Below, in pieces: positions 1-64,000 of a stretch of DNA of 64,000 nucleotides. How positions within the stretch are numbered: position 1 is the stretch's first letter; the number at the start of each line of letters is the position of its first letter. Position numbers and translations under genes: made by a program. A model generated the notes under the pieces. That model was not told where the DNA came from, searched no databases, and saw nothing but the letters and a program-made list of their open reading frames with translations. Source of the DNA: Selenobaculum gibii. Its GTDB lineage: Bacteria > Bacillota > Negativicutes > ICN-92133. The stretch is taken from NCBI RefSeq assembly GCF_030273445.1, contig NZ_CP120678.1, positions 1,589,501-1,653,500 of the forward strand, in the 5' to 3' direction.

Positions 1-445
1 TTGCAACTGCTAAATATGTCTTGCCTGTTCCCGCAGGTCCAATTCCAAAAGTAATCTCATTTTGTTTAATTGCACTTAAGTATACTTTTTGTCCTAATGT
101 TTTAGGCCTGACCTGCCGTCCTTTTGCCGTGATTAGAATATTTTCATTGAATAAATTATGCAGACTATCTTCTTTTCCTTGTAGTACTAAATCAATACTA
201 TATCTTACCTCATGCATTGTAAGCGCATGCCCCTGACTAATCAAAAACATTAGCTCTTGAAATATTCTTTCAACTTTACTCACTTCATCTTCCTCACCGC
301 GAATCACGATTTCATCACCACGACTCGTTATCTGACAAGAAAACTTTTTGCAAAATAAATCTATATATTCATCATTTCGGCCTAACAGTGCCAATGCCAT
401 CTTTTTTTCTTGAAATGTAATTTTTTTTTCTAAAATCCCCTGCAA
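1..445 (-). CDS. phoH: PhoH-family ATPase, N-terminal part (cut by left edge)
   Basis: The 5' end of a phoH-like gene runs off the left edge. About 148 codons are present and end in a Walker A motif, GPAGTGKTYLA, preceded by RPKTLGQK; this is the usual spacing for PhoH/PhoH2-type P-loop proteins, which carry a KH-like N-terminal region before the ATPase core. I place the start at a TTG (445-443) because AGGAGG lies 7 nt upstream and no ATG fits. It follows yqfD by about 15 nt, the yqfC-yqfD-phoH order known from many Firmicutes. PhoH proteins are linked to RNA metabolism, but the exact role is unsettled. Confidence 0.9.
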   Translation of the reverse strand, partial: MQGILEKKITFQEKKMALALLGRNDEYIDLFCKKFSCQITSRGDEIVIRGEEDEVSKVERIFQELMFLISQGHALTMHEVRYSIDLVLQGKEDSLHNLFNENILITAKGRQVRPKTLGQKVYLSAIKQNEITFGIGPAGTGKTYLAVA

Positions 446-460
446 AAAAGCAGCCTCCTA

Positions 461-1654
461 TCAACTATGCTTACTATGCTTACTAATCTCTTCTTCTGTA
501 ATAAACGTAATCTCTACTTCAATCCCATCTTCTACATCCGTTACTTTCACTTCATTATCAATTAACAAAGCATCCTCGGGAATTGAATTTTTGCTCATAT
601 TTAAAGCTTCTTTTATCGCTTGTTGTTTGGCTTGATCTATTGATAAGTTTTGCCGATAAGCAATTAACTCATCATAAATATCTATAATAAATTCGACAGC
701 AAAGCCACTATTCCTCCACCATGGAATTTTTTTAACAATTTCTTCTTTTTCAAAAGCTCCAAAAGAGTTTTCATTAAATACTTTAAGAGAATAAAAAAAA
801 TCTCCCCATTTCACTGCAAATGAAAAATCCTTTTCCCCGCTCTTTTCATATAAAACTTTGCTAAAATCCGCTTTTCCATGCCCATGATAAGATAGTTTTG
901 CTTTTACGATCCCTTTCGCTTTCATAGTATCGTTATCTGTATGTATATTATTATACGATTCAGCACCTTTTATTAATAAATCGCCTTCTTTTACTATATC
1001 ACCAACTTTGACCATAGGAACCCCTTGAAAAACTATGCATTCTGTGATGACTCCATCTTTACTAGCAATTAAATCATATGAATTCATCTCTTCTACGATT
1101 GGCATTACTTTCTCAACGACCTCAATATCAACTTTTGTTCCCTTTGTATTTATACCTACCCACGCCAGCTCAGGAAACCGAATTAATAATTCTCTTTCAA
1201 TTGACTTACTTGAAAATTCATCACTATGGGCACCACGTTTCAATCCATACTCTTTTGCAATCTCTAAAATTTGTTCATCACTTACAGCTTTTGTTCCTGT
1301 AACTTCAATAAACCAAATATAATTTGACAAAATATATAGACAAACAAAAAAAAGGCATGCGCCAATCATCATCACTTTACGCTTTTTCCAGCGTTTAATT
1401 AAAAAAGGCAGTCCAAAATGCTTTAATACCACAATCTTAACACCGCTCTTTTTTACAATTGGTCTTAATTTAAAAAAATCTTCTACACAAAGCCATGCAA
1501 CTAATCCATCTTCCGTATGACGAACGCCCCATAAATAAACATTATCGTTCATACAAAAATTTATGAATTTTTCTACATATCCATTTTTCACCTTTATACA
1601 CACAGACCCTTTCCGATAATTCATCAGTCTATGTATCATAATGAATTTCACCAA
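461..1654 (-). CDS. yqfD: Sporulation protein YqfD
   Basis: A 397-residue membrane-anchored protein of the YqfD family (SigE-regulated sporulation protein in Bacillus). An N-terminal cytoplasmic region of about 90 residues is followed by a basic stretch and one strong transmembrane segment (about residues 93-113, IGACLFFVCLYILSNYI), then a long extracytoplasmic part opening with the FIEVTGTKAVSDEQIL motif that resembles POTRA/FtsQ-like domains. The reading frame opens with TTG (1654) then GTG (1651); AGAAGG sits 8 nt before the GTG, so that may be the real start. The gene overlaps the end of yqfC by about 25 nt, suggesting coupled translation. It marks the host as a spore-forming Firmicute. 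Confidence 0.9.
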   Translation of the reverse strand: MVKFIMIHRLMNYRKGSVCIKVKNGYVEKFINFCMNDNVYLWGVRHTEDGLVAWLCVEDFFKLRPIVKKSGVKIVVLKHFGLPFLIKRWKKRKVMMIGACLFFVCLYILSNYIWFIEVTGTKAVSDEQILEIAKEYGLKRGAHSDEFSSKSIERELLIRFPELAWVGINTKGTKVDIEVVEKVMPIVEEMNSYDLIASKDGVITECIVFQGVPMVKVGDIVKEGDLLIKGAESYNNIHTDNDTMKAKGIVKAKLSYHGHGKADFSKVLYEKSGEKDFSFAVKWGDFFYSLKVFNENSFGAFEKEEIVKKIPWWRNSGFAVEFIIDIYDELIAYRQNLSIDQAKQQAIKEALNMSKNSIPEDALLIDNEVKVTDVEDGIEVEITFITEEEISKHSKHS

Positions 1655-1898
1655 CCTTGCCTTCTACTAAAATCTGTTCTAATTGCAAATTTCCTAGGGC
1701 AAGATGCGTGCCTTTTATCACTAAAATTCCATCAACTAAATTAAGTCTTATATATGTAGACGTATATTCAATAATCCCTCGATGATTTTCAATAAGTAAT
1801 TGTTTATTTCCCAGCATCGTTAAACGAGATAAATCGCCCATAACATCTTCAGGTATCTCAAATGCTTTAACCAGCTTTCGTAAATTATTTCGCCGCAT
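1629..1898 (-). CDS. yqfC: Sporulation protein YqfC
   Basis: An 89-residue protein matching the YqfC/YabP family: a short basic N-terminus, then the beta-rich core with the LTMLGNKQLLIENHRGI motif typical of YabP-like sporulation proteins. In Bacillus it is made in the mother cell under SigE, and its order directly before yqfD is conserved. AGGTG lies upstream of the ATG at 1898. It is the first gene of the yqfC-yqfD-phoH unit, separated from the herA-like gene by a terminator at 1978-2007. Confidence 0.9.
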   Translation of the reverse strand: MRRNNLRKLVKAFEIPEDVMGDLSRLTMLGNKQLLIENHRGIIEYTSTYIRLNLVDGILVIKGTHLALGNLQLEQILVEGKVGEIHYDT

Positions 1899-1977
1899 AA
1901 CACATACACCTGCCTTTACAGATAATCCTATGCCTTCAAAATAAAAAACATACCAACATCCTTAATGAACAAAATAT

Positions 1978-2007
1978 GGTGCACAGTAAAAATCTTCACT
2001 GTACACC
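1978..2007 (-). terminator. Hairpin terminator after the HerA-like gene
   Basis: Ten-base arms (GGTGCACAGT / ACTGTACACC, one G-T pair) enclose a 10-nt loop just past the stop codon at 2015; the minus-strand exit side is T-rich. It fits an intrinsic terminator between the herA-like gene and yqfC. Confidence 0.6.
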
Positions 2008-2014
2008 ATACATA

Positions 2015-3511
2015 TCAATGACTTAAGTGTTCTAGATAATCTTCATATTTATAAACCTTTACTGGTGCCGCAAACCTCATATAGTTTGTAGCAGCAATCA
2101 TTTCTCCGCAATCAAGATTTTTAATTTCGTTGCGTTGCTTTAGAATATCCTTTCGACTCATGGACTCTAATTTGCTTCTATCTGCTTTTGATGCAAGACC
2201 CAAAATAAATAAAGTATTTAATTGTGATAAAACTTGATCTGCTAACAATCTAGGCTGCTGATCAATCACGCACATTCCTAAATTAAATTTTCGCGCTTCA
2301 CTCACAAGCTGTGCAAAAATATTATTATTTGCATGTGATTTTTTCCCTAAAAATCTATGCGCTTCTTCTAATACAATCAATACCGTTTTTGTTTTTTCTC
2401 GCTCAACTTCTGTTTTACATGTATAGTAATGCAATAAAGCTTGCGATAATAATGTTGATAATGCATATTCTCCTAAATTCGATATTTCCTTCATTTCAAC
2501 TAAAACGATATTTCCTGTTTCTAATTTATTGATAATTTCCTTTAAAACATCTTCTTCATAACCATTAATATTTAATTCTTGTTTTAAATTCCAACAAATA
2601 CTTTTAATTTTACTAATTGTTCTCGACTGAAATTTCTGTCCAGTTTCCTCTTTTAGCGCTTCAATAATATCTTCCACTTCATAATTCAAAATATATTCTA
2701 ACCATTTGTCTTGCCATACTGTACTTAATTTAAAAAGAGCATCCAGTTGTGGTTCAGTAAAATTCGCACAGGATACGATAGCTTCAATACTAAGCTGTGA
2801 ATAATCAAGTTTTAATTGCTTTGCATACCCATTGCTCTCACCTGTATGATAAATAAAAACTTTTTCCTTTGCCCTTGGATGCTGAATCAAGGCATTATGA
2901 TATTCATTATGCACATCAAAAATCAATACACCGTAGTTCCCATTTGTTGCGATCGAACCAGCTAAAACCTTTACTAAATTACTTTTTCCAGATCCCGTTG
3001 TTCCAAATACGCCAATATGTTCTCCAATCGTTTTATTTCCATAAATACCAACAGGTAAATCCATAATAGCTCTGCCACTTTTTAATAATCCAATCTCTAA
3101 ATCACCTTTTAATTCCGCAAGCAATATTGCATCTTCTTTTCTTAAGGCACGAACTTCACAGAAAAAATCAGGGCAAGTCTTTGGATTAAACAAGTCGCCA
3201 TTTGCATTAGCGTAACACAGTTGCTCTGCCATACCAACTTTAACTGTATGATTTCCGCCAAGATAAAAATCTAATTCTTCTTGATTTTCTGCCTTGCCTT
3301 CACCATCAAGCTTACTCATCAAGTAACCAACACCCTTTAAATCTGACCAACGCGACTTTACTTTAAAGTCATACACCCTAATATAGAAAATATCGTCATT
3401 CTTACCTTCAACCGCTAAAATATCACCAAAGTCAACATCCTCATCCGGTGCAACAACAAATTCTACATAAGTTCCCTTTGCCAAAGTCAACCTACCTTTA
3501 TACTCTTGCAT
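2015..3511 (-). CDS. HerA-type hexameric DNA translocase/ATPase
   Basis: A 498-residue HerA/FtsK-superfamily ATPase. The N-terminal 110 or so residues form the beta-barrel HAS-like domain, followed by a P-loop (GTTGSGKSN, near residue 170) and a Walker B segment (VLIVLEEAHRF, near residue 385) with the downstream arginine/QQPR region (CVIDQQPRLL) typical of the family. HerA proteins pump DNA, in archaea with the NurA nuclease and in bacteria also in end processing or phage defence. No nurA, sir2 or other defence partner lies beside it, so a housekeeping DNA-processing role is more likely. It is a single gene, separated from the cold-shock gene by two hairpins. Confidence 0.85.
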   Translation of the reverse strand: MQEYKGRLTLAKGTYVEFVVAPDEDVDFGDILAVEGKNDDIFYIRVYDFKVKSRWSDLKGVGYLMSKLDGEGKAENQEELDFYLGGNHTVKVGMAEQLCYANANGDLFNPKTCPDFFCEVRALRKEDAILLAELKGDLEIGLLKSGRAIMDLPVGIYGNKTIGEHIGVFGTTGSGKSNLVKVLAGSIATNGNYGVLIFDVHNEYHNALIQHPRAKEKVFIYHTGESNGYAKQLKLDYSQLSIEAIVSCANFTEPQLDALFKLSTVWQDKWLEYILNYEVEDIIEALKEETGQKFQSRTISKIKSICWNLKQELNINGYEEDVLKEIINKLETGNIVLVEMKEISNLGEYALSTLLSQALLHYYTCKTEVEREKTKTVLIVLEEAHRFLGKKSHANNNIFAQLVSEARKFNLGMCVIDQQPRLLADQVLSQLNTLFILGLASKADRSKLESMSRKDILKQRNEIKNLDCGEMIAATNYMRFAAPVKVYKYEDYLEHLSH

Positions 3512-3584
3512 TATGCACCACCCTTTCGTAAAAATTTCAACAAAATTCTATCGAATATTTCATATCTTGCGCAAAATAAAAAAT

Positions 3585-3630
3585 AAAATCCACGATTTCT
3601 ATATTGAAAAATATAGAAATCGTGGATTTT
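3585..3630. repeat. Perfect 19-bp inverted repeat hairpin
   Basis: Arms 3585-3603 and 3612-3630 are exact reverse complements around an 8-nt A/T loop. It lies directly next to the rho-independent terminator at 3631-3673, so the pair may act as a double, bidirectional transcription stop between the cold-shock and herA-like genes. Confidence 0.6.
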
Positions 3631-3673
3631 AAAAAACCTCCAATCACAGCTGAACTGTGTCTGGAGGTTTTTT
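3631..3673 (-). terminator. Intrinsic terminator of the cold-shock gene
   Basis: A 12-bp stem (AAAAAACCTCCA / TGGAGGTTTTTT) holds an inner CACAG-CTGTG hairpin. It has T/A runs at both feet, so it can work on either strand. It lies about 90 nt downstream of the cold-shock stop codon. Confidence 0.75.
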
Positions 3674-3761
3674 AACCGTTATTTTGAATGTTTTTTCCGT
3701 ACAAAAATCTACTTAATCGTGGTTTTTCTTTGTTGCGTTCACACATCAATAACATAATGTT

Positions 3762-3974
3762 CTATGCACTTAGAACATTAACAGCAATAATTTTACTACT
3801 ATTTTTTGCATCACTTGCAATATCATAAAAAACTTTTTGACCTTCGGCTAAAGATTTAAAGCCTTCTGTTATGATTGCTGAAAAATGTACAAATATATTT
3901 TTATTATCGGTATCATTTACAATAACACCAAACCCTTGCTCTGGGCAAAACCATCTTACTGTACCTTTATTCAT
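3762..3974 (-). CDS. Cold-shock-domain protein
   Basis: A 70-residue single-domain CSD protein of normal CspA length. The two nucleic-acid-binding motifs are visible: RNP1-like QGFGVI (residues 14-19) and RNP2-like IFVHFS (about 27-32), after the usual KGTVRWF start. RNP1 is altered from the common KGFGFI, and the second half diverges from CspA, so it is a variant rather than the main Csp. GGAGG precedes the ATG by 8 nt. It probably binds single-stranded RNA or DNA. A terminator-like hairpin lies in its upstream region. Confidence 0.85.
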   Translation of the reverse strand: MNKGTVRWFCPEQGFGVIVNDTDNKNIFVHFSAIITEGFKSLAEGQKVFYDIASDAKNSSKIIAVNVLSA

Positions 3975-4016
3975 AAAAACAACCTCCTAATTTTTTCAAT
4001 TATTCATTCCGTATAT

Positions 4017-4073
4017 AAAAAAACACATATACTCGCCAGCGATTGAATGATCAACAACTGACAAATATATGTG
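4017..4073 (-). terminator. Terminator-like hairpin upstream of the cold-shock gene
   Basis: CACATATA (4024-4031) and TATATGTG (4066-4073) pair around a 34-nt loop and are followed on the minus strand by seven Ts (4023-4017). It could end transcription of the secreted-protein gene at 4181 or act as a leader element of the cold-shock gene. Confidence 0.45.
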
Positions 4074-4180
4074 AGTTAAATTGCTACATCTGAATATTTT
4101 TATATATTACCACACGAAGCCATGCATGTCAAGCTCTTAATAATTTATTGCCCCAACTTTATACCATAGTATTGTAATTT

Positions 4181-4759
4181 TTATTTATCACACAAAATTG
4201 CTACACCACTTACATCTTTTAAGTCAGTGATTTCATATCCCGAATTCACATCAGTATAAGCACCGTCTTGATAAGCAAGTACTATGTAACGCCCTTTTAC
4301 GCCGCCACCGAAATTTCTAACGATAATATCCCTATAACCATTTGTCATGCTTTCACTAATAACGATTGGAACATTAACCAAAGTAAATTTTTGTTTGATT
4401 GATAATCTGTGTCTTTTTTCCTCTAAAATAAAGGCTGTACTTCCTCCTGAGCCACTAGTATAAGGGCCAACTACTAAAACAAAAATTTCATTATCGCCAT
4501 CATTATTTAAATCGATATAGTTATAGTAAAAATCTGTTTTTCTCATTATAGAAGGTGGTATATCCAATTCTTTTTTTATTAAATTTTCCATGCGAACATT
4601 ACGGTTATATTCTGAGTCCATACATTTGATAAACGTATTGTTCCCATTATCAAAATAATGATGATAAGAATAAAAACCATTTGCATAAACATCATGGTTA
4701 ATAAAATTTGATTGCATCATAAATATGGCTATAATAAAAAACAATATCTTTTTTAACAT
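4181..4759 (-). CDS. Small secreted protein of unknown function
   Basis: A protein of about 192 residues. I set the start at 4759 because AGGAG lies 5 nt upstream and the protein then opens with a clean signal peptide (MLKKILFFIIAIFMMQ); the longer frame from 4849 lacks these. After the signal the mature part holds a DLNNDGDNE segment, which looks like a calcium-binding EF-hand/FG-GAP-type loop, inside a beta-rich region. I do not recognise the family, and no neighbour suggests a role. It stands alone between terminators. Confidence 0.6.
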   Translation of the reverse strand: MLKKILFFIIAIFMMQSNFINHDVYANGFYSYHHYFDNGNNTFIKCMDSEYNRNVRMENLIKKELDIPPSIMRKTDFYYNYIDLNNDGDNEIFVLVVGPYTSGSGGSTAFILEEKRHRLSIKQKFTLVNVPIVISESMTNGYRDIIVRNFGGGVKGRYIVLAYQDGAYTDVNSGYEITDLKDVSGVAILCDK

Positions 4760-4864
4760 AAAATCTCCTGCTTTCTCCACTTTACTAACCAAAATTCGCG
4801 ATAACAATAAAAAAACCTCTACCGTAAATAAAATGTTTTTTAACTTCATATTTTTCTACATACA

Positions 4865-4902
4865 AAAAGGGAATTACATTTTTATTCGTGTAATTCCCTT
4901 TT
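4865..4902 (-). terminator. Intrinsic terminator of the nifH-like operon
   Basis: Arms 4865-4878 and 4889-4902 (14 bp, AAAAGGGAATTACA) pair perfectly around a 10-nt loop, 17 nt after the nifH-like stop codon, with a T-rich exit on the minus strand. Confidence 0.85.
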
Positions 4903-4918
4903 AATCTAAACTCTATTT

Positions 4919-5734
4919 TTATTCGTTTCCATACTTCATAACCAAATTCTCTAGCTCTGCAAAAGTTAATGGTGTAGGAACATTTAATTCGTTATTATCG
5001 GTAATTTTTTTTGCGAGATTGCGATAGACATCTGCTTGTGCAGAATCTGGTGCCCACTCAATCACCGTCTGACGATTTACCTCAGCTTGATTTACAGATC
5101 TATCACGCGGAATAAATTGAATTAACCGCGCATTCAATCTTTGTGCGAACTCTTCTAATAATTCTTTTTCCTGCATTACATTGCGACTATTTCCGATAAT
5201 TCCGCCCAATCTGACCTTCCCACGCGCAGCAAATTTTTGAATTCCTTTAGCGATATTATTTGCTGCATAAAGAGACATCAATTCCCCCGAGGATACAATG
5301 TAAATATCCGTTGCATAGCCTTCACGAATCGGTACTGCGAAACCGCCACAAACAACATCACCCAAAACATCGTATAAAATGATATCCTCTTCCTCAAGTG
5401 TCGATAACGACCTAAGCAAATCAAGTGCAACGATAATCCCTCTTCCTGCGCAGCCAACTCCAGGTTCAGGACCGCCTGCCTCAATGCACTTAATTCCATG
5501 AAATCCTGTGTGGATGATATCTTCTGCCGCGACTTCTCCCGTTTCACTATCTCTTACCGCATCCAAAACAGTTTGCTTACAAATATGTCCTAATAAAAGA
5601 CGCGTGGAGTCATTTTTCGGATCGCAGCCAATCTGGCATACTTTTTTTCCCATTTCACTAAAAGCTGCTGAAACATTTGATGCTGTCGTAGATTTCCCGA
5701 TTCCACCTTTTCCGTAAAATGCAATTTTCTTCAT
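4919..5734 (-). CDS. NifH/BchL/CfbC-like Fe-S ATPase (nitrogenase-like reductase component)
   Basis: A 271-residue homodimeric-type iron protein. Visible features are the P-loop GKGGIGKST (residues 8-16), the switch region GCDPKNDST (36-44), and the two cluster cysteines expected at the dimer interface: C95 in [13 protein letters not shown] and C129 in [12 protein letters not shown]. Such proteins pass ATP-driven electrons to a NifDK-like partner; relatives reduce N2, protochlorophyllide, chlorophyllide or Ni-sirohydrochlorin. Partners encoded nearby (9118-11698) are not authentic NifDK, and no nifB, nifEN or other fix genes are present, so nitrogen fixation is unlikely. It is the last gene of a riboswitch-controlled transcript behind chlI/chlD-like genes, which points to tetrapyrrole chemistry. 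GGGGAG sits 6 nt before the ATG. Confidence 0.9.
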
Positions 5735-5760
5735 TTTCTTCTCCCCAATATAATCAAAGT

Positions 5761-7668
5761 CTATCCCGCTGTAATATTGCGAACGATATGTACAATATTT
5801 TCCTGTGATAATTGTTTTAAACTAAAATATGTTGCGCCCATTTCACGAGCAAGATTTTTAGCGATACCTAATTTTATAAAATCAGTTTCTGTATCTATCA
5901 CTACCGATGTTACATTGGATTCACGCAATCGCTCAGCCGTACGCATTGCTTCTTTTACTGCATCTTCACCTGCATTTGCTCTGCCATCAGTAAGCAATAC
6001 GAGCACCGGCTCTTGTTCCTTATCTTTTTTATTCATTGCAGTCAGTGTCATCAAGGCCGTATCAAGCCCTTCTGCCAAAGGTGTTTTTCCACCTGTCGGC
6101 ATTTGTTGTAGACACTTTTGCGCTAAATCAACACTGCGTGTAATCGGCAAAAGCACCTCCGCTTTATCACGACGAAATGCAATCATGCCCACTTTATCAC
6201 GTTTTTGATACGCTTCTTGCAGCATATAAAAAATTGCACCTTTTACGGCTTTCATCCGCGTTCTCGCCCCCATTGAGCCGCTGGCATCAACAAGAAATAG
6301 AAAAGTATTGCCAATGCGTTTTTCACGAACTTTTTGTCTAAGGTCTTCCTGCTGAATATTTAATGCGCAGCCATTCTCACTGCGCATCCGTTGAAATGGT
6401 GCGGCGGCGCGAATCGTTGCATCAAACGCCAAGTCCTCAATCTTGCCTTTTGGCATTGACGCCCTAACGTATCGCCCTTGTTTTAAATCAGTTCGCGTAG
6501 TGCTGCGCTTGCCACTGCCACGGCGAATCATACGATCTTTGCCCATATCTAGCATCATCTTTGGTAATTGAAAAGTTTTATCAATTTCAGCTGTTTGCTC
6601 TTCTGGCGCTAGCTGATTTTCCGGATTGTCTGGTGTTTCCTCTGTTTTATCATCTTCTTGCTCAGATTCACTTTCATCATCGTCCTCTTGCCCATCCTCG
6701 TCTGCCGACGGTGGTGGTAATTCAGATTCTTCCTGCTCATCATTATTTTCTGTATCATTATTCTCTTCTTGTTCGTTTTGTTCTTGCTCTTCCTGCTCCT
6801 GGGGTTGCTGCTGAGGAAGCTGACGCATTCGATGTACCAAAACAAACATCGCTGCTTCATCCATATCCTTAGGCAAGATATACAACCGTTCTTCAAGTGC
6901 CGCAATCGCTTTTGCTGCTTCTAATAAATAGATTTCCGCTCGATGACCTGCGCAAAATGATTTTGCACACATTTGCGCTGCTAACTGCATCATCGCTTCT
7001 GATACTTCAATTTGCGAAACAATTGCTGTTGCTTTTTTTATTTTCTCTGCTAAGGTTTCTATATCTGTCGCATAACGAGCTTTAAACATTTGACGGTTTT
7101 TCTCAAAATCTAAAAGCAATTTTACAATCTGAACCCGTTCCTCAACCTCTATTGCATTTGTCGTTTCCGCATACATGCCAAAGCGATCTAAAATTTGCGC
7201 AGACAACGTGCCTTCTTCCGGATTCATTGTTCCAATTACGATATAATTTGCTTCATGCGAAAACGAAATTCCTTCGCGTTCAATTCGATTTATCCCTGCA
7301 ATATTGGTATCTAAAATCGCCGTTAACAATTCACTGCGCAGTAAATTTACTTCATCAATATAAAGAATATTGTTATTTGCTTTCGCCAGAATTCCCGGTA
7401 AAAATTTTCTTTTCCCCTCTTGTATGGCATATTCCAGATCAATATTACCAAACAACATATCTTCCGTAGCATTGAGCGGTAAATCTACACATCGCTTATC
7501 ACCACTGACTTCACGTATCGAACGTACAAGTGTCGATTTTGCCGTGCCCTTTGGTCCGCCAATTAATATTCCACCCGCTTTTGGATTAACCAGAGCAATC
7601 ATGAGTCCTTTTTTGACCTGCTCTTGCCCAACAATTGCCGCAAACGGATATGCAGATGGTATCATCAT
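5761..7668 (-). CDS. ChlD/BchD-like metal-chelatase subunit (AAA+ and VWA domains)
   Basis: About 635 residues in three parts: an N-terminal AAA+ module with P-loop [10 protein letters not shown] and [10 protein letters not shown] Walker B; a very acidic Q/E/D-rich linker (about residues 290-365); and a C-terminal VWA domain with an intact MIDAS start, DASGSMG, plus a later TDGRA segment. This is the architecture of the D subunit of class I (ATP-dependent) chelatases, which with ChlI forms the motor that drives a ChlH/CobN subunit. Unlike many ChlD proteins its Walker A looks functional. I choose the ATG at 7668 (GGGAGG 8 nt upstream) over the longer frame to 7692. It lies between the chlI-like and nifH-like genes with short gaps. 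Confidence 0.88.
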
Positions 7669-7692
7669 CTTTCTTTCCTCCCACAAAACCAT

Positions 7693-8718
7693 TTACTCTG
7701 CAAGTAAAGCTTCAACTTTATCCCAATCCAAGGCACCTTCTTCAAATGGACGACGGCGCATTCTATGCGGCAATACCAATTTTGCCGCATTTTTTATATC
7801 TTCAAGTAAGACTTCTTCTCTACCATCAAAAGCAGCCAAGGTCATCGCTGTTTTAATCGTTGTAATATCACTGCGATGGCCATCGACGCCTAATTCTATC
7901 GCCATTTTAGCAACTGCAACTAAAAGTTCATCAGAAATCGTTACGTTTGTTAAAATTTTTCTTGCTTGAATAATTTTTGTTGCTAAAGCTTCTTGCTCCT
8001 CTTGACAATCTGCAATAAAAGTTTCCGGGGCAGCTTCATAAGCAAGACGTCTTTTGATGACTTCCACCCTTTTTTCCGGTTCATGTTCACCAGTAACAAC
8101 TACAGATAGTCCAAATCGATCTAACAATTGTGGACGAATATCGCCTTCTTCCGGATTCATTGTCCCAACAAGGACAAATCTCGCCGGATGGGAGTAGGAC
8201 ACCCCTTCACGTTCAACCGTATTAATTCCCATTGCTGCCGCATCTAAAAGAACATCAACGACATGATCATCAAGTAGATTAATTTCATCAACATAAAGAA
8301 TATTGCGATTCGCTTGGGCAAGAATCCCGGCTTCAAATTTCTTTTCTCCATGTTTAATCGCATGTTCAATGTCAAGTGTCCCAACCACGCGATCTTCCGT
8401 TGCACTTACCGGCAATTCCACCACGCGCATTTTTACCGCATGATGACTTGCTAATTTATGTTCTTGCTGTTTCTTCTGGCAAGCTTCACAAAGCAAATTC
8501 GCTTCACTTGGATCACAGTGGAATTGACATCCATCAACAACTTCCATCGCCGGTAAAAGTTCTGCCAAAGCTCTGACCGCAGTTGATTTTGCCGTTCCTT
8601 TTTCCCCTTTAATTAAAACACCACCCAATGATGGATTAATGACATTTAAAATTAAAGATAATTTCATTTCTTCCTGTCCAACGATAGCTGTAAACGGATA
8701 TACTACTTTTCTTTTCAT
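7693..8718 (-). CDS. ChlI/BchI-like AAA+ chelatase subunit with Cys4 insert
   Basis: A 341-residue AAA+ ATPase of the magnesium/cobalt chelatase I-subunit family: P-loop GEKGTAKST (residues 38-46), Walker [34 protein letters not shown] sensor region. It carries a short insert after helix 1 with four cysteines, C64, C68, C77 and C80 (C-x3-C-x8-C-x2-C), which could hold zinc or an Fe-S cluster and is absent from plant/cyanobacterial ChlI. It should hydrolyse ATP with the D subunit to power metal insertion or removal by a CobN-type protein. It is first in a transcript whose leader has a MerR-type promoter and a cobalamin riboswitch. AAGGAG lies 7 nt before the ATG. Confidence 0.9.
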
Positions 8719-8752
8719 GTTTTTACTCCTTCAATTTAAACTATGCTCATAC

Positions 8753-8785
8753 AAAAAAGCCTTTTCGCAAAAGCAAAAAGGCGTT
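8753..8785 (-). terminator. Intrinsic terminator of cobalamin riboswitch A
   Basis: Minus strand: GCCTTTT...AAAAGGC stem followed by a run of Ts, placed between the aptamer and the chlI-like start codon. This is the expected expression platform of a B12 riboswitch that terminates transcription when ligand is bound. Confidence 0.8.
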
Positions 8786-8839
8786 AAATTCCATATCTAT
8801 ACCTACAAATGCATATAGCATTGTATAGTTACAGTATCT

Positions 8840-9031
8840 TTCACCTTCCTATCGCTCGTAGGATTTCATGGCAAAATGAAGCTAGGCAGTTCTTCTGACT
8901 CTGTATCATCGCTTCTCCACGCCTTCCCAGAATATATCCAGTGACATCTTTGTGGAGTTACTCCCCATTACAGCGGCGGGACCGTACCGGTTTTTCACCG
9001 ATTTCCCTATTAAGCCTTTCGGCACCTATCT
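8840..9031 (-). promoter_or_regulatory. Cobalamin riboswitch A (leader of the chlI-chlD-nifH-like genes)
   Basis: Read on the minus strand it shows the B12 element landmarks in order: ATAGGTGCCGAAAGGC at the 5' end, TAATAGGGAA, CGGTCCCGCCGCTGT, TGTCACTGG, GGGAAGGCG, the CAGAAGAACTGCC box and a last hairpin (CCTACGAGCGATAGG) whose loop can kiss the core. An intrinsic terminator follows. High adenosylcobalamin should switch the downstream genes off. Confidence 0.93.
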
Positions 9032-9070
9032 TCTCAATATGAATTTGTCGAAATGATTGCATCGTTTTCC

Positions 9071-9101
9071 ACCATACACTATATAGTGGTCATACAGTCA
9101 A
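9071..9101 (-). promoter_or_regulatory. MerR-type promoter A (19-bp spacer)
   Basis: On the minus strand, -35 TTGACT (9101-9096) and -10 TATGGT (9076-9071) are separated by 19 bp, two more than a normal sigma-A promoter. The spacer carries the dyad CTGTATGA-CCA-CTATATAG, shared with the promoters at 17071 and 53743. The long spacer with a dyad centred at spacer base 8 is the arrangement that MerR-family activators untwist. It would transcribe riboswitch A. Confidence 0.8.
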
Positions 9102-9117
9102 GATTTTTTAATGTTTT

Positions 9118-10419
9118 TTATTTTTCAACTTTTGCCGGATGTAAGTAAGCAATCACATGAAACACTTCTATCACTTCCGCCATAAAGTGCTTCCATCCCA
9201 AAACACCTGCATAGGGACGTTCTGCAACAGGAACACCTTGCATTGGCATAAGAAAATTTTTAAAAATCATCCGATCATATTGCCCAACTTCCAGTCTAGT
9301 TTGCCAGTCCCCAAGGACAAGCGAAATACCTGCTTCTTCAACAGATAAAGTATCTTGTTTTACCTGCCATGCCCTAACGCCTTGAATCATTGGATATTCT
9401 GCTTTATTCGGGCCTTCTATTTTGAGATAAATATCATTAAATTCAGGGAACTCTGTTTTTAGTGCTTCTACGATTCCATAAGCAACTCCGTAAGGAAGCG
9501 TTAAATATACGTCGCCAAAGCCAAAGTTTTTATAATCCGCTTTGAGCTGAAAAATTGCTTGATCCAGCTTTTCTTGATTGATGTCGATTTCTGTTTCTAG
9601 TTTTTCTGTACAGATATTGATCTGTAATTTTTCTGCAATCCGATTTAACCAGGCAATGGAACATTGCATTCCATAAGGTGTAGGCGCAATAAGGTAATCT
9701 TGCCCCCATTCTTCTGCTAACCGTTTTGCCGCTTCAACTCCAAGTTCCGGAGATAAAACAATATTGCAAGCAGCCAATGGCAATTGCATCATCTCAGCTA
9801 GAGAAGTTTCATCTGCACCAAGGCAAACACCAACTTCAATCCCACAGGATATAAGCATTCGCTTGATTTCAGCTAAATCCCCTTGCCAATTTGGATAGTT
9901 ATTGCACCAGCCAAAAAGATTTACGCGATTTTTCCGCACAACTTCTTTTTTAACTTTTACCTTTGCAGTAACTAAGTCAAGAATTTTATCTAATGCTTCC
10001 TGATACCCTTCCCAAAATTCTCCCTTAAGTCCGCCTGCATCAACCGCAATAATCTCACAAGCTAAATTAGCTCTATGACAAATCCCCTGAATGTCATCAC
10101 CGATTAAGCTGACTGAGCAGCTGTTGATGACTGCAATCATTTTAGGATTACATTCTTTTTTTACTTCTTCTAACCCCAGCAAAAGCGCATCATCTGCGCC
10201 GTACAACAAATCGATTTCCTTTACTTCACTACAAAAGATTCTTCGCTCATATTTTTTCTCGACTCTTGCCATCTCGCGTTCGGCAATCGTTGCACACCAA
10301 CGAGGCCCGTTTATCAAAATCGCACAATCTTTTAGACTCAAAAAAAATGAGGCTGCGCCCGCCATTTCACAACGACTTTTGCACGGCAGCCACCGCTGCA
10401 ATTTCTGATTAGTATTCAT
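9118..10419 (-). CDS. NifD/BchN/CfbD-like nitrogenase-superfamily subunit 1
   Basis: A 433-residue protein when started at 10419 (GGAGG 7 nt upstream). It belongs to the oxidoreductase/nitrogenase component 1 superfamily: three cysteines stand where the shared P-cluster-type ligands of NifD lie, C17 (RCEMAGA), C42 (NGPRWCA) and C101 (NSCSVSLIGDDI). I see no motif marking it as true NifD, and with about 430 residues it is shorter than NifD (about 480-500). Its start overlaps the end of the sister gene by 11 nt, so both are likely made together as a heteromer that receives electrons from the NifH-like protein at 4919. The most probable substrate class is a tetrapyrrole, inferred from the CobN/ChlI/ChlD/CbiZ neighbours. 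Confidence 0.82.
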   Translation of the reverse strand: MNTNQKLQRWLPCKSRCEMAGAASFFLSLKDCAILINGPRWCATIAEREMARVEKKYERRIFCSEVKEIDLLYGADDALLLGLEEVKKECNPKMIAVINSCSVSLIGDDIQGICHRANLACEIIAVDAGGLKGEFWEGYQEALDKILDLVTAKVKVKKEVVRKNRVNLFGWCNNYPNWQGDLAEIKRMLISCGIEVGVCLGADETSLAEMMQLPLAACNIVLSPELGVEAAKRLAEEWGQDYLIAPTPYGMQCSIAWLNRIAEKLQINICTEKLETEIDINQEKLDQAIFQLKADYKNFGFGDVYLTLPYGVAYGIVEALKTEFPEFNDIYLKIEGPNKAEYPMIQGVRAWQVKQDTLSVEEAGISLVLGDWQTRLEVGQYDRMIFKNFLMPMQGVPVAERPYAGVLGWKHFMAEVIEVFHVIAYLHPAKVEK

Positions 10420-11698
10420 ATAGAATCCTCCTGCCGTGTCCATGAATTGCCATAGATACTTTATTTAGCAGATTTTCTAGACCCCAAATGCCAACTTGTT
10501 GAATTGAGATAGACAACTGATGGGGAAGATCAATTAAATCTGTCGTCGTTAAAACAAAGTCCACTTGCTCTGCCAGCGTTTTTATCTCTTCTTCTGTATA
10601 GCAGGGAATATCCGTTAGCTCCATGATTCGCTTGCGTTGCTCTGCTTTTTCTTTACTCGTTAAATCATTATGTAAAACTACCGCTTTAAGTTCTGCACCC
10701 ACAGCTGATAACGTTTCTAAATGAAACTTCGGATCAAAATAACGGCTTGCATACCCAATGACAAAAATGTAACTTTTTCCCGACAAAACTTCGCGTTTTT
10801 TTTGTAAAAACTTTTCCAGACGTGTATTTTCTATTTTCCAGGCTTGTTTAGCTTCTGCTTCGCACGCTAAAACTTCTCCGATTTTTTCAAACCATACTTT
10901 CGTTTCTGCCATCCCTTTAGGATAGTTCCCCGTATAACACTTCGTTTGATAACGCTCAGCCAACACTCTTGCATATTCTTGCATCTTGGGATAATATTCA
11001 CGCGCAATTCCTACCGACAAAATTAAATCCGCTTTGGGAATCATCGCAAATTCCTCTTTTGTCATCGTATTGGGCGGAAATAAAATACGTGTAAATCCAA
11101 AATACTGAAGCAGTCGTTTTATTTCACGAACATTATTTTCATTGCCTGCTCCACTATTTTCACCAATGATAACGGCAAGCTTTTCTTTTTTCTCTCGGTC
11201 TTTCGGCTTAATTGTTGCAAAGCGTTCCAGCAAAGTTTCTAGCATCTTGATGTTATGTTCCGTATAATGCTTACTCATAAAGCCGGCACCCGACACAACA
11301 ATAATCGGTAACTTTGTCTTTTCCTCGACATCCTTGCATACCGCTTCGACATCATCGCCAATTACACCGGCTGTGCATCCGGGAACAACAATGATATATT
11401 GCACATTCTCCATTTGTGAAATATCCAGCAAGCATTGGCGAAGAATCCTTTCTCCGCCAAAGATAGCTTCTTTATCCGATATGCCAGTTACAAACAGATT
11501 GTTTTTCTCCGGCAGCATTGCTAAAGGATCACGCAGCAGTCCGCGCCGTTTTATACTCCAATAATTACGCAAAGCTAAATGAGAGCAAGCTTTTGGTGTA
11601 TGAAACACTACCACTGCACCAGGATTACAAGAAACAGATATGTAGGCATTTCCCAAATTACAGTAAACGAGATTTTTTCGTTCTGATTGCCGAATCAT
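10409..11698 (-). CDS. NifE/K-like nitrogenase-superfamily subunit 2
   Basis: A 429-residue component-1-type protein. Candidate cluster ligands are C24 (SCNPGA), C38 (HTPKACSHL) and C108 (PGCTAGVIGDDV), and the ISDKEAIFGGE segment (73-83) matches the conserved DE-x-VFGG loop of NifD/E/K proteins. A further C13 is nearby. It overlaps the subunit-1 gene at its end and follows cobN by 15 nt with GGGGAGG 7 nt before the ATG, so cobN and both reductase subunits form one operon. The two subunits plus the NifH-like ATPase give a complete nitrogenase-like reductase. Substrate unknown. Confidence 0.82.
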   Translation of the reverse strand: MIRQSERKNLVYCNLGNAYISVSCNPGAVVVFHTPKACSHLALRNYWSIKRRGLLRDPLAMLPEKNNLFVTGISDKEAIFGGERILRQCLLDISQMENVQYIIVVPGCTAGVIGDDVEAVCKDVEEKTKLPIIVVSGAGFMSKHYTEHNIKMLETLLERFATIKPKDREKKEKLAVIIGENSGAGNENNVREIKRLLQYFGFTRILFPPNTMTKEEFAMIPKADLILSVGIAREYYPKMQEYARVLAERYQTKCYTGNYPKGMAETKVWFEKIGEVLACEAEAKQAWKIENTRLEKFLQKKREVLSGKSYIFVIGYASRYFDPKFHLETLSAVGAELKAVVLHNDLTSKEKAEQRKRIMELTDIPCYTEEEIKTLAEQVDFVLTTTDLIDLPHQLSISIQQVGIWGLENLLNKVSMAIHGHGRRILYEY

Positions 11699-11713
11699 TC
11701 CTTCGCCTCCCCG

Positions 11714-14700
11714 TTAAGCATTCGCTTCACTGCGCTCTTCCAGTTCACCTTCAAGCGATAAGTAAAGCTTTTGCAATTCTTCCTTCGTCTCCGCTTTCGC
11801 ATTCCACAATCCGCGTTGCTCCGCTTCGAGCAATACTTCAGTCAACCGTTGCAATGCCCATGGATTTACTTCCTTCATCCATTCCTGCATTTCTTTATCA
11901 AATGCATATTTCTCTGCATATTTCTCATACATCCAGTCTTCCATCACATTACTGGTTGCATCCCATTGATAACTGTGTGCAACATAATTTGCTAAATCCT
12001 GTGCACCTTTATAGCCATGTTTTTTCATGCCTTGGATGAACTTAGGGTTGATCGCTTCGCCTCTAAATAATCGTTTTGTTTCTTCTTCTAAACTGCGCAT
12101 TTCCACTTTACTGCGATCACTGCTGTCACCGCAATACGAACGCGGTTGTTTGCCGCTTAAGGCGCGAACCGTCGCAATCATCCCACCATGATAAGCATTA
12201 AAATCATCCGAACTGAGCATATGACTTTCACGGTTATCTTCATTTTTTATCGTCACATTCAAACTCGCCATGCGTTTTTTAAACAATTCCGGACGGTATT
12301 CCCCCTTGCCCTTTGCGCCATACGCATGTCCGCCAAAACGAACATATACATTTGCCAAATCCTCAATCGTTTCCCAATTTTTCGATTCGAGCAAATCGCC
12401 AATTCCCGCGCCATATGCACCCGGCGGATCGCCAAAAATACGATAAGATGCCTGTTGCCAAGCACTCTCCTTGTCAACACCTTCTGCTTCCAATTGCGCT
12501 GCGTCTTCTAAAACATGCTTTCTGATATAATTCATATCAATCGGTTCATCAAGCTCGGCAATTTTCTCTACCGCTTTATCAAGCCACAAAATTGCATCCG
12601 GCATACTATCGCGAAACAGTCCGCTGATTCGTCCCGTCACGTCGATGCGTGGACGTTTTAATTCTTCTAATGGGACAACATCCACATCAATTACGCGCAT
12701 ACTGCCGCGTTGCCAAACCGGTTTTAACCCCATTAAATACAAAAATTCAGCAATGCATTGTCCATGGCTGCGCATATTTGCCCCTGCCCATAATACAATG
12801 CCGACACATTCCGGGTATCTGCCTTCTTCGTGAATATAACGCTCAATCACTTCATCGCCCATTTTCTTGCCGATTTCCCAAGCAGCCGGCGTTGGCAGAG
12901 TTCGTGGATCTACGCCATAAAAATTACGTCCCGTAGGCAGTAAATCCGCTCCGCCGCTTGTCGGCGCGCCAGCGGCACTAGGTTCAATATATTCCCCTTG
13001 CAAAGCAGCCAACGTATTTGAAATCTCCTGCGTAGTTTTTTGTAAATTCGGTACAATGGTCGTACAAATATATTCCGCAACACAACTTACTTTTGCATAG
13101 GCTTCTTCATTTAATTCACCTAACCATGCGATTTCTTTTAATTGCTCTACAGCCATTGAGCTAAAATCTTTATTTGCTAATAAAAGAACGATTTCTTTAC
13201 TCTTTTCGTTTAATTCATCAACAAATGCGCCATAAGTCTTCGTATTGCCCGCCATCATCGTTGCACTGTTTTCTAAAAGCTCATAATAATCAAAACCATA
13301 TGCATGTGCCAACGTTTGTCTAAGCGAAGGTTTATCTCCATTTTCTAGGCGAGTCAACGCTAAGATGTATTCAATCATGTCATCGCCTTGCGGCGGGCGA
13401 CCTAAAATATGAAGTCCCGTACGAATCTGCATATTTTTTATATCTGTTACATACGCATGAATTTTTCCGATATAATCATCAAACGTTTCCGCTTCTGCCT
13501 CTTTAATATCTTCCTCTAAATTGGCGGCTTTTACTTTTTCTCTGACGAGTGCTTGTATTGTTTTCATTGAATCCGGTTGCGTCGTTTTAAAATGACAATA
13601 TTCATCTAAGACTTTTTCTAATTCCTCCAGCTCATCATATGTGCCAGCCTGACTCATCGGTGGCGTCAAATAACTGATCAAACAGGCGGCACTGCGCCTT
13701 TTCGCTTGTATTCCTTCACCGACAATCGTAATCCAGTACGGATAAATGTTTGGCATATCACCGATTGAAATATCCGGATAACACTTTCCCGACATGCCGG
13801 CACCTTTACCCGGTAACCATTCCAAAGATCCATGCGTCCCGACATGAATTAAAACATCCGCTTGCCAAATGTCCCGCAGCCAATGATAAAATCCAATGTA
13901 GTGGTGCGTTGGCGCACAGTCTGGCGAGTGAAGAAGTTTTCCCGGATCTTCACCAAAACCACGCGGCGGTTGTACCGTGATGAACACATTTCCTTTTAAC
14001 GTCCCGGGAATCAACAGTTCTCCATCATAGTTAAATACTTCTCCCGGTGCTTTTCCCCAATCATTTTGGAGTTGGTCTTTCGTCTTTTCATCCAAAGGTT
14101 TAAAAAAATCTAAATACTGCTGGGCGGATAAGTGTTCGGCACGTTCAATTTGTTTTTCCGTAATATAACGACGATCATTGGTCGCATTTGCCAATAGTTC
14201 CTCCATGAAGCTTTTACTGTTTTCAGGAATAGAATCCACGTTGTATCCTGCGTCTTGCATTTCGGCAAGTAAAAGCCTAACACTTTCCGGAGAGTCCAAT
14301 CCTGCGGCACTGCCAATATTAGAATTTAGTGCAGGATAATTATGAAATACAATTCCTACTCTTTTCTCTTGATTCGGTTTGTAACGAAGATTTGCCCATT
14401 TTTGCGCCTTGCGTACGACTAAATCAATGCGCTCTTCAAGCGCTTGATAACTGGCAATTCCCCGCCCGGTATCCTCTTTTGTCGCAATTGGTGCGGAATG
14501 TAAAATGCCATCAAATTCAGGCAAACTCACACTAACAGAAATCTCCATCGGCGTCATGCCTTCTGTACTTTTTTCCCATTCCACTAGTGGATTAAACAAA
14601 GTATACGCTTGCAAAACAGGTACATTTAACGCTTGAATCTCAGATAAATCTAAAGCCCGCGTTGCTGTTAAAGAAAATTTAATCGTATTAATTAAAACAT

Positions 14701-15439
14701 CAATCACTACATTTTCACCGTCATGAAAATATTTATCAAACGCATCTTTTAATCCTGGAGCTCCAATTAATGGATTCGCTTGACCGTTGGTAAACACAAC
14801 AATTGCATTCATCCCGCGCCGCTCTATTTCTCGAATGATCGCATTTTGATACGACAAGTCCTGCAAAATCCATTCATCACGATAGAAAATCATACCAATT
14901 GTTGGACGATTGGGGCGAATAAATTTATTTTTATATTCAGATAAATCCTGATAAGTTTTTTCACTATCCGGATGATAAATTCCGTTCCAAGGTAAAAGGT
15001 ACGGCTCTTCAAATTCACAGGTTTGTTGACAAAAATGTGCAAGCAGCCATAACATACAGTTGGCAATATTATCAGCACCACCATAATTAAAGTACTGATA
15101 AATGCGCTTTTCCTCTTCATCAGAAACCCCATATTTAAGTAAGTCATTTCCAGCATCCGCAACTAAAAAAAGATGGCGGATTTTTCTTTCTTGCAAAAAG
15201 GAAGAAGTGTTTTGTAAAAAGCGACAATCTAGCCCCGTTCCCATCCAACGGACTAAAATAATATCTTGCGCCTCTAACTTCGTTTGCCATTCTCTCCCCC
15301 ATGGCGTAGATTCAGCGATTGTTTTACTTTCGCAACGTGCTTTAATGCCCTTCTGGTTTATTGATTCACTCGCTTGATTCCAAAAATAAATCTGTCGTTC
15401 AATATTTGTTAAAAATAATATTTTCCCCTGAACGTCCAT
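11714..15439 (-). CDS. CobN/BchH-like large chelatase subunit (paralogue 1)
   Basis: A 1241-residue CobN/magnesium-chelatase H family protein of normal length. Conserved blocks are visible: QPPRGFGEDPGKLLHSPD, HVGTHGSLEWLPGKG, PTSGGADLLPTGRNFYGVDP, LKRPRIDVTGRISGLFRDS and GDPPGAYGAGIG. In aerobic B12 synthesis CobN inserts cobalt with CobST; BchH/ChlH inserts Mg with ChlID; the CobN-like HmuS of Bacteroidetes haem loci is reported to act in metal removal. Here it is fused in operon with nitrogenase-like subunits and cbiZ, and ChlI/ChlD homologues lie downstream, so it likely binds the macrocycle handled by this system. Its ATG overlaps the cbiZ stop codon (TGATG), implying translational coupling. 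Direction of chelation and metal are not determinable. Confidence 0.9.
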   Translation of the reverse strand: MDVQGKILFLTNIERQIYFWNQASESINQKGIKARCESKTIAESTPWGREWQTKLEAQDIILVRWMGTGLDCRFLQNTSSFLQERKIRHLFLVADAGNDLLKYGVSDEEEKRIYQYFNYGGADNIANCMLWLLAHFCQQTCEFEEPYLLPWNGIYHPDSEKTYQDLSEYKNKFIRPNRPTIGMIFYRDEWILQDLSYQNAIIREIERRGMNAIVVFTNGQANPLIGAPGLKDAFDKYFHDGENVVIDVLINTIKFSLTATRALDLSEIQALNVPVLQAYTLFNPLVEWEKSTEGMTPMEISVSVSLPEFDGILHSAPIATKEDTGRGIASYQALEERIDLVVRKAQKWANLRYKPNQEKRVGIVFHNYPALNSNIGSAAGLDSPESVRLLLAEMQDAGYNVDSIPENSKSFMEELLANATNDRRYITEKQIERAEHLSAQQYLDFFKPLDEKTKDQLQNDWGKAPGEVFNYDGELLIPGTLKGNVFITVQPPRGFGEDPGKLLHSPDCAPTHHYIGFYHWLRDIWQADVLIHVGTHGSLEWLPGKGAGMSGKCYPDISIGDMPNIYPYWITIVGEGIQAKRRSAACLISYLTPPMSQAGTYDELEELEKVLDEYCHFKTTQPDSMKTIQALVREKVKAANLEEDIKEAEAETFDDYIGKIHAYVTDIKNMQIRTGLHILGRPPQGDDMIEYILALTRLENGDKPSLRQTLAHAYGFDYYELLENSATMMAGNTKTYGAFVDELNEKSKEIVLLLANKDFSSMAVEQLKEIAWLGELNEEAYAKVSCVAEYICTTIVPNLQKTTQEISNTLAALQGEYIEPSAAGAPTSGGADLLPTGRNFYGVDPRTLPTPAAWEIGKKMGDEVIERYIHEEGRYPECVGIVLWAGANMRSHGQCIAEFLYLMGLKPVWQRGSMRVIDVDVVPLEELKRPRIDVTGRISGLFRDSMPDAILWLDKAVEKIAELDEPIDMNYIRKHVLEDAAQLEAEGVDKESAWQQASYRIFGDPPGAYGAGIGDLLESKNWETIEDLANVYVRFGGHAYGAKGKGEYRPELFKKRMASLNVTIKNEDNRESHMLSSDDFNAYHGGMIATVRALSGKQPRSYCGDSSDRSKVEMRSLEEETKRLFRGEAINPKFIQGMKKHGYKGAQDLANYVAHSYQWDATSNVMEDWMYEKYAEKYAFDKEMQEWMKEVNPWALQRLTEVLLEAEQRGLWNAKAETKEELQKLYLSLEGELEERSEANA

Positions 15440-16551
15440 CAGTTTTCACTTTCTCCTTCTTCATTTCTCCGATGTAAACAATTTTGTAACAGCGTTGCCA
15501 ATACTCTTACCACGCCTTTTGAAAAACATTCCACCGAACTTTCTTCTATTTCAATAATTTCAGTCTGATAACTCTCGCCTAAAATACGAAGAAGCTGATT
15601 TGCCGCAGGTAGTATCTCCTCTTTTGTAAGCAACCCCCATAAGAGTTGGTCTAGTAAGTGAATATAAAGGGATAGATATGTCACCATTACACTCTCTTTT
15701 ACTACCTTGTCTAGCCTTTCTAAAAAAGCGGGTTTAATCACCGGATTTTTTTCTAAAGTGCAATACATTTCCCATACTAAATCTGAAGTTACTCCGAATC
15801 GCTTCATCCTCTTTAATACATCATGCTGATATTTAGGATTTAGACCAGTTTGCCTCTCAAGTGCCTCTTTTACCGCACCCATAACAACTTTCCCAATCAG
15901 CTCACCCATTTTTGAATGTTTGCCTGCACTTTCTAAATAAAGTGACGAATCAGCATTTGCAATGACAATTGTTTGATCTGTTCCCGAACCAGTCGCCAAC
16001 CCCGTTGAATAATTGCTTCCCGCCATGAGCTCTTGAATGGCCGCCGTTTTTGCCTCCGTACAAGTGACTAACGCACGCGCTAAAGTTCCCGGCGGCATAT
16101 CGCTATCAAGCACCAGCATAATGTTAATCGTCCCCAAGCGGTTTGGTTTTTCGAGTGGTTTATAATACGTAGCAGGATCACCGACTCTACCACCATTTAC
16201 TTCTATTCCACCCGTAACAATTGCCGTTACTGTTAACTCTTCATGAGATAAAGAGTGAATTGCTACATTTTCCATATCTGCGGCTGTTCCCATACCTGAT
16301 ACAGTTTCCGGATCTAATCCTATTCGTTTGGCGATGATTTTCATATGCTCTTCATAAGTTTCCGCCAGCATCTCACATGCCATTCCTGCACCACATTTAC
16401 CATCATGATTAAACACAGCAGTCAAATCTTCATGATATCCCCCATGATAAACGGAAGTACTAAGTACTTTGCGTTTTCCATCAAAAAACATTACAATACT
16501 TCTTTCATAACGATAGACTTTATCACCCGTAGAAACTTCATGTATTTTCAT
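15439..16551 (-). CDS. cbiZ: Adenosylcobinamide amidohydrolase (CbiZ family)
   Basis: A protein of about 370 residues starting at 16551 (GAGAGG 9 nt upstream). The CbiZ core is recognisable: NGGRVGDPATYY, GTINIMLVLDSDM, LVTCTEAKTAAIQELM and ATGSGTDQTIVI. CbiZ cleaves the aminopropanol side chain of adenosylcobinamide to give adenosylcobyric acid, the salvage/remodelling route used by archaea and many bacteria. Here it leads an operon with cobN and nitrogenase-like genes, strong evidence that the substrate of the block is a corrinoid or is connected to corrinoid salvage. The tail of about 110 residues beyond the core is helical and I do not recognise it. A terminator lies just upstream, after the small His-rich gene. 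Confidence 0.85.
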   Translation of the reverse strand: MKIHEVSTGDKVYRYERSIVMFFDGKRKVLSTSVYHGGYHEDLTAVFNHDGKCGAGMACEMLAETYEEHMKIIAKRIGLDPETVSGMGTAADMENVAIHSLSHEELTVTAIVTGGIEVNGGRVGDPATYYKPLEKPNRLGTINIMLVLDSDMPPGTLARALVTCTEAKTAAIQELMAGSNYSTGLATGSGTDQTIVIANADSSLYLESAGKHSKMGELIGKVVMGAVKEALERQTGLNPKYQHDVLKRMKRFGVTSDLVWEMYCTLEKNPVIKPAFLERLDKVVKESVMVTYLSLYIHLLDQLLWGLLTKEEILPAANQLLRILGESYQTEIIEIEESSVECFSKGVVRVLATLLQNCLHRRNEEGESEN

Positions 16552-16579
16552 TTTGCTTTTCCTCTCATATAAAAACTTT

Positions 16580-16617
16580 AAAGAAAAACGAAAAACCGTC
16601 CGCAAAGGGACGGTTTT
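16580..16617 (-). terminator. Terminator/attenuator between the His-rich gene and cbiZ
   Basis: A 10-bp stem (AAAACCGTCC at 16592-16601, GGACGGTTTT at 16608-16617) is followed on the minus strand by TTTTTCGTTTTT. With no evident promoter between it and cbiZ, it probably lets part of the transcription through, so the small upstream gene would be made in excess. A second 10-bp hairpin (16650-16679) lacks a T run. Confidence 0.8.
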
Positions 16618-16707
16618 ATCATATTTCCTCATTGCAAGGAGATGTACTTACAAAAATTCTTTACTTTATGAATTTTTGTCCTTTTAATTTACGCCAGTAA
16701 AATCAAC

Positions 16708-17034
16708 TTAGGAATGTTTCGTATGCCCTTTTGCATTTCCTGTCACGATATTTTGAAAAATTTGATGTACTTCTTCGGAACTTTTTCCATTTTCCATCGC
16801 TTTTTTCGCGTGAATTACTGCCAAGCGATAATTTTTATGCGCCTCATCCGTAGGAATTGAATCAATATCCATTGGATCAAACTCCATAATTTTATGAAAA
16901 ATTGCATGAATTTCTTCCGAAGACTTTCCTGCTTTTTTTGCATGGTCTACATGTTTCATTGCACTTTCATAACGATGTTTTGCATGTGGATTATCTGGTA
17001 TTTTATACTCTGGATGTTTTTTCTCCATTGTCAT
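16708..17034 (-). CDS. Small His-rich protein with two internal repeats, unknown function
   Basis: A 108-residue soluble protein with 12 histidines and no signal peptide. It is built of two tandem units of about 38 residues (residues 12-49 and 60-96), each starting IP, then a helix with H/K/A and ending GKSSEE(I/V)H-x-IF. I do not recognise the family. The repeated histidine positions (H43/H90 and others) suggest binding of a metal or a metallo-tetrapyrrole, an inference only. It is first behind MerR-type promoter B, divergent from merR, and followed by a terminator and then cbiZ-cobN-nif-like genes, so it may be an abundant carrier or chaperone for the pathway. GAGGTG lies 7 nt upstream of the ATG. 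Confidence 0.75.
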   Translation of the reverse strand: MTMEKKHPEYKIPDNPHAKHRYESAMKHVDHAKKAGKSSEEIHAIFHKIMEFDPMDIDSIPTDEAHKNYRLAVIHAKKAMENGKSSEEVHQIFQNIVTGNAKGHTKHS

Positions 17035-17070
17035 ATCCTGTCACCTCATAATAACTAAATTTCGAGATTT

Positions 17071-17101
17071 ATTATATGCTATATAGTGGTCATACAGTCA
17101 A
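17071..17101 (-). promoter_or_regulatory. MerR-type promoter B (19-bp spacer)
   Basis: Minus strand: -35 TTGACT (17101-17096), -10 TATAAT (17076-17071), spacer exactly 19 bp with the dyad CTGTATGA-CCA-CTATATAG. The -35 and the first 16 bases of the spacer are identical to promoter A. It faces the small His-rich gene and sits in the merR divergent region. Confidence 0.85.
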
Positions 17102-17154
17102 TCATTAAATTTAAGGTTACGTAAATTTTGTCTAAAATAAGCGAAGCGCCTCAC

Positions 17155-17182
17155 TTGACATAAAATTTTCTTTTGATAATAA
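17155..17182 (+). promoter_or_regulatory. Probable promoter of merR
   Basis: TTGACA at 17155-17160 and TAATAA at 17177-17182 with a 16-bp spacer (other A/T-rich -10 choices overlap). It lies about 55 bp from promoter B in the opposite direction. Confidence 0.5.
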
Positions 17183-17237
17183 TAAAACTAAATAAATTTG
17201 AACGGAATAAATTCATTTGTATAATGAGGAGTGCACT

Positions 17238-18074
17238 ATGGAAAACGAAAAAAATTATTTTACTGCTGGCGAATTGGCTTCCTTATATGGAATTCCCAAA
17301 CAAACATTATTGTATTATGATAAAAACGAATTACTCATCCCCGCTTTTGTCAATAAAAATGGCTATCGTTATTATTCCGTTTCACAATATCTAGTCCTTG
17401 AAATCATTCTAAATATGCGCAAATTAAATATATCTGTACATGATATTAAGCTATATCTTGAAAACCGTAGCGATGAAAATTTCGGGAAAATATTGCAAGA
17501 CAAAATAAAAGAATGTAATGAACTTATCGATGATACACAAAAAGTAAAAAATAGCCTTGAATTATCTTTAGCCACTTTAGAAAAGATTCCAAAAATTCGA
17601 CTTAATCAAATAGAATTAAGCTTTCAACAGTCAAAAATTTTGCTACTCAGTCCCCCAATTACCAAAACTACACAAATAAAAGACCGCGTAAAAACTCTTG
17701 CCCATCATAACCAAGCTGCTTTTTCCAAAAAACATTTTAAAGAATTTACGACCGGTTGGATTATTGATAAAGATGATTTTTTTGCTAAAAAATTTAATCG
17801 GTCAATTCAATATTTCACCCCTGTATCTCATTCCTTTTCAAAAAAACATTGTTATACCCGTCCTGAAGGCTTTTATATTTCAATTTTTTTTGAAGGAACT
17901 TATTATCAAAAAGCATCTTCGATCTATTTGCGCTTAGAGGATTTTATCAAACGAAATCATTTAATAGTGGTTGGAGATATCTACGTATTTCCAATCAAAA
18001 ATCATTGGCTCACAGAAGATACTAAAAGTTATATTAATCAGATTTCTTTTCAAGTAGAGTATCAAAATGAGTGA
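17238..18074 (+). CDS. MerR-family transcriptional regulator with C-terminal ligand-binding domain
   Basis: A 278-residue regulator (start 17238, AGGAG 6 nt upstream; the longer frame from 17217 is less likely). N-terminal winged helix typical of MerR: FTAGELASLYGIPKQTLLYYDK then NGYRYYS, followed by a long dimerisation helix (about residues 75-115) and a C-terminal region of about 150 residues whose layout resembles the BmrR/GyrI-like small-molecule-binding fold. There is no Cys pattern of metal-sensing MerR proteins, so an organic effector is more likely. It is transcribed away from promoter B and is the obvious candidate to activate promoters A, B and D, all with 19-bp spacers. The effector is unknown; a corrinoid or other tetrapyrrole is an inference from the targets. 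Confidence 0.88.
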   Translation: MENEKNYFTAGELASLYGIPKQTLLYYDKNELLIPAFVNKNGYRYYSVSQYLVLEIILNMRKLNISVHDIKLYLENRSDENFGKILQDKIKECNELIDDTQKVKNSLELSLATLEKIPKIRLNQIELSFQQSKILLLSPPITKTTQIKDRVKTLAHHNQAAFSKKHFKEFTTGWIIDKDDFFAKKFNRSIQYFTPVSHSFSKKHCYTRPEGFYISIFFEGTYYQKASSIYLRLEDFIKRNHLIVVGDIYVFPIKNHWLTEDTKSYINQISFQVEYQNE

Positions 18075-18122
18075 TAGAAACGTAATGAGTCATACTTTTG
18101 AATCAAATTATCGCCTTATTGT

Positions 18123-18152
18123 TTGACAAAATTTTACCTAACGTGCTATGAT
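18123..18152 (+). promoter_or_regulatory. Probable promoter of riboswitch B
   Basis: TTGACA (18123-18128), 18-bp spacer, TATGAT (18147-18152), about 20 nt before the riboswitch begins. It has no MerR-type dyad, so this transcript appears to lack the MerR input. Confidence 0.65.
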
Positions 18153-18177
18153 TAGTGTTGGAAAATTATATTGCCTT

Positions 18178-18375
18178 GGAATAGGTGCCCGAAAGGGCTT
18201 AATAGGGAAATCGGTACAATGCCGATGCGGTCCCGCCACTGTATTAGGGAGCAAATCCATAGAATGCCACTGAAGCTTAGCTTTGGGAAGGTTTGGATAC
18301 GCAATGAACTAGAGCCAGGAGAACTGCCTATTTATCAATCACCGTATTTTACCTACGAGAGATAGGGAGGGGATT
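18178..18375 (+). promoter_or_regulatory. Cobalamin riboswitch B (leader of the TPR protein)
   Basis: Landmarks in order: ATAGGTGCCCGAAAGGGC, TAATAGGGAAATCGGT, GCGGTCCCGCCACTGT, TGCCACTG, TGGGAAGG, AGCCAGGAGAACTGCC and the closing hairpin CCTACGAGAGATAGG. It is the only plus-strand copy of the four. A terminator follows, giving repression by cobalamin. Confidence 0.93.
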
Positions 18376-18391
18376 TTAATACATTATTTTT

Positions 18392-18425
18392 GTATAAAGT
18401 CCTGACAGATTGTCAGGTTTTTATA
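18392..18425 (+). terminator. Intrinsic terminator of riboswitch B
   Basis: CCTGACA-GAT-TGTCAGG stem followed by TTTTTATA, with flanking GTATAAA/TTTATAC pairing that lengthens the stem. It lies between the aptamer and the TPR gene. Confidence 0.85.
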
Positions 18426-18489
18426 CCTTTTTATTAAATCTTCTATGCATGTAGAAGATTTTTATTTTTTTAAGAAAGAAGCGAAAAAA

Positions 18490-19107
18490 ATGAAAAAATT
18501 TTTATTATGTAGTTTACTTTTTTTATTAATGCAAATTTTAATCATTCCAAATGTTTTAGCTAAACAAGCAAATTATGAAGCTGATAAGGATGCACTTTTA
18601 AATTCAGGATTACATATGGGAGAAAACCAATTGGATCTTTATTGGTTTGAAAAAGGTGAAAAACTGTTTGAAATTGCTGAGTTTGAAAAAGCAATTGACG
18701 CTTATACAAAGGCTCTGGCAATCAATGAGAATTATACAGATGCTTACTTTAAACGCGCTGAAGCGAATTTAGAACTTAAGAATTATGAGCTAGCAAAAGA
18801 AGATTACAGCCATACTTTAGAAACAAGAAGTACATATCTTGAAGCTTATTTCAAACGTGCAGTTTGTTCTTATTATCTTAAAGAATATCAAAATGCAATA
18901 GACGATTCTTCTGTTGTTATTACTTTGAATCCGGAACATGGAGGCTCTTATTTAATCAAAGCAGTTTGTCAACAAAGATTAAATCAACCCGACGATGCAA
19001 TCATTACTTATCAAACTCTACTCAAACAAGTACCAAAAAATCAAAAACAAATTATTCAAACTGCAAAAGATATGTTAAAACGTCTCGGCATAGAGCCTGA
19101 AAAATAA
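18490..19107 (+). CDS. Exported TPR-repeat protein under cobalamin riboswitch
   Basis: About 205 residues from the ATG at 18490, which gives a clean signal peptide (MKKFLLCSLLFLLMQ...VLA-K); the upstream frame to 18445 has no RBS. The mature protein holds three to four tetratricopeptide repeats (Y/F-x-K/R-A-x-A units such as AIDAYTKALAINENYTDAYFKRA), a scaffold for protein-protein contacts outside the cytoplasmic membrane. It is the only gene behind riboswitch B, so it should be made when B12 is scarce. A role in assembling or assisting the corrinoid uptake machinery in the periplasm is a reasonable guess, not shown by the sequence. Confidence 0.8.
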   Translation: MKKFLLCSLLFLLMQILIIPNVLAKQANYEADKDALLNSGLHMGENQLDLYWFEKGEKLFEIAEFEKAIDAYTKALAINENYTDAYFKRAEANLELKNYELAKEDYSHTLETRSTYLEAYFKRAVCSYYLKEYQNAIDDSSVVITLNPEHGGSYLIKAVCQQRLNQPDDAIITYQTLLKQVPKNQKQIIQTAKDMLKRLGIEPEK

Positions 19108-19234
19108 TTTTAAAATTTGCATTTTTATTCAGATTATAATAGCTTTGTTCATTTTAAAATTCATAAACTCTTCTTATATAGACCATACTAATATAAAATA
19201 AAAATTTACATTTGCTATATTTAGGAGGCTATCT

Positions 19235-19996
19235 ATGTCTGAGTTTACGAATAAAACAGTATTAATTACAGGTGGTGCACGTGGCCTTGGGTTTGGTATT
19301 GCAAGTGCATTTGCCGCCGAAGGAGCAAATCTTGTATTAACAGATATTATCCAAGATACTTTGGAAACTGCACAAAAAAACCTTATACAAAAATACAATG
19401 TCAAAGTATTCACAGCAAAGGCTGATGGCAGTGATGAAACTGCAGTAAAAACTACCATTGATAAAACAATTCAAGAATTTGGTTCCCTTCATGTCCTCGT
19501 TAATAACGCCCAAGCTTCAAAGTCCGGCTTAAGCTTTGTCGATCACAGTAAAGAAGATTTTGATTTAGCTATTTATTCTGGACTTTATGCAACTTTTTTT
19601 TATATGAAATATGCATTTCCATATTTAAAAGAGACAAAAGGAGCTATTATCAATATGGCCTCTGGTGCCGGAATGCATGGAAGCCCTGGACAAACCTCTT
19701 ATGCGGCAGCCAAAGAAGGTATTCGTGCATTATCACGCGTTGCAGCGAATGAATGGGGCGAATATGGAATTAACGTAAATGTCGTTTGTCCTTTAGCCAT
19801 GACTGAACAACTGGCAAAATGGAAGGAAGAATTCCCTGAAGCCTATAATAAAAACATTAAAAATATCCCGATGAAAAGATTTGGTGATCCTCAAGAGGAT
19901 ATTGGAAGAACCTGTGTATTTCTTGCTAGTTCTGCCGCCAGTTATATCAGCGGCGAAACAATTTCTGTCCAAGGAGGTTCTGGACTTAGACCATAA
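19235..19996 (+). CDS. Short-chain dehydrogenase/reductase (SDR family)
   Basis: A 253-residue classical SDR: nucleotide-binding TGGARGLG (about residues 10-17), NNAQ, and the catalytic YAAAK. The SGAG element supplies the usual catalytic Ser. The C-terminus ends in the ISGETISVQGGSG pattern typical of FabG-like enzymes. AGGAGG lies 7 nt before the ATG. The substrate is not inferable; it has its own terminator and about 130 nt separate it from the TPR gene, so a link with B12 genes is uncertain. Confidence 0.85.
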   Translation: MSEFTNKTVLITGGARGLGFGIASAFAAEGANLVLTDIIQDTLETAQKNLIQKYNVKVFTAKADGSDETAVKTTIDKTIQEFGSLHVLVNNAQASKSGLSFVDHSKEDFDLAIYSGLYATFFYMKYAFPYLKETKGAIINMASGAGMHGSPGQTSYAAAKEGIRALSRVAANEWGEYGINVNVVCPLAMTEQLAKWKEEFPEAYNKNIKNIPMKRFGDPQEDIGRTCVFLASSAASYISGETISVQGGSGLRP

Positions 19997-20018
19997 CAAC
20001 CTTCCCTATACGCGAATA

Positions 20019-20065
20019 AACCCCATGTATTCAAGGTTAAAAGTTAACCTTGAATACATGGGGTT
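20019..20065. terminator. Bidirectional terminator with 22-bp perfect stem
   Basis: Arms 20019-20040 and 20044-20065 are exact reverse complements around AAG; T runs follow on the plus strand. It sits between convergent genes (SDR on plus, DNA-repair pair on minus), so it can end both. Confidence 0.9.
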
Positions 20066-20070
20066 ATTTT

Positions 20071-20799
20071 TTATTTAAACTCTGTCATTGAGTTCCAATA
20101 CCGTTTGGGCATCATTGTCATCTGACACCGCAGATTATGCCGCCCTTCAATTTCAATCGTTTTAAAAAACAGTTTCCACAACTCACGCATTTTTTCTTCC
20201 AGCTCATCAATTTTAGGTAAATCCAATCTCTCAATCGGAATAATTTCTACTTCATAAGGTTCATAAATCAATCCCATTTTATGAACTTTATCATAAATCA
20301 AAAATTTTTCTTCTGGATAACGTTCACAGAAGTGATTCGCTAACATGGGCAAAACAAAATTTTTCGGTTCAATTTCACTAACTAAAACATTTCCATAAAC
20401 TGAAAAACGAATAAAACCTTTAAATAAATGGCTTTCTCTCTCCAGATGCCGAACTGCTTTAAATAGCGTATGGACAATCTCATTTGTTAACATCTTCATC
20501 ACACTGGCACCATAACGATATCCCAAGCGAAGAAACAACAAAATATAGCGTTCTTTGTGTGGCAAACAAGTAAGAAATGCTTGCCTGATGAACTCATTTG
20601 CCGCGTTGCCTAACTTTGCCGGAATGGATTTTTCAACACGTTTTGCCTTCTCCATTTCAGTTTCTACATAAGTCATTGGCAATAAAGGGATACAGGATGC
20701 ATCGGCTAAAATTATATCTTCCGGGATTTCTTTTTCCTGATAGCTTTTAAATACACAACATAAAAGTCCATCATAGCTACCGTCATAACTATAAATCAT
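20071..20799 (-). CDS. TIGR03915-type putative DNA-repair/metabolism protein (DUF4130)
   Basis: A 242-residue protein starting YSYDGSYDGLLCCVF, the hallmark of the TIGR03915/DUF4130 family that always accompanies the radical SAM protein encoded just upstream. The C-terminal part has the MPKRYWNSMTEF ending seen in this family. It overlaps the radical SAM gene by 4 nt, so the two are translated together. The family resembles uracil-DNA-glycosylase-associated domains, and a DNA modification or repair role is inferred by others; the reaction is unknown. Confidence 0.85.
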   Translation of the reverse strand: MIYSYDGSYDGLLCCVFKSYQEKEIPEDIILADASCIPLLPMTYVETEMEKAKRVEKSIPAKLGNAANEFIRQAFLTCLPHKERYILLFLRLGYRYGASVMKMLTNEIVHTLFKAVRHLERESHLFKGFIRFSVYGNVLVSEIEPKNFVLPMLANHFCERYPEEKFLIYDKVHKMGLIYEPYEVEIIPIERLDLPKIDELEEKMRELWKLFFKTIEIEGRHNLRCQMTMMPKRYWNSMTEFK

Positions 20800-22115
20800 A
20801 GGAGTAAGCCCGCCCCTTCAAATCCACTCGGTAAAACTGGTAACGATTCAAACAAGGACAACTGCACTCGATCTCCTTGCAAAGGAAATTGTTGACGGTA
20901 CTGCTGTAATACTTTTGTAGAAACTAAAGATTTCATCATCAGCTGAGGAGAAATCTTCACCTCTTCCGCTTTTTTCCCTTTATACGAAATAAAATACTTT
21001 GCTCGTTTCAGCAAAACTCCGAGTTTTTTTAATCCCTCAAAGGTAATTGCCGTCGTCTTACGTGCGATAATAATTCGCTTCGCACTTACTACGCCAATTC
21101 CAGGAACTCTGATTAAATCATCAATCGACGCACGATTGATATCCACAGGAAAATGATCGAAATGCTGCAATGCCCAATGACTTTTCGGATCAAGATATGG
21201 ATTAAAGTTCGGCTGCTCAACCGTTAATAATTCTTTTGCTGAAAATCCATAAAAACGCAATAACCAATCTGCCTGATACAAACGATGTTCTCGCCAAAGC
21301 GGTGGCTGACGCTCCACCGTAGGAAGAAGCCCGTTATCATTTACCGCTCGATAAGCAGAAAAATATACTCGTTTTAATTGATACGATTTATATAAATTCT
21401 CTGTTAATTGGACAATCTTCCAATCGGTATCTTTCGTTGCGCCAATTACCATTTGTGTGCTTTGCCCCGCCGGTACAAACTGCGGCACATGCCGATATTT
21501 TACCAGTTCTCGTTTATGCTCATTGAGTCGTCCTGCAATATACCCCATCGGCTTTAAAATCGATTGCTTCGTTTTATCCGGCGCCATCAAGGCTAGACTA
21601 GCTTGCGACGGCATTTCAATATTTACACTGACACGATCTGCTAGCAATCCTAGCTCTGCTAACAAAATTTCATCCGCACCAGGAATTGCTTTGGCATGAA
21701 TATAACCAGAAAATCGATATTCTTTTCGCAAAATTTTAAGCGTCTCAATCAAGCGTTCACACGTATAATCGGGATTTTTTAATATTCCAGAACTTAAAAA
21801 TAAACCTTCAATATAATTCCGCCGATAAAACTGAATCGTTAAATCAGCCAATTCCCGCGGAGTAAAAGTTGCCCTTGCTACGTCATTGCTTCGCCGATTG
21901 ATACAATATTGACAGTTGTAAATGCAGGCATTTGTCATCAATACTTTAAGTAATGATATACACCGTCCATCACCAGAAAAACTGTGACAAATTCCACAAG
22001 CAGCCGCACTGCCAATTTGTCCTCGCCCCGCCTTTCGATTAACACCGCTTGAAGTACAAGACGCATCATATTTTGCCGCATCCGATAATATTTTCAACTT
22101 TTCAAAAACGTCCAA
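20796..22115 (-). CDS. TIGR03916-type radical SAM protein, putative DNA modification/repair
   Basis: About 440 residues. The radical SAM cluster motif is CIYNCQYC (C-x3-C-x2-C); a Cys-rich N-terminal region precedes it (CTSSG, CGICHSF, GRCISLL), and a helix-hairpin-helix DNA-binding motif (INRASIDDLIRVPGIGVVSAKRI) lies in the C-terminal third. I prefer the TTG start at 22115, which has AAGGAG about 8 nt upstream and sits just after a sigma-A promoter; the frame to 22187 would run through that promoter. The promoter carries a LexA-type box, so SOS control fits a repair role. Chemistry unknown. Confidence 0.87.
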   Translation of the reverse strand: MDVFEKLKILSDAAKYDASCTSSGVNRKAGRGQIGSAAACGICHSFSGDGRCISLLKVLMTNACIYNCQYCINRRSNDVARATFTPRELADLTIQFYRRNYIEGLFLSSGILKNPDYTCERLIETLKILRKEYRFSGYIHAKAIPGADEILLAELGLLADRVSVNIEMPSQASLALMAPDKTKQSILKPMGYIAGRLNEHKRELVKYRHVPQFVPAGQSTQMVIGATKDTDWKIVQLTENLYKSYQLKRVYFSAYRAVNDNGLLPTVERQPPLWREHRLYQADWLLRFYGFSAKELLTVEQPNFNPYLDPKSHWALQHFDHFPVDINRASIDDLIRVPGIGVVSAKRIIIARKTTAITFEGLKKLGVLLKRAKYFISYKGKKAEEVKISPQLMMKSLVSTKVLQQYRQQFPLQGDRVQLSLFESLPVLPSGFEGAGLLL

Positions 22116-22137
22116 AGCAACCACTCCTTCTTTTTTT

Positions 22138-22167
22138 ATTATAAGATAGAACATATGTTCTTGTAAA
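22138..22167 (-). promoter_or_regulatory. Sigma-A promoter with LexA/DinR (SOS) box
   Basis: Minus strand: -35 TTTACA (22167-22162), 18-bp spacer, -10 TATAAT (22143-22138). Within the spacer at 22160-22149 is GAACATATGTTC, a perfect 12-bp palindrome matching the Firmicute LexA consensus GAAC-N4-GTTC. It should repress the repair pair until SOS induction. Confidence 0.85.
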
Positions 22168-22222
22168 GATGAAAAAAATAATGTCACAGCTAATGGCTTA
22201 TGACATTATTTTTTTCATCTTT
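22165..22222 (-). terminator. Terminator of the coiled-coil protein gene
   Basis: Perfect 22-bp arms (22165-22186 and 22201-22222) around a 14-nt loop, with a T run inside the 3' arm on the minus strand. It abuts the -35 region of the SOS promoter. Confidence 0.7.
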
Positions 22223-22334
22223 GAACATAATGCATCATTAAATTCCAAGCTACCCCTGACATAGAAGAAAACTGTTTCATTAATAGTTTTTCTCTAACTA
22301 CAACCAGATAATCAATCGAGAGGCTTCAGTACCT

Positions 22335-23081
22335 TTAGTCCTCTTTTTCTAAATTATCCTTAAAATCTATACTTTGTCTTTCTTTTTCTTTATTTACATT
22401 TTTAATAGTAGATGAATCACTATTTTCCGCCTCATTATTCATTGATGTTAGAATTTTTCCCATCATATTTTCAGACTCTTCATTTATTATTGCTATATTT
22501 TGGACACCCGATATTTGGTTTTCAACTTCATATTTTGTTTTATCAGCCTCCTTCATTTCAGCTACATATGCATCTGCTTTTTCCTGCCTAGAAACGCTCA
22601 TTAAATCCATCTTATTTTTTTGATGTTCTTTTTCTTTCTGTTCTAAATCATCAATTAATTTAACATATCCCACTACGCTACAAGACGGTCTTTCTTCTTG
22701 CATTTTATACATTTCACTTTTTAAATCATTAATTCGATCTCTATTAGTTTTTGTTTCTTGCGTTAATTTTTCTATATCATCTTCTATACATTTTCGATCC
22801 GCATCTGTTAAATCCTCGTTTTCTAATTCTTTTTTTAATGAGTTTATTTTTTCTAGTTTTTCTTTACGAACTTTTTCATTTTCATCCATAGCATTTAATT
22901 TTTCAGTCGCATTTCCTATATTCTTTTGACTATCATTTAATTTTTTAGCCTTTTCACTAATATCCATAATTACAGCTGGATTTTCCTTATTTGACCTTTT
23001 TATCTTATGTATGACATTACAATTTACTAATTTTAAACCACTTTCTCCGCTTTTAAGACTACTATTATCTTGAATAATCAT
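22335..23081 (-). CDS. Coiled-coil protein of unknown function
   Basis: A 248-residue, strongly charged protein with no signal peptide or membrane segment. Residues of about 40-190 are almost wholly helical heptads rich in K/E/N (coiled coil). I do not recognise the family. It lies 18 nt after the frameshifted gene at 23100-23731 and likely shares its transcript. The strongly A/T-rich codon use differs somewhat from the tetrapyrrole genes around it, which could reflect recent gain, though amino-acid composition alone could explain it. Confidence 0.55.
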   Translation of the reverse strand: MIIQDNSSLKSGESGLKLVNCNVIHKIKRSNKENPAVIMDISEKAKKLNDSQKNIGNATEKLNAMDENEKVRKEKLEKINSLKKELENEDLTDADRKCIEDDIEKLTQETKTNRDRINDLKSEMYKMQEERPSCSVVGYVKLIDDLEQKEKEHQKNKMDLMSVSRQEKADAYVAEMKEADKTKYEVENQISGVQNIAIINEESENMMGKILTSMNNEAENSDSSTIKNVNKEKERQSIDFKDNLEKED

Positions 23082-23099
23082 TTTTTCATCTCCATATAT

Positions 23100-23731
23100 T
23101 TATTTATACGCAGAAATGCAATTTAAAACTCTTTCGAGCAATCCTTTATACTTTTGTGCACTATTTTTTGTATATAAATCAGCAGGGTCATTAAAAAACT
23201 CAGTCATCGTCTTATTTATGGAATCATTTCCACCTGTAATAACTTTCTTTCCATTAACAATCATTCCAAACTGATCCCATTCAGCTGAAGTATACCACTG
23301 TGAATTAGTTCCATACCACAAATCATCACGTTCAGTTTTTAAGTCACTAGAAGTATTATATTTATCATTTCCAGTACGTTGATCATATTTAGAAACAAAA
23401 TCACTAACTTGAATATACATTCCTCTTATAAGATCGTATGAATTATGAATAACCTGTTGCATAGTATAACTTGGCGAGTATCTTGCATTAATCATTGTTG
23501 CATTTTGCAAATTTTTAGCTTCACTACTCAACGATACATTAACTGAATCATTGATTTCTTCTGTAGTAATAGGATTCACAGTTTCATATCTAGTAGCAAC
23601 TTTAGCACTTTCTGAATAATCAGTTATACTATTAGAATTTGATTCTCCCCCGGTATGCGATTGTTTTTTTCTCCATTAATATTTAGCCCACCATAACTGT
23701 TTTGCATAACTTCCTGTGTTGCATTAATCAT
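23100..23731 (-). pseudogene. Frameshifted gene of unknown function (shift in a T7/A7 run)
   Basis: The open frame 23100-23579 (159 residues) has only a GTG start with no RBS. Upstream, an ATG at 23731 with AGGAGG about 10 nt before it opens a frame that stops at 23624 after 35 codons. A one-base shift at the A7 run (T7 at 23664-23670 on plus) joins the two into a protein of about 210 residues reading through NGEKKQSHTGGES into SITDYSESAKVATRY. So either the gene is broken, slips, or the base count is wrong. The product has no recognised domain; it contains a segment VNVSLSSEAKNLQ like the start of small regulatory or secreted proteins. It precedes the coiled-coil gene. Confidence 0.6.
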
Positions 23732-24027
23732 ACTTACAATTCCTCCTTGAATTAAGTAATAAACTGTATTTAAAAACACATTTTCCTTTATTATGCTTTT
23801 AAATATTTAACTTTTTTCCAAACAAGTTCATTATACACCTTAATTATACTTTAAATCAATATTTTGTAAGTATGTATTTGTAAATAATATACAACGAAAT
23901 TTACCAACTTCAATAACTCTTATACATCAAAAAAGTTCTATAATAAACAGCTTTTCCTACTTACATTAAAATACAACACATAGCAAAAATCCATTATTTT
24001 AACTTCTATATTTTCCTTACTGAATCA
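23732..24027. other. Intergenic stretch without recognised gene
   Basis: About 296 A/T-rich bases between the ABC-2 permease stop and the start of the frameshifted gene. It must hold the promoter of the latter and the end of the efflux operon, but I see no convincing hairpin or conserved element. Confidence 0.5.
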
Positions 24028-24774
24028 TTATTTTCGTATTCTATAAATTGTCCATATTCCAATTCCTAATAAAACAATCATATACAAAAACAATACAAGA
24101 ATCGAGGTTTCCGACACTTGTCCTTGCATTGCTAAACTACGCAATGCTGAACTTGTATGTGTAAGCGGTAATAGCATTAAGAAGTAATGAATCGCTTCCG
24201 GCAGCTTATCCGTTGCAAAAAAAGTTCCACATAAAAATGACATTGGCAGCAATACATACGTATTGAAACTTCCCATATCTTCGTGTGAATCAATGAGCAT
24301 TGCCGCAACAAAACCAAGGGCTGAAAAAATAATACAATTGAGGGTAAGTACAGCAAGGAACATCCCTGTAATCTGAAAATGCGCACCAAAAAGATAGGCT
24401 AAAGCAATAATAATTACGGAAGAAATAAGTCCGCGTACTACTCCTGAAAGTACTTTCCCAATAACAAAAGCAATTGGCCGAATTGGCGCAACAAGATATT
24501 CTTCTAAACTTTTATGAAAAACACGGCTCGTATGGAGCGGCGCGCCTACGCCATTAAAACTGATATTCATAGAGTTTAATGCCAATATCCCAGGCACAAG
24601 AAAATCTAAATAGCTCGCCCCTTGTGCAACTTGAATACTTCTCCCCAGCCCCCAGCCAAAAGCAACTAAATAAAGCATAGGTGCAATCATGCGTGAAAGA
24701 ATAAATTTTCCTAAACGCCTTCTTAATACTACCCATTCGCGCCAAAATACAGTCACAATATCATATAACATCAA
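24028..24774 (-). CDS. ABC-2 type exporter permease
   Basis: A 248-residue membrane protein with about six transmembrane segments and the ABC-2/DrrB family feature of a long extracytoplasmic-facing hydrophobic helix followed by LVAPIRPIAFVIGKVLSG near the middle. It overlaps the ATPase gene by 4 nt; together they form a one-plus-one exporter of the DrrAB type. It is the last gene of the riboswitch C transcript (receptor, MFP, RND, ABC), so export of a lipid, drug or tetrapyrrole-like compound is possible; the substrate is unknown. Confidence 0.85.
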   Translation of the reverse strand: MMLYDIVTVFWREWVVLRRRLGKFILSRMIAPMLYLVAFGWGLGRSIQVAQGASYLDFLVPGILALNSMNISFNGVGAPLHTSRVFHKSLEEYLVAPIRPIAFVIGKVLSGVVRGLISSVIIIALAYLFGAHFQITGMFLAVLTLNCIIFSALGFVAAMLIDSHEDMGSFNTYVLLPMSFLCGTFFATDKLPEAIHYFLMLLPLTHTSSALRSLAMQGQVSETSILVLFLYMIVLLGIGIWTIYRIRK

Positions 24775-25610
24775 CCGCTTACCTTCCTTCCTGTAAGTTC
24801 TACAAACACATCTTCTAAATTGGACTTTCGAATAACTGCTGTCTCCGTTAAGCCCCCTGCAAAAGCAGCTGCTTCTTCCCGCGAATTAAAAAATTTATAG
24901 GTGCGTTCAAAAGCTTCTTCCCATTCCACTACATACGAACCAATCGTTTGGCAAAGCGAAGCTGGCTTATCCAGCGCAATTAATTTTCCCTTTTCCATAA
25001 TCGCTACTCGATTACATAGATTTTCAGCTTCTTCGATGTAATGCGTCGTAACGATAACCGTAATATCGTCATGATGCATACGGCGAATCAAATCCCATAA
25101 TCTACGTCTCACTTGCGGATCAAGACCTACGGTAGGTTCATCTAAAAGAAGTACCTTCGGTTGATGCATCAACGCCCGTGCAATCATCAAACGCCTTTTC
25201 ATCCCGCCAGATAATGTCTTTATATAATCATTTTTTCGATCACTTAACTCAACGTATTCTAATAAATCCGCACTTCTTTGCTCACGTGCATTTTTTTGCA
25301 TATGATGCAATCTGCCATGCAAATCTAAATTTTCTTGAATCGTTAAATCAGGATCAAGATTAAAATGTTGCGGTACAATCCCAATAAATTGTTTTATCGC
25401 CTGCTCATTTTGAGTTGTATCCAATCCATTAATTAAAATTTTTCCACTCGTCGGCATAGCTAACATCGTTACCATGCGAATAAACGTTGTTTTTCCGGCG
25501 CCATTCGGTCCTAATAAACCAAAAACTTCCCCTTTTCCAATAGATAAATTCAATTTATGTATTGCAACGCGTTCACCAAATTTTTTCCCTAAATCAAGCG
25601 TTTTTATCAT
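24771..25610 (-). CDS. ABC exporter ATP-binding protein (DrrA-like)
   Basis: A 279-residue nucleotide-binding subunit: Walker A GPNGAGKTT, Q-loop region IVPQ, signature LSGGMKRR, Walker B VLLLDEPTVGLDP and H-loop TTHYIEEAE, with the short DrrA-type C-terminal extension ending NLEDVFVELTGRK. It drives the permease encoded just after it. It lies 94 nt downstream of the RND gene in the same direction and is probably co-transcribed. Confidence 0.9.
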   Translation of the reverse strand: MIKTLDLGKKFGERVAIHKLNLSIGKGEVFGLLGPNGAGKTTFIRMVTMLAMPTSGKILINGLDTTQNEQAIKQFIGIVPQHFNLDPDLTIQENLDLHGRLHHMQKNAREQRSADLLEYVELSDRKNDYIKTLSGGMKRRLMIARALMHQPKVLLLDEPTVGLDPQVRRRLWDLIRRMHHDDITVIVTTHYIEEAENLCNRVAIMEKGKLIALDKPASLCQTIGSYVVEWEEAFERTYKFFNSREEAAAFAGGLTETAVIRKSNLEDVFVELTGRKVSG

Positions 25611-25703
25611 CTTTAACTACCTTTCTCTATTATCTGCAAACTTAATAGGTAAAACCAATATTCAGCCATTTTACACTATTTCGCAAATCCTTGTCAAAAA
25701 TAA

Positions 25704-28700
25704 TTAACATTTTTTCGCTTTACCAAATTCTTTTCTTACATAATTGAACCACGCACTCACTGGATATCGATCAAAAAACACAAAGATAATCGGGATAACA
25801 ATCAAGGTGAAAATCGTCGAAGACAATAATCCGCCAATGATTACCCAAGCCATACTTACTCTCGTTTCTGAACCTTCCGTCATCGCTAATGCCGTAGGCA
25901 ACATCCCGACAACCATGGTAAGCGTCGTCATAAAAATCGGCTTCATTCTGATTTTCCCAGCTTCGATAATTGCTTCATAAGCATTCTTACCATTTTGTTG
26001 CAACGTAATCGCATAATCTAAAAGCAACGTTCCATTTTTTGCAACAAGCCCATCCATAACCAAGATACCGATTAGGGAATAAATATTAATGGTTTGATTC
26101 ATCATCAACAAAAATAAGAGTGAACCAATCATTCCCAAAGGTAAAGAAAACATGCGAATAAATGGTGTAAGCAAAGATTCATAAAGAAATGCTAAAATCA
26201 TATACACTAAAATCAGTGCCAAACCTAATGCTTGTAAAATTTCAATGAAAGCTTCATTTATACTGTCAGCTTGTCCCGTGAAACGATAATGCACTTGATT
26301 TCCCAAATCTTTTTTATCTAATAGCGCCTTTACTTCCTGTATAGCTTCAACCAATGGACGATCCGTCAAATTAGCTTGGATATTGATTGACCGTTCTCTG
26401 TCCACTCTACGTATCGTTACCGGTCCAACGCCTTCTTTTATATTAACAACATCACCGAGAAAAACGATACGATTGTTTGCTGTAATCGGAATTTTTGCTA
26501 TATCAGATACTTTATATCCATCACTGCCTGCAAAACGAACTTTGATACTCGTATCCTGTCCATCATTGAAAGGATTATTGACAAAATCGCCAGCTTTTTT
26601 ACCGGCAATCGCAGCGGAAAAGGCATTTGTTATATCGTTAACCGTAATATGATAAAAATTCAATTTATCGCGATTGATTTCAAGCTGCACTTCCGGCATC
26701 CCTTCACTATAAGAAGAACTGATATCCTTTACCCCTTCTACCTGTTTAAGTAAATCTTGTATATCATAAGAAGCAGCGACCAAAGCTTCATTGTCCGTTC
26801 CTTTTAACTCTAATTCCAGTGCTGATTTCACCGGTTTTTTCCCCATGCCTAAGCCGCCTCCGCCAGAAACACCAGCTACAGAAGATTGCGTTTCATTTAC
26901 GCGTACAGATTGCGCGGTAAGAATATTTTTCTTTGCAAACTTACGAACAGCTTCAGTAATTTCCCAAATATCACGGGATCGTTCGCTTCGGTCACAAAGC
27001 GTAACTGAGATGGATCCACTATTGCTAAAATGGCGTCCAACACCTGATAAATAGTAAGAAACCTCCGGAATCTCTTTTACATACTCCTCTAGCTCTCTGA
27101 TGACCGCATCCGTTTGATCAATCGTTTGACCTACCGGCATTTGAACACTAACCGTAAAACTTCCTTCATCGGTTTTCGGCATGTATTCCATTCCAATCCA
27201 ACCTAATGGAACAAACGATACCGTCAAAATAAAGAGCAAGAGCATTGATCCCAATATTTTTTTTGGCTTGGCTAAACAATGCGTTAAAATTGCTTCATAT
27301 CGTTCTGCTGCTTTTTTCTCTACAGCATCAATTTTTGTCCAAATTTTTCCCTTGGGCGTTTTTAACCCCTTTGAAAAAAACTTTGCACTCAGCATCGGCG
27401 TCAGCGTAAACGATACAAAAAGTGAAAAAAGTGTTGCAAAAACAATCGTCATCCCAAATTGACAAAAGAAACGTCCTGTAAATCCCGACATAAAAGCAAT
27501 TGGCATAAAAACAACAATATCACATAACGTAATCGCAACCGCTGCCATACCAATTTCAGTTCGCCCTTCTTCAGCTGCAACCTCCGCCTTTTTTCCCATC
27601 ATCATATGGCGATGAATATTTTCCAAAACGACAATGGAATCATCGACTAAGATCCCTATACACAATGCCATTCCCATTAAAGACATCATATTAAAGGTAA
27701 AGCCTGCAATATACATCATAAAAAAAGTAGAAATTAACGACGTAGGAATTGCAATCATAACCGCAACCATCGAACGCCAACCACGCAAAAAGAAATAAAG
27801 AACCAGACTCGTCGTCAGTAATCCCTCAAATAATGTACCTAAAGTATTATGTAACGATTCCTTTACATATTTCCCTGAATTTACAACTGTAACAAAGCGA
27901 TATTGTGGATAATCCAATTCTATATCTTTTATTTTTTCTAATACACCATCTGCCGTAGCTACGACATTGGCATCACTATTTTTGTAAATAGTCAGGGTAA
28001 CGGCATCTTCGCCATTTACTCTCGCATAACGCGCCACTCTGGCATCCTGCTCTTTTATTGTCGCAAAAGCAGTAAGTGGAATTTCTATGCCATCCAAGTT
28101 TTTAAGTTTCAAGCGAGTAATTTCTTCTTTTGATTGATATTGTGCCAATAAACGTACATCACTCTGCTGCACATCTGTATAAATCGTTCCGGCTGGCAAC
28201 AATTTATTTTCACTTTTAAGTAAATTTGTAACTTGCTCTAAACTCAGCCGATAAAAGGCCAATTTATCTTTATTTATTTCTACAGCAATTTCTCTATCTC
28301 TTCCACCATTTAATTCAACGCCTGCTACACCATCGACTTGCTGAATTCGATCAACAAAAGTATTCTCCGTTTTTGTATAAATTTCACCTAACGACGTCGG
28401 AGCTAATACGGCAATTTCCAAAATAGGGGACGTATTCATATCCCATTTGGAGACAACAGGTTCATCAATATCATCCGGCAGCTTTTGCCGAATTGCATTT
28501 ACTTTTTTAGAAGCATCAATCGCTGCATAATCTGCATTTGTCGATAGCTCCATTTCTAATAAAATCGACGCTTTTTCCGCATTCGCAGTCGAAGTCATCC
28601 GTTTAACACCTGAAACTGATGAAAGTGCATCTTCTAACGGCTTAATTACTTCTTGTTCTACTGACTCTGCACTTGCACCTGCATATTTTACATTGATAGA

Positions 28701-28835
28701 TACATAGGGTGTGTTAATTTCTGGTAAAAGTTCAACACCAATACGCCAATAACTATACAGTCCTAAGACAACAAAAAAGGCAACCACCATACAAATTCCA
28801 ATCGGACGTTGAATCGAAAATTTCGTGATATTCAT
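25704..28835 (-). CDS. RND-family efflux pump inner-membrane transporter
   Basis: A 1043-residue AcrB-like protein of standard length. It starts MNITKFSIQRPIG, has twelve predicted membrane helices, two large extracytoplasmic loops and the proton-relay aspartate pair in TM4 (GILVDDSIVVLENI), which marks the hydrophobe/amphiphile (HAE) group rather than the heavy-metal group. A Gly-rich loop (VSGGGGLGMGKK) is present in the second large loop. It forms a tripartite pump with the adaptor upstream; no outer-membrane TolC gene is here. Its place behind a TonB receptor and a cobalamin riboswitch is unusual and suggests export connected to corrinoid or tetrapyrrole handling. Confidence 0.92.
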   Translation of the reverse strand: MNITKFSIQRPIGICMVVAFFVVLGLYSYWRIGVELLPEINTPYVSINVKYAGASAESVEQEVIKPLEDALSSVSGVKRMTSTANAEKASILLEMELSTNADYAAIDASKKVNAIRQKLPDDIDEPVVSKWDMNTSPILEIAVLAPTSLGEIYTKTENTFVDRIQQVDGVAGVELNGGRDREIAVEINKDKLAFYRLSLEQVTNLLKSENKLLPAGTIYTDVQQSDVRLLAQYQSKEEITRLKLKNLDGIEIPLTAFATIKEQDARVARYARVNGEDAVTLTIYKNSDANVVATADGVLEKIKDIELDYPQYRFVTVVNSGKYVKESLHNTLGTLFEGLLTTSLVLYFFLRGWRSMVAVMIAIPTSLISTFFMMYIAGFTFNMMSLMGMALCIGILVDDSIVVLENIHRHMMMGKKAEVAAEEGRTEIGMAAVAITLCDIVVFMPIAFMSGFTGRFFCQFGMTIVFATLFSLFVSFTLTPMLSAKFFSKGLKTPKGKIWTKIDAVEKKAAERYEAILTHCLAKPKKILGSMLLLFILTVSFVPLGWIGMEYMPKTDEGSFTVSVQMPVGQTIDQTDAVIRELEEYVKEIPEVSYYLSGVGRHFSNSGSISVTLCDRSERSRDIWEITEAVRKFAKKNILTAQSVRVNETQSSVAGVSGGGGLGMGKKPVKSALELELKGTDNEALVAASYDIQDLLKQVEGVKDISSSYSEGMPEVQLEINRDKLNFYHITVNDITNAFSAAIAGKKAGDFVNNPFNDGQDTSIKVRFAGSDGYKVSDIAKIPITANNRIVFLGDVVNIKEGVGPVTIRRVDRERSINIQANLTDRPLVEAIQEVKALLDKKDLGNQVHYRFTGQADSINEAFIEILQALGLALILVYMILAFLYESLLTPFIRMFSLPLGMIGSLLFLLMMNQTINIYSLIGILVMDGLVAKNGTLLLDYAITLQQNGKNAYEAIIEAGKIRMKPIFMTTLTMVVGMLPTALAMTEGSETRVSMAWVIIGGLLSSTIFTLIVIPIIFVFFDRYPVSAWFNYVRKEFGKAKKC

Positions 28836-30088
28836 TATTCACCATCCCGCTTTTGCCCATTTTCTTCTCTTTGGACTTTAATTTTATCCTTCATTCTTGC
28901 TAAATTTGTAACAACAACACTCTCACCTGCCTGTAAACCGCTACAAATTTCTACGCTTTCATCGTTACGAAAACCAATCGTAACTTTCCGTTCCCGAACT
29001 TCATCTTTTTCATTCACAACATATAGATACTGCTGGCCATTTTTTTCAACTAAACTTTCTTTCGGAACAAATAAGGTATTTGTGCGCTGAATAATTTCAA
29101 GCTCACTACTTACAAACATTCCCGATTTCAAAATCTCATCTGTTTTGTCTAGCTCAATGCGCATTGTATAAGTTTTCTTTTCTTTATCAACTGCCGGACT
29201 AACATAAATGATCGTTCCGAGATAATCCCTCTGTATCGCGTCTACATGCATGCTAATCTGCATTCCAGTCCGCACAGCTGCAATATCCCCTTCTGCTAAT
29301 TCACAATCCACATAAAATTTATCATTGTTGATTACGGATAGTAATCGTTGCCCACCCTGTGCAAATGCACCTATTTCTGCATTACGAAATCCAATAATTC
29401 CGCTACAGGGAGCTCGCAAATATAAATCTTCTTTTTCCTTTGTTAATGCTTTATGTCTTTGGTTCAGCTTATTTAATGATGCCATCTTTGCCTCAACAAC
29501 AGCTGGAACTTCACTATCCATCCATTGATTTTCTAATGTAGCTAAAGCCGCTTTACAATTTACCATTGCTTGCTCTTTTTCATCTAAGTTTTGCTTGGAG
29601 ATCGCACCTGTTTCATATAAGGTTTGATAGCGTTCATAATCAATTTTGCTTCGCTGATAATCCGCATACACTCTGTCATAGGATGCTTGGTAAAAAGATT
29701 TCTCTTCAGTAAGCTCTGCTTGTGCTTGACGAATCTGTGCTTTGTTTTCATCAATGGAAATAGCCACGTCTTCATTATCTTGTAAAATTAAAAGTTCACC
29801 AGCTTCGACTCTTTGCCCTAAAGAAACATAAACAGCTTTGATTCTCCCAGAATATTTAGGTGCAATATCCACCTGAATATTGGCAACCGTCTCGCCATAA
29901 AAGCTTATCCGTTTTGACATATCACGCCGCTCTACTGTTTCTACAGCTACCACAGGCTTCGTCATCTCTCGGTTCATTTTTTTTTGCATAAATAAATTTT
30001 TTATAATAAAAATGCTACTGACTAGCAAAATAAAAATGATTAAAACCAACCAAGGTCGTTGCTTTAATTTTAAAAAGGTCTGCTGCAT
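28835..30088 (-). CDS. RND efflux periplasmic adaptor (membrane fusion protein)
   Basis: About 417 residues from the ATG at 30088 (AAGGTG upstream); the frame extends to 30145 but there it overlaps a hairpin and lacks an RBS. One N-terminal transmembrane helix (PWLVLIIFILLVSSIFII) is followed by the lipoyl/hairpin/beta-barrel domains of the HlyD/AcrA family, including QRVEAGELLILQD and LRAPCSGIIGFRNAEIGA. It overlaps the RND gene by 1 nt. It would bridge the pump to an outer-membrane channel encoded elsewhere. Confidence 0.88.
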   Translation of the reverse strand: MQQTFLKLKQRPWLVLIIFILLVSSIFIIKNLFMQKKMNREMTKPVVAVETVERRDMSKRISFYGETVANIQVDIAPKYSGRIKAVYVSLGQRVEAGELLILQDNEDVAISIDENKAQIRQAQAELTEEKSFYQASYDRVYADYQRSKIDYERYQTLYETGAISKQNLDEKEQAMVNCKAALATLENQWMDSEVPAVVEAKMASLNKLNQRHKALTKEKEDLYLRAPCSGIIGFRNAEIGAFAQGGQRLLSVINNDKFYVDCELAEGDIAAVRTGMQISMHVDAIQRDYLGTIIYVSPAVDKEKKTYTMRIELDKTDEILKSGMFVSSELEIIQRTNTLFVPKESLVEKNGQQYLYVVNEKDEVRERKVTIGFRNDESVEICSGLQAGESVVVTNLARMKDKIKVQREENGQKRDGE

Positions 30089-30188
30089 CTCATTCACCTT
30101 CTTTTTCATCTTTCCAAATGAAATGATTTCAGCGGAAGTCTTCACTTGCCGCTGAAATCCAACTTAAATTCGAATAATTTATAATAGA

Positions 30189-32177
30189 TTAAAAAGTCCG
30201 TTTATACTTAAGCATATAATTTGCAGGCGTTGCAAACGTTTCACTTGCATGGCTGATAATATCTTTACGATTAAACAAGTTTTCAACACTTAAAGAAAGA
30301 GTACTTTCATCATCTATTTGATAATCCACATTAAGATTTGCCAATAAATATGGTTTTACTTTATAAGAATGTTCACTGCTTGGTGTAATCACACGATCGG
30401 CAAGATAATTCATCATTAAGCTCGCTGTCCATTGCTCTTTTTGATACGTAACACCACCATTTAATTGCCATCTGCCATAGTTTCTATCCCAATAAGTTTT
30501 CGCCCCCGGTTTATCTGTAGAAAATTTTGACTCTGGATTGTTATATACTACGCCATAATTATAAGACCAACCATTATTTTCTTTGACTTCTGCACTTAAT
30601 TCAATCCCTGTATTTCTTAAATCTTCATTCATATAATAATACCAGGTTTCACTACCAACTTTTTGTGCGCTAGAGCTGATATTATCTTTGATTGTATAAT
30701 TAAAAAGTGCAACTCGCCATTTATGATCTTCGTGATTTTTCTTCCAGCCAAGTTCATAATGCATACCTGTTTGTGGTCTTAAATCCGCATTACCAATAAC
30801 AATACTACCCTCTTTAGAATACATCTGACCAAATGTAGGCATAACAAAGGATTGTCCAATGCTTGCATAAATGCTTTCATCTTCATTTATCTTATGTAAA
30901 AATTGTCCCTGTGCGCTAAAGTTATTAAAATTTTTATCTTCATCAGCACCGGTCGTCCAGCTTTCCCTACCACTCAACGTAAAAGTATCACTGTCATTTA
31001 ATTCCGTTTCCCATTGTCCATAGACAGAAAAATTATTTCGTGACCGATTCTGATCTGCAGAACTACGCAAATTTGGTTTATATACCTCATTTTGATATGT
31101 TGTCCCAAAAAGAATTTTTCCATTTTCTTGTTCCCATACTTTTTGAACATCAAAGCCAGATGTTCGATTTTTTTCTAAAGTATTTGTAGAAAGTGTTGGC
31201 ACTTTATTTTTCTTTCCTGCCGTCGTATAAAAGGTGTATGCCGTACTATCAAGTGAATTTGCATTATAGAAAACATTCCCCGTTACGTCATCAGATTTAT
31301 AATTAAATTGCAAAAAATCTTTCGTGAATTTATGACGTCTTTGAATTTGATCCGTTCCACTTAAATCCTCCCATCCATCAGCAAAGGAGGTAGAACGACG
31401 ATTTAAAGCTTCATCATGCATGTATACCATGTCCCATTTATCATCAAAAGAATAATTTAACGTAAAATTATTCTTTTCAGAATTATTACAATTTGTTTCC
31501 ATTGTTCTATTTCTTGTATCTTGCGTTTGACTTACACCATTTACTTCGCCCCACTTATCATAAGTATAACTAAAGCCAACTTTATTTTCTTGCACATTTA
31601 AGTTGTAATTCTCTTGTCCATAATTCCCAAATCCTGTAGAAATAGTAGTTCTACTTATATTTTGCTTAGATTTCTTTGTAATAATATTAATAACTCCGCC
31701 AGTAGCTTCACTACCATATAAAACAGATCCACCGCCTTTTACTACTTCAATTCTCTCAATACTTTCAAGTGGAATATCTTCCAAATTATATAAACCGCGT
31801 AAATTAAGTGGTGTTCCATTAATCAATACCAGCGTCCCTTTTTCTACCCCACGAATAATAATTTTACTTGTCATCGTACTATTGGTAACTCCACCTGGCC
31901 CTTTTGCTTCATAAACCAATCCTGTCGCCATAGATAATGCCTGCTGCACATTACGTGCCCCTGTGCGATGTAAGTCCTCTGCCGTATATACATCAGTTGA
32001 CGCTGCAACATCAATATCTTTCTTTTCATATCTTTGTGCAGTAACAACGACAGTATCAAGTTCATACTCATCTTCAACTCCACTCGCATATCCCAGTGAA
32101 GATACAGCTAACGTAGATAATCCTATCGCTATAATTTTCTTTAAATGATTCTTTTTCTTTTGATTTAATAAATTCAT
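30189..32177 (-). CDS. TonB-dependent outer-membrane receptor 1 (BtuB-like)
   Basis: A 662-residue receptor: basic N-terminus and signal (LSTLAVSSLGYASG), TonB box DTVVVTA near residue 43, plug domain with RGVEKGTLVLINGTPLN and IERIEVVKGGGSVLYGSEATGGVINIITKK, then a 22-strand-type barrel ending in ...YKRTF with the terminal aromatic residue used by the Bam machinery. Such proteins import corrinoids, haem or siderophores with TonB-ExbBD energy. The cobalamin riboswitch in its leader argues for a corrinoid or tetrapyrrole ligand. It is followed by the RND genes. Confidence 0.92.
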   Translation of the reverse strand: MNLLNQKKKNHLKKIIAIGLSTLAVSSLGYASGVEDEYELDTVVVTAQRYEKKDIDVAASTDVYTAEDLHRTGARNVQQALSMATGLVYEAKGPGGVTNSTMTSKIIIRGVEKGTLVLINGTPLNLRGLYNLEDIPLESIERIEVVKGGGSVLYGSEATGGVINIITKKSKQNISRTTISTGFGNYGQENYNLNVQENKVGFSYTYDKWGEVNGVSQTQDTRNRTMETNCNNSEKNNFTLNYSFDDKWDMVYMHDEALNRRSTSFADGWEDLSGTDQIQRRHKFTKDFLQFNYKSDDVTGNVFYNANSLDSTAYTFYTTAGKKNKVPTLSTNTLEKNRTSGFDVQKVWEQENGKILFGTTYQNEVYKPNLRSSADQNRSRNNFSVYGQWETELNDSDTFTLSGRESWTTGADEDKNFNNFSAQGQFLHKINEDESIYASIGQSFVMPTFGQMYSKEGSIVIGNADLRPQTGMHYELGWKKNHEDHKWRVALFNYTIKDNISSSAQKVGSETWYYYMNEDLRNTGIELSAEVKENNGWSYNYGVVYNNPESKFSTDKPGAKTYWDRNYGRWQLNGGVTYQKEQWTASLMMNYLADRVITPSSEHSYKVKPYLLANLNVDYQIDDESTLSLSVENLFNRKDIISHASETFATPANYMLKYKRTF

Positions 32178-32261
32178 TATCTTTCTCTCCTCTTCTTTCC
32201 CTGTTACAATAATTACCCTAAAATGTCGCTACTCCATCATCTCCTAAAATGAATATCTATA

Positions 32262-32300
32262 GAAAAAACCTTCTCTTTATTTATATAGAGAAGGTTTTTC
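32262..32300 (-). terminator. Intrinsic terminator of riboswitch C
   Basis: GAAAAACCTTCTCT and AGAGAAGGTTTTTTC arms on the minus strand with T run; it stands between aptamer C and the receptor 1 start codon. Confidence 0.85.
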
Positions 32301-32392
32301 ATAGCAAATTATATTCATAAAAACACTACTAAATTAGCTTTAATACAATAAAAACTAATGCATCTTTTGAATAGAATCATTTTCTACTATCC

Positions 32393-32580
32393 CCTCCCCA
32401 TCACTCGTGGGTCAACGGTGATTGTCAAATAGGCAGTTCTCCTGGCTCTAGTTCATCGCTTGCTCAGTCTTCCCAGAATTTCTTCCAGTGACATTTATTG
32501 AGTTCACTCCCTAATACAGTGGCGGGACCGCGTTGGCTTTTAACCAACTTCCCTATTAAACCGCTATGGTACCTATTCCA
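32393..32580 (-). promoter_or_regulatory. Cobalamin riboswitch C (leader of receptor 1 and RND operon)
   Basis: Minus strand landmarks: GGAATAGGTACC, TAATAGGGAAGTTGGT, CGCGGTCCCGCCACTGT, TGTCACTGG, GGGAAGACTG, AGCCAGGAGAACTGCC and a final CCCACGAGTGATGGG hairpin. It begins 6 nt after the stop codon of the beta-propeller gene, so its promoter must overlap that gene's 3' end, or the transcript reads in from upstream. Confidence 0.93.
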
Positions 32581-32586
32581 TTTTAT

Positions 32587-34029
32587 TTAATTTTTATTTC
32601 GTAATAAATGCAAAGTGTAGGTTCCAACAATCGTACCATCATTCTTTTTTAGCGGCACTTCAACAGCTGCAACATATGTGCCATTTTTACTAATAGCCGC
32701 TGCAATATTTGGTCCTTTAGTTGGAATTTGTGCTTCAACTTCACCAGTTTCTAAATTTAATATTCTTAATCCATGAACTTCTACATTTTTTGTTTTTGTA
32801 TTTTTTCCTACTGCAATTGCAGCATAGGGATAAGCAAAAGCTAAGTCTTCTACTGCACCGCCAGCTTGCCAGCGATAAAGGAACTCACCGGTTTTATTAA
32901 ACACATAAACACTATTACTACCCGGATGTTCTACCGGAGTTGGTAATTGCCAGTTTGCACTGTTATAGGTATTAAGTGTAGAGAAAACTACATAATCCTT
33001 AATGACAAAAGCATCTCTTCCTACTGCGTTTAAATAAACAGCACCAAACTTTTTCGGTTCACTCAAAGCGCGTTCCCATAGCAAATTACCCTTTTCATCG
33101 TAGAGAAAAGCTCTTCCATCGCTCGCCATTGCCGACACAAAATTTCCATCTGCACTAATATTCGGACTGCCACGCATTGCAGTTTTTTCATAAGGAATGA
33201 TTCCTGCAATCTGCACGCTATTTTTTATTTCTCCTGTCTTAGCATTTACATAATATAGCGAATCAGCAAATTCATACTGAATTCCTGAAACATTTGCCGT
33301 ACCAAATACTAAGGTATTCATTTTTTCATCCACGCTAATCCAATCTACCCATGCATCTAGGGTACTTGCATTTGGCATTGCCCATTTTTTATCGCCCTGC
33401 TCACCAAAGCAAAAAATCTTTGCCCGATAAACGATTTTTCCCTTTTTGTCATTTTCATAGCGTTTACTCAAGAAATACACATTTTTTTCTTGATCACAAA
33501 TGATTTTTACCGTTCCCGGCAAACTACTATGTTTTAAATCTACGCCAATATCTTCGACTGTTTTATAATCCCAAATCGCCTGGCCAGACTTACTGTCTAA
33601 ACAAACTATCCGCCCCTCCGGACTCGTTTCTCCGACATAAACATATTTCCCGTCAGGCGAAAAAGTCAATGCTGTAATTTTCCCAATACCCACTTGCTTG
33701 CGCCAAAGAATTTTCCCATCCTCCGTTTGTAAAAGAAGAATTTCTCCACTATCCGTCCCAATCGCCAATCTTTTTTCATCCGTTGAAAACTCCATATGGG
33801 CCTTAATACTTCCCATATGATTAAAGCCCCTAATTTCAACTTCACCTAAATCTATATCTACAACCGACTCACATTTATGTTCCCAACGATCTTGCATGGA
33901 TAATGTTTTTTCATCAGAAGAAAAGATTTTATGTAGATTTTCAAAATAAAGATGCATTCCAATCATAATGAAAGTAAAAACAAAAAGTCCGATAATAAAC
34001 ACATTACGCCATTTTTTTAAATTATTCAT
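32587..34029 (-). CDS. Membrane-anchored PQQ/WD40-like beta-propeller protein
   Basis: A 480-residue protein with one N-terminal transmembrane helix (VFIIGLFVFTFIMIGMHLY) and a large exported part made of repeated blades: GEILLLQTEDGKILWRK, GRIVCLDSKSGQAIWDY, SVYVFNKTGEFLYRW. This is the PQQ-like/quinoprotein-type propeller fold, without proof that it binds PQQ. It is the last gene of an ECF transporter unit (10 nt after ecfT), so a ligand-binding or accessory role at the cell surface is possible. Function unknown. Confidence 0.75.
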   Translation of the reverse strand: MNNLKKWRNVFIIGLFVFTFIMIGMHLYFENLHKIFSSDEKTLSMQDRWEHKCESVVDIDLGEVEIRGFNHMGSIKAHMEFSTDEKRLAIGTDSGEILLLQTEDGKILWRKQVGIGKITALTFSPDGKYVYVGETSPEGRIVCLDSKSGQAIWDYKTVEDIGVDLKHSSLPGTVKIICDQEKNVYFLSKRYENDKKGKIVYRAKIFCFGEQGDKKWAMPNASTLDAWVDWISVDEKMNTLVFGTANVSGIQYEFADSLYYVNAKTGEIKNSVQIAGIIPYEKTAMRGSPNISADGNFVSAMASDGRAFLYDEKGNLLWERALSEPKKFGAVYLNAVGRDAFVIKDYVVFSTLNTYNSANWQLPTPVEHPGSNSVYVFNKTGEFLYRWQAGGAVEDLAFAYPYAAIAVGKNTKTKNVEVHGLRILNLETGEVEAQIPTKGPNIAAAISKNGTYVAAVEVPLKKNDGTIVGTYTLHLLRNKN

Positions 34030-34039
34030 TGCTCCTGCC

Positions 34040-34924
34040 TCATAACCATATTTTCACTAAATCATAAACTGGACGAAATGAAGATAAATACAAAACCCCA
34101 TTAAATTGCAGCCAATAGATAAGCTTGACACCGAAAAGAATGCAAATCAATATTCCAATTCCTGCTGCACAAATTTTTTCTTTACCAGCCCAAAGTTTTA
34201 ATGTTTGTACACGCAAGCTTCTGCCAAAACCTCTTGACTCTACGGAAAGAGCTAACGTTCCCGCCCGTTTAATCGTTCGCGCTAAAATCGGATATAAAAT
34301 CTGATATAACGTATGAATTAAACGATTGATTTTTAAAGACCGAAATGGTTTCGCCCCTCTTAATTTCTGTGCTGTCATGACAGTCATTGTTTCCGTTACG
34401 ATATCTGGCAAAAATCTTAAGCTTGTAATGCTCATAAACGCTAATTCATAAGGCATTTTCCAGTAGATAAAGCCTTTTAATAAATCCCTTTGATCTGTTG
34501 TCCAACAAAGTAACATCCCTGCACTTACCATTGTCGCCGCCCGCAAGGCTTGCAACGCTCCATATTGAATTCCCTCTCGATATAAATAGACTCCATCACT
34601 CATCATCAAACGGCTTTCATCCATTGCTAATAAGCAAAGAATCGGTGTGCGCGGCAATTGATTATAAAACATTGCCTGACTTACAACAGAGCCCCATACA
34701 CCAATCAAAATAATCAGCATTAATACCAGCCATTTTGAAAATGATGATTTTGCGATAAAGTGCATGAATAATACAAAGAGAAAGATAAAATACAAAGTCA
34801 GCGGACTGTCAATAAGTAAAACACCCATACTAACGGCTGCTGCAAATAACAATTTTGTGCGTGCATCCAGTCTATGAAACGGCGTGTTTTTTGCTGTAAC
34901 TTCTAAGACTTGTTTGTTGAACAT
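34040..34924 (-). CDS. ECF transporter T component (EcfT/CbiQ-like)
   Basis: A 294-residue membrane protein with about five helices. The N-terminal HRLDARTKLLFAAAVSMG block and the C-terminal MTAQKLRGAKPFRSLK and ALSVESRGFGRS coupling motifs are diagnostic of EcfT/CbiQ. GAGGAGG is 9 nt before the ATG at 34924, although this start lies 53 nt inside the ATPase gene, an unusually long overlap. It joins the ATPase and the S-like protein to form an energy-coupling-factor importer for a vitamin or metal ion. Confidence 0.9.
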   Translation of the reverse strand: MFNKQVLEVTAKNTPFHRLDARTKLLFAAAVSMGVLLIDSPLTLYFIFLFVLFMHFIAKSSFSKWLVLMLIILIGVWGSVVSQAMFYNQLPRTPILCLLAMDESRLMMSDGVYLYREGIQYGALQALRAATMVSAGMLLCWTTDQRDLLKGFIYWKMPYELAFMSITSLRFLPDIVTETMTVMTAQKLRGAKPFRSLKINRLIHTLYQILYPILARTIKRAGTLALSVESRGFGRSLRVQTLKLWAGKEKICAAGIGILICILFGVKLIYWLQFNGVLYLSSFRPVYDLVKIWL

Positions 34925-36578
34925 GTAAAACCACCTCCTCTACAGAGGTTATCTTCCCAATTCCAAGCTGCTGGCTCATTGCAATAATTGGCGGCTGTTT
35001 CAGCCCACTTGCAGCCAAAATATCTGCATTGCTAAAAACATCTTCCGGTTTTCCATCCGCAACAATCTTTCCTTCTGTCATTACAACAATTCTTTCGGCA
35101 AAACGCGCGGCAATTTCTGTATCATGCGTGCAAAAAATTACAGTTCCCCCTTCATTCGCATAATGATGAATTGATTCTAAAATATCTTCAATCCGAGAAA
35201 TGTCCTGCCCAGTTGTTGGCTCATCAAGGAGAACAATTGCAGGCTTAAATCCTAGGATACTGGCAATCGCTACTCTAAGTCTTTGTCCACGACTAAGTGC
35301 TAAGGGGAATTCTTCCACAACTTCATTTAAAGCCAAGGCACTGCACAAACTTTCACAATAGTTTTGATTTACTTCATCATTTTTACCAAACTGCTCTGCT
35401 GCATAAAAAATTTCCTGCTTAACCGTTGGATTAAATAACATTAAATCTGGATTTTGCATAACCATTCCCACTGTGCCAATCGGCGAGCCTTTTACTTCAT
35501 CAATGGAAATTCTACCTGCTTGCGGTGTAAAAATTCCCGCAATCAACTGAAGCAAAGTAGATTTCCCCGCCCCATTGGTTCCCATCAGTGCAATAATCTC
35601 ACCGCGATATACCGTTAAATTAAAATCATTCAAAATTGTCTTCGGCTGATTTTCATAGCCAAATCCAAGATTTTCTACTGTGATTAATACTTTTTTCTTT
35701 AAAGAATCCGTTATGTTCATTTCTTTTTTACGCGTATTTATTTCAGGATATTTTTTCAAAATTCCCTTTACTGCATCTGCAATATAATCTTTATGTATTG
35801 CAATTCCTAACTGAGAACACAGATCTATTGTTTGTGGTAATCTTAGCCCGTGTCCGCTAAATATTTGCGGATTTTCTAGTGCTTCCTTCATCGAACCATC
35901 CCAAACAATTTTCCCAGTTTCCATAATCAACATGCGATTGCAAACTCGAATCACTTCATGCAGCCTATGTTCAATTAAGATAATCGTGATTCCATGTTCT
36001 TTATTTAATTTTGTAAGTACCTGTAATAAGTTTTCTGCATTCACCGGATCAAGCTGACTAATCGGTTCATCTAGTGCTAAAACTCTTGGTTTTGCCGCTA
36101 AAACTGATGCCACAGCCAGACGTTGTTTCTGTCCGCCAGATAATGCATGAATGCTATCCTTTTCCTTGCCTGATAGACCAACCTCCCGCAATACCTCTTG
36201 CACACGCAGCTTAATTTGCTCCGTTTCTAACCCCATATTTTCTAAAACAAATGCAACTTCATCAAAAATCGTCGCCGAGAAAATTTGATCCTCTGGACTC
36301 TGAAAAACTAACCCAATCATCGAGCTCAAATCGGCAATAGAAAAATCACGGGTATTTTTCCCATCAATATAGATATCACCGCTAAAGCTACCACCACTTT
36401 CATGGGGAATTAGACCATTGAGCATTTTTAAAATTGTACTTTTCCCACAACCTGATTGCCCTGTAATTAAGATAAAGTCGCCCTTATGAATTGAAAAATT
36501 AAGCTTGCATACTGTAGGCACTATTTTATTTCCATAGGTAAAGGAAACATTTTTTACCTCAACAATTCCTTGCATCAA
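34872..36578 (-). CDS. ECF transporter ATPase, two fused ATP-binding domains
   Basis: A 568-residue fusion of two ABC ATPases. Domain 1: Walker A GQSGCGKST, signature LSGGQKQR, Walker B VLALDEPISQLDP. Domain 2 (from about residue 295): Walker A GTNGAGKST, signature LSRGQRLR with a changed second Gly, Walker B IVLLDEPTTGQD. Most ECF systems use two separate proteins (EcfA1/A2). It overlaps the S-like gene by 4 nt and ecfT by 53 nt, so the three are one translational unit. Confidence 0.9.
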   Translation of the reverse strand: MMQGIVEVKNVSFTYGNKIVPTVCKLNFSIHKGDFILITGQSGCGKSTILKMLNGLIPHESGGSFSGDIYIDGKNTRDFSIADLSSMIGLVFQSPEDQIFSATIFDEVAFVLENMGLETEQIKLRVQEVLREVGLSGKEKDSIHALSGGQKQRLAVASVLAAKPRVLALDEPISQLDPVNAENLLQVLTKLNKEHGITIILIEHRLHEVIRVCNRMLIMETGKIVWDGSMKEALENPQIFSGHGLRLPQTIDLCSQLGIAIHKDYIADAVKGILKKYPEINTRKKEMNITDSLKKKVLITVENLGFGYENQPKTILNDFNLTVYRGEIIALMGTNGAGKSTLLQLIAGIFTPQAGRISIDEVKGSPIGTVGMVMQNPDLMLFNPTVKQEIFYAAEQFGKNDEVNQNYCESLCSALALNEVVEEFPLALSRGQRLRVAIASILGFKPAIVLLDEPTTGQDISRIEDILESIHHYANEGGTVIFCTHDTEIAARFAERIVVMTEGKIVADGKPEDVFSNADILAASGLKQPPIIAMSQQLGIGKITSVEEVVLHVQQTSLRSYSKKHAVS

Positions 36579-38236
36579 TCACCACCTACCTTTTTTAACT
36601 CTTTTCCTAAGTAAAATCCACAAACTGCTCCAATTCCAGAATAGAAGAAACCACTAATAAACGTGCACAAGAAAATGTACCATTGAGCGTAATACAATCT
36701 ATATAAGAACGCCATGGCTTGCAAATTCACATAAGTTGAGATTGCATCGGCTATTCCGCAAGCCAAAAAGAGTGAACACACAATCCGCTTTTCAGCGGAA
36801 GGATTTGCTCTTTCGCCCGTCGTTTTTTTTGTAATTCCCATTCCATAGAGAAAGCCTTCTAATAATACTGCCTGTACACCAACAAGCAATATCGAAATCG
36901 GTGAAATATGACCAAAAATAATCATATTAATTAACATCTTTACAAACAGCATCAAGGAAACAATCCCCATATAAGGAATCAATATTACTAAACTACAAAG
37001 TAGCATATACATTAAAATTCCGCTAAACATTCCAGTAATCAAGAAACTAAATGGGCCTAAAATAATATGAAAAAAGTCACTAATAAACGTCGTCGGCAAG
37101 CTGACTACCGCAAAAGCAGTAGCACCGAATAAAGCAGCTGTAATTAACCAACGGCTCTTCATTTGCTTTAATCGTTTTTTTGATATGATAAATGGCAAAA
37201 GAAGAAGAACGAAAATAAACATAACTGACGTAATCCACGCAGCTGTTTCATCCCGATGAATAATTTGAATTGGCATTGCGTATTCAACAATTTTATTCTC
37301 CCCGTCATATCCTTCTACTTTTAATATCACTTCGCCACTTTTAATCTCGTCTTCGTCTACATAAACAGGCATTCTCAATTTTTGTTCTTTTTCCCCATCT
37401 AATGCAACAAACGCCGATAATCCATGAATTTTATCGTATTCTTCATTAAGTTCCATATTATCTTCATCGGCAGTACTTTGGGGGCTGATTAACCCAGGAA
37501 TCCGCTCACCTGTTTTCTTATCAAGTAAATGAGCCCTTAAGAGCAGCAATTTCTGCTGCTGGGCTGGATTATCAAAGGAAATTAGCATATTCGTCACTGG
37601 ATGTACGCGTTCTGCTGCCGTATTTGTTGCACCTTTTCCAGTAAATAAATTTTTATAATAATCTAAGGTAGTATCACGAAGCAATAGAGTTGCTTGATCC
37701 ATACGGTCATCATATTTTCCCTCTTCGTCAAAGGGTACAATAATTCTACTGATTTTCAAGTCCCCCGCTGTGATGGCTAAATTATTTCTTACCGTTAAAA
37801 CTTTCTTTACCTCGAAAGTTTTTTCTTCAGAAATAACTTTTATCGTAAAAGAATACTCGCCCTCTGCCTGCGCTTGAAATCGCAAAAAATCAAACCAGTT
37901 TCCATACCCTTCAGAAAACTCCACTTCCTTTTGATAAATTTGCTCCTGATGCCTTTCTTCGTGCGTCCATATTTCATTGGCATCTACAAACTCAATTCCT
38001 TGCGGAACCTCAATCTGAACAGTCACGCGTTCCCGATTCATTTGTGGATGAAATACCGTCGTCCTCATCATAAATATTTCTTCCGGCATAACCGTCTGTT
38101 TTGCGATGCCCAGAGAATATGGAAGGTCCACTTGTAAGTTGGTTGCTTGATTTGCCGCAAAGCTACTCCCCTGAGAAAAGAGCAAAGCTAAAACGACAGC
38201 TATACATAAAATTATGTTTTTCCCTTTTATTTTCAT
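36575..38236 (-). CDS. Extracytoplasmic domain fused to ECF S-like membrane domain
   Basis: A 553-residue protein. After a signal peptide (IILCIAVVLALLFSQGSSFAA) comes an exported beta-rich region of about 300 residues, then a transmembrane anchor (near 337-355) and a C-terminal bundle of six or more helices that resembles an ECF S component (ending GFYLGKEL). The first gene of the ECF unit, it likely provides substrate capture by the large outer domain and specificity by the membrane domain. I do not recognise the outer domain. The neighbours (CobN genes downstream of a corrinoid receptor) suggest a cobalt, corrinoid or tetrapyrrole substrate, as inference. Confidence 0.7.
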   Translation of the reverse strand: MKIKGKNIILCIAVVLALLFSQGSSFAANQATNLQVDLPYSLGIAKQTVMPEEIFMMRTTVFHPQMNRERVTVQIEVPQGIEFVDANEIWTHEERHQEQIYQKEVEFSEGYGNWFDFLRFQAQAEGEYSFTIKVISEEKTFEVKKVLTVRNNLAITAGDLKISRIIVPFDEEGKYDDRMDQATLLLRDTTLDYYKNLFTGKGATNTAAERVHPVTNMLISFDNPAQQQKLLLLRAHLLDKKTGERIPGLISPQSTADEDNMELNEEYDKIHGLSAFVALDGEKEQKLRMPVYVDEDEIKSGEVILKVEGYDGENKIVEYAMPIQIIHRDETAAWITSVMFIFVLLLLPFIISKKRLKQMKSRWLITAALFGATAFAVVSLPTTFISDFFHIILGPFSFLITGMFSGILMYMLLCSLVILIPYMGIVSLMLFVKMLINMIIFGHISPISILLVGVQAVLLEGFLYGMGITKKTTGERANPSAEKRIVCSLFLACGIADAISTYVNLQAMAFLYRLYYAQWYIFLCTFISGFFYSGIGAVCGFYLGKELKKVGGD

Positions 38237-38299
38237 TCTCCGCCTTTCTTACCTAACTAGAAATATTATTATTTCGTCACAAATCCACTTTGTCTGCAT

Positions 38300-41200
38300 C
38301 TACTTTAATAACCTAGCTTTCCACGCCGGAACATCCTCTGGTGTATAAAGATTCACTGCACTGCCTTGAAAATCCCCATCAATTTCACCAACGGACTCTT
38401 CCATCCAGCCTTCTACTTCTAAATGTGATTTTTTCAACGCTTCTAAAACCTCGTTTTCAGGCTTCCATAAATTTCTCTGCACAGCTTCAAGCATACGACG
38501 ATTGATATCTTCCATTGCCCATGGATTATGCTCTTTAAACCACGCCTGCATATCTTTATCCATAATGTAAGTTTGGGCAATCGCATCAAATATCCAATCC
38601 CCTACTGCTCCACTTGTTGCATCCCATCCATAAACATTGGCAATGCGTTTCGCGATTTCCCCAGCACCCTTATAACCATTCTCTTTCATGCCTTCCATCC
38701 ATTGAGGATTGAATAACCTCGTCTGCACTGTTTCGGCGATTTCTTCATCTAAACTAGCAATTCTTACTTTTCGCTCATTGCGCGTATCGCCATAATACAT
38801 TTTGATTTCACGATTTTTTTGCAAGAGCTTTGCTGTCGTTGCAAGACCGCCCATATAGCTAAAATGTGAAGCCGAACCTAATAAATCATGTGCATCATTC
38901 GACGATTTATTATAGATAAGGTCAACGGTTGCCAGCTGGTTTTTTAATTGTTGTAAGGAAGTTTTTGCACTACCATTGCTTCCATAGAGATGAGCGCTCC
39001 ATGTTAAAAAAACATCTGCTAAATCTTGCTCATTTTGCCAAGCTGAAGCTAAAATTGCAAGGTTAATCCCCGTTCCATAGGTATTTTCCTGCCCGCCAAA
39101 AATTCTCGTCGCTGCAATTTCCCAACTCTCTGGCGTATCTTCTGCTAAATTTTCTAAGGTATGCTTTCTTACAAAATTTTCATGTATAGGTTCCGGTAGT
39201 CGTGCAACAGTCTGAATCACTTCATTGAGATATTCGGGAATATTGGGATAAGCATCCCGTAATACCCCACTGATTCTAAGCGTAACATCAATGCGCGGAC
39301 GTTTTAGCTCATCAATTGCTTGCACCGTAAAGCCTTGAATTTTCCCACTTTCATTCCACTTTGGCACAACGCCAAGCAATGCGAGAATTTGCGCAACGAC
39401 TTCCCCATCTGACCACATGCAATCCGAAGCCCATAAAACAATCGCACAATTTTCCGGATATCTTCCGGATTCTTTTTGATAACGCAGAATTAATTCTTCG
39501 GCTAAGTTTTGACCTATTTTCCAGGCTGCCTTCGTTGGAATCCCCGTAGGATCTACACTATAGAAATTTCTTCCCGTCGGTAAAACATTACTGCGCCCAC
39601 GAATAATAAGGCCTGCTGGCCCCGTTGGTAAATACCCACCCGTTAATCCCTGCAAAATGCCCTGAATTTCATCAGATGCATCTATGTCCAAAGACATTTT
39701 TTTAATTCGCTGTTGCCAGCAATCTAATTTTGAAATTTTTTCATAAGATTTTATTTGCTCCCCAAGAATAAACCGCGCCACTAATTCGCTATGTTCATTG
39801 CCTATGATGAACATAGCAATAAATTCTTTTTCATATTCTGCAATTGCGTCGAGCAGTTCGTCATAGGTCTTAGCAAAAGCTTGACTATAACTGTATGGTT
39901 TTTCTAACAATTCATCGTAATCTAAGCCTATAATTTCAGCAATAAGCCTACTTAGATTACCTTCTGCCCCGCCATCGTAAGCCAATACCATTCGTATGTA
40001 CTCCATTTTTTCTTTGCCTTCCGGCATCTTGCCTAAGGTATGCATTCCTTTTGGACACATGCGATGTTTTAATCGCACTATTTTTTGATGCAAGTGGCAG
40101 ATTGTCTGCTCTTCATCTTTTTCATTTTTCTCTTCTGCCAGATATTTTTCAGCAATTGCAAGGGAAAGAATCTTTTGTCTGAGCGTATCAGCTCGGCATT
40201 TTTGCTCATGATTTAATCGTGCATACGCATTAAGTAACACCGCTAATTTTTCCATCGCACCATAGGGCGCAACATTTTGCATCATCACTTGCATATGTCC
40301 AATTAACGTTGCATAACTTTTGCGCTTTGCAATTGCCCCCTCCGCAGGGTTGTCTGTATTATAAAGATAAAAATTGGGCATCGTTCCCAAAGTAAGTTCA
40401 GGATAACAACTTTCTGTTAAACCAATTGATTTTCCCGGTAAGAACTCCAAGCTTCCATGCGTTCCTACATGAACAACTGCGTCAGCTCCCCACATTTCTT
40501 CAAAACAACGATACGTTGCTACATATTGATGCGTTGGTGGACAAAGTGGATTATGTAAAATCTTGCAGACCTTTCCATCACATCTCGCCCCCGCACAGCC
40601 ACGCTTTGGCTGTACACACACTAAAACATTGCCAAATTGAACACCTGTAACTAAAATCTTCTGATCATATACCATCGCTGGCGGAACTTCCTCCTGCTCT
40701 TCACCCGGAGGATTTCCCCATGTTTCCGTCATCTCTTTCTGGACTGATTTCGGGAAATGATTAAACCAACTAAGATACTCATCAACGCTGATACTTTTCC
40801 ATACGCCACCCTTTTTCACAATCTCTTCTACCGGCGTCCAGCGAAAATCTGAGATTGCTTTACGGTCCATAATCAGTTCAATCAATTTTTCTCCTGAATC
40901 AGGAATGGAGCCTACCTGATACCCAGCCAATTTCATTTTTTTCATCAACCGGACTAAACTTTCCAATGCATTTAATCCGGTTGCCGCTCCGACAGTGAGT
41001 TCCACACCATGACAAACACTATTATGTAAGATAAAAACGATTTTCTTTTCTCCATTATTTTTTCCGCGAAGCACCATCCACTTTTTAATTCTCCGACACA
41101 AAAACTGAATGCGTTCCAGTATAGGCACATGTGATGGAATTTCATCCCCATCCGCCTGTGTAGTCTCTTTTAAAGCGCCAATGACGATGGGCTCAATTAC

Positions 41201-42136
41201 ACCGCTACATTCTGGCATGGTAATCGAAGTCACAATAGATGTCGTTGGTATTCCAAACGGATTTTTTCGCCATTCCCCTTCTGTCTGGCTATTCATAATC
41301 ACACCTTTAAAAATCGGTACATTCAGCTCTTGTAACAGCGTATAGCCGGGATGTTCTTCAATTTTTTCTTTGCGATTACGAGAAATCAGAAACAATACTT
41401 GTAAATCAATGCATACATCAATCACCGGGCGCTTATTTTTCATAAAGTAATTTTCAATGATGGCAATATTATCTTGCCGCCCATTTTTAGGATCATGACG
41501 ATCAACGCTAAACACCGGCAAAGCATTATAGCCATTCGCGTGAATTTCTTTTATTAATGCATCTACAATCCCAGTATCATGATTTAGCCACATACTTCGG
41601 CTAAATAAAATTCCAATCGTTTTTCTTTCTTCCTGATAAAGAACAGGATTCGTTAAATATTCTTCTAAATTTTCTAGCACAATCGCTTTTTGCGGAACAT
41701 AAATGCCTTGCCAAGCAACTGCTTGCGGTGCATTTACTTGCACTTTAGCTCCCAATATTTCCTTTAATAAAAAATACAATGCATTTTTTACGTTTTCTTT
41801 GCCGCCAATCGTTAAGTAAGCTTGTACTATCGTTGGGAATTTTTCATTCACTGTAGTAAAAATAGAAAATTCCGGGCGATGTGATGTCGACAACATTGGC
41901 TTATTCTGTCCGATTATTTTTAACTGCATTGAAACTTCTTCCCAAACGCCGTGCGTAGATGGAATCAAAAAAATTAAATCTGCTTGTTCAGCCAAATAAG
42001 TAAGATATTCTTTTCTAAATACAGGATCTGATAGTCGATCGATGATTGCTAAATTGATTTCCACTTCTTTCATTTCTTGCTTTGCTTCCAAAAAAGACAT
42101 CATTTGATGACTTTCCAGCAAAATTGCCAATTTCAT
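38300..42136 (-). CDS. CobN-like large chelatase subunit (paralogue 2, divergent)
   Basis: A 1278-residue CobN-family protein, the most divergent of the four here. Family blocks are present: HVGTHGSLEFLPGK, VLPTGRNFYSVDPTGIPT, LKRPRIDVTLRISGVLRD. Where the others have PRGFGEDPGK...HSPD, it has PKRGCAGARCDGKVC and LC, giving cysteines C-x4-C-x4-C-x7-C next to the PPTHQY motif; these could bind metal or a cluster. The end lacks the common ...GELEER tail. It follows paralogue 3 by 18 nt and has GGGAGG 7 nt before the ATG. It could be a different metal specificity or a dechelatase; not determinable. Confidence 0.88.
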   Translation of the reverse strand: MKLAILLESHQMMSFLEAKQEMKEVEINLAIIDRLSDPVFRKEYLTYLAEQADLIFLIPSTHGVWEEVSMQLKIIGQNKPMLSTSHRPEFSIFTTVNEKFPTIVQAYLTIGGKENVKNALYFLLKEILGAKVQVNAPQAVAWQGIYVPQKAIVLENLEEYLTNPVLYQEERKTIGILFSRSMWLNHDTGIVDALIKEIHANGYNALPVFSVDRHDPKNGRQDNIAIIENYFMKNKRPVIDVCIDLQVLFLISRNRKEKIEEHPGYTLLQELNVPIFKGVIMNSQTEGEWRKNPFGIPTTSIVTSITMPECSGVIEPIVIGALKETTQADGDEIPSHVPILERIQFLCRRIKKWMVLRGKNNGEKKIVFILHNSVCHGVELTVGAATGLNALESLVRLMKKMKLAGYQVGSIPDSGEKLIELIMDRKAISDFRWTPVEEIVKKGGVWKSISVDEYLSWFNHFPKSVQKEMTETWGNPPGEEQEEVPPAMVYDQKILVTGVQFGNVLVCVQPKRGCAGARCDGKVCKILHNPLCPPTHQYVATYRCFEEMWGADAVVHVGTHGSLEFLPGKSIGLTESCYPELTLGTMPNFYLYNTDNPAEGAIAKRKSYATLIGHMQVMMQNVAPYGAMEKLAVLLNAYARLNHEQKCRADTLRQKILSLAIAEKYLAEEKNEKDEEQTICHLHQKIVRLKHRMCPKGMHTLGKMPEGKEKMEYIRMVLAYDGGAEGNLSRLIAEIIGLDYDELLEKPYSYSQAFAKTYDELLDAIAEYEKEFIAMFIIGNEHSELVARFILGEQIKSYEKISKLDCWQQRIKKMSLDIDASDEIQGILQGLTGGYLPTGPAGLIIRGRSNVLPTGRNFYSVDPTGIPTKAAWKIGQNLAEELILRYQKESGRYPENCAIVLWASDCMWSDGEVVAQILALLGVVPKWNESGKIQGFTVQAIDELKRPRIDVTLRISGVLRDAYPNIPEYLNEVIQTVARLPEPIHENFVRKHTLENLAEDTPESWEIAATRIFGGQENTYGTGINLAILASAWQNEQDLADVFLTWSAHLYGSNGSAKTSLQQLKNQLATVDLIYNKSSNDAHDLLGSASHFSYMGGLATTAKLLQKNREIKMYYGDTRNERKVRIASLDEEIAETVQTRLFNPQWMEGMKENGYKGAGEIAKRIANVYGWDATSGAVGDWIFDAIAQTYIMDKDMQAWFKEHNPWAMEDINRRMLEAVQRNLWKPENEVLEALKKSHLEVEGWMEESVGEIDGDFQGSAVNLYTPEDVPAWKARLLK

Positions 42137-42154
42137 TGCTATGCCTCCCGCAAA

Positions 42155-45100
42155 TTAATCCTCACTTCGCTCTTCCAGTTCACCTTCAATTGATAAGTAA
42201 AGTGATTTTAATTCCTCTAAAGTCTCCGATTTCGCCTGCCACATTTGACGTTGCTGTGCCTCTAAAAGTTTTTCCGCAATCCTCTGCAAAGCCCACGGAT
42301 TCACCTTTCTCATCCAGTCCTGCATCTCTTTATTTAACGCATATTTTGCAGCAATTTTTTCATACATCCAATTTTCCATTACACAGCTAGTCGCATCCCA
42401 ATCATAGCAACGAGCAATCGCCCCAGCTAAATCTGCCGCACCTTTATAGCCATGTTTTTTCATTCCTTCAATATGTTTCGGATTGATCACTTCCCCGCGA
42501 AAAATCCGTTTAAACTCTTCTCCTAAACTGCGCACAACAACTTTTTGCCGATCTGAGCTGTCTCCACAATATGAGCGCGGCGCAGACCCTTTAAAACTGC
42601 GAACAGCTGCAATTAATCCGCCATGAAATGCATTAAAATCATCTGAATCCAGCATCGTTGCCTCGCGGTTATCTTCATTTTTAATCGTAATATCCATGAC
42701 CGATAATCGCTTTGTGAACAAGTTTGGCCTATACGTTCCATTTTGCTGTCCGCCATAAGCATGTGCGCCCCATTGCAAATAAATTTGCGCTAAATCGTCT
42801 ACAGTTTCCCAATTTTTCGCTTCTAATGCATTACCAACCCCAGCACCATATGCACCGGGTTTACAGCCAAAAAGTCTACAGCCGACCTGTTGCCAAGCAT
42901 CTTTTGGCGCAACGCCTTCTTTTTTCATTTCCTCAGCATCGCTAAGCATATGCTTGCGAACATAATTTGCTTCAATATCTTCATCAAGTTCACCGACGAT
43001 ACGCACTGCTTCATCTAACCATTTCATTGCCGCTGGCATTCCGTCTCTAAACAAACCGCTGATTCTTGACGTTACATCGATACGCGGACGCTTTAATTCT
43101 TCTAAAGGAATAACTTCCAAGCCTACGACACGCATACTGCCTTTTTTCCACACGGGTTTAACCCCTAATAAATATAAAAACTCCGCCACGCATTGTCCAC
43201 GACTTCTTAAATTTGCCCCACACCAAAGAATCATCCCAATGTTTTCAGGGTAGCACCCTTCTTCTGCCAAATAACGCGAAATAACACTATCCGCTAAAGA
43301 CTTGCCTAAAGTCCAACCAATTGGCGAAGGTAATTTACTTGGATCAACCCCATAAAAATTTCTTCCGGTTGGCAAAACTTCGATTGCTCCGCTCGTCGGT
43401 GCTCCAGCCGGGCCAGGTTCAACATATTTCCCAGATAATCCAGACAAACAGTTTTCAATTTCTTGCGTTGTCTTTTCTAAATTACCGACTAATTCCTTAC
43501 AAATAAATGCAGCAACACGCTGAATCTCGCTCTTTGATTCTTCCGCCAATCCTTTATACCAGTCCAAATACTGTAACTGCCCTAACCGATCCATATCATA
43601 AGACGTATCAGCTAACACGCTGATGACTTCCTGACAATAGGTACGAATTTTATCTAAAACGATGCCATTACTCGTTATTCCATCCGCAGAAATCTGTCCA
43701 CTTTTTTCTAATAATAAGTAATAATCCAGCTGGAACGCTTTTGTGATCGCTTTAGGAAGTGAAGGCAAGTCATCGTGTTCAGAGTTCGTTAATGCCAGCA
43801 GATAATCTTGTAGAAGTTGATTTGTTGGCGCATTTCCTAAAATATGTAACCCCGTCCGAATTTGCAAATTTTTAATATCCGTAATGTAGCAATGCAACTC
43901 TTGTACATAGTCATCAAAGTTTTCTGTTGGCTTCGTTTTCATATCCTCGCTTAGATTTAACGCTAAAACTTTTTCATTAATCTTTGCTTTTACCGTCTCA
44001 AGATTTGCCGGCTGATAAACTTTAAAATGTATGTACTCTTCTAAATATTTTTCCAACTCGGCCATTTCTTCATAAGCGCCCGCATGGCTCATCGGTGCTG
44101 GTAAATGCCCAATCAAACAAGCTGATCCGCGTCTTTTTGCCTGTGTTCCCTCACCGACAATCGTAATCAAATACGGATAAAGATTCGGCAAATCACCAAG
44201 TGCTAAATCCGGATAACAAGTATCTGATAATGCCGCACTTTTCCCTGGTAGCCATTCTAGTGAACCATGCGTACCAATATGCATCACTGCATCCGCTTGC
44301 CATACATCGCGAATCCAATGATAATACGCCAAATAATGATGTGGCGGCGGTGCATCAGGCGAATGTAGTATTTTCCCCGGGTCTTCACCAAATCCCCGCG
44401 GCGACTGCACACTAATAAAAATGTTCCCATTTAAAATCCCCGGGATAAGCAGTTCATCATCGTAACAAAACACATCACCAGGCGCATCTCCCCAATGCGT
44501 AGTTAGCTCCATTTGAGTCTTTTTCGGAAGCGTTGAAAAGAAATTCAAATACTCCTGTTTAGTTACTCTAGCGGGTGTATTTTCTATCTGTTTATCCGTT
44601 AAAAACCGCCGATCATTCGTTACGCCAGCTAGCAATTCTTCGATAAAGATTTGACCATCTGGCGGAACGTGGTCAACAAAGTATCCTTCTTCCTGCATTC
44701 TCTTTAATAAATTCCTAATACTTGCCGGCGAATCTAGTCCAGCAGCACTTCCAACATTTGAATTATTTGCCGGCACATTATGAAAAACTATCGCAACTTT
44801 TTTCTCTACATTTGATTTATGACGCAAGTTTGCCCATTTTTTTGCTTTCTGTACCACGCGTCGCAATCTCTCATGATTTGGCACATATGAAATCGTTCCA
44901 TCTTCCGCAATTTTTTTATTGGCAACTGGCAACGAATGAATGACACCATCAAATTCACTTAGCGCAAGAACACTAGAAATCTCTACCGGATCCATTCCAT
45001 CTGTACTCTTTCGCCACTCTTCATACTCCTTACGCAAAGTGTACGCTTGCAAAATAGGTACGTTCAAGCTCTGCAAAAAATCTTTTTCGATTCTTTTACC

Positions 45101-45868
45101 AACGGTCAACGAAAATTTAAAGGTAGTAATTACCGTATCGACAATGACTTTGCCCTGACGATAAAAAAATTGTTTTACCGTGTCATCAATTCCCGAAACA
45201 TCCTCCGCTTTGTTTCCTGCCCATAAGCAGAAAACCGCTATCGCATTCATGCCCTGTGCTTTTATTTCCTCTATTAATGATGTTTGATAATCAAGATCCT
45301 GCCATATCCATTCTTCCCTAGAAAACAATATTCCGATGGTCATCTTGTCTGTTGCACAATAGTTATTCCAATAGGACTCAATATCTAAAATCGGCTCAAC
45401 ATGTGCTGGATGAAAAATTCCATTCCAATGCAGTTTTTTTGGTATCTGGTACGAGGTCTTCTCTTGAAAAATTTTTTCAACAACATAAAGCCATAAATTC
45501 GTATAGTTTGCAATCCCGCCAAAATTCAAGTACCGTTCAATTTCAGCTTGAATTTCTAAACAAAATGCATCTGCGTTTTTTGCCTCTTGTGTATTCGCTA
45601 AAAGGCAATACTTTATTTTTTGTTGTTTTAAAAGTTTAAGTGCTTTCTGGAAGAAAGGATGGTCATCACTCATTCCCATCCATGAGAAAATAACGAAATC
45701 CGCCTCCATAAATTCTACCTGTGTATACGTACTCCAAATGGTATCATGATTCACGCGATAGACTTCATGTACGCTGGCTAGTCTTTTTTCTGCGACTAAT
45801 AGATTCAATGCCTGTTGCATCATACTCCCTTGACGTTCTTTGTTCGTTACAAAAATTATTTTCTTCAT
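42155..45868 (-). CDS. CobN-like large chelatase subunit (paralogue 3)
   Basis: About 1237 residues from the ATG at 45868 (GGAGG 7 nt upstream); the frame extends to 45889 without an RBS. Blocks QSPRGFGEDPGKILHSPD, HIGTHGSLEWLPGKS, PTSGAIEVLPTGRNFYGVDP, LKRPRIDVTSRISGLFRDG and CKPGAYGAGVG are intact. It is closer to paralogues 1 and 4 than to 2. It stands between the nitrilase-like gene and paralogue 2 in a tight operon behind receptor 2 and riboswitch D. No own ChlI/ChlD pair is near; the only pair is at 5761-8718. Confidence 0.9.
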   Translation of the reverse strand: MKKIIFVTNKERQGSMMQQALNLLVAEKRLASVHEVYRVNHDTIWSTYTQVEFMEADFVIFSWMGMSDDHPFFQKALKLLKQQKIKYCLLANTQEAKNADAFCLEIQAEIERYLNFGGIANYTNLWLYVVEKIFQEKTSYQIPKKLHWNGIFHPAHVEPILDIESYWNNYCATDKMTIGILFSREEWIWQDLDYQTSLIEEIKAQGMNAIAVFCLWAGNKAEDVSGIDDTVKQFFYRQGKVIVDTVITTFKFSLTVGKRIEKDFLQSLNVPILQAYTLRKEYEEWRKSTDGMDPVEISSVLALSEFDGVIHSLPVANKKIAEDGTISYVPNHERLRRVVQKAKKWANLRHKSNVEKKVAIVFHNVPANNSNVGSAAGLDSPASIRNLLKRMQEEGYFVDHVPPDGQIFIEELLAGVTNDRRFLTDKQIENTPARVTKQEYLNFFSTLPKKTQMELTTHWGDAPGDVFCYDDELLIPGILNGNIFISVQSPRGFGEDPGKILHSPDAPPPHHYLAYYHWIRDVWQADAVMHIGTHGSLEWLPGKSAALSDTCYPDLALGDLPNLYPYLITIVGEGTQAKRRGSACLIGHLPAPMSHAGAYEEMAELEKYLEEYIHFKVYQPANLETVKAKINEKVLALNLSEDMKTKPTENFDDYVQELHCYITDIKNLQIRTGLHILGNAPTNQLLQDYLLALTNSEHDDLPSLPKAITKAFQLDYYLLLEKSGQISADGITSNGIVLDKIRTYCQEVISVLADTSYDMDRLGQLQYLDWYKGLAEESKSEIQRVAAFICKELVGNLEKTTQEIENCLSGLSGKYVEPGPAGAPTSGAIEVLPTGRNFYGVDPSKLPSPIGWTLGKSLADSVISRYLAEEGCYPENIGMILWCGANLRSRGQCVAEFLYLLGVKPVWKKGSMRVVGLEVIPLEELKRPRIDVTSRISGLFRDGMPAAMKWLDEAVRIVGELDEDIEANYVRKHMLSDAEEMKKEGVAPKDAWQQVGCRLFGCKPGAYGAGVGNALEAKNWETVDDLAQIYLQWGAHAYGGQQNGTYRPNLFTKRLSVMDITIKNEDNREATMLDSDDFNAFHGGLIAAVRSFKGSAPRSYCGDSSDRQKVVVRSLGEEFKRIFRGEVINPKHIEGMKKHGYKGAADLAGAIARCYDWDATSCVMENWMYEKIAAKYALNKEMQDWMRKVNPWALQRIAEKLLEAQQRQMWQAKSETLEELKSLYLSIEGELEERSED

Positions 45869-45901
45869 CAAAATCCCTCCAAAAAACACTTATCCAAGCT
45901 C

Positions 45902-46678
45902 TTATGTAAATGAAATGATATTAAATTGCGTACTAGTAAATACTTTTTCCTTTTTATTAAAGTCCATCATTAATATTGCAGCTTCCCCCTGATAGGAAAA
46001 CTTCAGCTCTCCATCGATAATTGCCGCACTTTTCGCAATAAAACAATTCATTCCGCGTGTATTTCCCGTTTGGTTGCAAACAATCACAGGGCGTCCACCA
46101 CTCATTTTAGAGCAGCGTTCCCAAGCTTTCTCCGGAGGGCCGCCACAGCCTGGTGGCCAAGCAGCAATAACAAGAATTAATTCTGCTCCCATTTCACCAA
46201 GCTGCGCTCCATTTTCTCCATACCATGCATCGGCACAAACCAACACTCCTATAGATACTCCCTCATAACGCAAACAAGTCAATCTTTTACCAGCAGTTGA
46301 CCAACCTTCCGTTGCCGACCCTACAATTTTAAGTTTCCGATGCTTGTCGATAATTTCTCCTTTTGTATCAATAATCAAACAACTGTTATACTTTTTCCCA
46401 TCGTCATGATCGAGTTCACCACACCCGAGAAAAACTGTAACCTGTAATTCCTTTGCCAAATCTAAAACAGGTTGAATGATATTCGTAATCTCTTTCTCCC
46501 AAACATATTCTCGACCCAGTTGCGTAAAAAAATATCCTTGCAATGCCATCTCTGGCGTAAGAATCCATTTTGCACCAGAGTTTGCTGCCATTTTTATTGA
46601 TTTACATAAAACCTCTAGGTTTTTTTCTTGTGGTCCGCCACTTAAATTTAAATGTAATAATGCAATTTTCATCCCCAT
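45902..46678 (-). CDS. Carbon-nitrogen hydrolase (nitrilase superfamily amidase)
   Basis: A 258-residue nitrilase-fold enzyme with the complete catalytic triad: E43 (LTPEMAL), K115 (KHRKLKIV) and C148 (GVLVCADAW). This family hydrolyses amides or nitriles, often from small polyamines or deaminated glutathione. It sits between the binding-protein gene and cobN paralogue 3, so a side-chain amide of a corrinoid or other tetrapyrrole is an attractive substrate, but this is inferred only from context. AAGGA lies 5 nt before the first ATG; a second ATG two codons on is also possible. Confidence 0.85.
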   Translation of the reverse strand: MGMKIALLHLNLSGGPQEKNLEVLCKSIKMAANSGAKWILTPEMALQGYFFTQLGREYVWEKEITNIIQPVLDLAKELQVTVFLGCGELDHDDGKKYNSCLIIDTKGEIIDKHRKLKIVGSATEGWSTAGKRLTCLRYEGVSIGVLVCADAWYGENGAQLGEMGAELILVIAAWPPGCGGPPEKAWERCSKMSGGRPVIVCNQTGNTRGMNCFIAKSAAIIDGELKFSYQGEAAILMMDFNKKEKVFTSTQFNIISFT

Positions 46679-46706
46679 AAAAATCCTTTTTCTTTACAAA
46701 TTCTTA

Positions 46707-47714
46707 TCATTCACCTGAAAATGAAATATGCTGATTCGCAGGTTGTGCAAACGCATCCCCATAAACGGCATAAGCAATCTCCTTTACTCCATAGACAAAA
46801 TCTTGCGAAGCGTTATAAATATACCCTTCTCTAGGGTAACGCAAGCCATTATTTTTAATTGCAGTAACCGTTTGAAGTGATGGATCATTTAAATATTCCT
46901 GATTAAATTCGCCGACATCGTAAGTTCCATGATCTTGATAGGAAGGCATTAAGAAAATATCCGGATTAATTCCTACAATCATTTCTTTCGTTAATACTTG
47001 TCCATTTTTTATTCCGGCTGCCGCTACGCCATTGATAACGCCTGCATAATTACACATCGCATCAAAGGTACAGCCACTTCCGCCATAAGTCGTCATCAAA
47101 GAAATCAAGACAATTTTTTTTCGCTGATTTTCAGGTATTTGCTCAACCTTTGCTTGAATATCTGCAAGTTCCTCCTTCATTTTTGCTAAGATTAAGTCAC
47201 CTTTTTCTTCTTCTTTTAGTGCTTGCGCAATTAATTTAATCGTAGCTTGTGTATCAGCTAAGGTAGCCACCTCTGGAGTAACAATGACCGGAAATCCTAA
47301 TTCCCTTAAAGAAGATACAGTATCAGCGGGTGTCCAGCCACTGGCAATAATTAAATCTGGTTTTAATGCAAAAACCTGCTCCGGCGAAGGGTCTTTGATT
47401 TTTACGGGAATCTTCTTCGCCTTTTCAACAATATTAGAGCTATAAGGATCATCTAATAAAGCATTAACCCCAACCATTTTATCTGTAGTCACCATGCCTA
47501 ATGCAATAATGTCCGTATGCATAGACAAGGTTAAAATTTTATTTGGCTTATGCGGAATCTTTACCACGGTTCCTTGGCTATCCATGACCTCATAAGCATC
47601 TTGAGAAAGTTGACTTTCTCCGTTTTTCCCACACCCGCAGCATAAGAGGAATATAAAAATGCTGCATAAAATCAACCCAATTTGATATTTTTGCTTCCAT
47701 TTATTTTTCATCAT
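46707..47714 (-). CDS. ABC transporter substrate-binding lipoprotein (BtuF/HmuT-like)
   Basis: A 335-residue class III binding protein. The N-terminal signal ends in a Cys-rich lipobox (LLCCGCGKN), so it is likely a lipoprotein anchored outside the inner membrane. Core motifs are typical: PNKILTLSMHTDIIALG, PSPEQVFALKPDLIIASGW and GINPDIFLMPS. These proteins deliver cobalamin, haem or siderophores to a BtuCD-type permease; the only such permease in the window is at 54829-57122, which lacks its own binding-protein gene. It overlaps cobN paralogue 4 by 14 nt. Confidence 0.9.
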   Translation of the reverse strand: MMKNKWKQKYQIGLILCSIFIFLLCCGCGKNGESQLSQDAYEVMDSQGTVVKIPHKPNKILTLSMHTDIIALGMVTTDKMVGVNALLDDPYSSNIVEKAKKIPVKIKDPSPEQVFALKPDLIIASGWTPADTVSSLRELGFPVIVTPEVATLADTQATIKLIAQALKEEEKGDLILAKMKEELADIQAKVEQIPENQRKKIVLISLMTTYGGSGCTFDAMCNYAGVINGVAAAGIKNGQVLTKEMIVGINPDIFLMPSYQDHGTYDVGEFNQEYLNDPSLQTVTAIKNNGLRYPREGYIYNASQDFVYGVKEIAYAVYGDAFAQPANQHISFSGE

Positions 47715-50700
47715 TTATTTCTTCCAAATCTCCTTCTAAGGATAAAAATAATTTTTCCAATTCAGCTTTTGTTTCTGGTTTCGCATTCCATAGCCCACGC
47801 TGATTGGCTTCTAATAGCACCTCAGCAATTCTGTGCAATGCCCATGGATTCACTTCCTGCATCCATTTTTGCATCTCTTCATTAAATGCATATTTTTCTG
47901 CGTATTTTTCATACATCCAATCTTCCATGACATTGCTTGTCGCATCCCATTGATAACTGACAGCAACGTAAGTCGCTAAATCACCGGCACCTTTATAACC
48001 ATGTTTTTTCATCCCTTCAATATATTTAGGATTCATGGCTTCGCCTCTAAACCACCGTTTTAACTCTTCTGCTAAACTTCGCAACTGAATTTTTTTTCGA
48101 TCTGAGCTATCGCTTACATAATTCCGTGGCATTTTACCGCTTATACTGCGGACAGCGGCTACCATACCACCACGATAATTATTATAATCATCCCCCGCTA
48201 ACATAGAGGACTCGCGATGATCTACATTCTGCAAGGTAATCTCCATCTTTTCTAAACGCTTTTTAAATAGCTTTGGTAAATACGAACCAGCTGAACCGTC
48301 GCCATAGGCATGTGCGCCCCAACGAACGTACACATCGGCTAAGTCATCAATATTATCCCAATTTTTCGCTTCTAATACCGCACCAACACCTGCACCATGC
48401 GCTCCCGGTGGATCGCCAAAAATTCGATATGAAGCTTGTCGCCAAGCCTGTTCTTTCGCAGTACCTTCCTGTAGTAAGTCATCAACTTCCGCTAAAATAT
48501 GTTTGCGAACATAATTTTGCTCAATACTTTCATCAAGCTGAGACACCATATCTACTGCTTTATTTAGCCAATCAATCGAAGCTAACATGCTATCACGAAA
48601 CAGCCCGCTAATCCGTCCAGTTACGTCTATTCGTGGTCTTTTCAGCTTTTCTAGCGGAATAATTTCTAAGTCAATAACCCGCTTGCTGCCGCTTTGCCAA
48701 ACGGGTTTTAAGCCCATTAAATATAAAAATTCTGCAACACATTGTCCATGATTACGCAAATTACTCGTTGCCCACAAAATAATGCCTACGCTCTCAGGAT
48801 AATGCCCCTCCTCATTGATAAAACGTTCGATTACATAATCCGCCATCGTTTTACCGATTTCCCAAGCCGCCTCTGTCGGTAGAGTTTTGGGATCAACGCT
48901 ATAAAAATTTCTCCCTGTCGGTAACAAATCCGCACCACCACTCGTTGGAGCTCCAGATGCACTTGGCTCAATATAAGCACCATTCAATGCTCGCAGGGTA
49001 TTTTCAATCTCCAAAGTCGTCAAAAGTAAACTTGGTGCAATATGTTGACAAATATATCTAGCTACTTTTAAAAATTCTGTACGCTCTTGCTCAGTTAATT
49101 TTTCCGTCCAGGATAAATGGAAGATTCGTTCTGCTTGTTCTATCTCAAACTGCTGTTGATACAAGAGCACAATAACTTCACGACACTTTTGCCGAATTTC
49201 ATCTAATAAAATGCCATAAGTCTTGCTTCCATCGGGAAGTAAAGTACCGCTATTTTCTAACAAGACGTAATAATCATATCCATAAATCATAGTCGCAATT
49301 GTTTTTGTCAGCGAGGGAATCTCACCATTTTCTAACCGTGTCAATTCTAACAAATACTCAATTAGTTCATCCCCTTCTGGAGGGCAACCCAAAATATGCA
49401 ATCCATTATGAATCTGCATATTTTTTATATCCGTAATAAAAACGTGCAATTTCCCAAGATAATCATTAAAATCGCCATAATCAACGATTTCTTCAATCCT
49501 GCACTCAGCTGCTTTTTGCCTAATTAAATCTTCCAATATCGTTTTATTCTGCTCGGCAGCGATATCTTTTTGGAAATGAACATATTCTTCTAAAAGTTTT
49601 TCTAGCTCTTCTAATTCTTCATACACTCCGGCAACGGTCATCGGTGCAGATAAATAACTAATTAAACATGCAGCACTACGTCTTTTTGCCTGAATTCCTT
49701 CGCCAACACAGGTAATCCAATAATGATAAATATTCGGCATATTTCCCGTAGCAATGTCAGGATAGCAAGCGTTTGACATCGCTACGCCTTTTCCTGGAAG
49801 CCATTCCAAATTTCCATGCGTTCCTACATGAATCATCGCATCTGCTTGCCAAATCTCTTGTATCCAATGGTAAAAGGCTAAATAATGATGTGTTGGAGCA
49901 CAATCCGGCGAATGATAAATTTTGGCCGGATCCTCGCCAAATCCACGTGGAGGCTGTACTGTAATATAAACATTTCCATTTTTCATTCCCGGAATCAGCA
50001 AAGTATCCTCATAACAAAATACTTCGCCTGGCACTCCTCCCCAATCATGGATCAACTGTTTTTTTGTCTCTTGTGGCAGAGTCTCAAAATAAGCTTGATA
50101 TTGTTCTTTTGTTAATTTCCCATCAGCTTCTAAAATTTGTTTTTCTGAAATAAACCGCCGATCATTGGTGGCATGACTTGTTAGATCCGCAATAAATTCT
50201 TCGCGACTTACAGGCAAATGATCTACCTGATAGCCATCCTCTTTTAACCTTTTTAATAACAAGCGAATACTTTCAATAGAATCAAGGCTTGCTGCACTTC
50301 CGATGTTTGAATTTGTTGGCGGATAATTATGAAATATGATTGCAACTTTCTTTTCTTTATTCTGCTTTTTATTTAATTTAGCCCATTTTCCAGCCTTTTG
50401 TATTAACCGCTCAATTCGTTCTTCTAATATACATTTTGTATGTGCCCCCTCCTCTAATTCTTCTTGTGTTGCAACTGGTACACTATGAATAATTCCATCA
50501 AATTCAGGCAATGCAATCGCATAGGATAATTCATTCGCAGACATTCCTACAAAACTATTCTTCCACCATTGATACGTATTATATAAATGGTACGCTTGTA
50601 AGATTGGAACATTTAATTTTTTTAATGCTTCTAATGCAACAAATCCCGTAACCGTCAAAGAAAAAACAAAATTGTTAATTAACACGTCAATTATAGGGTG

Positions 50701-51420
50701 TCCATTTTGATAAAAAAACTTTTCTATATTGGTTTGTAAGTTAACCGCTCCTGTTTCTTCATTTGCCATTGTCGTAGTAAAAATCACAAGCGGAATAAAT
50801 CCTTGCCTTTCAATTTCAGCAATTACTTGATTTGGATAAGATAAGTTCTGCCATAACCAATCTTCCCGCGAAAAAATCATACCAATGATCGGCTTATTGA
50901 GTGATTGCTTCTTTTCCAAATACTCCTCAATACTTAAGGTCTCATCCGGATAATTAGGATGATATACCCCAGCCCAGGGCATTTGTTTCGGTTCTTCTAC
51001 TTGACAATTTTTTTTACAAAATGTTTTTGCAAGAAAAAGCCATAAATTTGAGAAATTCTCTAATCCTCCATAGCTAAAATATTTAAAAATTGTATTTTTT
51101 TCTTCGTGGGTTAAGCCTAAATCCAGTACATCGTCACCAGCATCCATGATGTGATAAAGATGACAAATCTCCTTTTGTCGCATATACATTGAGGACTTTT
51201 TTAGAAAATCACAACACAATCCCGTTCCCATCCATGAAATTAAAACAAAATCACACACTCGAATTTTCTCTTCCCAGCGTTTGTTCCAAATTTCACTATC
51301 ATTTATATATTCTTGCACAAAAAAATTACTTAGCTGACTTTTTGCCTCTGCAAAAATTTGGGCTGATTTCATTCCAATATCATGATGTTCCATATTTGTA
51401 ATAAATAATATCCTGCTCAT
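47701..51420 (-). CDS. CobN-like large chelatase subunit (paralogue 4)
   Basis: A 1239-residue CobN-family protein with intact QPPRGFGEDPAKIYHSPD, HVGTHGNLEWLPGKG, PTSGGADLLPTGRNFYSVDP, LKRPRIDVTGRISGLFRDS and GDPPGAHGAGVG blocks. One difference stands out: GTHGN instead of GTHGS next to the conserved His. It is the first gene after receptor 2, separated by a hairpin (51452-51475), and overlaps the binding-protein gene. The order receptor-CobN-binding protein resembles the hmu/btu loci of Bacteroidetes, where the CobN-like HmuS is thought to act on imported haem. GGAG lies 7 nt before the ATG. Confidence 0.9.
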   Translation of the reverse strand: MSRILFITNMEHHDIGMKSAQIFAEAKSQLSNFFVQEYINDSEIWNKRWEEKIRVCDFVLISWMGTGLCCDFLKKSSMYMRQKEICHLYHIMDAGDDVLDLGLTHEEKNTIFKYFSYGGLENFSNLWLFLAKTFCKKNCQVEEPKQMPWAGVYHPNYPDETLSIEEYLEKKQSLNKPIIGMIFSREDWLWQNLSYPNQVIAEIERQGFIPLVIFTTTMANEETGAVNLQTNIEKFFYQNGHPIIDVLINNFVFSLTVTGFVALEALKKLNVPILQAYHLYNTYQWWKNSFVGMSANELSYAIALPEFDGIIHSVPVATQEELEEGAHTKCILEERIERLIQKAGKWAKLNKKQNKEKKVAIIFHNYPPTNSNIGSAASLDSIESIRLLLKRLKEDGYQVDHLPVSREEFIADLTSHATNDRRFISEKQILEADGKLTKEQYQAYFETLPQETKKQLIHDWGGVPGEVFCYEDTLLIPGMKNGNVYITVQPPRGFGEDPAKIYHSPDCAPTHHYLAFYHWIQEIWQADAMIHVGTHGNLEWLPGKGVAMSNACYPDIATGNMPNIYHYWITCVGEGIQAKRRSAACLISYLSAPMTVAGVYEELEELEKLLEEYVHFQKDIAAEQNKTILEDLIRQKAAECRIEEIVDYGDFNDYLGKLHVFITDIKNMQIHNGLHILGCPPEGDELIEYLLELTRLENGEIPSLTKTIATMIYGYDYYVLLENSGTLLPDGSKTYGILLDEIRQKCREVIVLLYQQQFEIEQAERIFHLSWTEKLTEQERTEFLKVARYICQHIAPSLLLTTLEIENTLRALNGAYIEPSASGAPTSGGADLLPTGRNFYSVDPKTLPTEAAWEIGKTMADYVIERFINEEGHYPESVGIILWATSNLRNHGQCVAEFLYLMGLKPVWQSGSKRVIDLEIIPLEKLKRPRIDVTGRISGLFRDSMLASIDWLNKAVDMVSQLDESIEQNYVRKHILAEVDDLLQEGTAKEQAWRQASYRIFGDPPGAHGAGVGAVLEAKNWDNIDDLADVYVRWGAHAYGDGSAGSYLPKLFKKRLEKMEITLQNVDHRESSMLAGDDYNNYRGGMVAAVRSISGKMPRNYVSDSSDRKKIQLRSLAEELKRWFRGEAMNPKYIEGMKKHGYKGAGDLATYVAVSYQWDATSNVMEDWMYEKYAEKYAFNEEMQKWMQEVNPWALHRIAEVLLEANQRGLWNAKPETKAELEKLFLSLEGDLEEINDEK

Positions 51421-51451
51421 ATTCTTACTCCATTGCTCATTATATTAACAA

Positions 51452-51475
51452 AATAGGGCTGTTATCAGCCCTATT
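51452..51475 (-). terminator. Hairpin between receptor 2 and cobN paralogue 4
   Basis: AATAGGGCTG and CAGCCCTATT pair perfectly around a 4-nt loop, with TTGTT following on the minus strand. The T run is weak, so it probably reduces rather than stops transcription, giving more receptor than chelatase. Confidence 0.6.
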
Positions 51476-51502
51476 GCTTCTATCATCAAAATGCGAAAAT
51501 GA

Positions 51503-53425
51503 TTAAAATGAATATTGAACTCCAACTTGGAAGTTACGCCCTGGTGCTGAATACCAACTACCATCTGGATCCATATCATAACATTGATCTGTATAGAATT
51601 TATCAAAAATATTATTCACACGAATAAACGCTTTTGCATTGTCTTCGAATTGATAATTGATTGCTGCATCCCATATCCAAAAGGATGTAAATTCATCTGC
51701 AATATTTTTTCCCTTACGACCTTCTCGATCAATAATTCCTCTACCATTAAGCTGCATATCAAATTGATCCTTTTCATATTTCAACCCTAGATTCCAAGCA
51801 CCACGCGGTAAATATCCATTCTGATTTGGATTTGAATATGCATTTTCCGGATCAATATATAAATGCGTATAACCTACATTTGCACTAAAATTATCATTCA
51901 ATTGTTTTGTGAATTGGATATCCCAGCCACGGGCACTTTCTTCCCCAACATTGTAATATTTATAGGTATCCGAATTAAATCCGATCATATTTTCTGCTTT
52001 TCGCTTAAATATGTTGAAACTACCAGTGAAAGTTTTATCAAATTTGTGATTCACACCAAATTCTATTGTTTTTCCTGTTTCCGGTTCTAAATCTAAGCTG
52101 CCGTAAGAGGAATACAACTGATATTGATTTGGCGATACAAAGAATTCCTTATAACTCATATAGTAATTTGTATTGTCATTCGCTTCATAACCTAATACAA
52201 CACTTGGCGTATTATGACGTCCATATACGGAATGATTGTCTGTACGAATCCCCGTCGTTAATGTCCATTCATCATTCATATGCCAAGCATCTTGCAAATA
52301 AAAGGCACGATTTGTAATCGTTCGATCTCGCCAAGCATCTGTATAACCATAACTTGTACTAGAATAATTCTTGATCTTATCTTGATAAAAATCAAAGCCG
52401 CCTACTAAAGTATGATTTTCTGTTGTATAGGTTACCTGGTCACTTACGCCTGAAGTCTCCAAGTCCATTAACCATACATTCATTGAGTCATTATAGTTAT
52501 CATTGAGATAGTTCTTATTTTGATATAAGGAAATCTGATTTACTGCTCTTTCAGAAATGCGATTTGTGGATAAAATACTCAATCTTCTTTGGTCTTTTTC
52601 ACCTTCACTAATTTGCGTTTCATGAAGGCCACCATTTTTGGGGCGTAAATAATCCGATTGATAAGATTCGTAAGTAAATATTAGCGAAGTATCTTCATCA
52701 AAATCTTTGCCGATTTTAAAATTAAAATCGTTTGCATTTACTTTATTTTGAATTGTATTGCCGCGCCCATCCTTAAAATCACCACTAATATCTTTTTGCG
52801 CGGCAAGCATCCAATAAACATTGTCATCCGTTCTTCCCGTATTCAAAAGACTATATTGTTCCTTGCCAAAACTGCCACCTGTAATTTCTAAGGAAGTTTT
52901 GTTATCACCTGCAGCGACTTTACGTGTAATGATATTGATTACACCACCTGAAGCATCTGAGCCATAAAGTGTTGAAGCTGACCCTTTTAATATTTCAATT
53001 CGTTCAATGCTATCCATATCTACTACTTCTGAAGCATTAAATTTTGAGAAAGTACTACCATTTGTATTTACTCTCATTCCATCAATAAGAACTACAATAT
53101 TTTTTGTTCCATTAATATAAATACTGTTTGAAGTATAATTTCCGCCACCGTTTCCATAGTTTTGAATAGTAACACCTGGAACATCTCTAAGCACATCCGT
53201 TAAGTTTGTATAATGATTTTTTTCTAACATTTCACGCGTAACAACATTGATATTTGCAGGTGCTTTAAAAGCATTTTGTTCTATTTTAGATGCTGTAACA
53301 ACAACATTGTCTAGCGTATATTCATCTAAGGTAGCGGCTTCTACACTTGGCAATGCTAACGAAACAAATGTAGTACAAGCAATCGTGGCTAAAACTGTTC
53401 TTTTTCGTAAAAAATCCCTTTTCAT
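51503..53425 (-). CDS. TonB-dependent outer-membrane receptor 2 (BtuB-like)
   Basis: About 640 residues from 53425 (GGAGG 8 nt upstream), with signal peptide (ACTTFVSLALPSVEAA), TonB box DNVVVTA, plug motifs (NIVVLIDGMRVN, IERIEILKGSASTLYGSDASGGVINIITRK) and a barrel ending GVQYSF. It leads a long operon (receptor, CobN, binding protein, nitrilase, CobN, CobN) behind MerR-type promoter D and riboswitch D. The expected ligand is a corrinoid or related tetrapyrrole; BtuB-like length fits but does not prove cobalamin. Confidence 0.92.
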   Translation of the reverse strand: MKRDFLRKRTVLATIACTTFVSLALPSVEAATLDEYTLDNVVVTASKIEQNAFKAPANINVVTREMLEKNHYTNLTDVLRDVPGVTIQNYGNGGGNYTSNSIYINGTKNIVVLIDGMRVNTNGSTFSKFNASEVVDMDSIERIEILKGSASTLYGSDASGGVINIITRKVAAGDNKTSLEITGGSFGKEQYSLLNTGRTDDNVYWMLAAQKDISGDFKDGRGNTIQNKVNANDFNFKIGKDFDEDTSLIFTYESYQSDYLRPKNGGLHETQISEGEKDQRRLSILSTNRISERAVNQISLYQNKNYLNDNYNDSMNVWLMDLETSGVSDQVTYTTENHTLVGGFDFYQDKIKNYSSTSYGYTDAWRDRTITNRAFYLQDAWHMNDEWTLTTGIRTDNHSVYGRHNTPSVVLGYEANDNTNYYMSYKEFFVSPNQYQLYSSYGSLDLEPETGKTIEFGVNHKFDKTFTGSFNIFKRKAENMIGFNSDTYKYYNVGEESARGWDIQFTKQLNDNFSANVGYTHLYIDPENAYSNPNQNGYLPRGAWNLGLKYEKDQFDMQLNGRGIIDREGRKGKNIADEFTSFWIWDAAINYQFEDNAKAFIRVNNIFDKFYTDQCYDMDPDGSWYSAPGRNFQVGVQYSF

Positions 53426-53462
53426 TGTAGATTCCTCCAAAAATAATTAATAGAAAAGAATA

Positions 53463-53500
53463 AAAAAACTCTGTTACGCGATTTGCGTACAGAGTTTTTC
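53463..53500 (-). terminator. Intrinsic terminator of riboswitch D
   Basis: Minus strand stem CTCTGTACGC / GCGTAACAGAG (one bulged base) followed by a run of Ts, between aptamer D and the receptor 2 start. Confidence 0.85.
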
Positions 53501-53534
53501 ATGCAAAATAAACAGTATTCACTGTATATCTCCC

Positions 53535-53717
53535 ATCCCTGTCGCTCGCAGGTCTAATGGTATGATCATGCAATGGCAGTTCTTCTGACTCAGATTCATC
53601 ACTTCTCCAGCCTTCCCAAGATTTCTCTCAGTGACGTATTTGGAGTCGCTCCTCATTACAGCGGCGGGACCGTATCGGATTTACACCGATTTCCCTATTA
53701 AGCCTTTTGGCACCTAT
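53535..53717 (-). promoter_or_regulatory. Cobalamin riboswitch D (leader of receptor 2 operon)
   Basis: Minus strand landmarks: ATAGGTGCCAAAAGGC, TAATAGGGAAATCGGT, TACGGTCCCGCCGCTGT, GTCACTGAG, GGGAAGGCTGG, CAGAAGAACTGCC, and the last hairpin CCTGCGAGCGACAGG. It is close to riboswitch A in sequence; both follow MerR-type promoters. Confidence 0.93.
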
Positions 53718-53742
53718 TGCGCGATTATGAAATTCGTTTTTC

Positions 53743-53773
53743 ATCATAAACTATATAGTGGCTATATAGTCAA
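53743..53773 (-). promoter_or_regulatory. MerR-type promoter D (19-bp spacer)
   Basis: Minus strand: -35 TTGACT (53773-53768), -10 TATGAT (53748-53743), 19-bp spacer with the dyad CTATATAG-CCA-CTATATAG, here perfectly symmetric. Half-sites match those of promoters A and B. It starts the transcript with riboswitch D. Confidence 0.85.
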
Positions 53774-53807
53774 GCTTTTAAATGCATAAATTTATATTTT
53801 TCTCCAA

Positions 53808-54851
53808 TTAACTACAATGAATTGCAGTCCGCTTCAAGCTACATTCCGAAAGATATGCCATTTTCTCTTTGCTGCCATACCATCTAGCAAAACACCCCCC
53901 GCCACACAACGAAAAATCCTTGCACTCTAAGCAAAAATGCAAACTATTTTTTATTACCTCTGCAACCTTGGCTTGTTTTTGTCTATCCACACCCGTTTTA
54001 ATATTTCCAATATAAAAGTCAGGATTACCTACCAAAGAAGCACAAGCATAGATATCTCCAGTTGCATCAACATAAATTGCAGCACCATTCATCGCATGGC
54101 AATGAGCAAAAGTTGTTAAGCTGCCTTCCTTTAATTTTTCCACGCGTTCTAACTGCGCAAACAACATTTTACGTCCCGTTAATTTCTCAAGCTTTTGAGC
54201 TACGGTAAATGCTTCCTCTAATCCCGCTTTTACATCTTGAGGTTCCGCCGCTTTTATCTCTGCACCGCGTCCTTGTCCTCTTAGTAAATCAAACCCAATT
54301 CGCCTTACATTTCCAAGGTAATAGGCAAGCTCTACAATCCCTGTTAATTTATTTACATTTTGAGCTGTCACAACACAAGTCACACCGATTTGGATAGAAT
54401 GATGTTTCAAAATTTCAATTCCATTTAAAATCGCCTGCATACATCCACTACCATTTGGAAAACATCTCTGCTTATCATTTTCCTGTGTTCTCCCATCTAT
54501 GCTAACGCCAATTGCAACTTTTCCTTTTTTTAGGATTTTCGCGATTTTCTCAGTAATTAACGTTCCATTTGTTTGCACCTGCATTAATGCAGGAATTTTA
54601 TTGTGCTGAACATATTCAATCACCGCTTGAATGACCGGAAAATTCAGCAGCGGTTCTCCACCACTAAATTGAAGGATAAACTTCTCTTTACTTCTTGCAG
54701 CAATATCTACTGCTTGAATCGCTGTCTCAACTGACATAAAATCAGCAGCATGTTCATTCGCATAGCAATACTTACATGATAAATTACAGGTACCGGTTAA
54801 ACTAAGTAATAGCATCTTTGTCGATGTTTCAGATTGATTTAAAAACTCCAT
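53808..54851 (-). CDS. Radical SAM/SPASM-domain enzyme
   Basis: A 347-residue protein: radical SAM motif CNLSCKYC (C-x3-C-x2-C, about residues 27-34), GGEPLL S-adenosylmethionine-binding block, and a C-terminal SPASM region with CHAM, YACASL and the CLECKDFSLCGGGC cysteine series for extra Fe-S clusters. Such enzymes modify peptides (thioether, Cys, Trp/Lys links) or mature other proteins. No precursor peptide is evident nearby. It is the last gene of an ExbB-ExbD-TonB-receptor-TIM-BtuCD unit and overlaps the ABC ATPase gene by 23 nt, so it belongs with transport; target unknown. Confidence 0.88.
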   Translation of the reverse strand: MEFLNQSETSTKMLLLSLTGTCNLSCKYCYANEHAADFMSVETAIQAVDIAARSKEKFILQFSGGEPLLNFPVIQAVIEYVQHNKIPALMQVQTNGTLITEKIAKILKKGKVAIGVSIDGRTQENDKQRCFPNGSGCMQAILNGIEILKHHSIQIGVTCVVTAQNVNKLTGIVELAYYLGNVRRIGFDLLRGQGRGAEIKAAEPQDVKAGLEEAFTVAQKLEKLTGRKMLFAQLERVEKLKEGSLTTFAHCHAMNGAAIYVDATGDIYACASLVGNPDFYIGNIKTGVDRQKQAKVAEVIKNSLHFCLECKDFSLCGGGCFARWYGSKEKMAYLSECSLKRTAIHCS

Positions 54852-56085
54852 TTTTCTGCTCCATTAAATGCATAAATTCATTTGTTGTCATTACTTGTAC
54901 TTGTGATTGCCGTATTAATGCATCGTATAAGTGTTTTGCTTCCCCATTTGTATAATCACGTTCTTCAATCGGTGTATCTTCCAAAATAATCAATTGTTTT
55001 GCAATAAATGCATCTTTTAAGTTCATTAAATTATTTATTCCATAGGCAATATTACAAAGTACTGTAAAGTTTGCATGACCAATTAACATGCGATTTTCCT
55101 CACTACTTGATTCATTGATAGGAGCAAAAGCTTCCTTATAAATCACCTTTGCTTTAAATGCAGACGCTACAATTGCGTCTCCATCTCCAGTTGATAATAC
55201 CCCCGTACTAATCTTATAATGCTGTTCATATAACTTTCTTATTAAATCCGAAGCAATCCCTCCTCCACTAATAATGTGAATCCGTTGCTTGCTATCATTT
55301 CTATCCTCTTTATGATAAGTATAAATATCAAGCAGTCCCGATACATAATTATTAAACACTGCTGCATTCATCTGATACGCTTGATGTAAATTACCAGTAG
55401 TGATTACTTCTTCTGGTAATCCATCCGCTAAAACGTTACCTTTATTCAGTAAAATTAATCGAGAACAAAATTTTGCCGCCAAGCGAATGTCATGAACAAC
55501 AATCAAAATAGTTTTTCCCTGACGACAAAGCTCTTTGCACTGACGAAAAATCTCTTCTTGATACGTTAAATCGAGACTAGCCGTAGGCTCATCAAGAAAG
55601 ATCAAATCCGTTTCTTGGGTAAGAACCTTCGCTAATAATACACGCTGTTTTTCCCCACCTGACATATGATTAATATCCTTATCCGCTAAATGAGAGACAC
55701 CTGTAAATTTCATATATTTTTCAGCAATTGCATAGTCCTCTTCACTTTCATTCTGCCACCATTCCAAATAAGGATATCGTCCTGCTAACACAACCTGTTT
55801 TGCTGAAAATCCAAATCCCGTATTAATTTCCTGCTGCATATAAGCAACTTTACGCGCAATCTGCTTTTCAGATAATGTATGTAGATTTTCCCCAAATATT
55901 TCGATAGTTCCTATTGCCGAATGAATTCCCCGTAAACTTTTTAGCAGCGTACTTTTACCTGCGCCATTGGGCCCGATAATACCAACAAACTCTCCTGGAT
56001 TTACTGTAAAATTAATGTCCTGTAATATAGTATAATTGTCTATCGCTAATCCGACATTTTCTGCAATCAGTATAGGTTGTTTCAT
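54829..56085 (-). CDS. ABC ATPase of corrinoid/haem type with extra C-terminal domain
   Basis: A 418-residue protein. Residues of about 1-250 are a BtuD/FecE-type ATPase: Walker A GPNGAGKST, signature MSGGEKQR, Walker B LIFLDEPTASLDL, H-loop VVHDIRLA. The last 150 residues or so (from HIISGGGIASDLIR) form an added domain seen in some corrinoid-type ABC ATPases; its role is unknown, though its GGG and STGDGD segments suggest nucleotide binding. Ordinary BtuD is about 250 residues. It overlaps the permease by 1 nt. Confidence 0.88.
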   Translation of the reverse strand: MKQPILIAENVGLAIDNYTILQDINFTVNPGEFVGIIGPNGAGKSTLLKSLRGIHSAIGTIEIFGENLHTLSEKQIARKVAYMQQEINTGFGFSAKQVVLAGRYPYLEWWQNESEEDYAIAEKYMKFTGVSHLADKDINHMSGGEKQRVLLAKVLTQETDLIFLDEPTASLDLTYQEEIFRQCKELCRQGKTILIVVHDIRLAAKFCSRLILLNKGNVLADGLPEEVITTGNLHQAYQMNAAVFNNYVSGLLDIYTYHKEDRNDSKQRIHIISGGGIASDLIRKLYEQHYKISTGVLSTGDGDAIVASAFKAKVIYKEAFAPINESSSEENRMLIGHANFTVLCNIAYGINNLMNLKDAFIAKQLIILEDTPIEERDYTNGEAKHLYDALIRQSQVQVMTTNEFMHLMEQKNGVFKSI

Positions 56086-57122
56086 TATAGCTGCCCCTTC
56101 CGCTGCGCCCGTCTAAGTAAAAACAAAAAGTATGGTGCACCCATTAAAGCAGTCATTACACCCACGCGGATCTCCGCTGGCTGCGCAATCAATCTTCCCA
56201 CCGTATCACACCCTAATAGAAAAGTCCCTCCAGCTAAGGCACAGGCTGGTAATAAAATCCGGTGTTCTGCTCCTAAGATAATCCTCATAATATGTGGCAC
56301 CACTAACCCAACAAAGCTTATACTACCACTGACACATACTGCAGTAGCTGTTGTTAGTGAAGCAATGAATAATAAAAGCATTCTCAATTTGCCTACCGAC
56401 ATACCGACAGAGCGCGCTTCTTCCTCACCAAGAACAAGAATATTCAAATGTCTAGCTAATAAACATAAAATAATAATACCAAGCACAATTGGACCAACTG
56501 CCAAATACACATGTTCCCAGCGTCTATAGTCTAATCCGCCAACGGTCCAAAATAAAAATTCCCTCAATTTATATTCATTCATAAAAGTCAATATTCCTGA
56601 AGTTAATGCTCCTAAAAAAATACTAACAGCAACGCCGGCTAGTAATAATACCATGACGGGAATTTTCCCATTCCGCATAGCAAGAAAAATCGTTAATGCA
56701 ACCGTTGCCAAAGATCCGATAAACGCAAAAAGAGGCATATAAAACATGCCTATAGCAGTCAATCCCGTAGAAATAGCTAATACAGCTCCCAGTGCAGCTC
56801 CACTTGATGCACCAATAATTCCCGGTTCTGCTAATGGATTACCAAAAACGCCCTGCATTACTGCACCCGTTACAGCTAACGCCGCCCCGACTAAAATGCC
56901 AACAAGCGTTCTAGGCATTCTAATATGCCAAATAACAGCGGTATCCTCAGCTGTTGGAACGGCATTCGTTAGTATTGGCAAATTTAATTGGTCAGTAAGA
57001 ATATTTACGATAGATAAAAAAGGAATCTGAATTTGCCCAAAACTTAAGGACATTGCAAAAGTAAGCAAAAATAAAGCGACTAAAACAATTAAAATGATAA
57101 TTTTTTTATTCAAAGCGTTCAT
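56085..57122 (-). CDS. FecCD/BtuC-family ABC permease
   Basis: A 345-residue permease with about ten transmembrane helices and the family signatures IRMPRTLVGILVGAALAVTG, GNPLAEPGIIGASSGAALGA and SISFVGLVVPHIMR. With the ATPase it forms a type II importer for cobalamin, haem or ferric siderophores. It is 15 nt after the TIM-barrel gene. The binding protein is likely the lipoprotein at 46707. Confidence 0.93.
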   Translation of the reverse strand: MNALNKKIIILIVLVALFLLTFAMSLSFGQIQIPFLSIVNILTDQLNLPILTNAVPTAEDTAVIWHIRMPRTLVGILVGAALAVTGAVMQGVFGNPLAEPGIIGASSGAALGAVLAISTGLTAIGMFYMPLFAFIGSLATVALTIFLAMRNGKIPVMVLLLAGVAVSIFLGALTSGILTFMNEYKLREFLFWTVGGLDYRRWEHVYLAVGPIVLGIIILCLLARHLNILVLGEEEARSVGMSVGKLRMLLLFIASLTTATAVCVSGSISFVGLVVPHIMRIILGAEHRILLPACALAGGTFLLGCDTVGRLIAQPAEIRVGVMTALMGAPYFLFLLRRAQRKGQL

Positions 57123-57137
57123 AGCATATCCTTTTAT

Positions 57138-58097
57138 TTAAAATTTTCTCAACGCACGTTGCTGTGTTCTTACTTTAGTTTGCCAATCCAAAGTTGATGT
57201 CTGCATAAATTCATGCACAAGATATTGAGGCTGTATCTTTTCCACAATTTTTTGCACCGTTTGTGTAGTAAACGGAAGATGTTCATCAATCTTTAGTACA
57301 TGTTCCATAATATTGCCTATAGAATAATCACGAGTAATGTTTTCTTGTCTAATCTTTTTGACATACTCTCCCGATAATGAATAATGTAGATGAATTCCTT
57401 TTATATATCTGCTTTCTGCTCCCAAATTATTCAGAACTTGCAAAATATACTCTACACCATCTTCTTGCGTCACTAGGTTTTGATTTGTGTTCATCAAGTG
57501 TCCCGTATCCAGCATAATCCCTTTATTTTTATGCTGAATTCCAGCCATTAGTTTTTCTACGATATTTCTATCTAACAAAGTTAAGCCCGGCCACCATAAG
57601 TTCTCAAATAACAAAGTTACACCTTCTGGAATCACATCTGAAAGATCATTCACAAGTTCAATGATCGCTTCAATAACCATATTATCTTTATAATGAAACT
57701 TCCAATGATAAAGTTCCTCTTTTCTTGCCTGACTAACATGAAAAACAAGATATTTAGGATTCATTTTTATTGCTGCTGAAATATTCTCTTTATATAAAGC
57801 TAACCAATCATTTCGCGTCAAACCACCAAAGCAAGATTTAATCGCATCCGTATTTGGGAAACTTAATTTCAAGCCTTGTGAATTTCCTAGCCAAAAATCT
57901 AACCAATCACTCCAAAACCGTAAATGCACACCATAAATAAATTTTTCCGGATGCAAATTAGAATCCCACGGTTCCCAAAGCATCATCTCAATACCATCTA
58001 AGTTATTTTGCTTTAAAAATTTTCCAAGCTCTTTCGCATCATTTTTAATTAAATTATTATCCATGGAGTAATTTGATAAATTTACCAATTCAAGCAA
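57138..58097 (-). CDS. Xylose-isomerase-like TIM-barrel protein
   Basis: A 319-residue protein of the AP-endonuclease-2/sugar-phosphate-isomerase TIM-barrel superfamily. Metal-binding residues expected for this fold are visible: E in LLFENLWW, D and H in MLDTGHLMN, H in GIHLHYS and E in YLVHEF. It may therefore be a divalent-metal enzyme acting on a sugar, nucleotide or lipid-linked substrate. It is squeezed between receptor 3 and the BtuC-like gene, so it likely acts on the imported compound. The reaction is unknown. Confidence 0.75.
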   Translation of the reverse strand: MLELVNLSNYSMDNNLIKNDAKELGKFLKQNNLDGIEMMLWEPWDSNLHPEKFIYGVHLRFWSDWLDFWLGNSQGLKLSFPNTDAIKSCFGGLTRNDWLALYKENISAAIKMNPKYLVFHVSQARKEELYHWKFHYKDNMVIEAIIELVNDLSDVIPEGVTLLFENLWWPGLTLLDRNIVEKLMAGIQHKNKGIMLDTGHLMNTNQNLVTQEDGVEYILQVLNNLGAESRYIKGIHLHYSLSGEYVKKIRQENITRDYSIGNIMEHVLKIDEHLPFTTQTVQKIVEKIQPQYLVHEFMQTSTLDWQTKVRTQQRALRKF

Positions 58098-58129
58098 GAT
58101 TCAACTTCACCCTTTTCCTAATAACTTAC

Positions 58130-60094
58130 CTAAAAAGTACATTTCATCCCGATTTGGATATTGCGTCCCATCATTGGATATGCACCCTGACTGCCAGCAC
58201 ATGGAGTTAATTCATAATCACGATTTGTAATATTATTAACTTTTAAATATGCTGTTAAATTATCTTCTACTGCATAGTTTATATTGGCATCCCATACCCA
58301 ATATCCAGCAGAAGTAAAGTTATTTAAATTTCTCCCCGTAGCAGCAGTTCCAAATAAGTTTACATTCCAGCGATCAAGATTATAATGTATTCCAATGCGA
58401 TATCCATTCGGTTGGCTATTATTTTTATCAGTAATATAATCCGCATTTGGCTGCTTATTCTCAACACTTAAATAAGAATATCCAACATCAATACTCCATA
58501 TTTCACTTAATTTACTTTGTAAAGCTATTTCAAATCCTTTGCGTTTCTGCTCATCAATATTTTCAACTGTTGAAATATATGTGTTTGGATCATAATTCCA
58601 ACGAATTGCATCTTTTACATTACTTCTAAATGCACTAGTAGATAGAGAAGTATTTTGAGATAACTGTTTATTAAACCCGATTGTAACTGTATCTCCTGTT
58701 TCCGGTTTTAAATTAGGATTTCCATACATCATCCAAGCTGGTTGATTCCAAAATAAATCATCCGCATTCGGCGCATTGAAAATTTTTCCCCATGAAATAT
58801 ATGCATTAGCCGATTCATCAAATTTATAATTAAAAGATGCTTTCGGCGTCGTTTTTCCACCAAACATATTGTGATGATCATAGCGTATCCCCGGTGTAAA
58901 TGTCCAATGATCACTTAATGTAATTTCATCTTCCAAATAAATCGCTTTATTATTTATTTTTTCATCGTAATCACCAGCACCGTTGTTTATTACCCGTGTT
59001 TCTCGCCATTCAGCGCCGGCAATAACTTTATTATTTTCATTTAACCGCCACCCATCTTGCCAATCGAAGCCTTTTGCATGGTTGCTGTATTCCGCATATC
59101 CTGATCCACCATCAACATCATTAAATCCCTGTGAGGTATAGTTTGAATAATAACGAAAATATCCCGGAATATCTGTATCTTCTTTAAAATGATAGGTAAT
59201 CGCCCAATTATTCATTAATTTATCCATCGTATCATTCTCATAATGGTTGGACACAAATCCACCCCAGCCCGAATAACCAAAGCCCGGAGCTTGATACCAT
59301 TGACCGCTATGATCGCTCATATGTTCAACATTCAACGTTAACGAACTGCTATCATTAATCTCCTTATCCAAACGAAGCGTAAAATTATTTTTATCATAAT
59401 TACTATTAGACATTTTTTTCGTATCACCGGTTTTAAAATCTTTATACTTCATATAATCCTGTTCAGATTTGCCAGCAGTTACGAACCAACTCCAATCCTT
59501 TTCACTGCCCTCAGTTGCAACTTCATAATTTTTCATTCCCCATGATCCCGAGCTTATATCAATCGTTGATTTATACTCTTTTGCACCTTTTTTCGTAATG
59601 ATATTAATTACTCCACCAACGGCATCTGTCCCATAAAGAACGGATGCAGTTCCTTTAACAATTTCAATACGATCAATGTTCGCTAATGATGGAATTGTTT
59701 TTAAATCAATGCCGGCTCTATCCGTCGCCGTACCCTTATCCATATTCATTCTTCTTCCATCAACCATAACAATTACACGATCATCACCATTTAACCGAAC
59801 AATATCTTGCCTACTCATAGATGCTTCCGTAACAGTAACACCATTAACACTTTTCAAAGCCTCCGCTAAATCACGAAAATGATTTTCTTCAATATCTTTT
59901 GCGGTAATAATACTCACATTTGCAGCTGTTTTTGATAATGGTGTCGCAACACGATTCGCTGTAACAACAACTGTATCAAGTAAATACTCATCCAATAACT
60001 CTTCTGGATTAGCATAAACTGAAGACATTGACAAAGACATCCCCATACAAACACTCAAAGTTAATAACATTTTCTTTTTATTTGTTCTACTCAT
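58130..60094 (-). CDS. TonB-dependent outer-membrane receptor 3
   Basis: A 654-residue receptor with signal peptide (LSVCMGMSLSMSSVYA), TonB box DTVVVTA, plug motifs (RVIVMVDGRRMN, IDRIEIVKGTASVLYGTDAVGGVINIITKK) and a barrel ending in MKCTF. It follows tonB and precedes the TIM-barrel and BtuCD genes, so all parts of one uptake route are together. No cobalamin riboswitch precedes it, unlike receptors 1 and 2, so its ligand or control may differ. No Fur box is apparent either. Confidence 0.92.
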   Translation of the reverse strand: MSRTNKKKMLLTLSVCMGMSLSMSSVYANPEELLDEYLLDTVVVTANRVATPLSKTAANVSIITAKDIEENHFRDLAEALKSVNGVTVTEASMSRQDIVRLNGDDRVIVMVDGRRMNMDKGTATDRAGIDLKTIPSLANIDRIEIVKGTASVLYGTDAVGGVINIITKKGAKEYKSTIDISSGSWGMKNYEVATEGSEKDWSWFVTAGKSEQDYMKYKDFKTGDTKKMSNSNYDKNNFTLRLDKEINDSSSLTLNVEHMSDHSGQWYQAPGFGYSGWGGFVSNHYENDTMDKLMNNWAITYHFKEDTDIPGYFRYYSNYTSQGFNDVDGGSGYAEYSNHAKGFDWQDGWRLNENNKVIAGAEWRETRVINNGAGDYDEKINNKAIYLEDEITLSDHWTFTPGIRYDHHNMFGGKTTPKASFNYKFDESANAYISWGKIFNAPNADDLFWNQPAWMMYGNPNLKPETGDTVTIGFNKQLSQNTSLSTSAFRSNVKDAIRWNYDPNTYISTVENIDEQKRKGFEIALQSKLSEIWSIDVGYSYLSVENKQPNADYITDKNNSQPNGYRIGIHYNLDRWNVNLFGTAATGRNLNNFTSAGYWVWDANINYAVEDNLTAYLKVNNITNRDYELTPCAGSQGAYPMMGRNIQIGMKCTF

Positions 60095-60205
60095 TGTATT
60101 TTCAATCCCTTATTTTTAATTTATCATTACTCTATTTAAAAGAAAATTTTCACAATTATTAAATATAATCCGGTAATGGTCAATAACTATCCTTGCTTAT
60201 CAAAT

Positions 60206-60976
60206 TTAAGTAATTGTAAAGCTAAAGGTTCTATAAATATGACAACGAACTGCATCGCCATAGACGTTTTTTGCTGGTGAGAATGATAGGCGATACGCTG
60301 CTTTTACTGCCTCACTATCAAATGCATCATATCCAGAGGATGAAACTACCTCTACATTTTCCGCACTTCCATCTGTTCCAACAAGAACCTTTACCTTTAC
60401 TGCCCCTTCAATCCCTTGCCGTTGCAATTTTTTCGGATAATTTGGCGCAGCATCAGCTATTAATTTAGGTGGTGTTTTAGGCTTTAATGCATCACCGTCT
60501 CCATTCCCATCGCCACTTCCATTTCCACTACCGCTTCCGTTTCCTGCTCCAGAATCACTTCCAGCGCCCTCTCCTTGTCCACTTCCTGAACCTTCACCTT
60601 TAGTCCCCTGCCCACTTCCAAGTGCAGAACCACTCGTGTTATTTCCATGATTCGTAGCAGTTTGATTAGGCGTACTTTTTTCAATGTGTTGTTTTCGTTC
60701 TTCTGTATACTGCTGCGTTACTGGTGGAATAGTTGTATCATTTTTTAATACAATATCTTCTACTGCTGGTTCTGTAACTTCTGGTGCAGCTCCATCATCA
60801 CCACCGCCGTTATCACCACCACCAACATCTTCATAAACAGTCACATCAACCACCTTAGCCGTGCTACTATCCATGCGCATAAAAAGTCCAGTTGAAGCAA
60901 CAAGAACAAATACAATAATATGTAAAAATAGCGATATTCCCAAGGACAAACGTTCTTCTTTGGATTGTTTATGCAT
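60206..60976 (-). CDS. tonB: TonB protein with Gly/Ser-rich linker
   Basis: A 256-residue TonB: short cytoplasmic start, one transmembrane helix (LGISLFLHIIVFVLVASTG, with the His that ExbBD uses), an extended spacer and the C-terminal domain with YPKKLQRQGIEGAVKVKVLVG and FSPAKN. The spacer holds Gly/Ser/Asp-rich repeats (about residues 110-160) instead of the usual Pro-Lys/Pro-Glu rod. It transmits energy from ExbBD to the outer-membrane receptors, probably all three here. Confidence 0.92.
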   Translation of the reverse strand: MHKQSKEERLSLGISLFLHIIVFVLVASTGLFMRMDSSTAKVVDVTVYEDVGGGDNGGGDDGAAPEVTEPAVEDIVLKNDTTIPPVTQQYTEERKQHIEKSTPNQTATNHGNNTSGSALGSGQGTKGEGSGSGQGEGAGSDSGAGNGSGSGNGSGDGNGDGDALKPKTPPKLIADAAPNYPKKLQRQGIEGAVKVKVLVGTDGSAENVEVVSSSGYDAFDSEAVKAAYRLSFSPAKNVYGDAVRCHIYRTFSFTIT

Positions 60977-60978
60977 GA

Positions 60979-61389
60979 TTAACTCCTCCCAGATTCAGCA
61001 GCCAGACCAAATCGCGTTAATCCCGCACCTTTCAATTGATCCAAAAATACAATAACTTTTCCATAATCAATATCCTGATCAGCGCGTAGCACCACTGCAA
61101 ATTTAGGATTTTTTTTATTTTCTGCCTTCGCTTGTGCAATCAATGTCTTTTCATCAATTTGTTGGTCTTCAAGCCATAAAGAACCATCTTTTTTCATCGT
61201 AACTAAATAATTCACATTTGTTTGCATTTCTGCGTTCTGCGCTTTTGGCATATTTACTGCTACAGTTTTTAAATCGACCATATATAATGTACTCAGCATA
61301 AAAAATACTAGTAAAAAGAACATAATATCGATCATTGGAATAATCATAACTTCTGGTTTTGCAAAAGAACGTCGATCACGCAGTCGCAC
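60979..61389 (-). CDS. exbD: ExbD-type biopolymer transport protein
   Basis: A 136-residue protein with one N-terminal transmembrane helix and the conserved proton-carrying Asp (MIIPMIDIMFFLLVFFML), followed by the periplasmic domain (LRADQDIDYGKVIVFLD). It forms the proton-driven motor with ExbB for TonB. It overlaps exbB by 14 nt and leads to tonB with a 2-nt gap. Confidence 0.92.
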   Translation of the reverse strand: MRLRDRRSFAKPEVMIIPMIDIMFFLLVFFMLSTLYMVDLKTVAVNMPKAQNAEMQTNVNYLVTMKKDGSLWLEDQQIDEKTLIAQAKAENKKNPKFAVVLRADQDIDYGKVIVFLDQLKGAGLTRFGLAAESGRS

Positions 61390-62008
61390 GATGTATCACC
61401 TGCTCTTTATATGCCTCTACTACTGAAAAGCATTGCTCCATATCCGTTACAATATTTTCCAAGCGTTGTGCAAAATAAGAATGTACAGCTAAAGCAATAA
61501 TTGCCACACATAACCCCATGGCTGTCGCAATCAAGGCTTCACCAACACCACCTGTAATTGCCATGGCTTGCCCAGATTCAAGGTTAAAAATACTAAATGC
61601 TGAAATCATCCCACTAATTGTACCCAACAATCCCAAAAGTGGTGCCATCGTAACAATTACATTTAAATAATATAAGCGTTTACGCATTTTAGACAACGCA
61701 ACTCCAGATTGAATTTCTAAGTATGAACCTATTTTTTCATTATTTTTCGATTGTTTTATCATTGCCTGATATAAAATACCTGCTAAATCTCCATTGGTAG
61801 TATCCGCTAATTTTTTTGCTTCAGACGACTTCTCCTCTGCCATAAGTTCACAAAAATTTTCTGCAAACTTACGTCCTGAATCTGACCGTTTAAAATAAAA
61901 ACCTCTCTCTACTCCAATTGCAACAACAAAAATAGAGCAAAGCAAAAGAATATACATAACAAATCCACCTTTGTGGAAAAACTCTACCCCTTGTACAAGA
62001 AAATCCAT
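61376..62008 (-). CDS. exbB: ExbB-type proton channel protein
   Basis: A protein of about 210 residues of the MotA/TolQ/ExbB family, starting at 62008 (GAGGAGG 6 nt upstream; the frame runs to 62023). Three membrane helices; the TMAPLLGLLGTISGMISAF and ALIATAMGLCVAIIAL segments contain the conserved channel threonine and glycines. It is first in the exbB-exbD-tonB-receptor 3 operon. Confidence 0.92.
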   Translation of the reverse strand: MDFLVQGVEFFHKGGFVMYILLLCSIFVVAIGVERGFYFKRSDSGRKFAENFCELMAEEKSSEAKKLADTTNGDLAGILYQAMIKQSKNNEKIGSYLEIQSGVALSKMRKRLYYLNVIVTMAPLLGLLGTISGMISAFSIFNLESGQAMAITGGVGEALIATAMGLCVAIIALAVHSYFAQRLENIVTDMEQCFSVVEAYKEQVIHRATA

Positions 62009-62059
62009 GTTAATCCTCCTCAACCTTTTTATAAAATATTAATTATTTTCCTTTACCTA

Positions 62060-62231
62060 TTAAACACAAACTATGGTGATGCGAAAATCGCATCACCATT
62101 GATGGGAATTTAATAGTTATATAGATAACGCAAACCGACGTGTGTGCACCTAATAATGAGCAATCACTAAAAGAGAGTCAAATACTTATAAAGTAACTTT
62201 TAGGGTTGTGATATAGGAAGCCGGTTTGCGG
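62060..62231 (-). promoter_or_regulatory. Structured leader RNA candidate upstream of exbB
   Basis: On the minus strand a 9-bp stem (CGCAAACCG at 62230-62222 in minus sense, pairing with CGGTTTGCG at 62137-62129) encloses about 84 nt that include an inner ATCA/CTAAAAG-CTTTTAG/TGAT helix. A strong 11-bp hairpin (ATGGTGATGCG / CGCATCACCAT, 62073-62099) with a weak U-rich exit follows before exbB. This looks like an aptamer plus hairpin switch, but it has no B12 box and I cannot assign it to a known class. It could also be the terminator region of the meaB operon. Confidence 0.45.
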
Positions 62232-62249
62232 ATATCTCTTTTCTGCCAC

Positions 62250-63380
62250 TTATTCTTCATAAGCGGCAAGCAGCCGCTGCATTGCCATAGTTGCTGAAAT
62301 TTTACCTTCACCCACTTCTTCGTCAATGTGACTGCGGCATTCTCTTACCCGCTCATTTTGATAAAAGCGATTATGCAAATTTTCTTCAACCATTGAATAT
62401 ACCCATGCCAAAGTTTGTTTCTTACGACGAGAAGTAAAGACTCCACTTACGGTCACAGTTTCTTTAAACTTTTCGATAACATGCCACAAGTCATCAATAC
62501 CTTCCCCCGTAAGCGAGGAACAAGTGTGTGCACGTGTTTGCCAACCTTCGGTAGCCTGTCGTAAATAATGAAGAATACGCTCATACTCCACTTTGACCAT
62601 TTGGGCCTTTTGCTTATTATCGCCATCAGCCTTATTAATCAAAATTGCATCGGCAATTTCCATAACACCCTTTTTCATCCCCTGTAATTCATCTCCTGCT
62701 CCTGTTAAAACAACAAGCAAAAAGAAATCAACCATAGAGCGGACAGTAATTTCACTCTGTCCAACTCCAACGGTTTCTACCAAAATAATATCGTAGCCAG
62801 CGGCTTCACATAAAAGTAAAGTTTCTCTACTTTTTTTCGTAACTCCGCCTAATGTGCAACTCGACGGTGATGGTCTAATAAATGCATTTGGTTCCTTTGA
62901 CAAATTCTCCATCCGCGTTTTATCACCTAAAATACTGCCCTTTGTAATACTGCTACTTGGGTCAACCGCCAATACTGCAACTTTATGTCCGCGCCCACAC
63001 AATTTTGAACCAAGCGCTTCAATAAATGTACTCTTTCCCGCGCCAGGCACACCAGTAATCCCAACACGAATTGAGTTCCCTGTATGCGGTAATAATTTTT
63101 GCAATACTTGCTGCGCTAGCACCATATGCTTGGGCGAATTGCTTTCGATTAGAGTAATCGCCCTTGATAATAACATTCTGTCACCAGCTAAAACACCTTG
63201 CACATAATCATCGACTGTGAGCCTTGGACGTTTCACCCCACTTGCAGCTGTTTTTTCTAACGGGGCAGTCTTCTTTGTCATTCCGTCGTGCCCACCATCA
63301 ACCCCAGTCATCACACGGCAGGCAAATTCACTGCCGGCACACTCAGGTTGCCAATCAGGTCGATAAGTTGAATTACTCAT
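62250..63380 (-). CDS. meaB: Methylmalonyl-CoA mutase-associated GTPase MeaB
   Basis: A 376-residue G3E-type GTPase (MeaB/ArgK). P-loop [28 protein letters not shown] switch, ETVGVGQSE and the NKADGDN guanine-specificity motif are visible. It gates adenosylcobalamin delivery to, and protects, methylmalonyl-CoA mutase. The N-terminus is about 45 residues longer than in many relatives. It overlaps the mutase gene by 8 nt, so both are one operon, a B12-dependent consumer next to the uptake genes. Confidence 0.93.
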
Positions 63381-64000
63381 GATCCCAATTCAAGCGTTTT
63401 TTCAATTCTTCAAGGACTTTTCCGGCTGCAATCGGAATAATTGTCCCCGGTCCAAATATTGCTGCGGCACCATGTTCACGCAAGAAATCATAATCTTGGG
63501 CTGGAATAACACCGCCAATAACTACCATAATATCTTCACGTCCACGTTTTTTTAATTCCTCTATCAATTGTGGCAATAGAGTTTTATGCCCTGCGGCGAG
63601 CGAACTCATTCCCACAACATGGACATCGTTATCCACCGCATCTTGTGCAGTTTCCTCTGGTGTTTGGAATAACGGTCCGATATCAACATCAAATCCTAAA
63701 TCCGCAAAGGCTGTTGCAATTACTTTTGCTCCACGGTCATGGCCATCTTGCCCCATTTTTGCAATCATGATTCTCGGACGACGACCTTCTGCATCTTCAA
63801 ATTCATCTGTCATTTTGCGAACGCGTTTAATTTCATCTTCATCAGCAAATTCACTGCTATATACTCCAGAAATTGAACGAATAATGGCTTTATGCCGTCC
63901 AGAAACTTTTTCTACTGCATCGGAAATTTCACCAAGGCTCGCTCTTGCGCGGGCTGCATCTACTGCCAATGCTAATAAGTTTCCTTCCCCTGTTTCTACG
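63373..64000 (-). CDS. mutB: Methylmalonyl-CoA mutase large subunit, C-terminal part (cut by right edge)
   Basis: The last 209 or so codons of the mutase catalytic subunit; the frame is open to the right edge. The end of the catalytic domain ([27 protein letters not shown]) is followed by the B12-binding domain with the D-x-H-x-x-G motif ([13 protein letters not shown]), in which His becomes the lower cobalt ligand, and [12 protein letters not shown]. The enzyme interconverts succinyl- and methylmalonyl-CoA, used in propionate formation, and needs adenosylcobalamin. Confidence 0.94.

Follow-up and report, generated by a model that had tools for sequence, protein, structure and literature searches.

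A MerR-type promoter and a cobalamin riboswitch in series ahead of chelatase and nitrogenase-like genes of Selenobaculum gibii, and their recurrence in Negativicutes

Cobalamin riboswitches of the usual RF00174 type (AdoCbl) combine a full aptamer, a P13-like hairpin and a terminator behind an ordinary promoter, and a few described systems add a second level of control. The Streptomyces nrdABS operon is acted on by the protein NrdR. The same operon is listed as having a B12 riboswitch (Borovok 2006, as cited in PMC3293853) and in this way joins a riboswitch to protein-level regulation, as does the locus described here; its protein regulator is a repressor of ribonucleotide reductase genes, whereas ours is a predicted MerR activator. 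In Listeria, AspocR is a B12-riboswitch antisense RNA whose expression goes up with propanediol, and AspocR and Rli55 join the riboswitch to a second, substrate signal (PocR or EutVW) (PMC8079631). There the riboswitch is carried by an antisense or sequestering transcript that implements substrate AND B12, whereas here it lies in an mRNA leader and the predicted logic is inducer AND NOT B12. The tandem SAM-I/AdoCbl riboswitch of metE is also a two-input gate on one transcript (PMC9481103), but it uses two RNA sensors with NOR logic, whereas one of the two inputs here would be a protein at the promoter. In the literature covered, which was open access with few subscription journals, we came across no account of a cobalamin riboswitch placed behind a MerR promoter. 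The statement in the initial annotation that no example had been described therefore holds for this pairing in that literature but not for the broader idea, which has relatives in AspocR and SAM-I/AdoCbl, and the series arrangement is apparently an undescribed control device.

BmrR and EcmrR are MerR-family proteins whose ligands are bulky aromatic compounds, and CarH is a MerR-family B12 photoreceptor with a B12-binding domain. CoaR is a MerR protein with a CbiC/CobH-like domain (PMC7689651). Like CarH and CoaR, the regulator described here is a MerR protein linked to corrinoid metabolism, but it differs from both in having a GyrI-like effector domain.

We analyzed a 64,000-nucleotide stretch of DNA (the window; G000:C1:1589501-1653500) from the closed, 2,679,003-bp genome of strain ICN-92133 (CP120678), the source of which was human faeces (PMC10491768). 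On the (-) strand, a MerR-type promoter at 9071-9101 consists of a -35 element TTGACT (9096-9101), a 19-bp spacer containing the dyad ACTGTAT-GACCACT-ATATAGT and a -10 element TATGGT (9071-9076). Its predicted start at about 9064 lies roughly 20 nt 5' of the Rfam edge, and 28 nt 5' of P1, of a cobalamin riboswitch aptamer at 8868-9044 on the same strand, which matches the whole RF00174 model (105.2 bits, E 2.7e-25; gathering score 31.5 bits). The aptamer is followed on that strand by a P13-like hairpin, UCCUACGAGCGAUAGGA (8842-8863), the 3' side of which runs on into AAGGUG, and by an intrinsic terminator, GCCTTTTTGCTTTTGCGAAAAGGC-TTTTTT (8753-8782; stem 8759-8782 plus U tract), ahead of chlI. 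The initial annotation, which had paired a MerR-type promoter serially with a cobalamin riboswitch and put the promoter's start about 30 nt before the aptamer, was borne out on the first point and close on the second. Apart from the ordinary promoter being replaced by a MerR-controlled one, the aptamer, hairpin and terminator are those of a usual RF00174 leader.

The expression platform of the chlI leader comprises this terminator and an alternative structure, in which AAGGUG from the 3' side of P13 could pair with CGCCUU (8778-8783) as a putative antiterminator. Folding of the two states gave -32.2 kcal/mol for the terminator and -29.8 kcal/mol for the antiterminator, and such near-equal energies are what a switching platform predicts. 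Strong terminators also close both other composite leaders of this genome. The genes behind the terminator, all on the (-) strand, encode a ChlI-like AAA+ chelatase motor (7693-8718), a ChlD-like AAA+/VWA chelatase motor (5761-7692) and a NifH-like reductase (4919-5734); chlI and chlD are the sole copies in the genome, and the reductase is its only true NifH and passes the nifH cut-off. A conventional promoter with a 16-18 bp spacer was considered for chlI and rejected, as none was found on the (-) strand between 8600 and 9300, nor was a second promoter of any sigma-70 type in that interval.

Searching the 2.68-Mb genome for the operator GACTGTATGACCACTATATAG with up to three mismatches returned four matches, compared with none for a reversed control. 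The 21-bp cores lie at 9079-9099, 17079-17099 and 53751-53771 in the window and at genome position 741968, and all four sites have TTGAC and a TAnnnT -10 element at 19 bp; the last three go beyond the initial annotation. Three of the four are no more than 40 nt from the Rfam edge of a cobalamin aptamer, of which the genome holds 14; in this genome alone, the probability that three of four sites would fall within 150 nt of an aptamer by chance is ~2e-10. At the other riboswitches of the genome, most of the best-scoring promoters have spacers of 15-18 bp. The third MerR-type promoter (TTGACT-19-TATGAT; 53743-53773, (-) strand) precedes an aptamer with a terminator after it (53558-53733, (-)) and a TonB-dependent receptor gene (51503-53440, (-)), whose operon continues with three cobN-like genes (47701-51420, 42155-45889 and 38300-42136) and genes for a periplasmic binding protein (46707-47714) and a CN-hydrolase (45902-46678). 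The fourth box has its own aptamer and precedes another TonB receptor gene at ~742 kb, after which a binding-protein gene looks truncated (145 aa; L013:9459-9896). Elsewhere in the genome, a divergent, low-scoring cobalamin-like element (G000:C1:722124-722336; 31.6 bits) is flanked by two ordinary riboswitches.

The remaining operator, beside merR and 8 kb away from the one at 9079-9099, is identical to it. It belongs to a promoter at 17071-17101 (TTGACT-19-TATAAT; (-) strand) that is divergent from merR and lacks a riboswitch. This promoter heads, on the (-) strand, a gene for a small His-rich protein of 108 aa (16708-17034), cbiZ with an adenosylcobinamide amidohydrolase domain (15439-16554; PF01955, E 5e-58), a cobN-like gene for a large chelatase subunit (11714-15439) and genes for NifD-like (10409-11698) and NifK-like (9118-10413) nitrogenase-component-1-like subunits, both PF00148. 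The small protein, which leads the operon of the MerR-only promoter in several Negativicutes genomes, contains two His-rich repeats (HAK/HKKA..GKSSEE.H.IF) and is a candidate binder of metal or tetrapyrrole. Between the small gene and cbiZ, a bidirectional terminator-like hairpin (16592-16617) may reduce transcription into cbiZ-cobN-nifDK, and MerR control of these genes is therefore possibly partial. Counting this operon, the window contains four CobN paralogs, but the genome only one ChlI/ChlD pair.

We extended the comparison to the class Negativicutes, in which the window genome is the sole member of its order in our set. Orthologs of MerR were 59-66% identical in G303, G295, G304 and G065 and 31-47% identical in other genomes, and their genes adjoin TonB receptors, binding proteins, CobN, ChlID, NifHDK, CbiZ and the small gene. 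Across 24 of these loci (447 kb), 42 boxes were identified with up to two mismatches, nearly all of them 5' of TonB, NifH, ChlI, CobN, binding-protein or small-protein genes; the reversed motif gave none. A TAnnnT element stood exactly 19 bp after the -35 hexamer in all 45 unique Negativicutes boxes, which had been chosen on operator and TTGA alone, leaving the -10 element and its spacing outside the selection. None of the same 45 sites had TAnnnT at a spacing of 15-18 or 20 bp, and the fraction that had it was 0.02 both at 21 bp and at 22 bp. With a stricter pattern, the box was present in 15 of 30 genomes with a merR ortholog compared to 0 of 30 without one, many of which nonetheless carry NifK-like genes, and this distribution ties the box to the MerR regulator. 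An exact-pattern scan of contigs returned one locus, in a Phascolarctobacterium MAG.

The pairing of box and aptamer was also found in other genomes, bringing the number of composite sites to 11 in seven genomes and five families. Among sequences 5' of 113 riboswitches from six genomes, ten had the box with no more than 3 of 24 mismatches (three each in G000 and G304; one each in G303, G295, G065 and G277), while the next best had 6 and the reversed control began at 7, a bimodal distribution. The eleventh site is in G032 (box at L157:8413, aptamer at 8500). Composite sites precede TonB receptors, CobN, CobN-ChlD-ChlI and, in the window, chlI-chlD-nifH, and boxes free of an aptamer usually precede the small gene, cbiZ, binding proteins or nifH; these gene sets suggest a preference for putting receptors and ATP-driven chelatase genes under the B12 check. 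The coupling is not obligatory, because many box-bearing genomes have no riboswitch at their MerR boxes. In G277, the aptamer is ~60 nt 5' of cobN with no clear terminator, and its abutting the gene in this way suggests translational control. Box and riboswitch are observed together in their anatomy, in their recurrence and in their conservation. The load of RF00174 matches was very high in G303 (31) and G304 (38), where several are close neighbors.

The regulator is encoded at 17238-18074 on the (+) strand behind its own sigma-70-like promoter (17155-17183) and is predicted to be a BmrR-type activator. It has an N-terminal MerR winged-helix HTH (PF13411, E 6e-12; PF00376), a long coiled coil and a GyrI-like C-terminal ligand domain (AlphaFold model, pLDDT 91.5), and a Foldseek search with the model matched BmrR (E 8.5e-15) and the C-terminal domain of EcmrR. 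It shares with BmrR, EcmrR and BrlR these three elements and a dyad in a 19-bp spacer, within the 19-20 bp at which BmrR-type operators place it. It differs from these known activators, to which it has ~19% identity over the full fold, in that its targets are tetrapyrrole related and it has its own conserved residue set, which includes His157. This residue is the same in all 28 orthologs and substituted in the most divergent paralogs; as a hypothesis, it could be the axial ligand for a metallo-tetrapyrrole. Two other sensor types were rejected. For a CarH-type sensor, Pfam finds MerR HTH domains alone, with no B12-binding domain, and the fold is GyrI-like; for a CoaR-type sensor, neither Pfam nor fold comparison finds a CbiC/CobH precorrin-isomerase-like domain.

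We consider it highly probable that a single regulon is controlled serially by a dedicated BmrR-type MerR activator and by B12 riboswitches, with the output 'inducer AND NOT B12'. The same logic, inducer present and B12 low, had been predicted in the initial annotation, and at the level of sequence it is supported by anatomy, within-genome recurrence and conservation in Negativicutes. From the arrangement we infer activation by MerR, the nature of its ligand, termination in vivo and the substrate. A MerR dimer would occupy the dyad within the spacer, which is over-long at 19 bp, and, once bound by inducer, would untwist the promoter and thereby let RNA polymerase start ~20 nt ahead of the aptamer. 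If B12 binds the aptamer of the nascent leader, P13 would form, followed by the terminator; if B12 is absent, the 3' side of P13 would pair with the 5' arm of the terminator and transcription would reach chlI-chlD-nifH. The same gate is predicted at the 53-kb TonB receptor/CobN operon and at the 742-kb TonB receptor, with the small protein-cbiZ-cobN-nifDK operon under MerR control alone. Dual control would thereby fall on the receptors and on ChlI, ChlD and NifH, the ATP-driven motor parts that are shared.

When B12 runs short, such a regulon would take up and process a corrinoid or a related metallo-tetrapyrrole, and the inducer is probably this substrate or a product of it. Import together with salvage or remodelling of this compound under B12 shortage is the most likely role, since it best fits the TonB receptors, the binding protein and CbiZ. 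The initial proposal was that the system obtains or makes a corrinoid and does not degrade surplus B12. Obtaining agrees with our reading, and the predicted repression by B12 argues against disposal of a surplus. Making is unlikely because a complete de novo cbi operon lies elsewhere in the genome, preceded by a riboswitch of its own but by no MerR box; for this reason we also rejected the idea that the system is itself the route of B12 biosynthesis. A bolder reading, possible but less likely than not, is that this MerR would be the first BmrR/GyrI-class sensor of a corrinoid or other metallo-tetrapyrrole, acting via His157. Together with the riboswitch it would compare unusable corrinoid or tetrapyrrole outside the cell with usable B12 inside, and control an undescribed nitrogenase-like/CobN/CbiZ pathway that reduces, demetallates or remodels the compound.

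We regard it as unlikely, though deserving of weight, that substrate and inducer are instead heme or another porphyrin, from which the CobN-like de-chelatases would win iron, with the riboswitch saving costly uptake when B12 is plentiful. An analogous case is HmuS, a CobN homolog that takes iron out of heme in gut Bacteroides (PMC12583661); the four CobN paralogs suggest substrates besides those of B12 synthesis, and the invariant His157 could axially ligate any metallo-tetrapyrrole. However, the predicted direct repression by B12 and the presence of CbiZ in the regulon indicate corrinoids, and HmuS is reported to require NADH, not ATP (PMC12583661), whereas the ATP motors ChlI and ChlD are co-regulated here. 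We continue to favor import and salvage of a corrinoid or related tetrapyrrole through an inducer AND NOT B12 gate. The regulon would represent a natural gate with two sensors, in which a protein activator is followed in series by a B12 riboswitch, and this arrangement is retained at several operons and across families of gut and environmental Negativicutes. The MerR box provides a computational handle by which the regulon of the uncharacterised nitrogenase-like/CobN/CbiZ pathway is defined, and a single reporter would then be enough to look for the inducer. The inducer would reveal the substrate of the pathway, which bears on corrinoid competition among gut bacteria.

MerR-family proteins can repress without inducer, and this MerR might be mainly a constitutive or stress-linked activator, or a repressor, leaving the riboswitch alone to carry physiological information. 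We find this improbable, given that the GyrI-like ligand domain is intact, with H157, W174, Y213 and H256-W257 conserved, and the 19-bp spacer is retained without exception. The contribution of the 9071-9101 promoter itself could be small if chlI-chlD-nifH were read mostly by run-through from cobN-nifDK: the nifK-like stop codon (9118) is only 16 bp from the -35 element, and chlI is possibly also read in this way because no terminator was found in the interval from nifK to the aptamer. Nonetheless, the promoter has a full operator and a -10 element at 19 bp, as do 44 others, and the remaining composite sites head separate transcription units, making a predominant role for run-through improbable. 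Run-through from nifK would also leave the logic of the gate unchanged, because the upstream promoter carries a MerR box too and every transcript crosses the riboswitch. Chance adjacency of palindrome and riboswitch in an AT-rich genome with 14 aptamers has a vanishingly small probability and is refuted by conservation, with three of four sites here, 11 sites in seven genomes and empty reversed-motif controls.

The regulated genes belong to superfamilies in common with the CfbCD, DPOR and COR reductases and the HmuS/CobN chelatases, but the component-1 subunits score far under the curated cut-offs of CfbD, BchN and BchB. For the NifK-like subunit, scores compared with equivalog cut-offs were 46 versus 268 bits for CfbD, 92 versus 490 for BchB and 51 versus 529 for BchZ. 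Against the nitrogenase NifD and NifK equivalogs they were 59.5 versus 653 and 37 versus 427 bits, which does not place the subunit among N2-fixing proteins. A protein scan of genome contigs with the NifK-like query gave no match; at class level, a NifK-like match was present in 142 of 380 Negativicutes genomes. The combination of nitrogenase-like HDK genes with CobN, CbiZ, a BtuFCD-like transporter and radical SAM genes (4919-15439 in the window; L051-L090) is widespread in the class.
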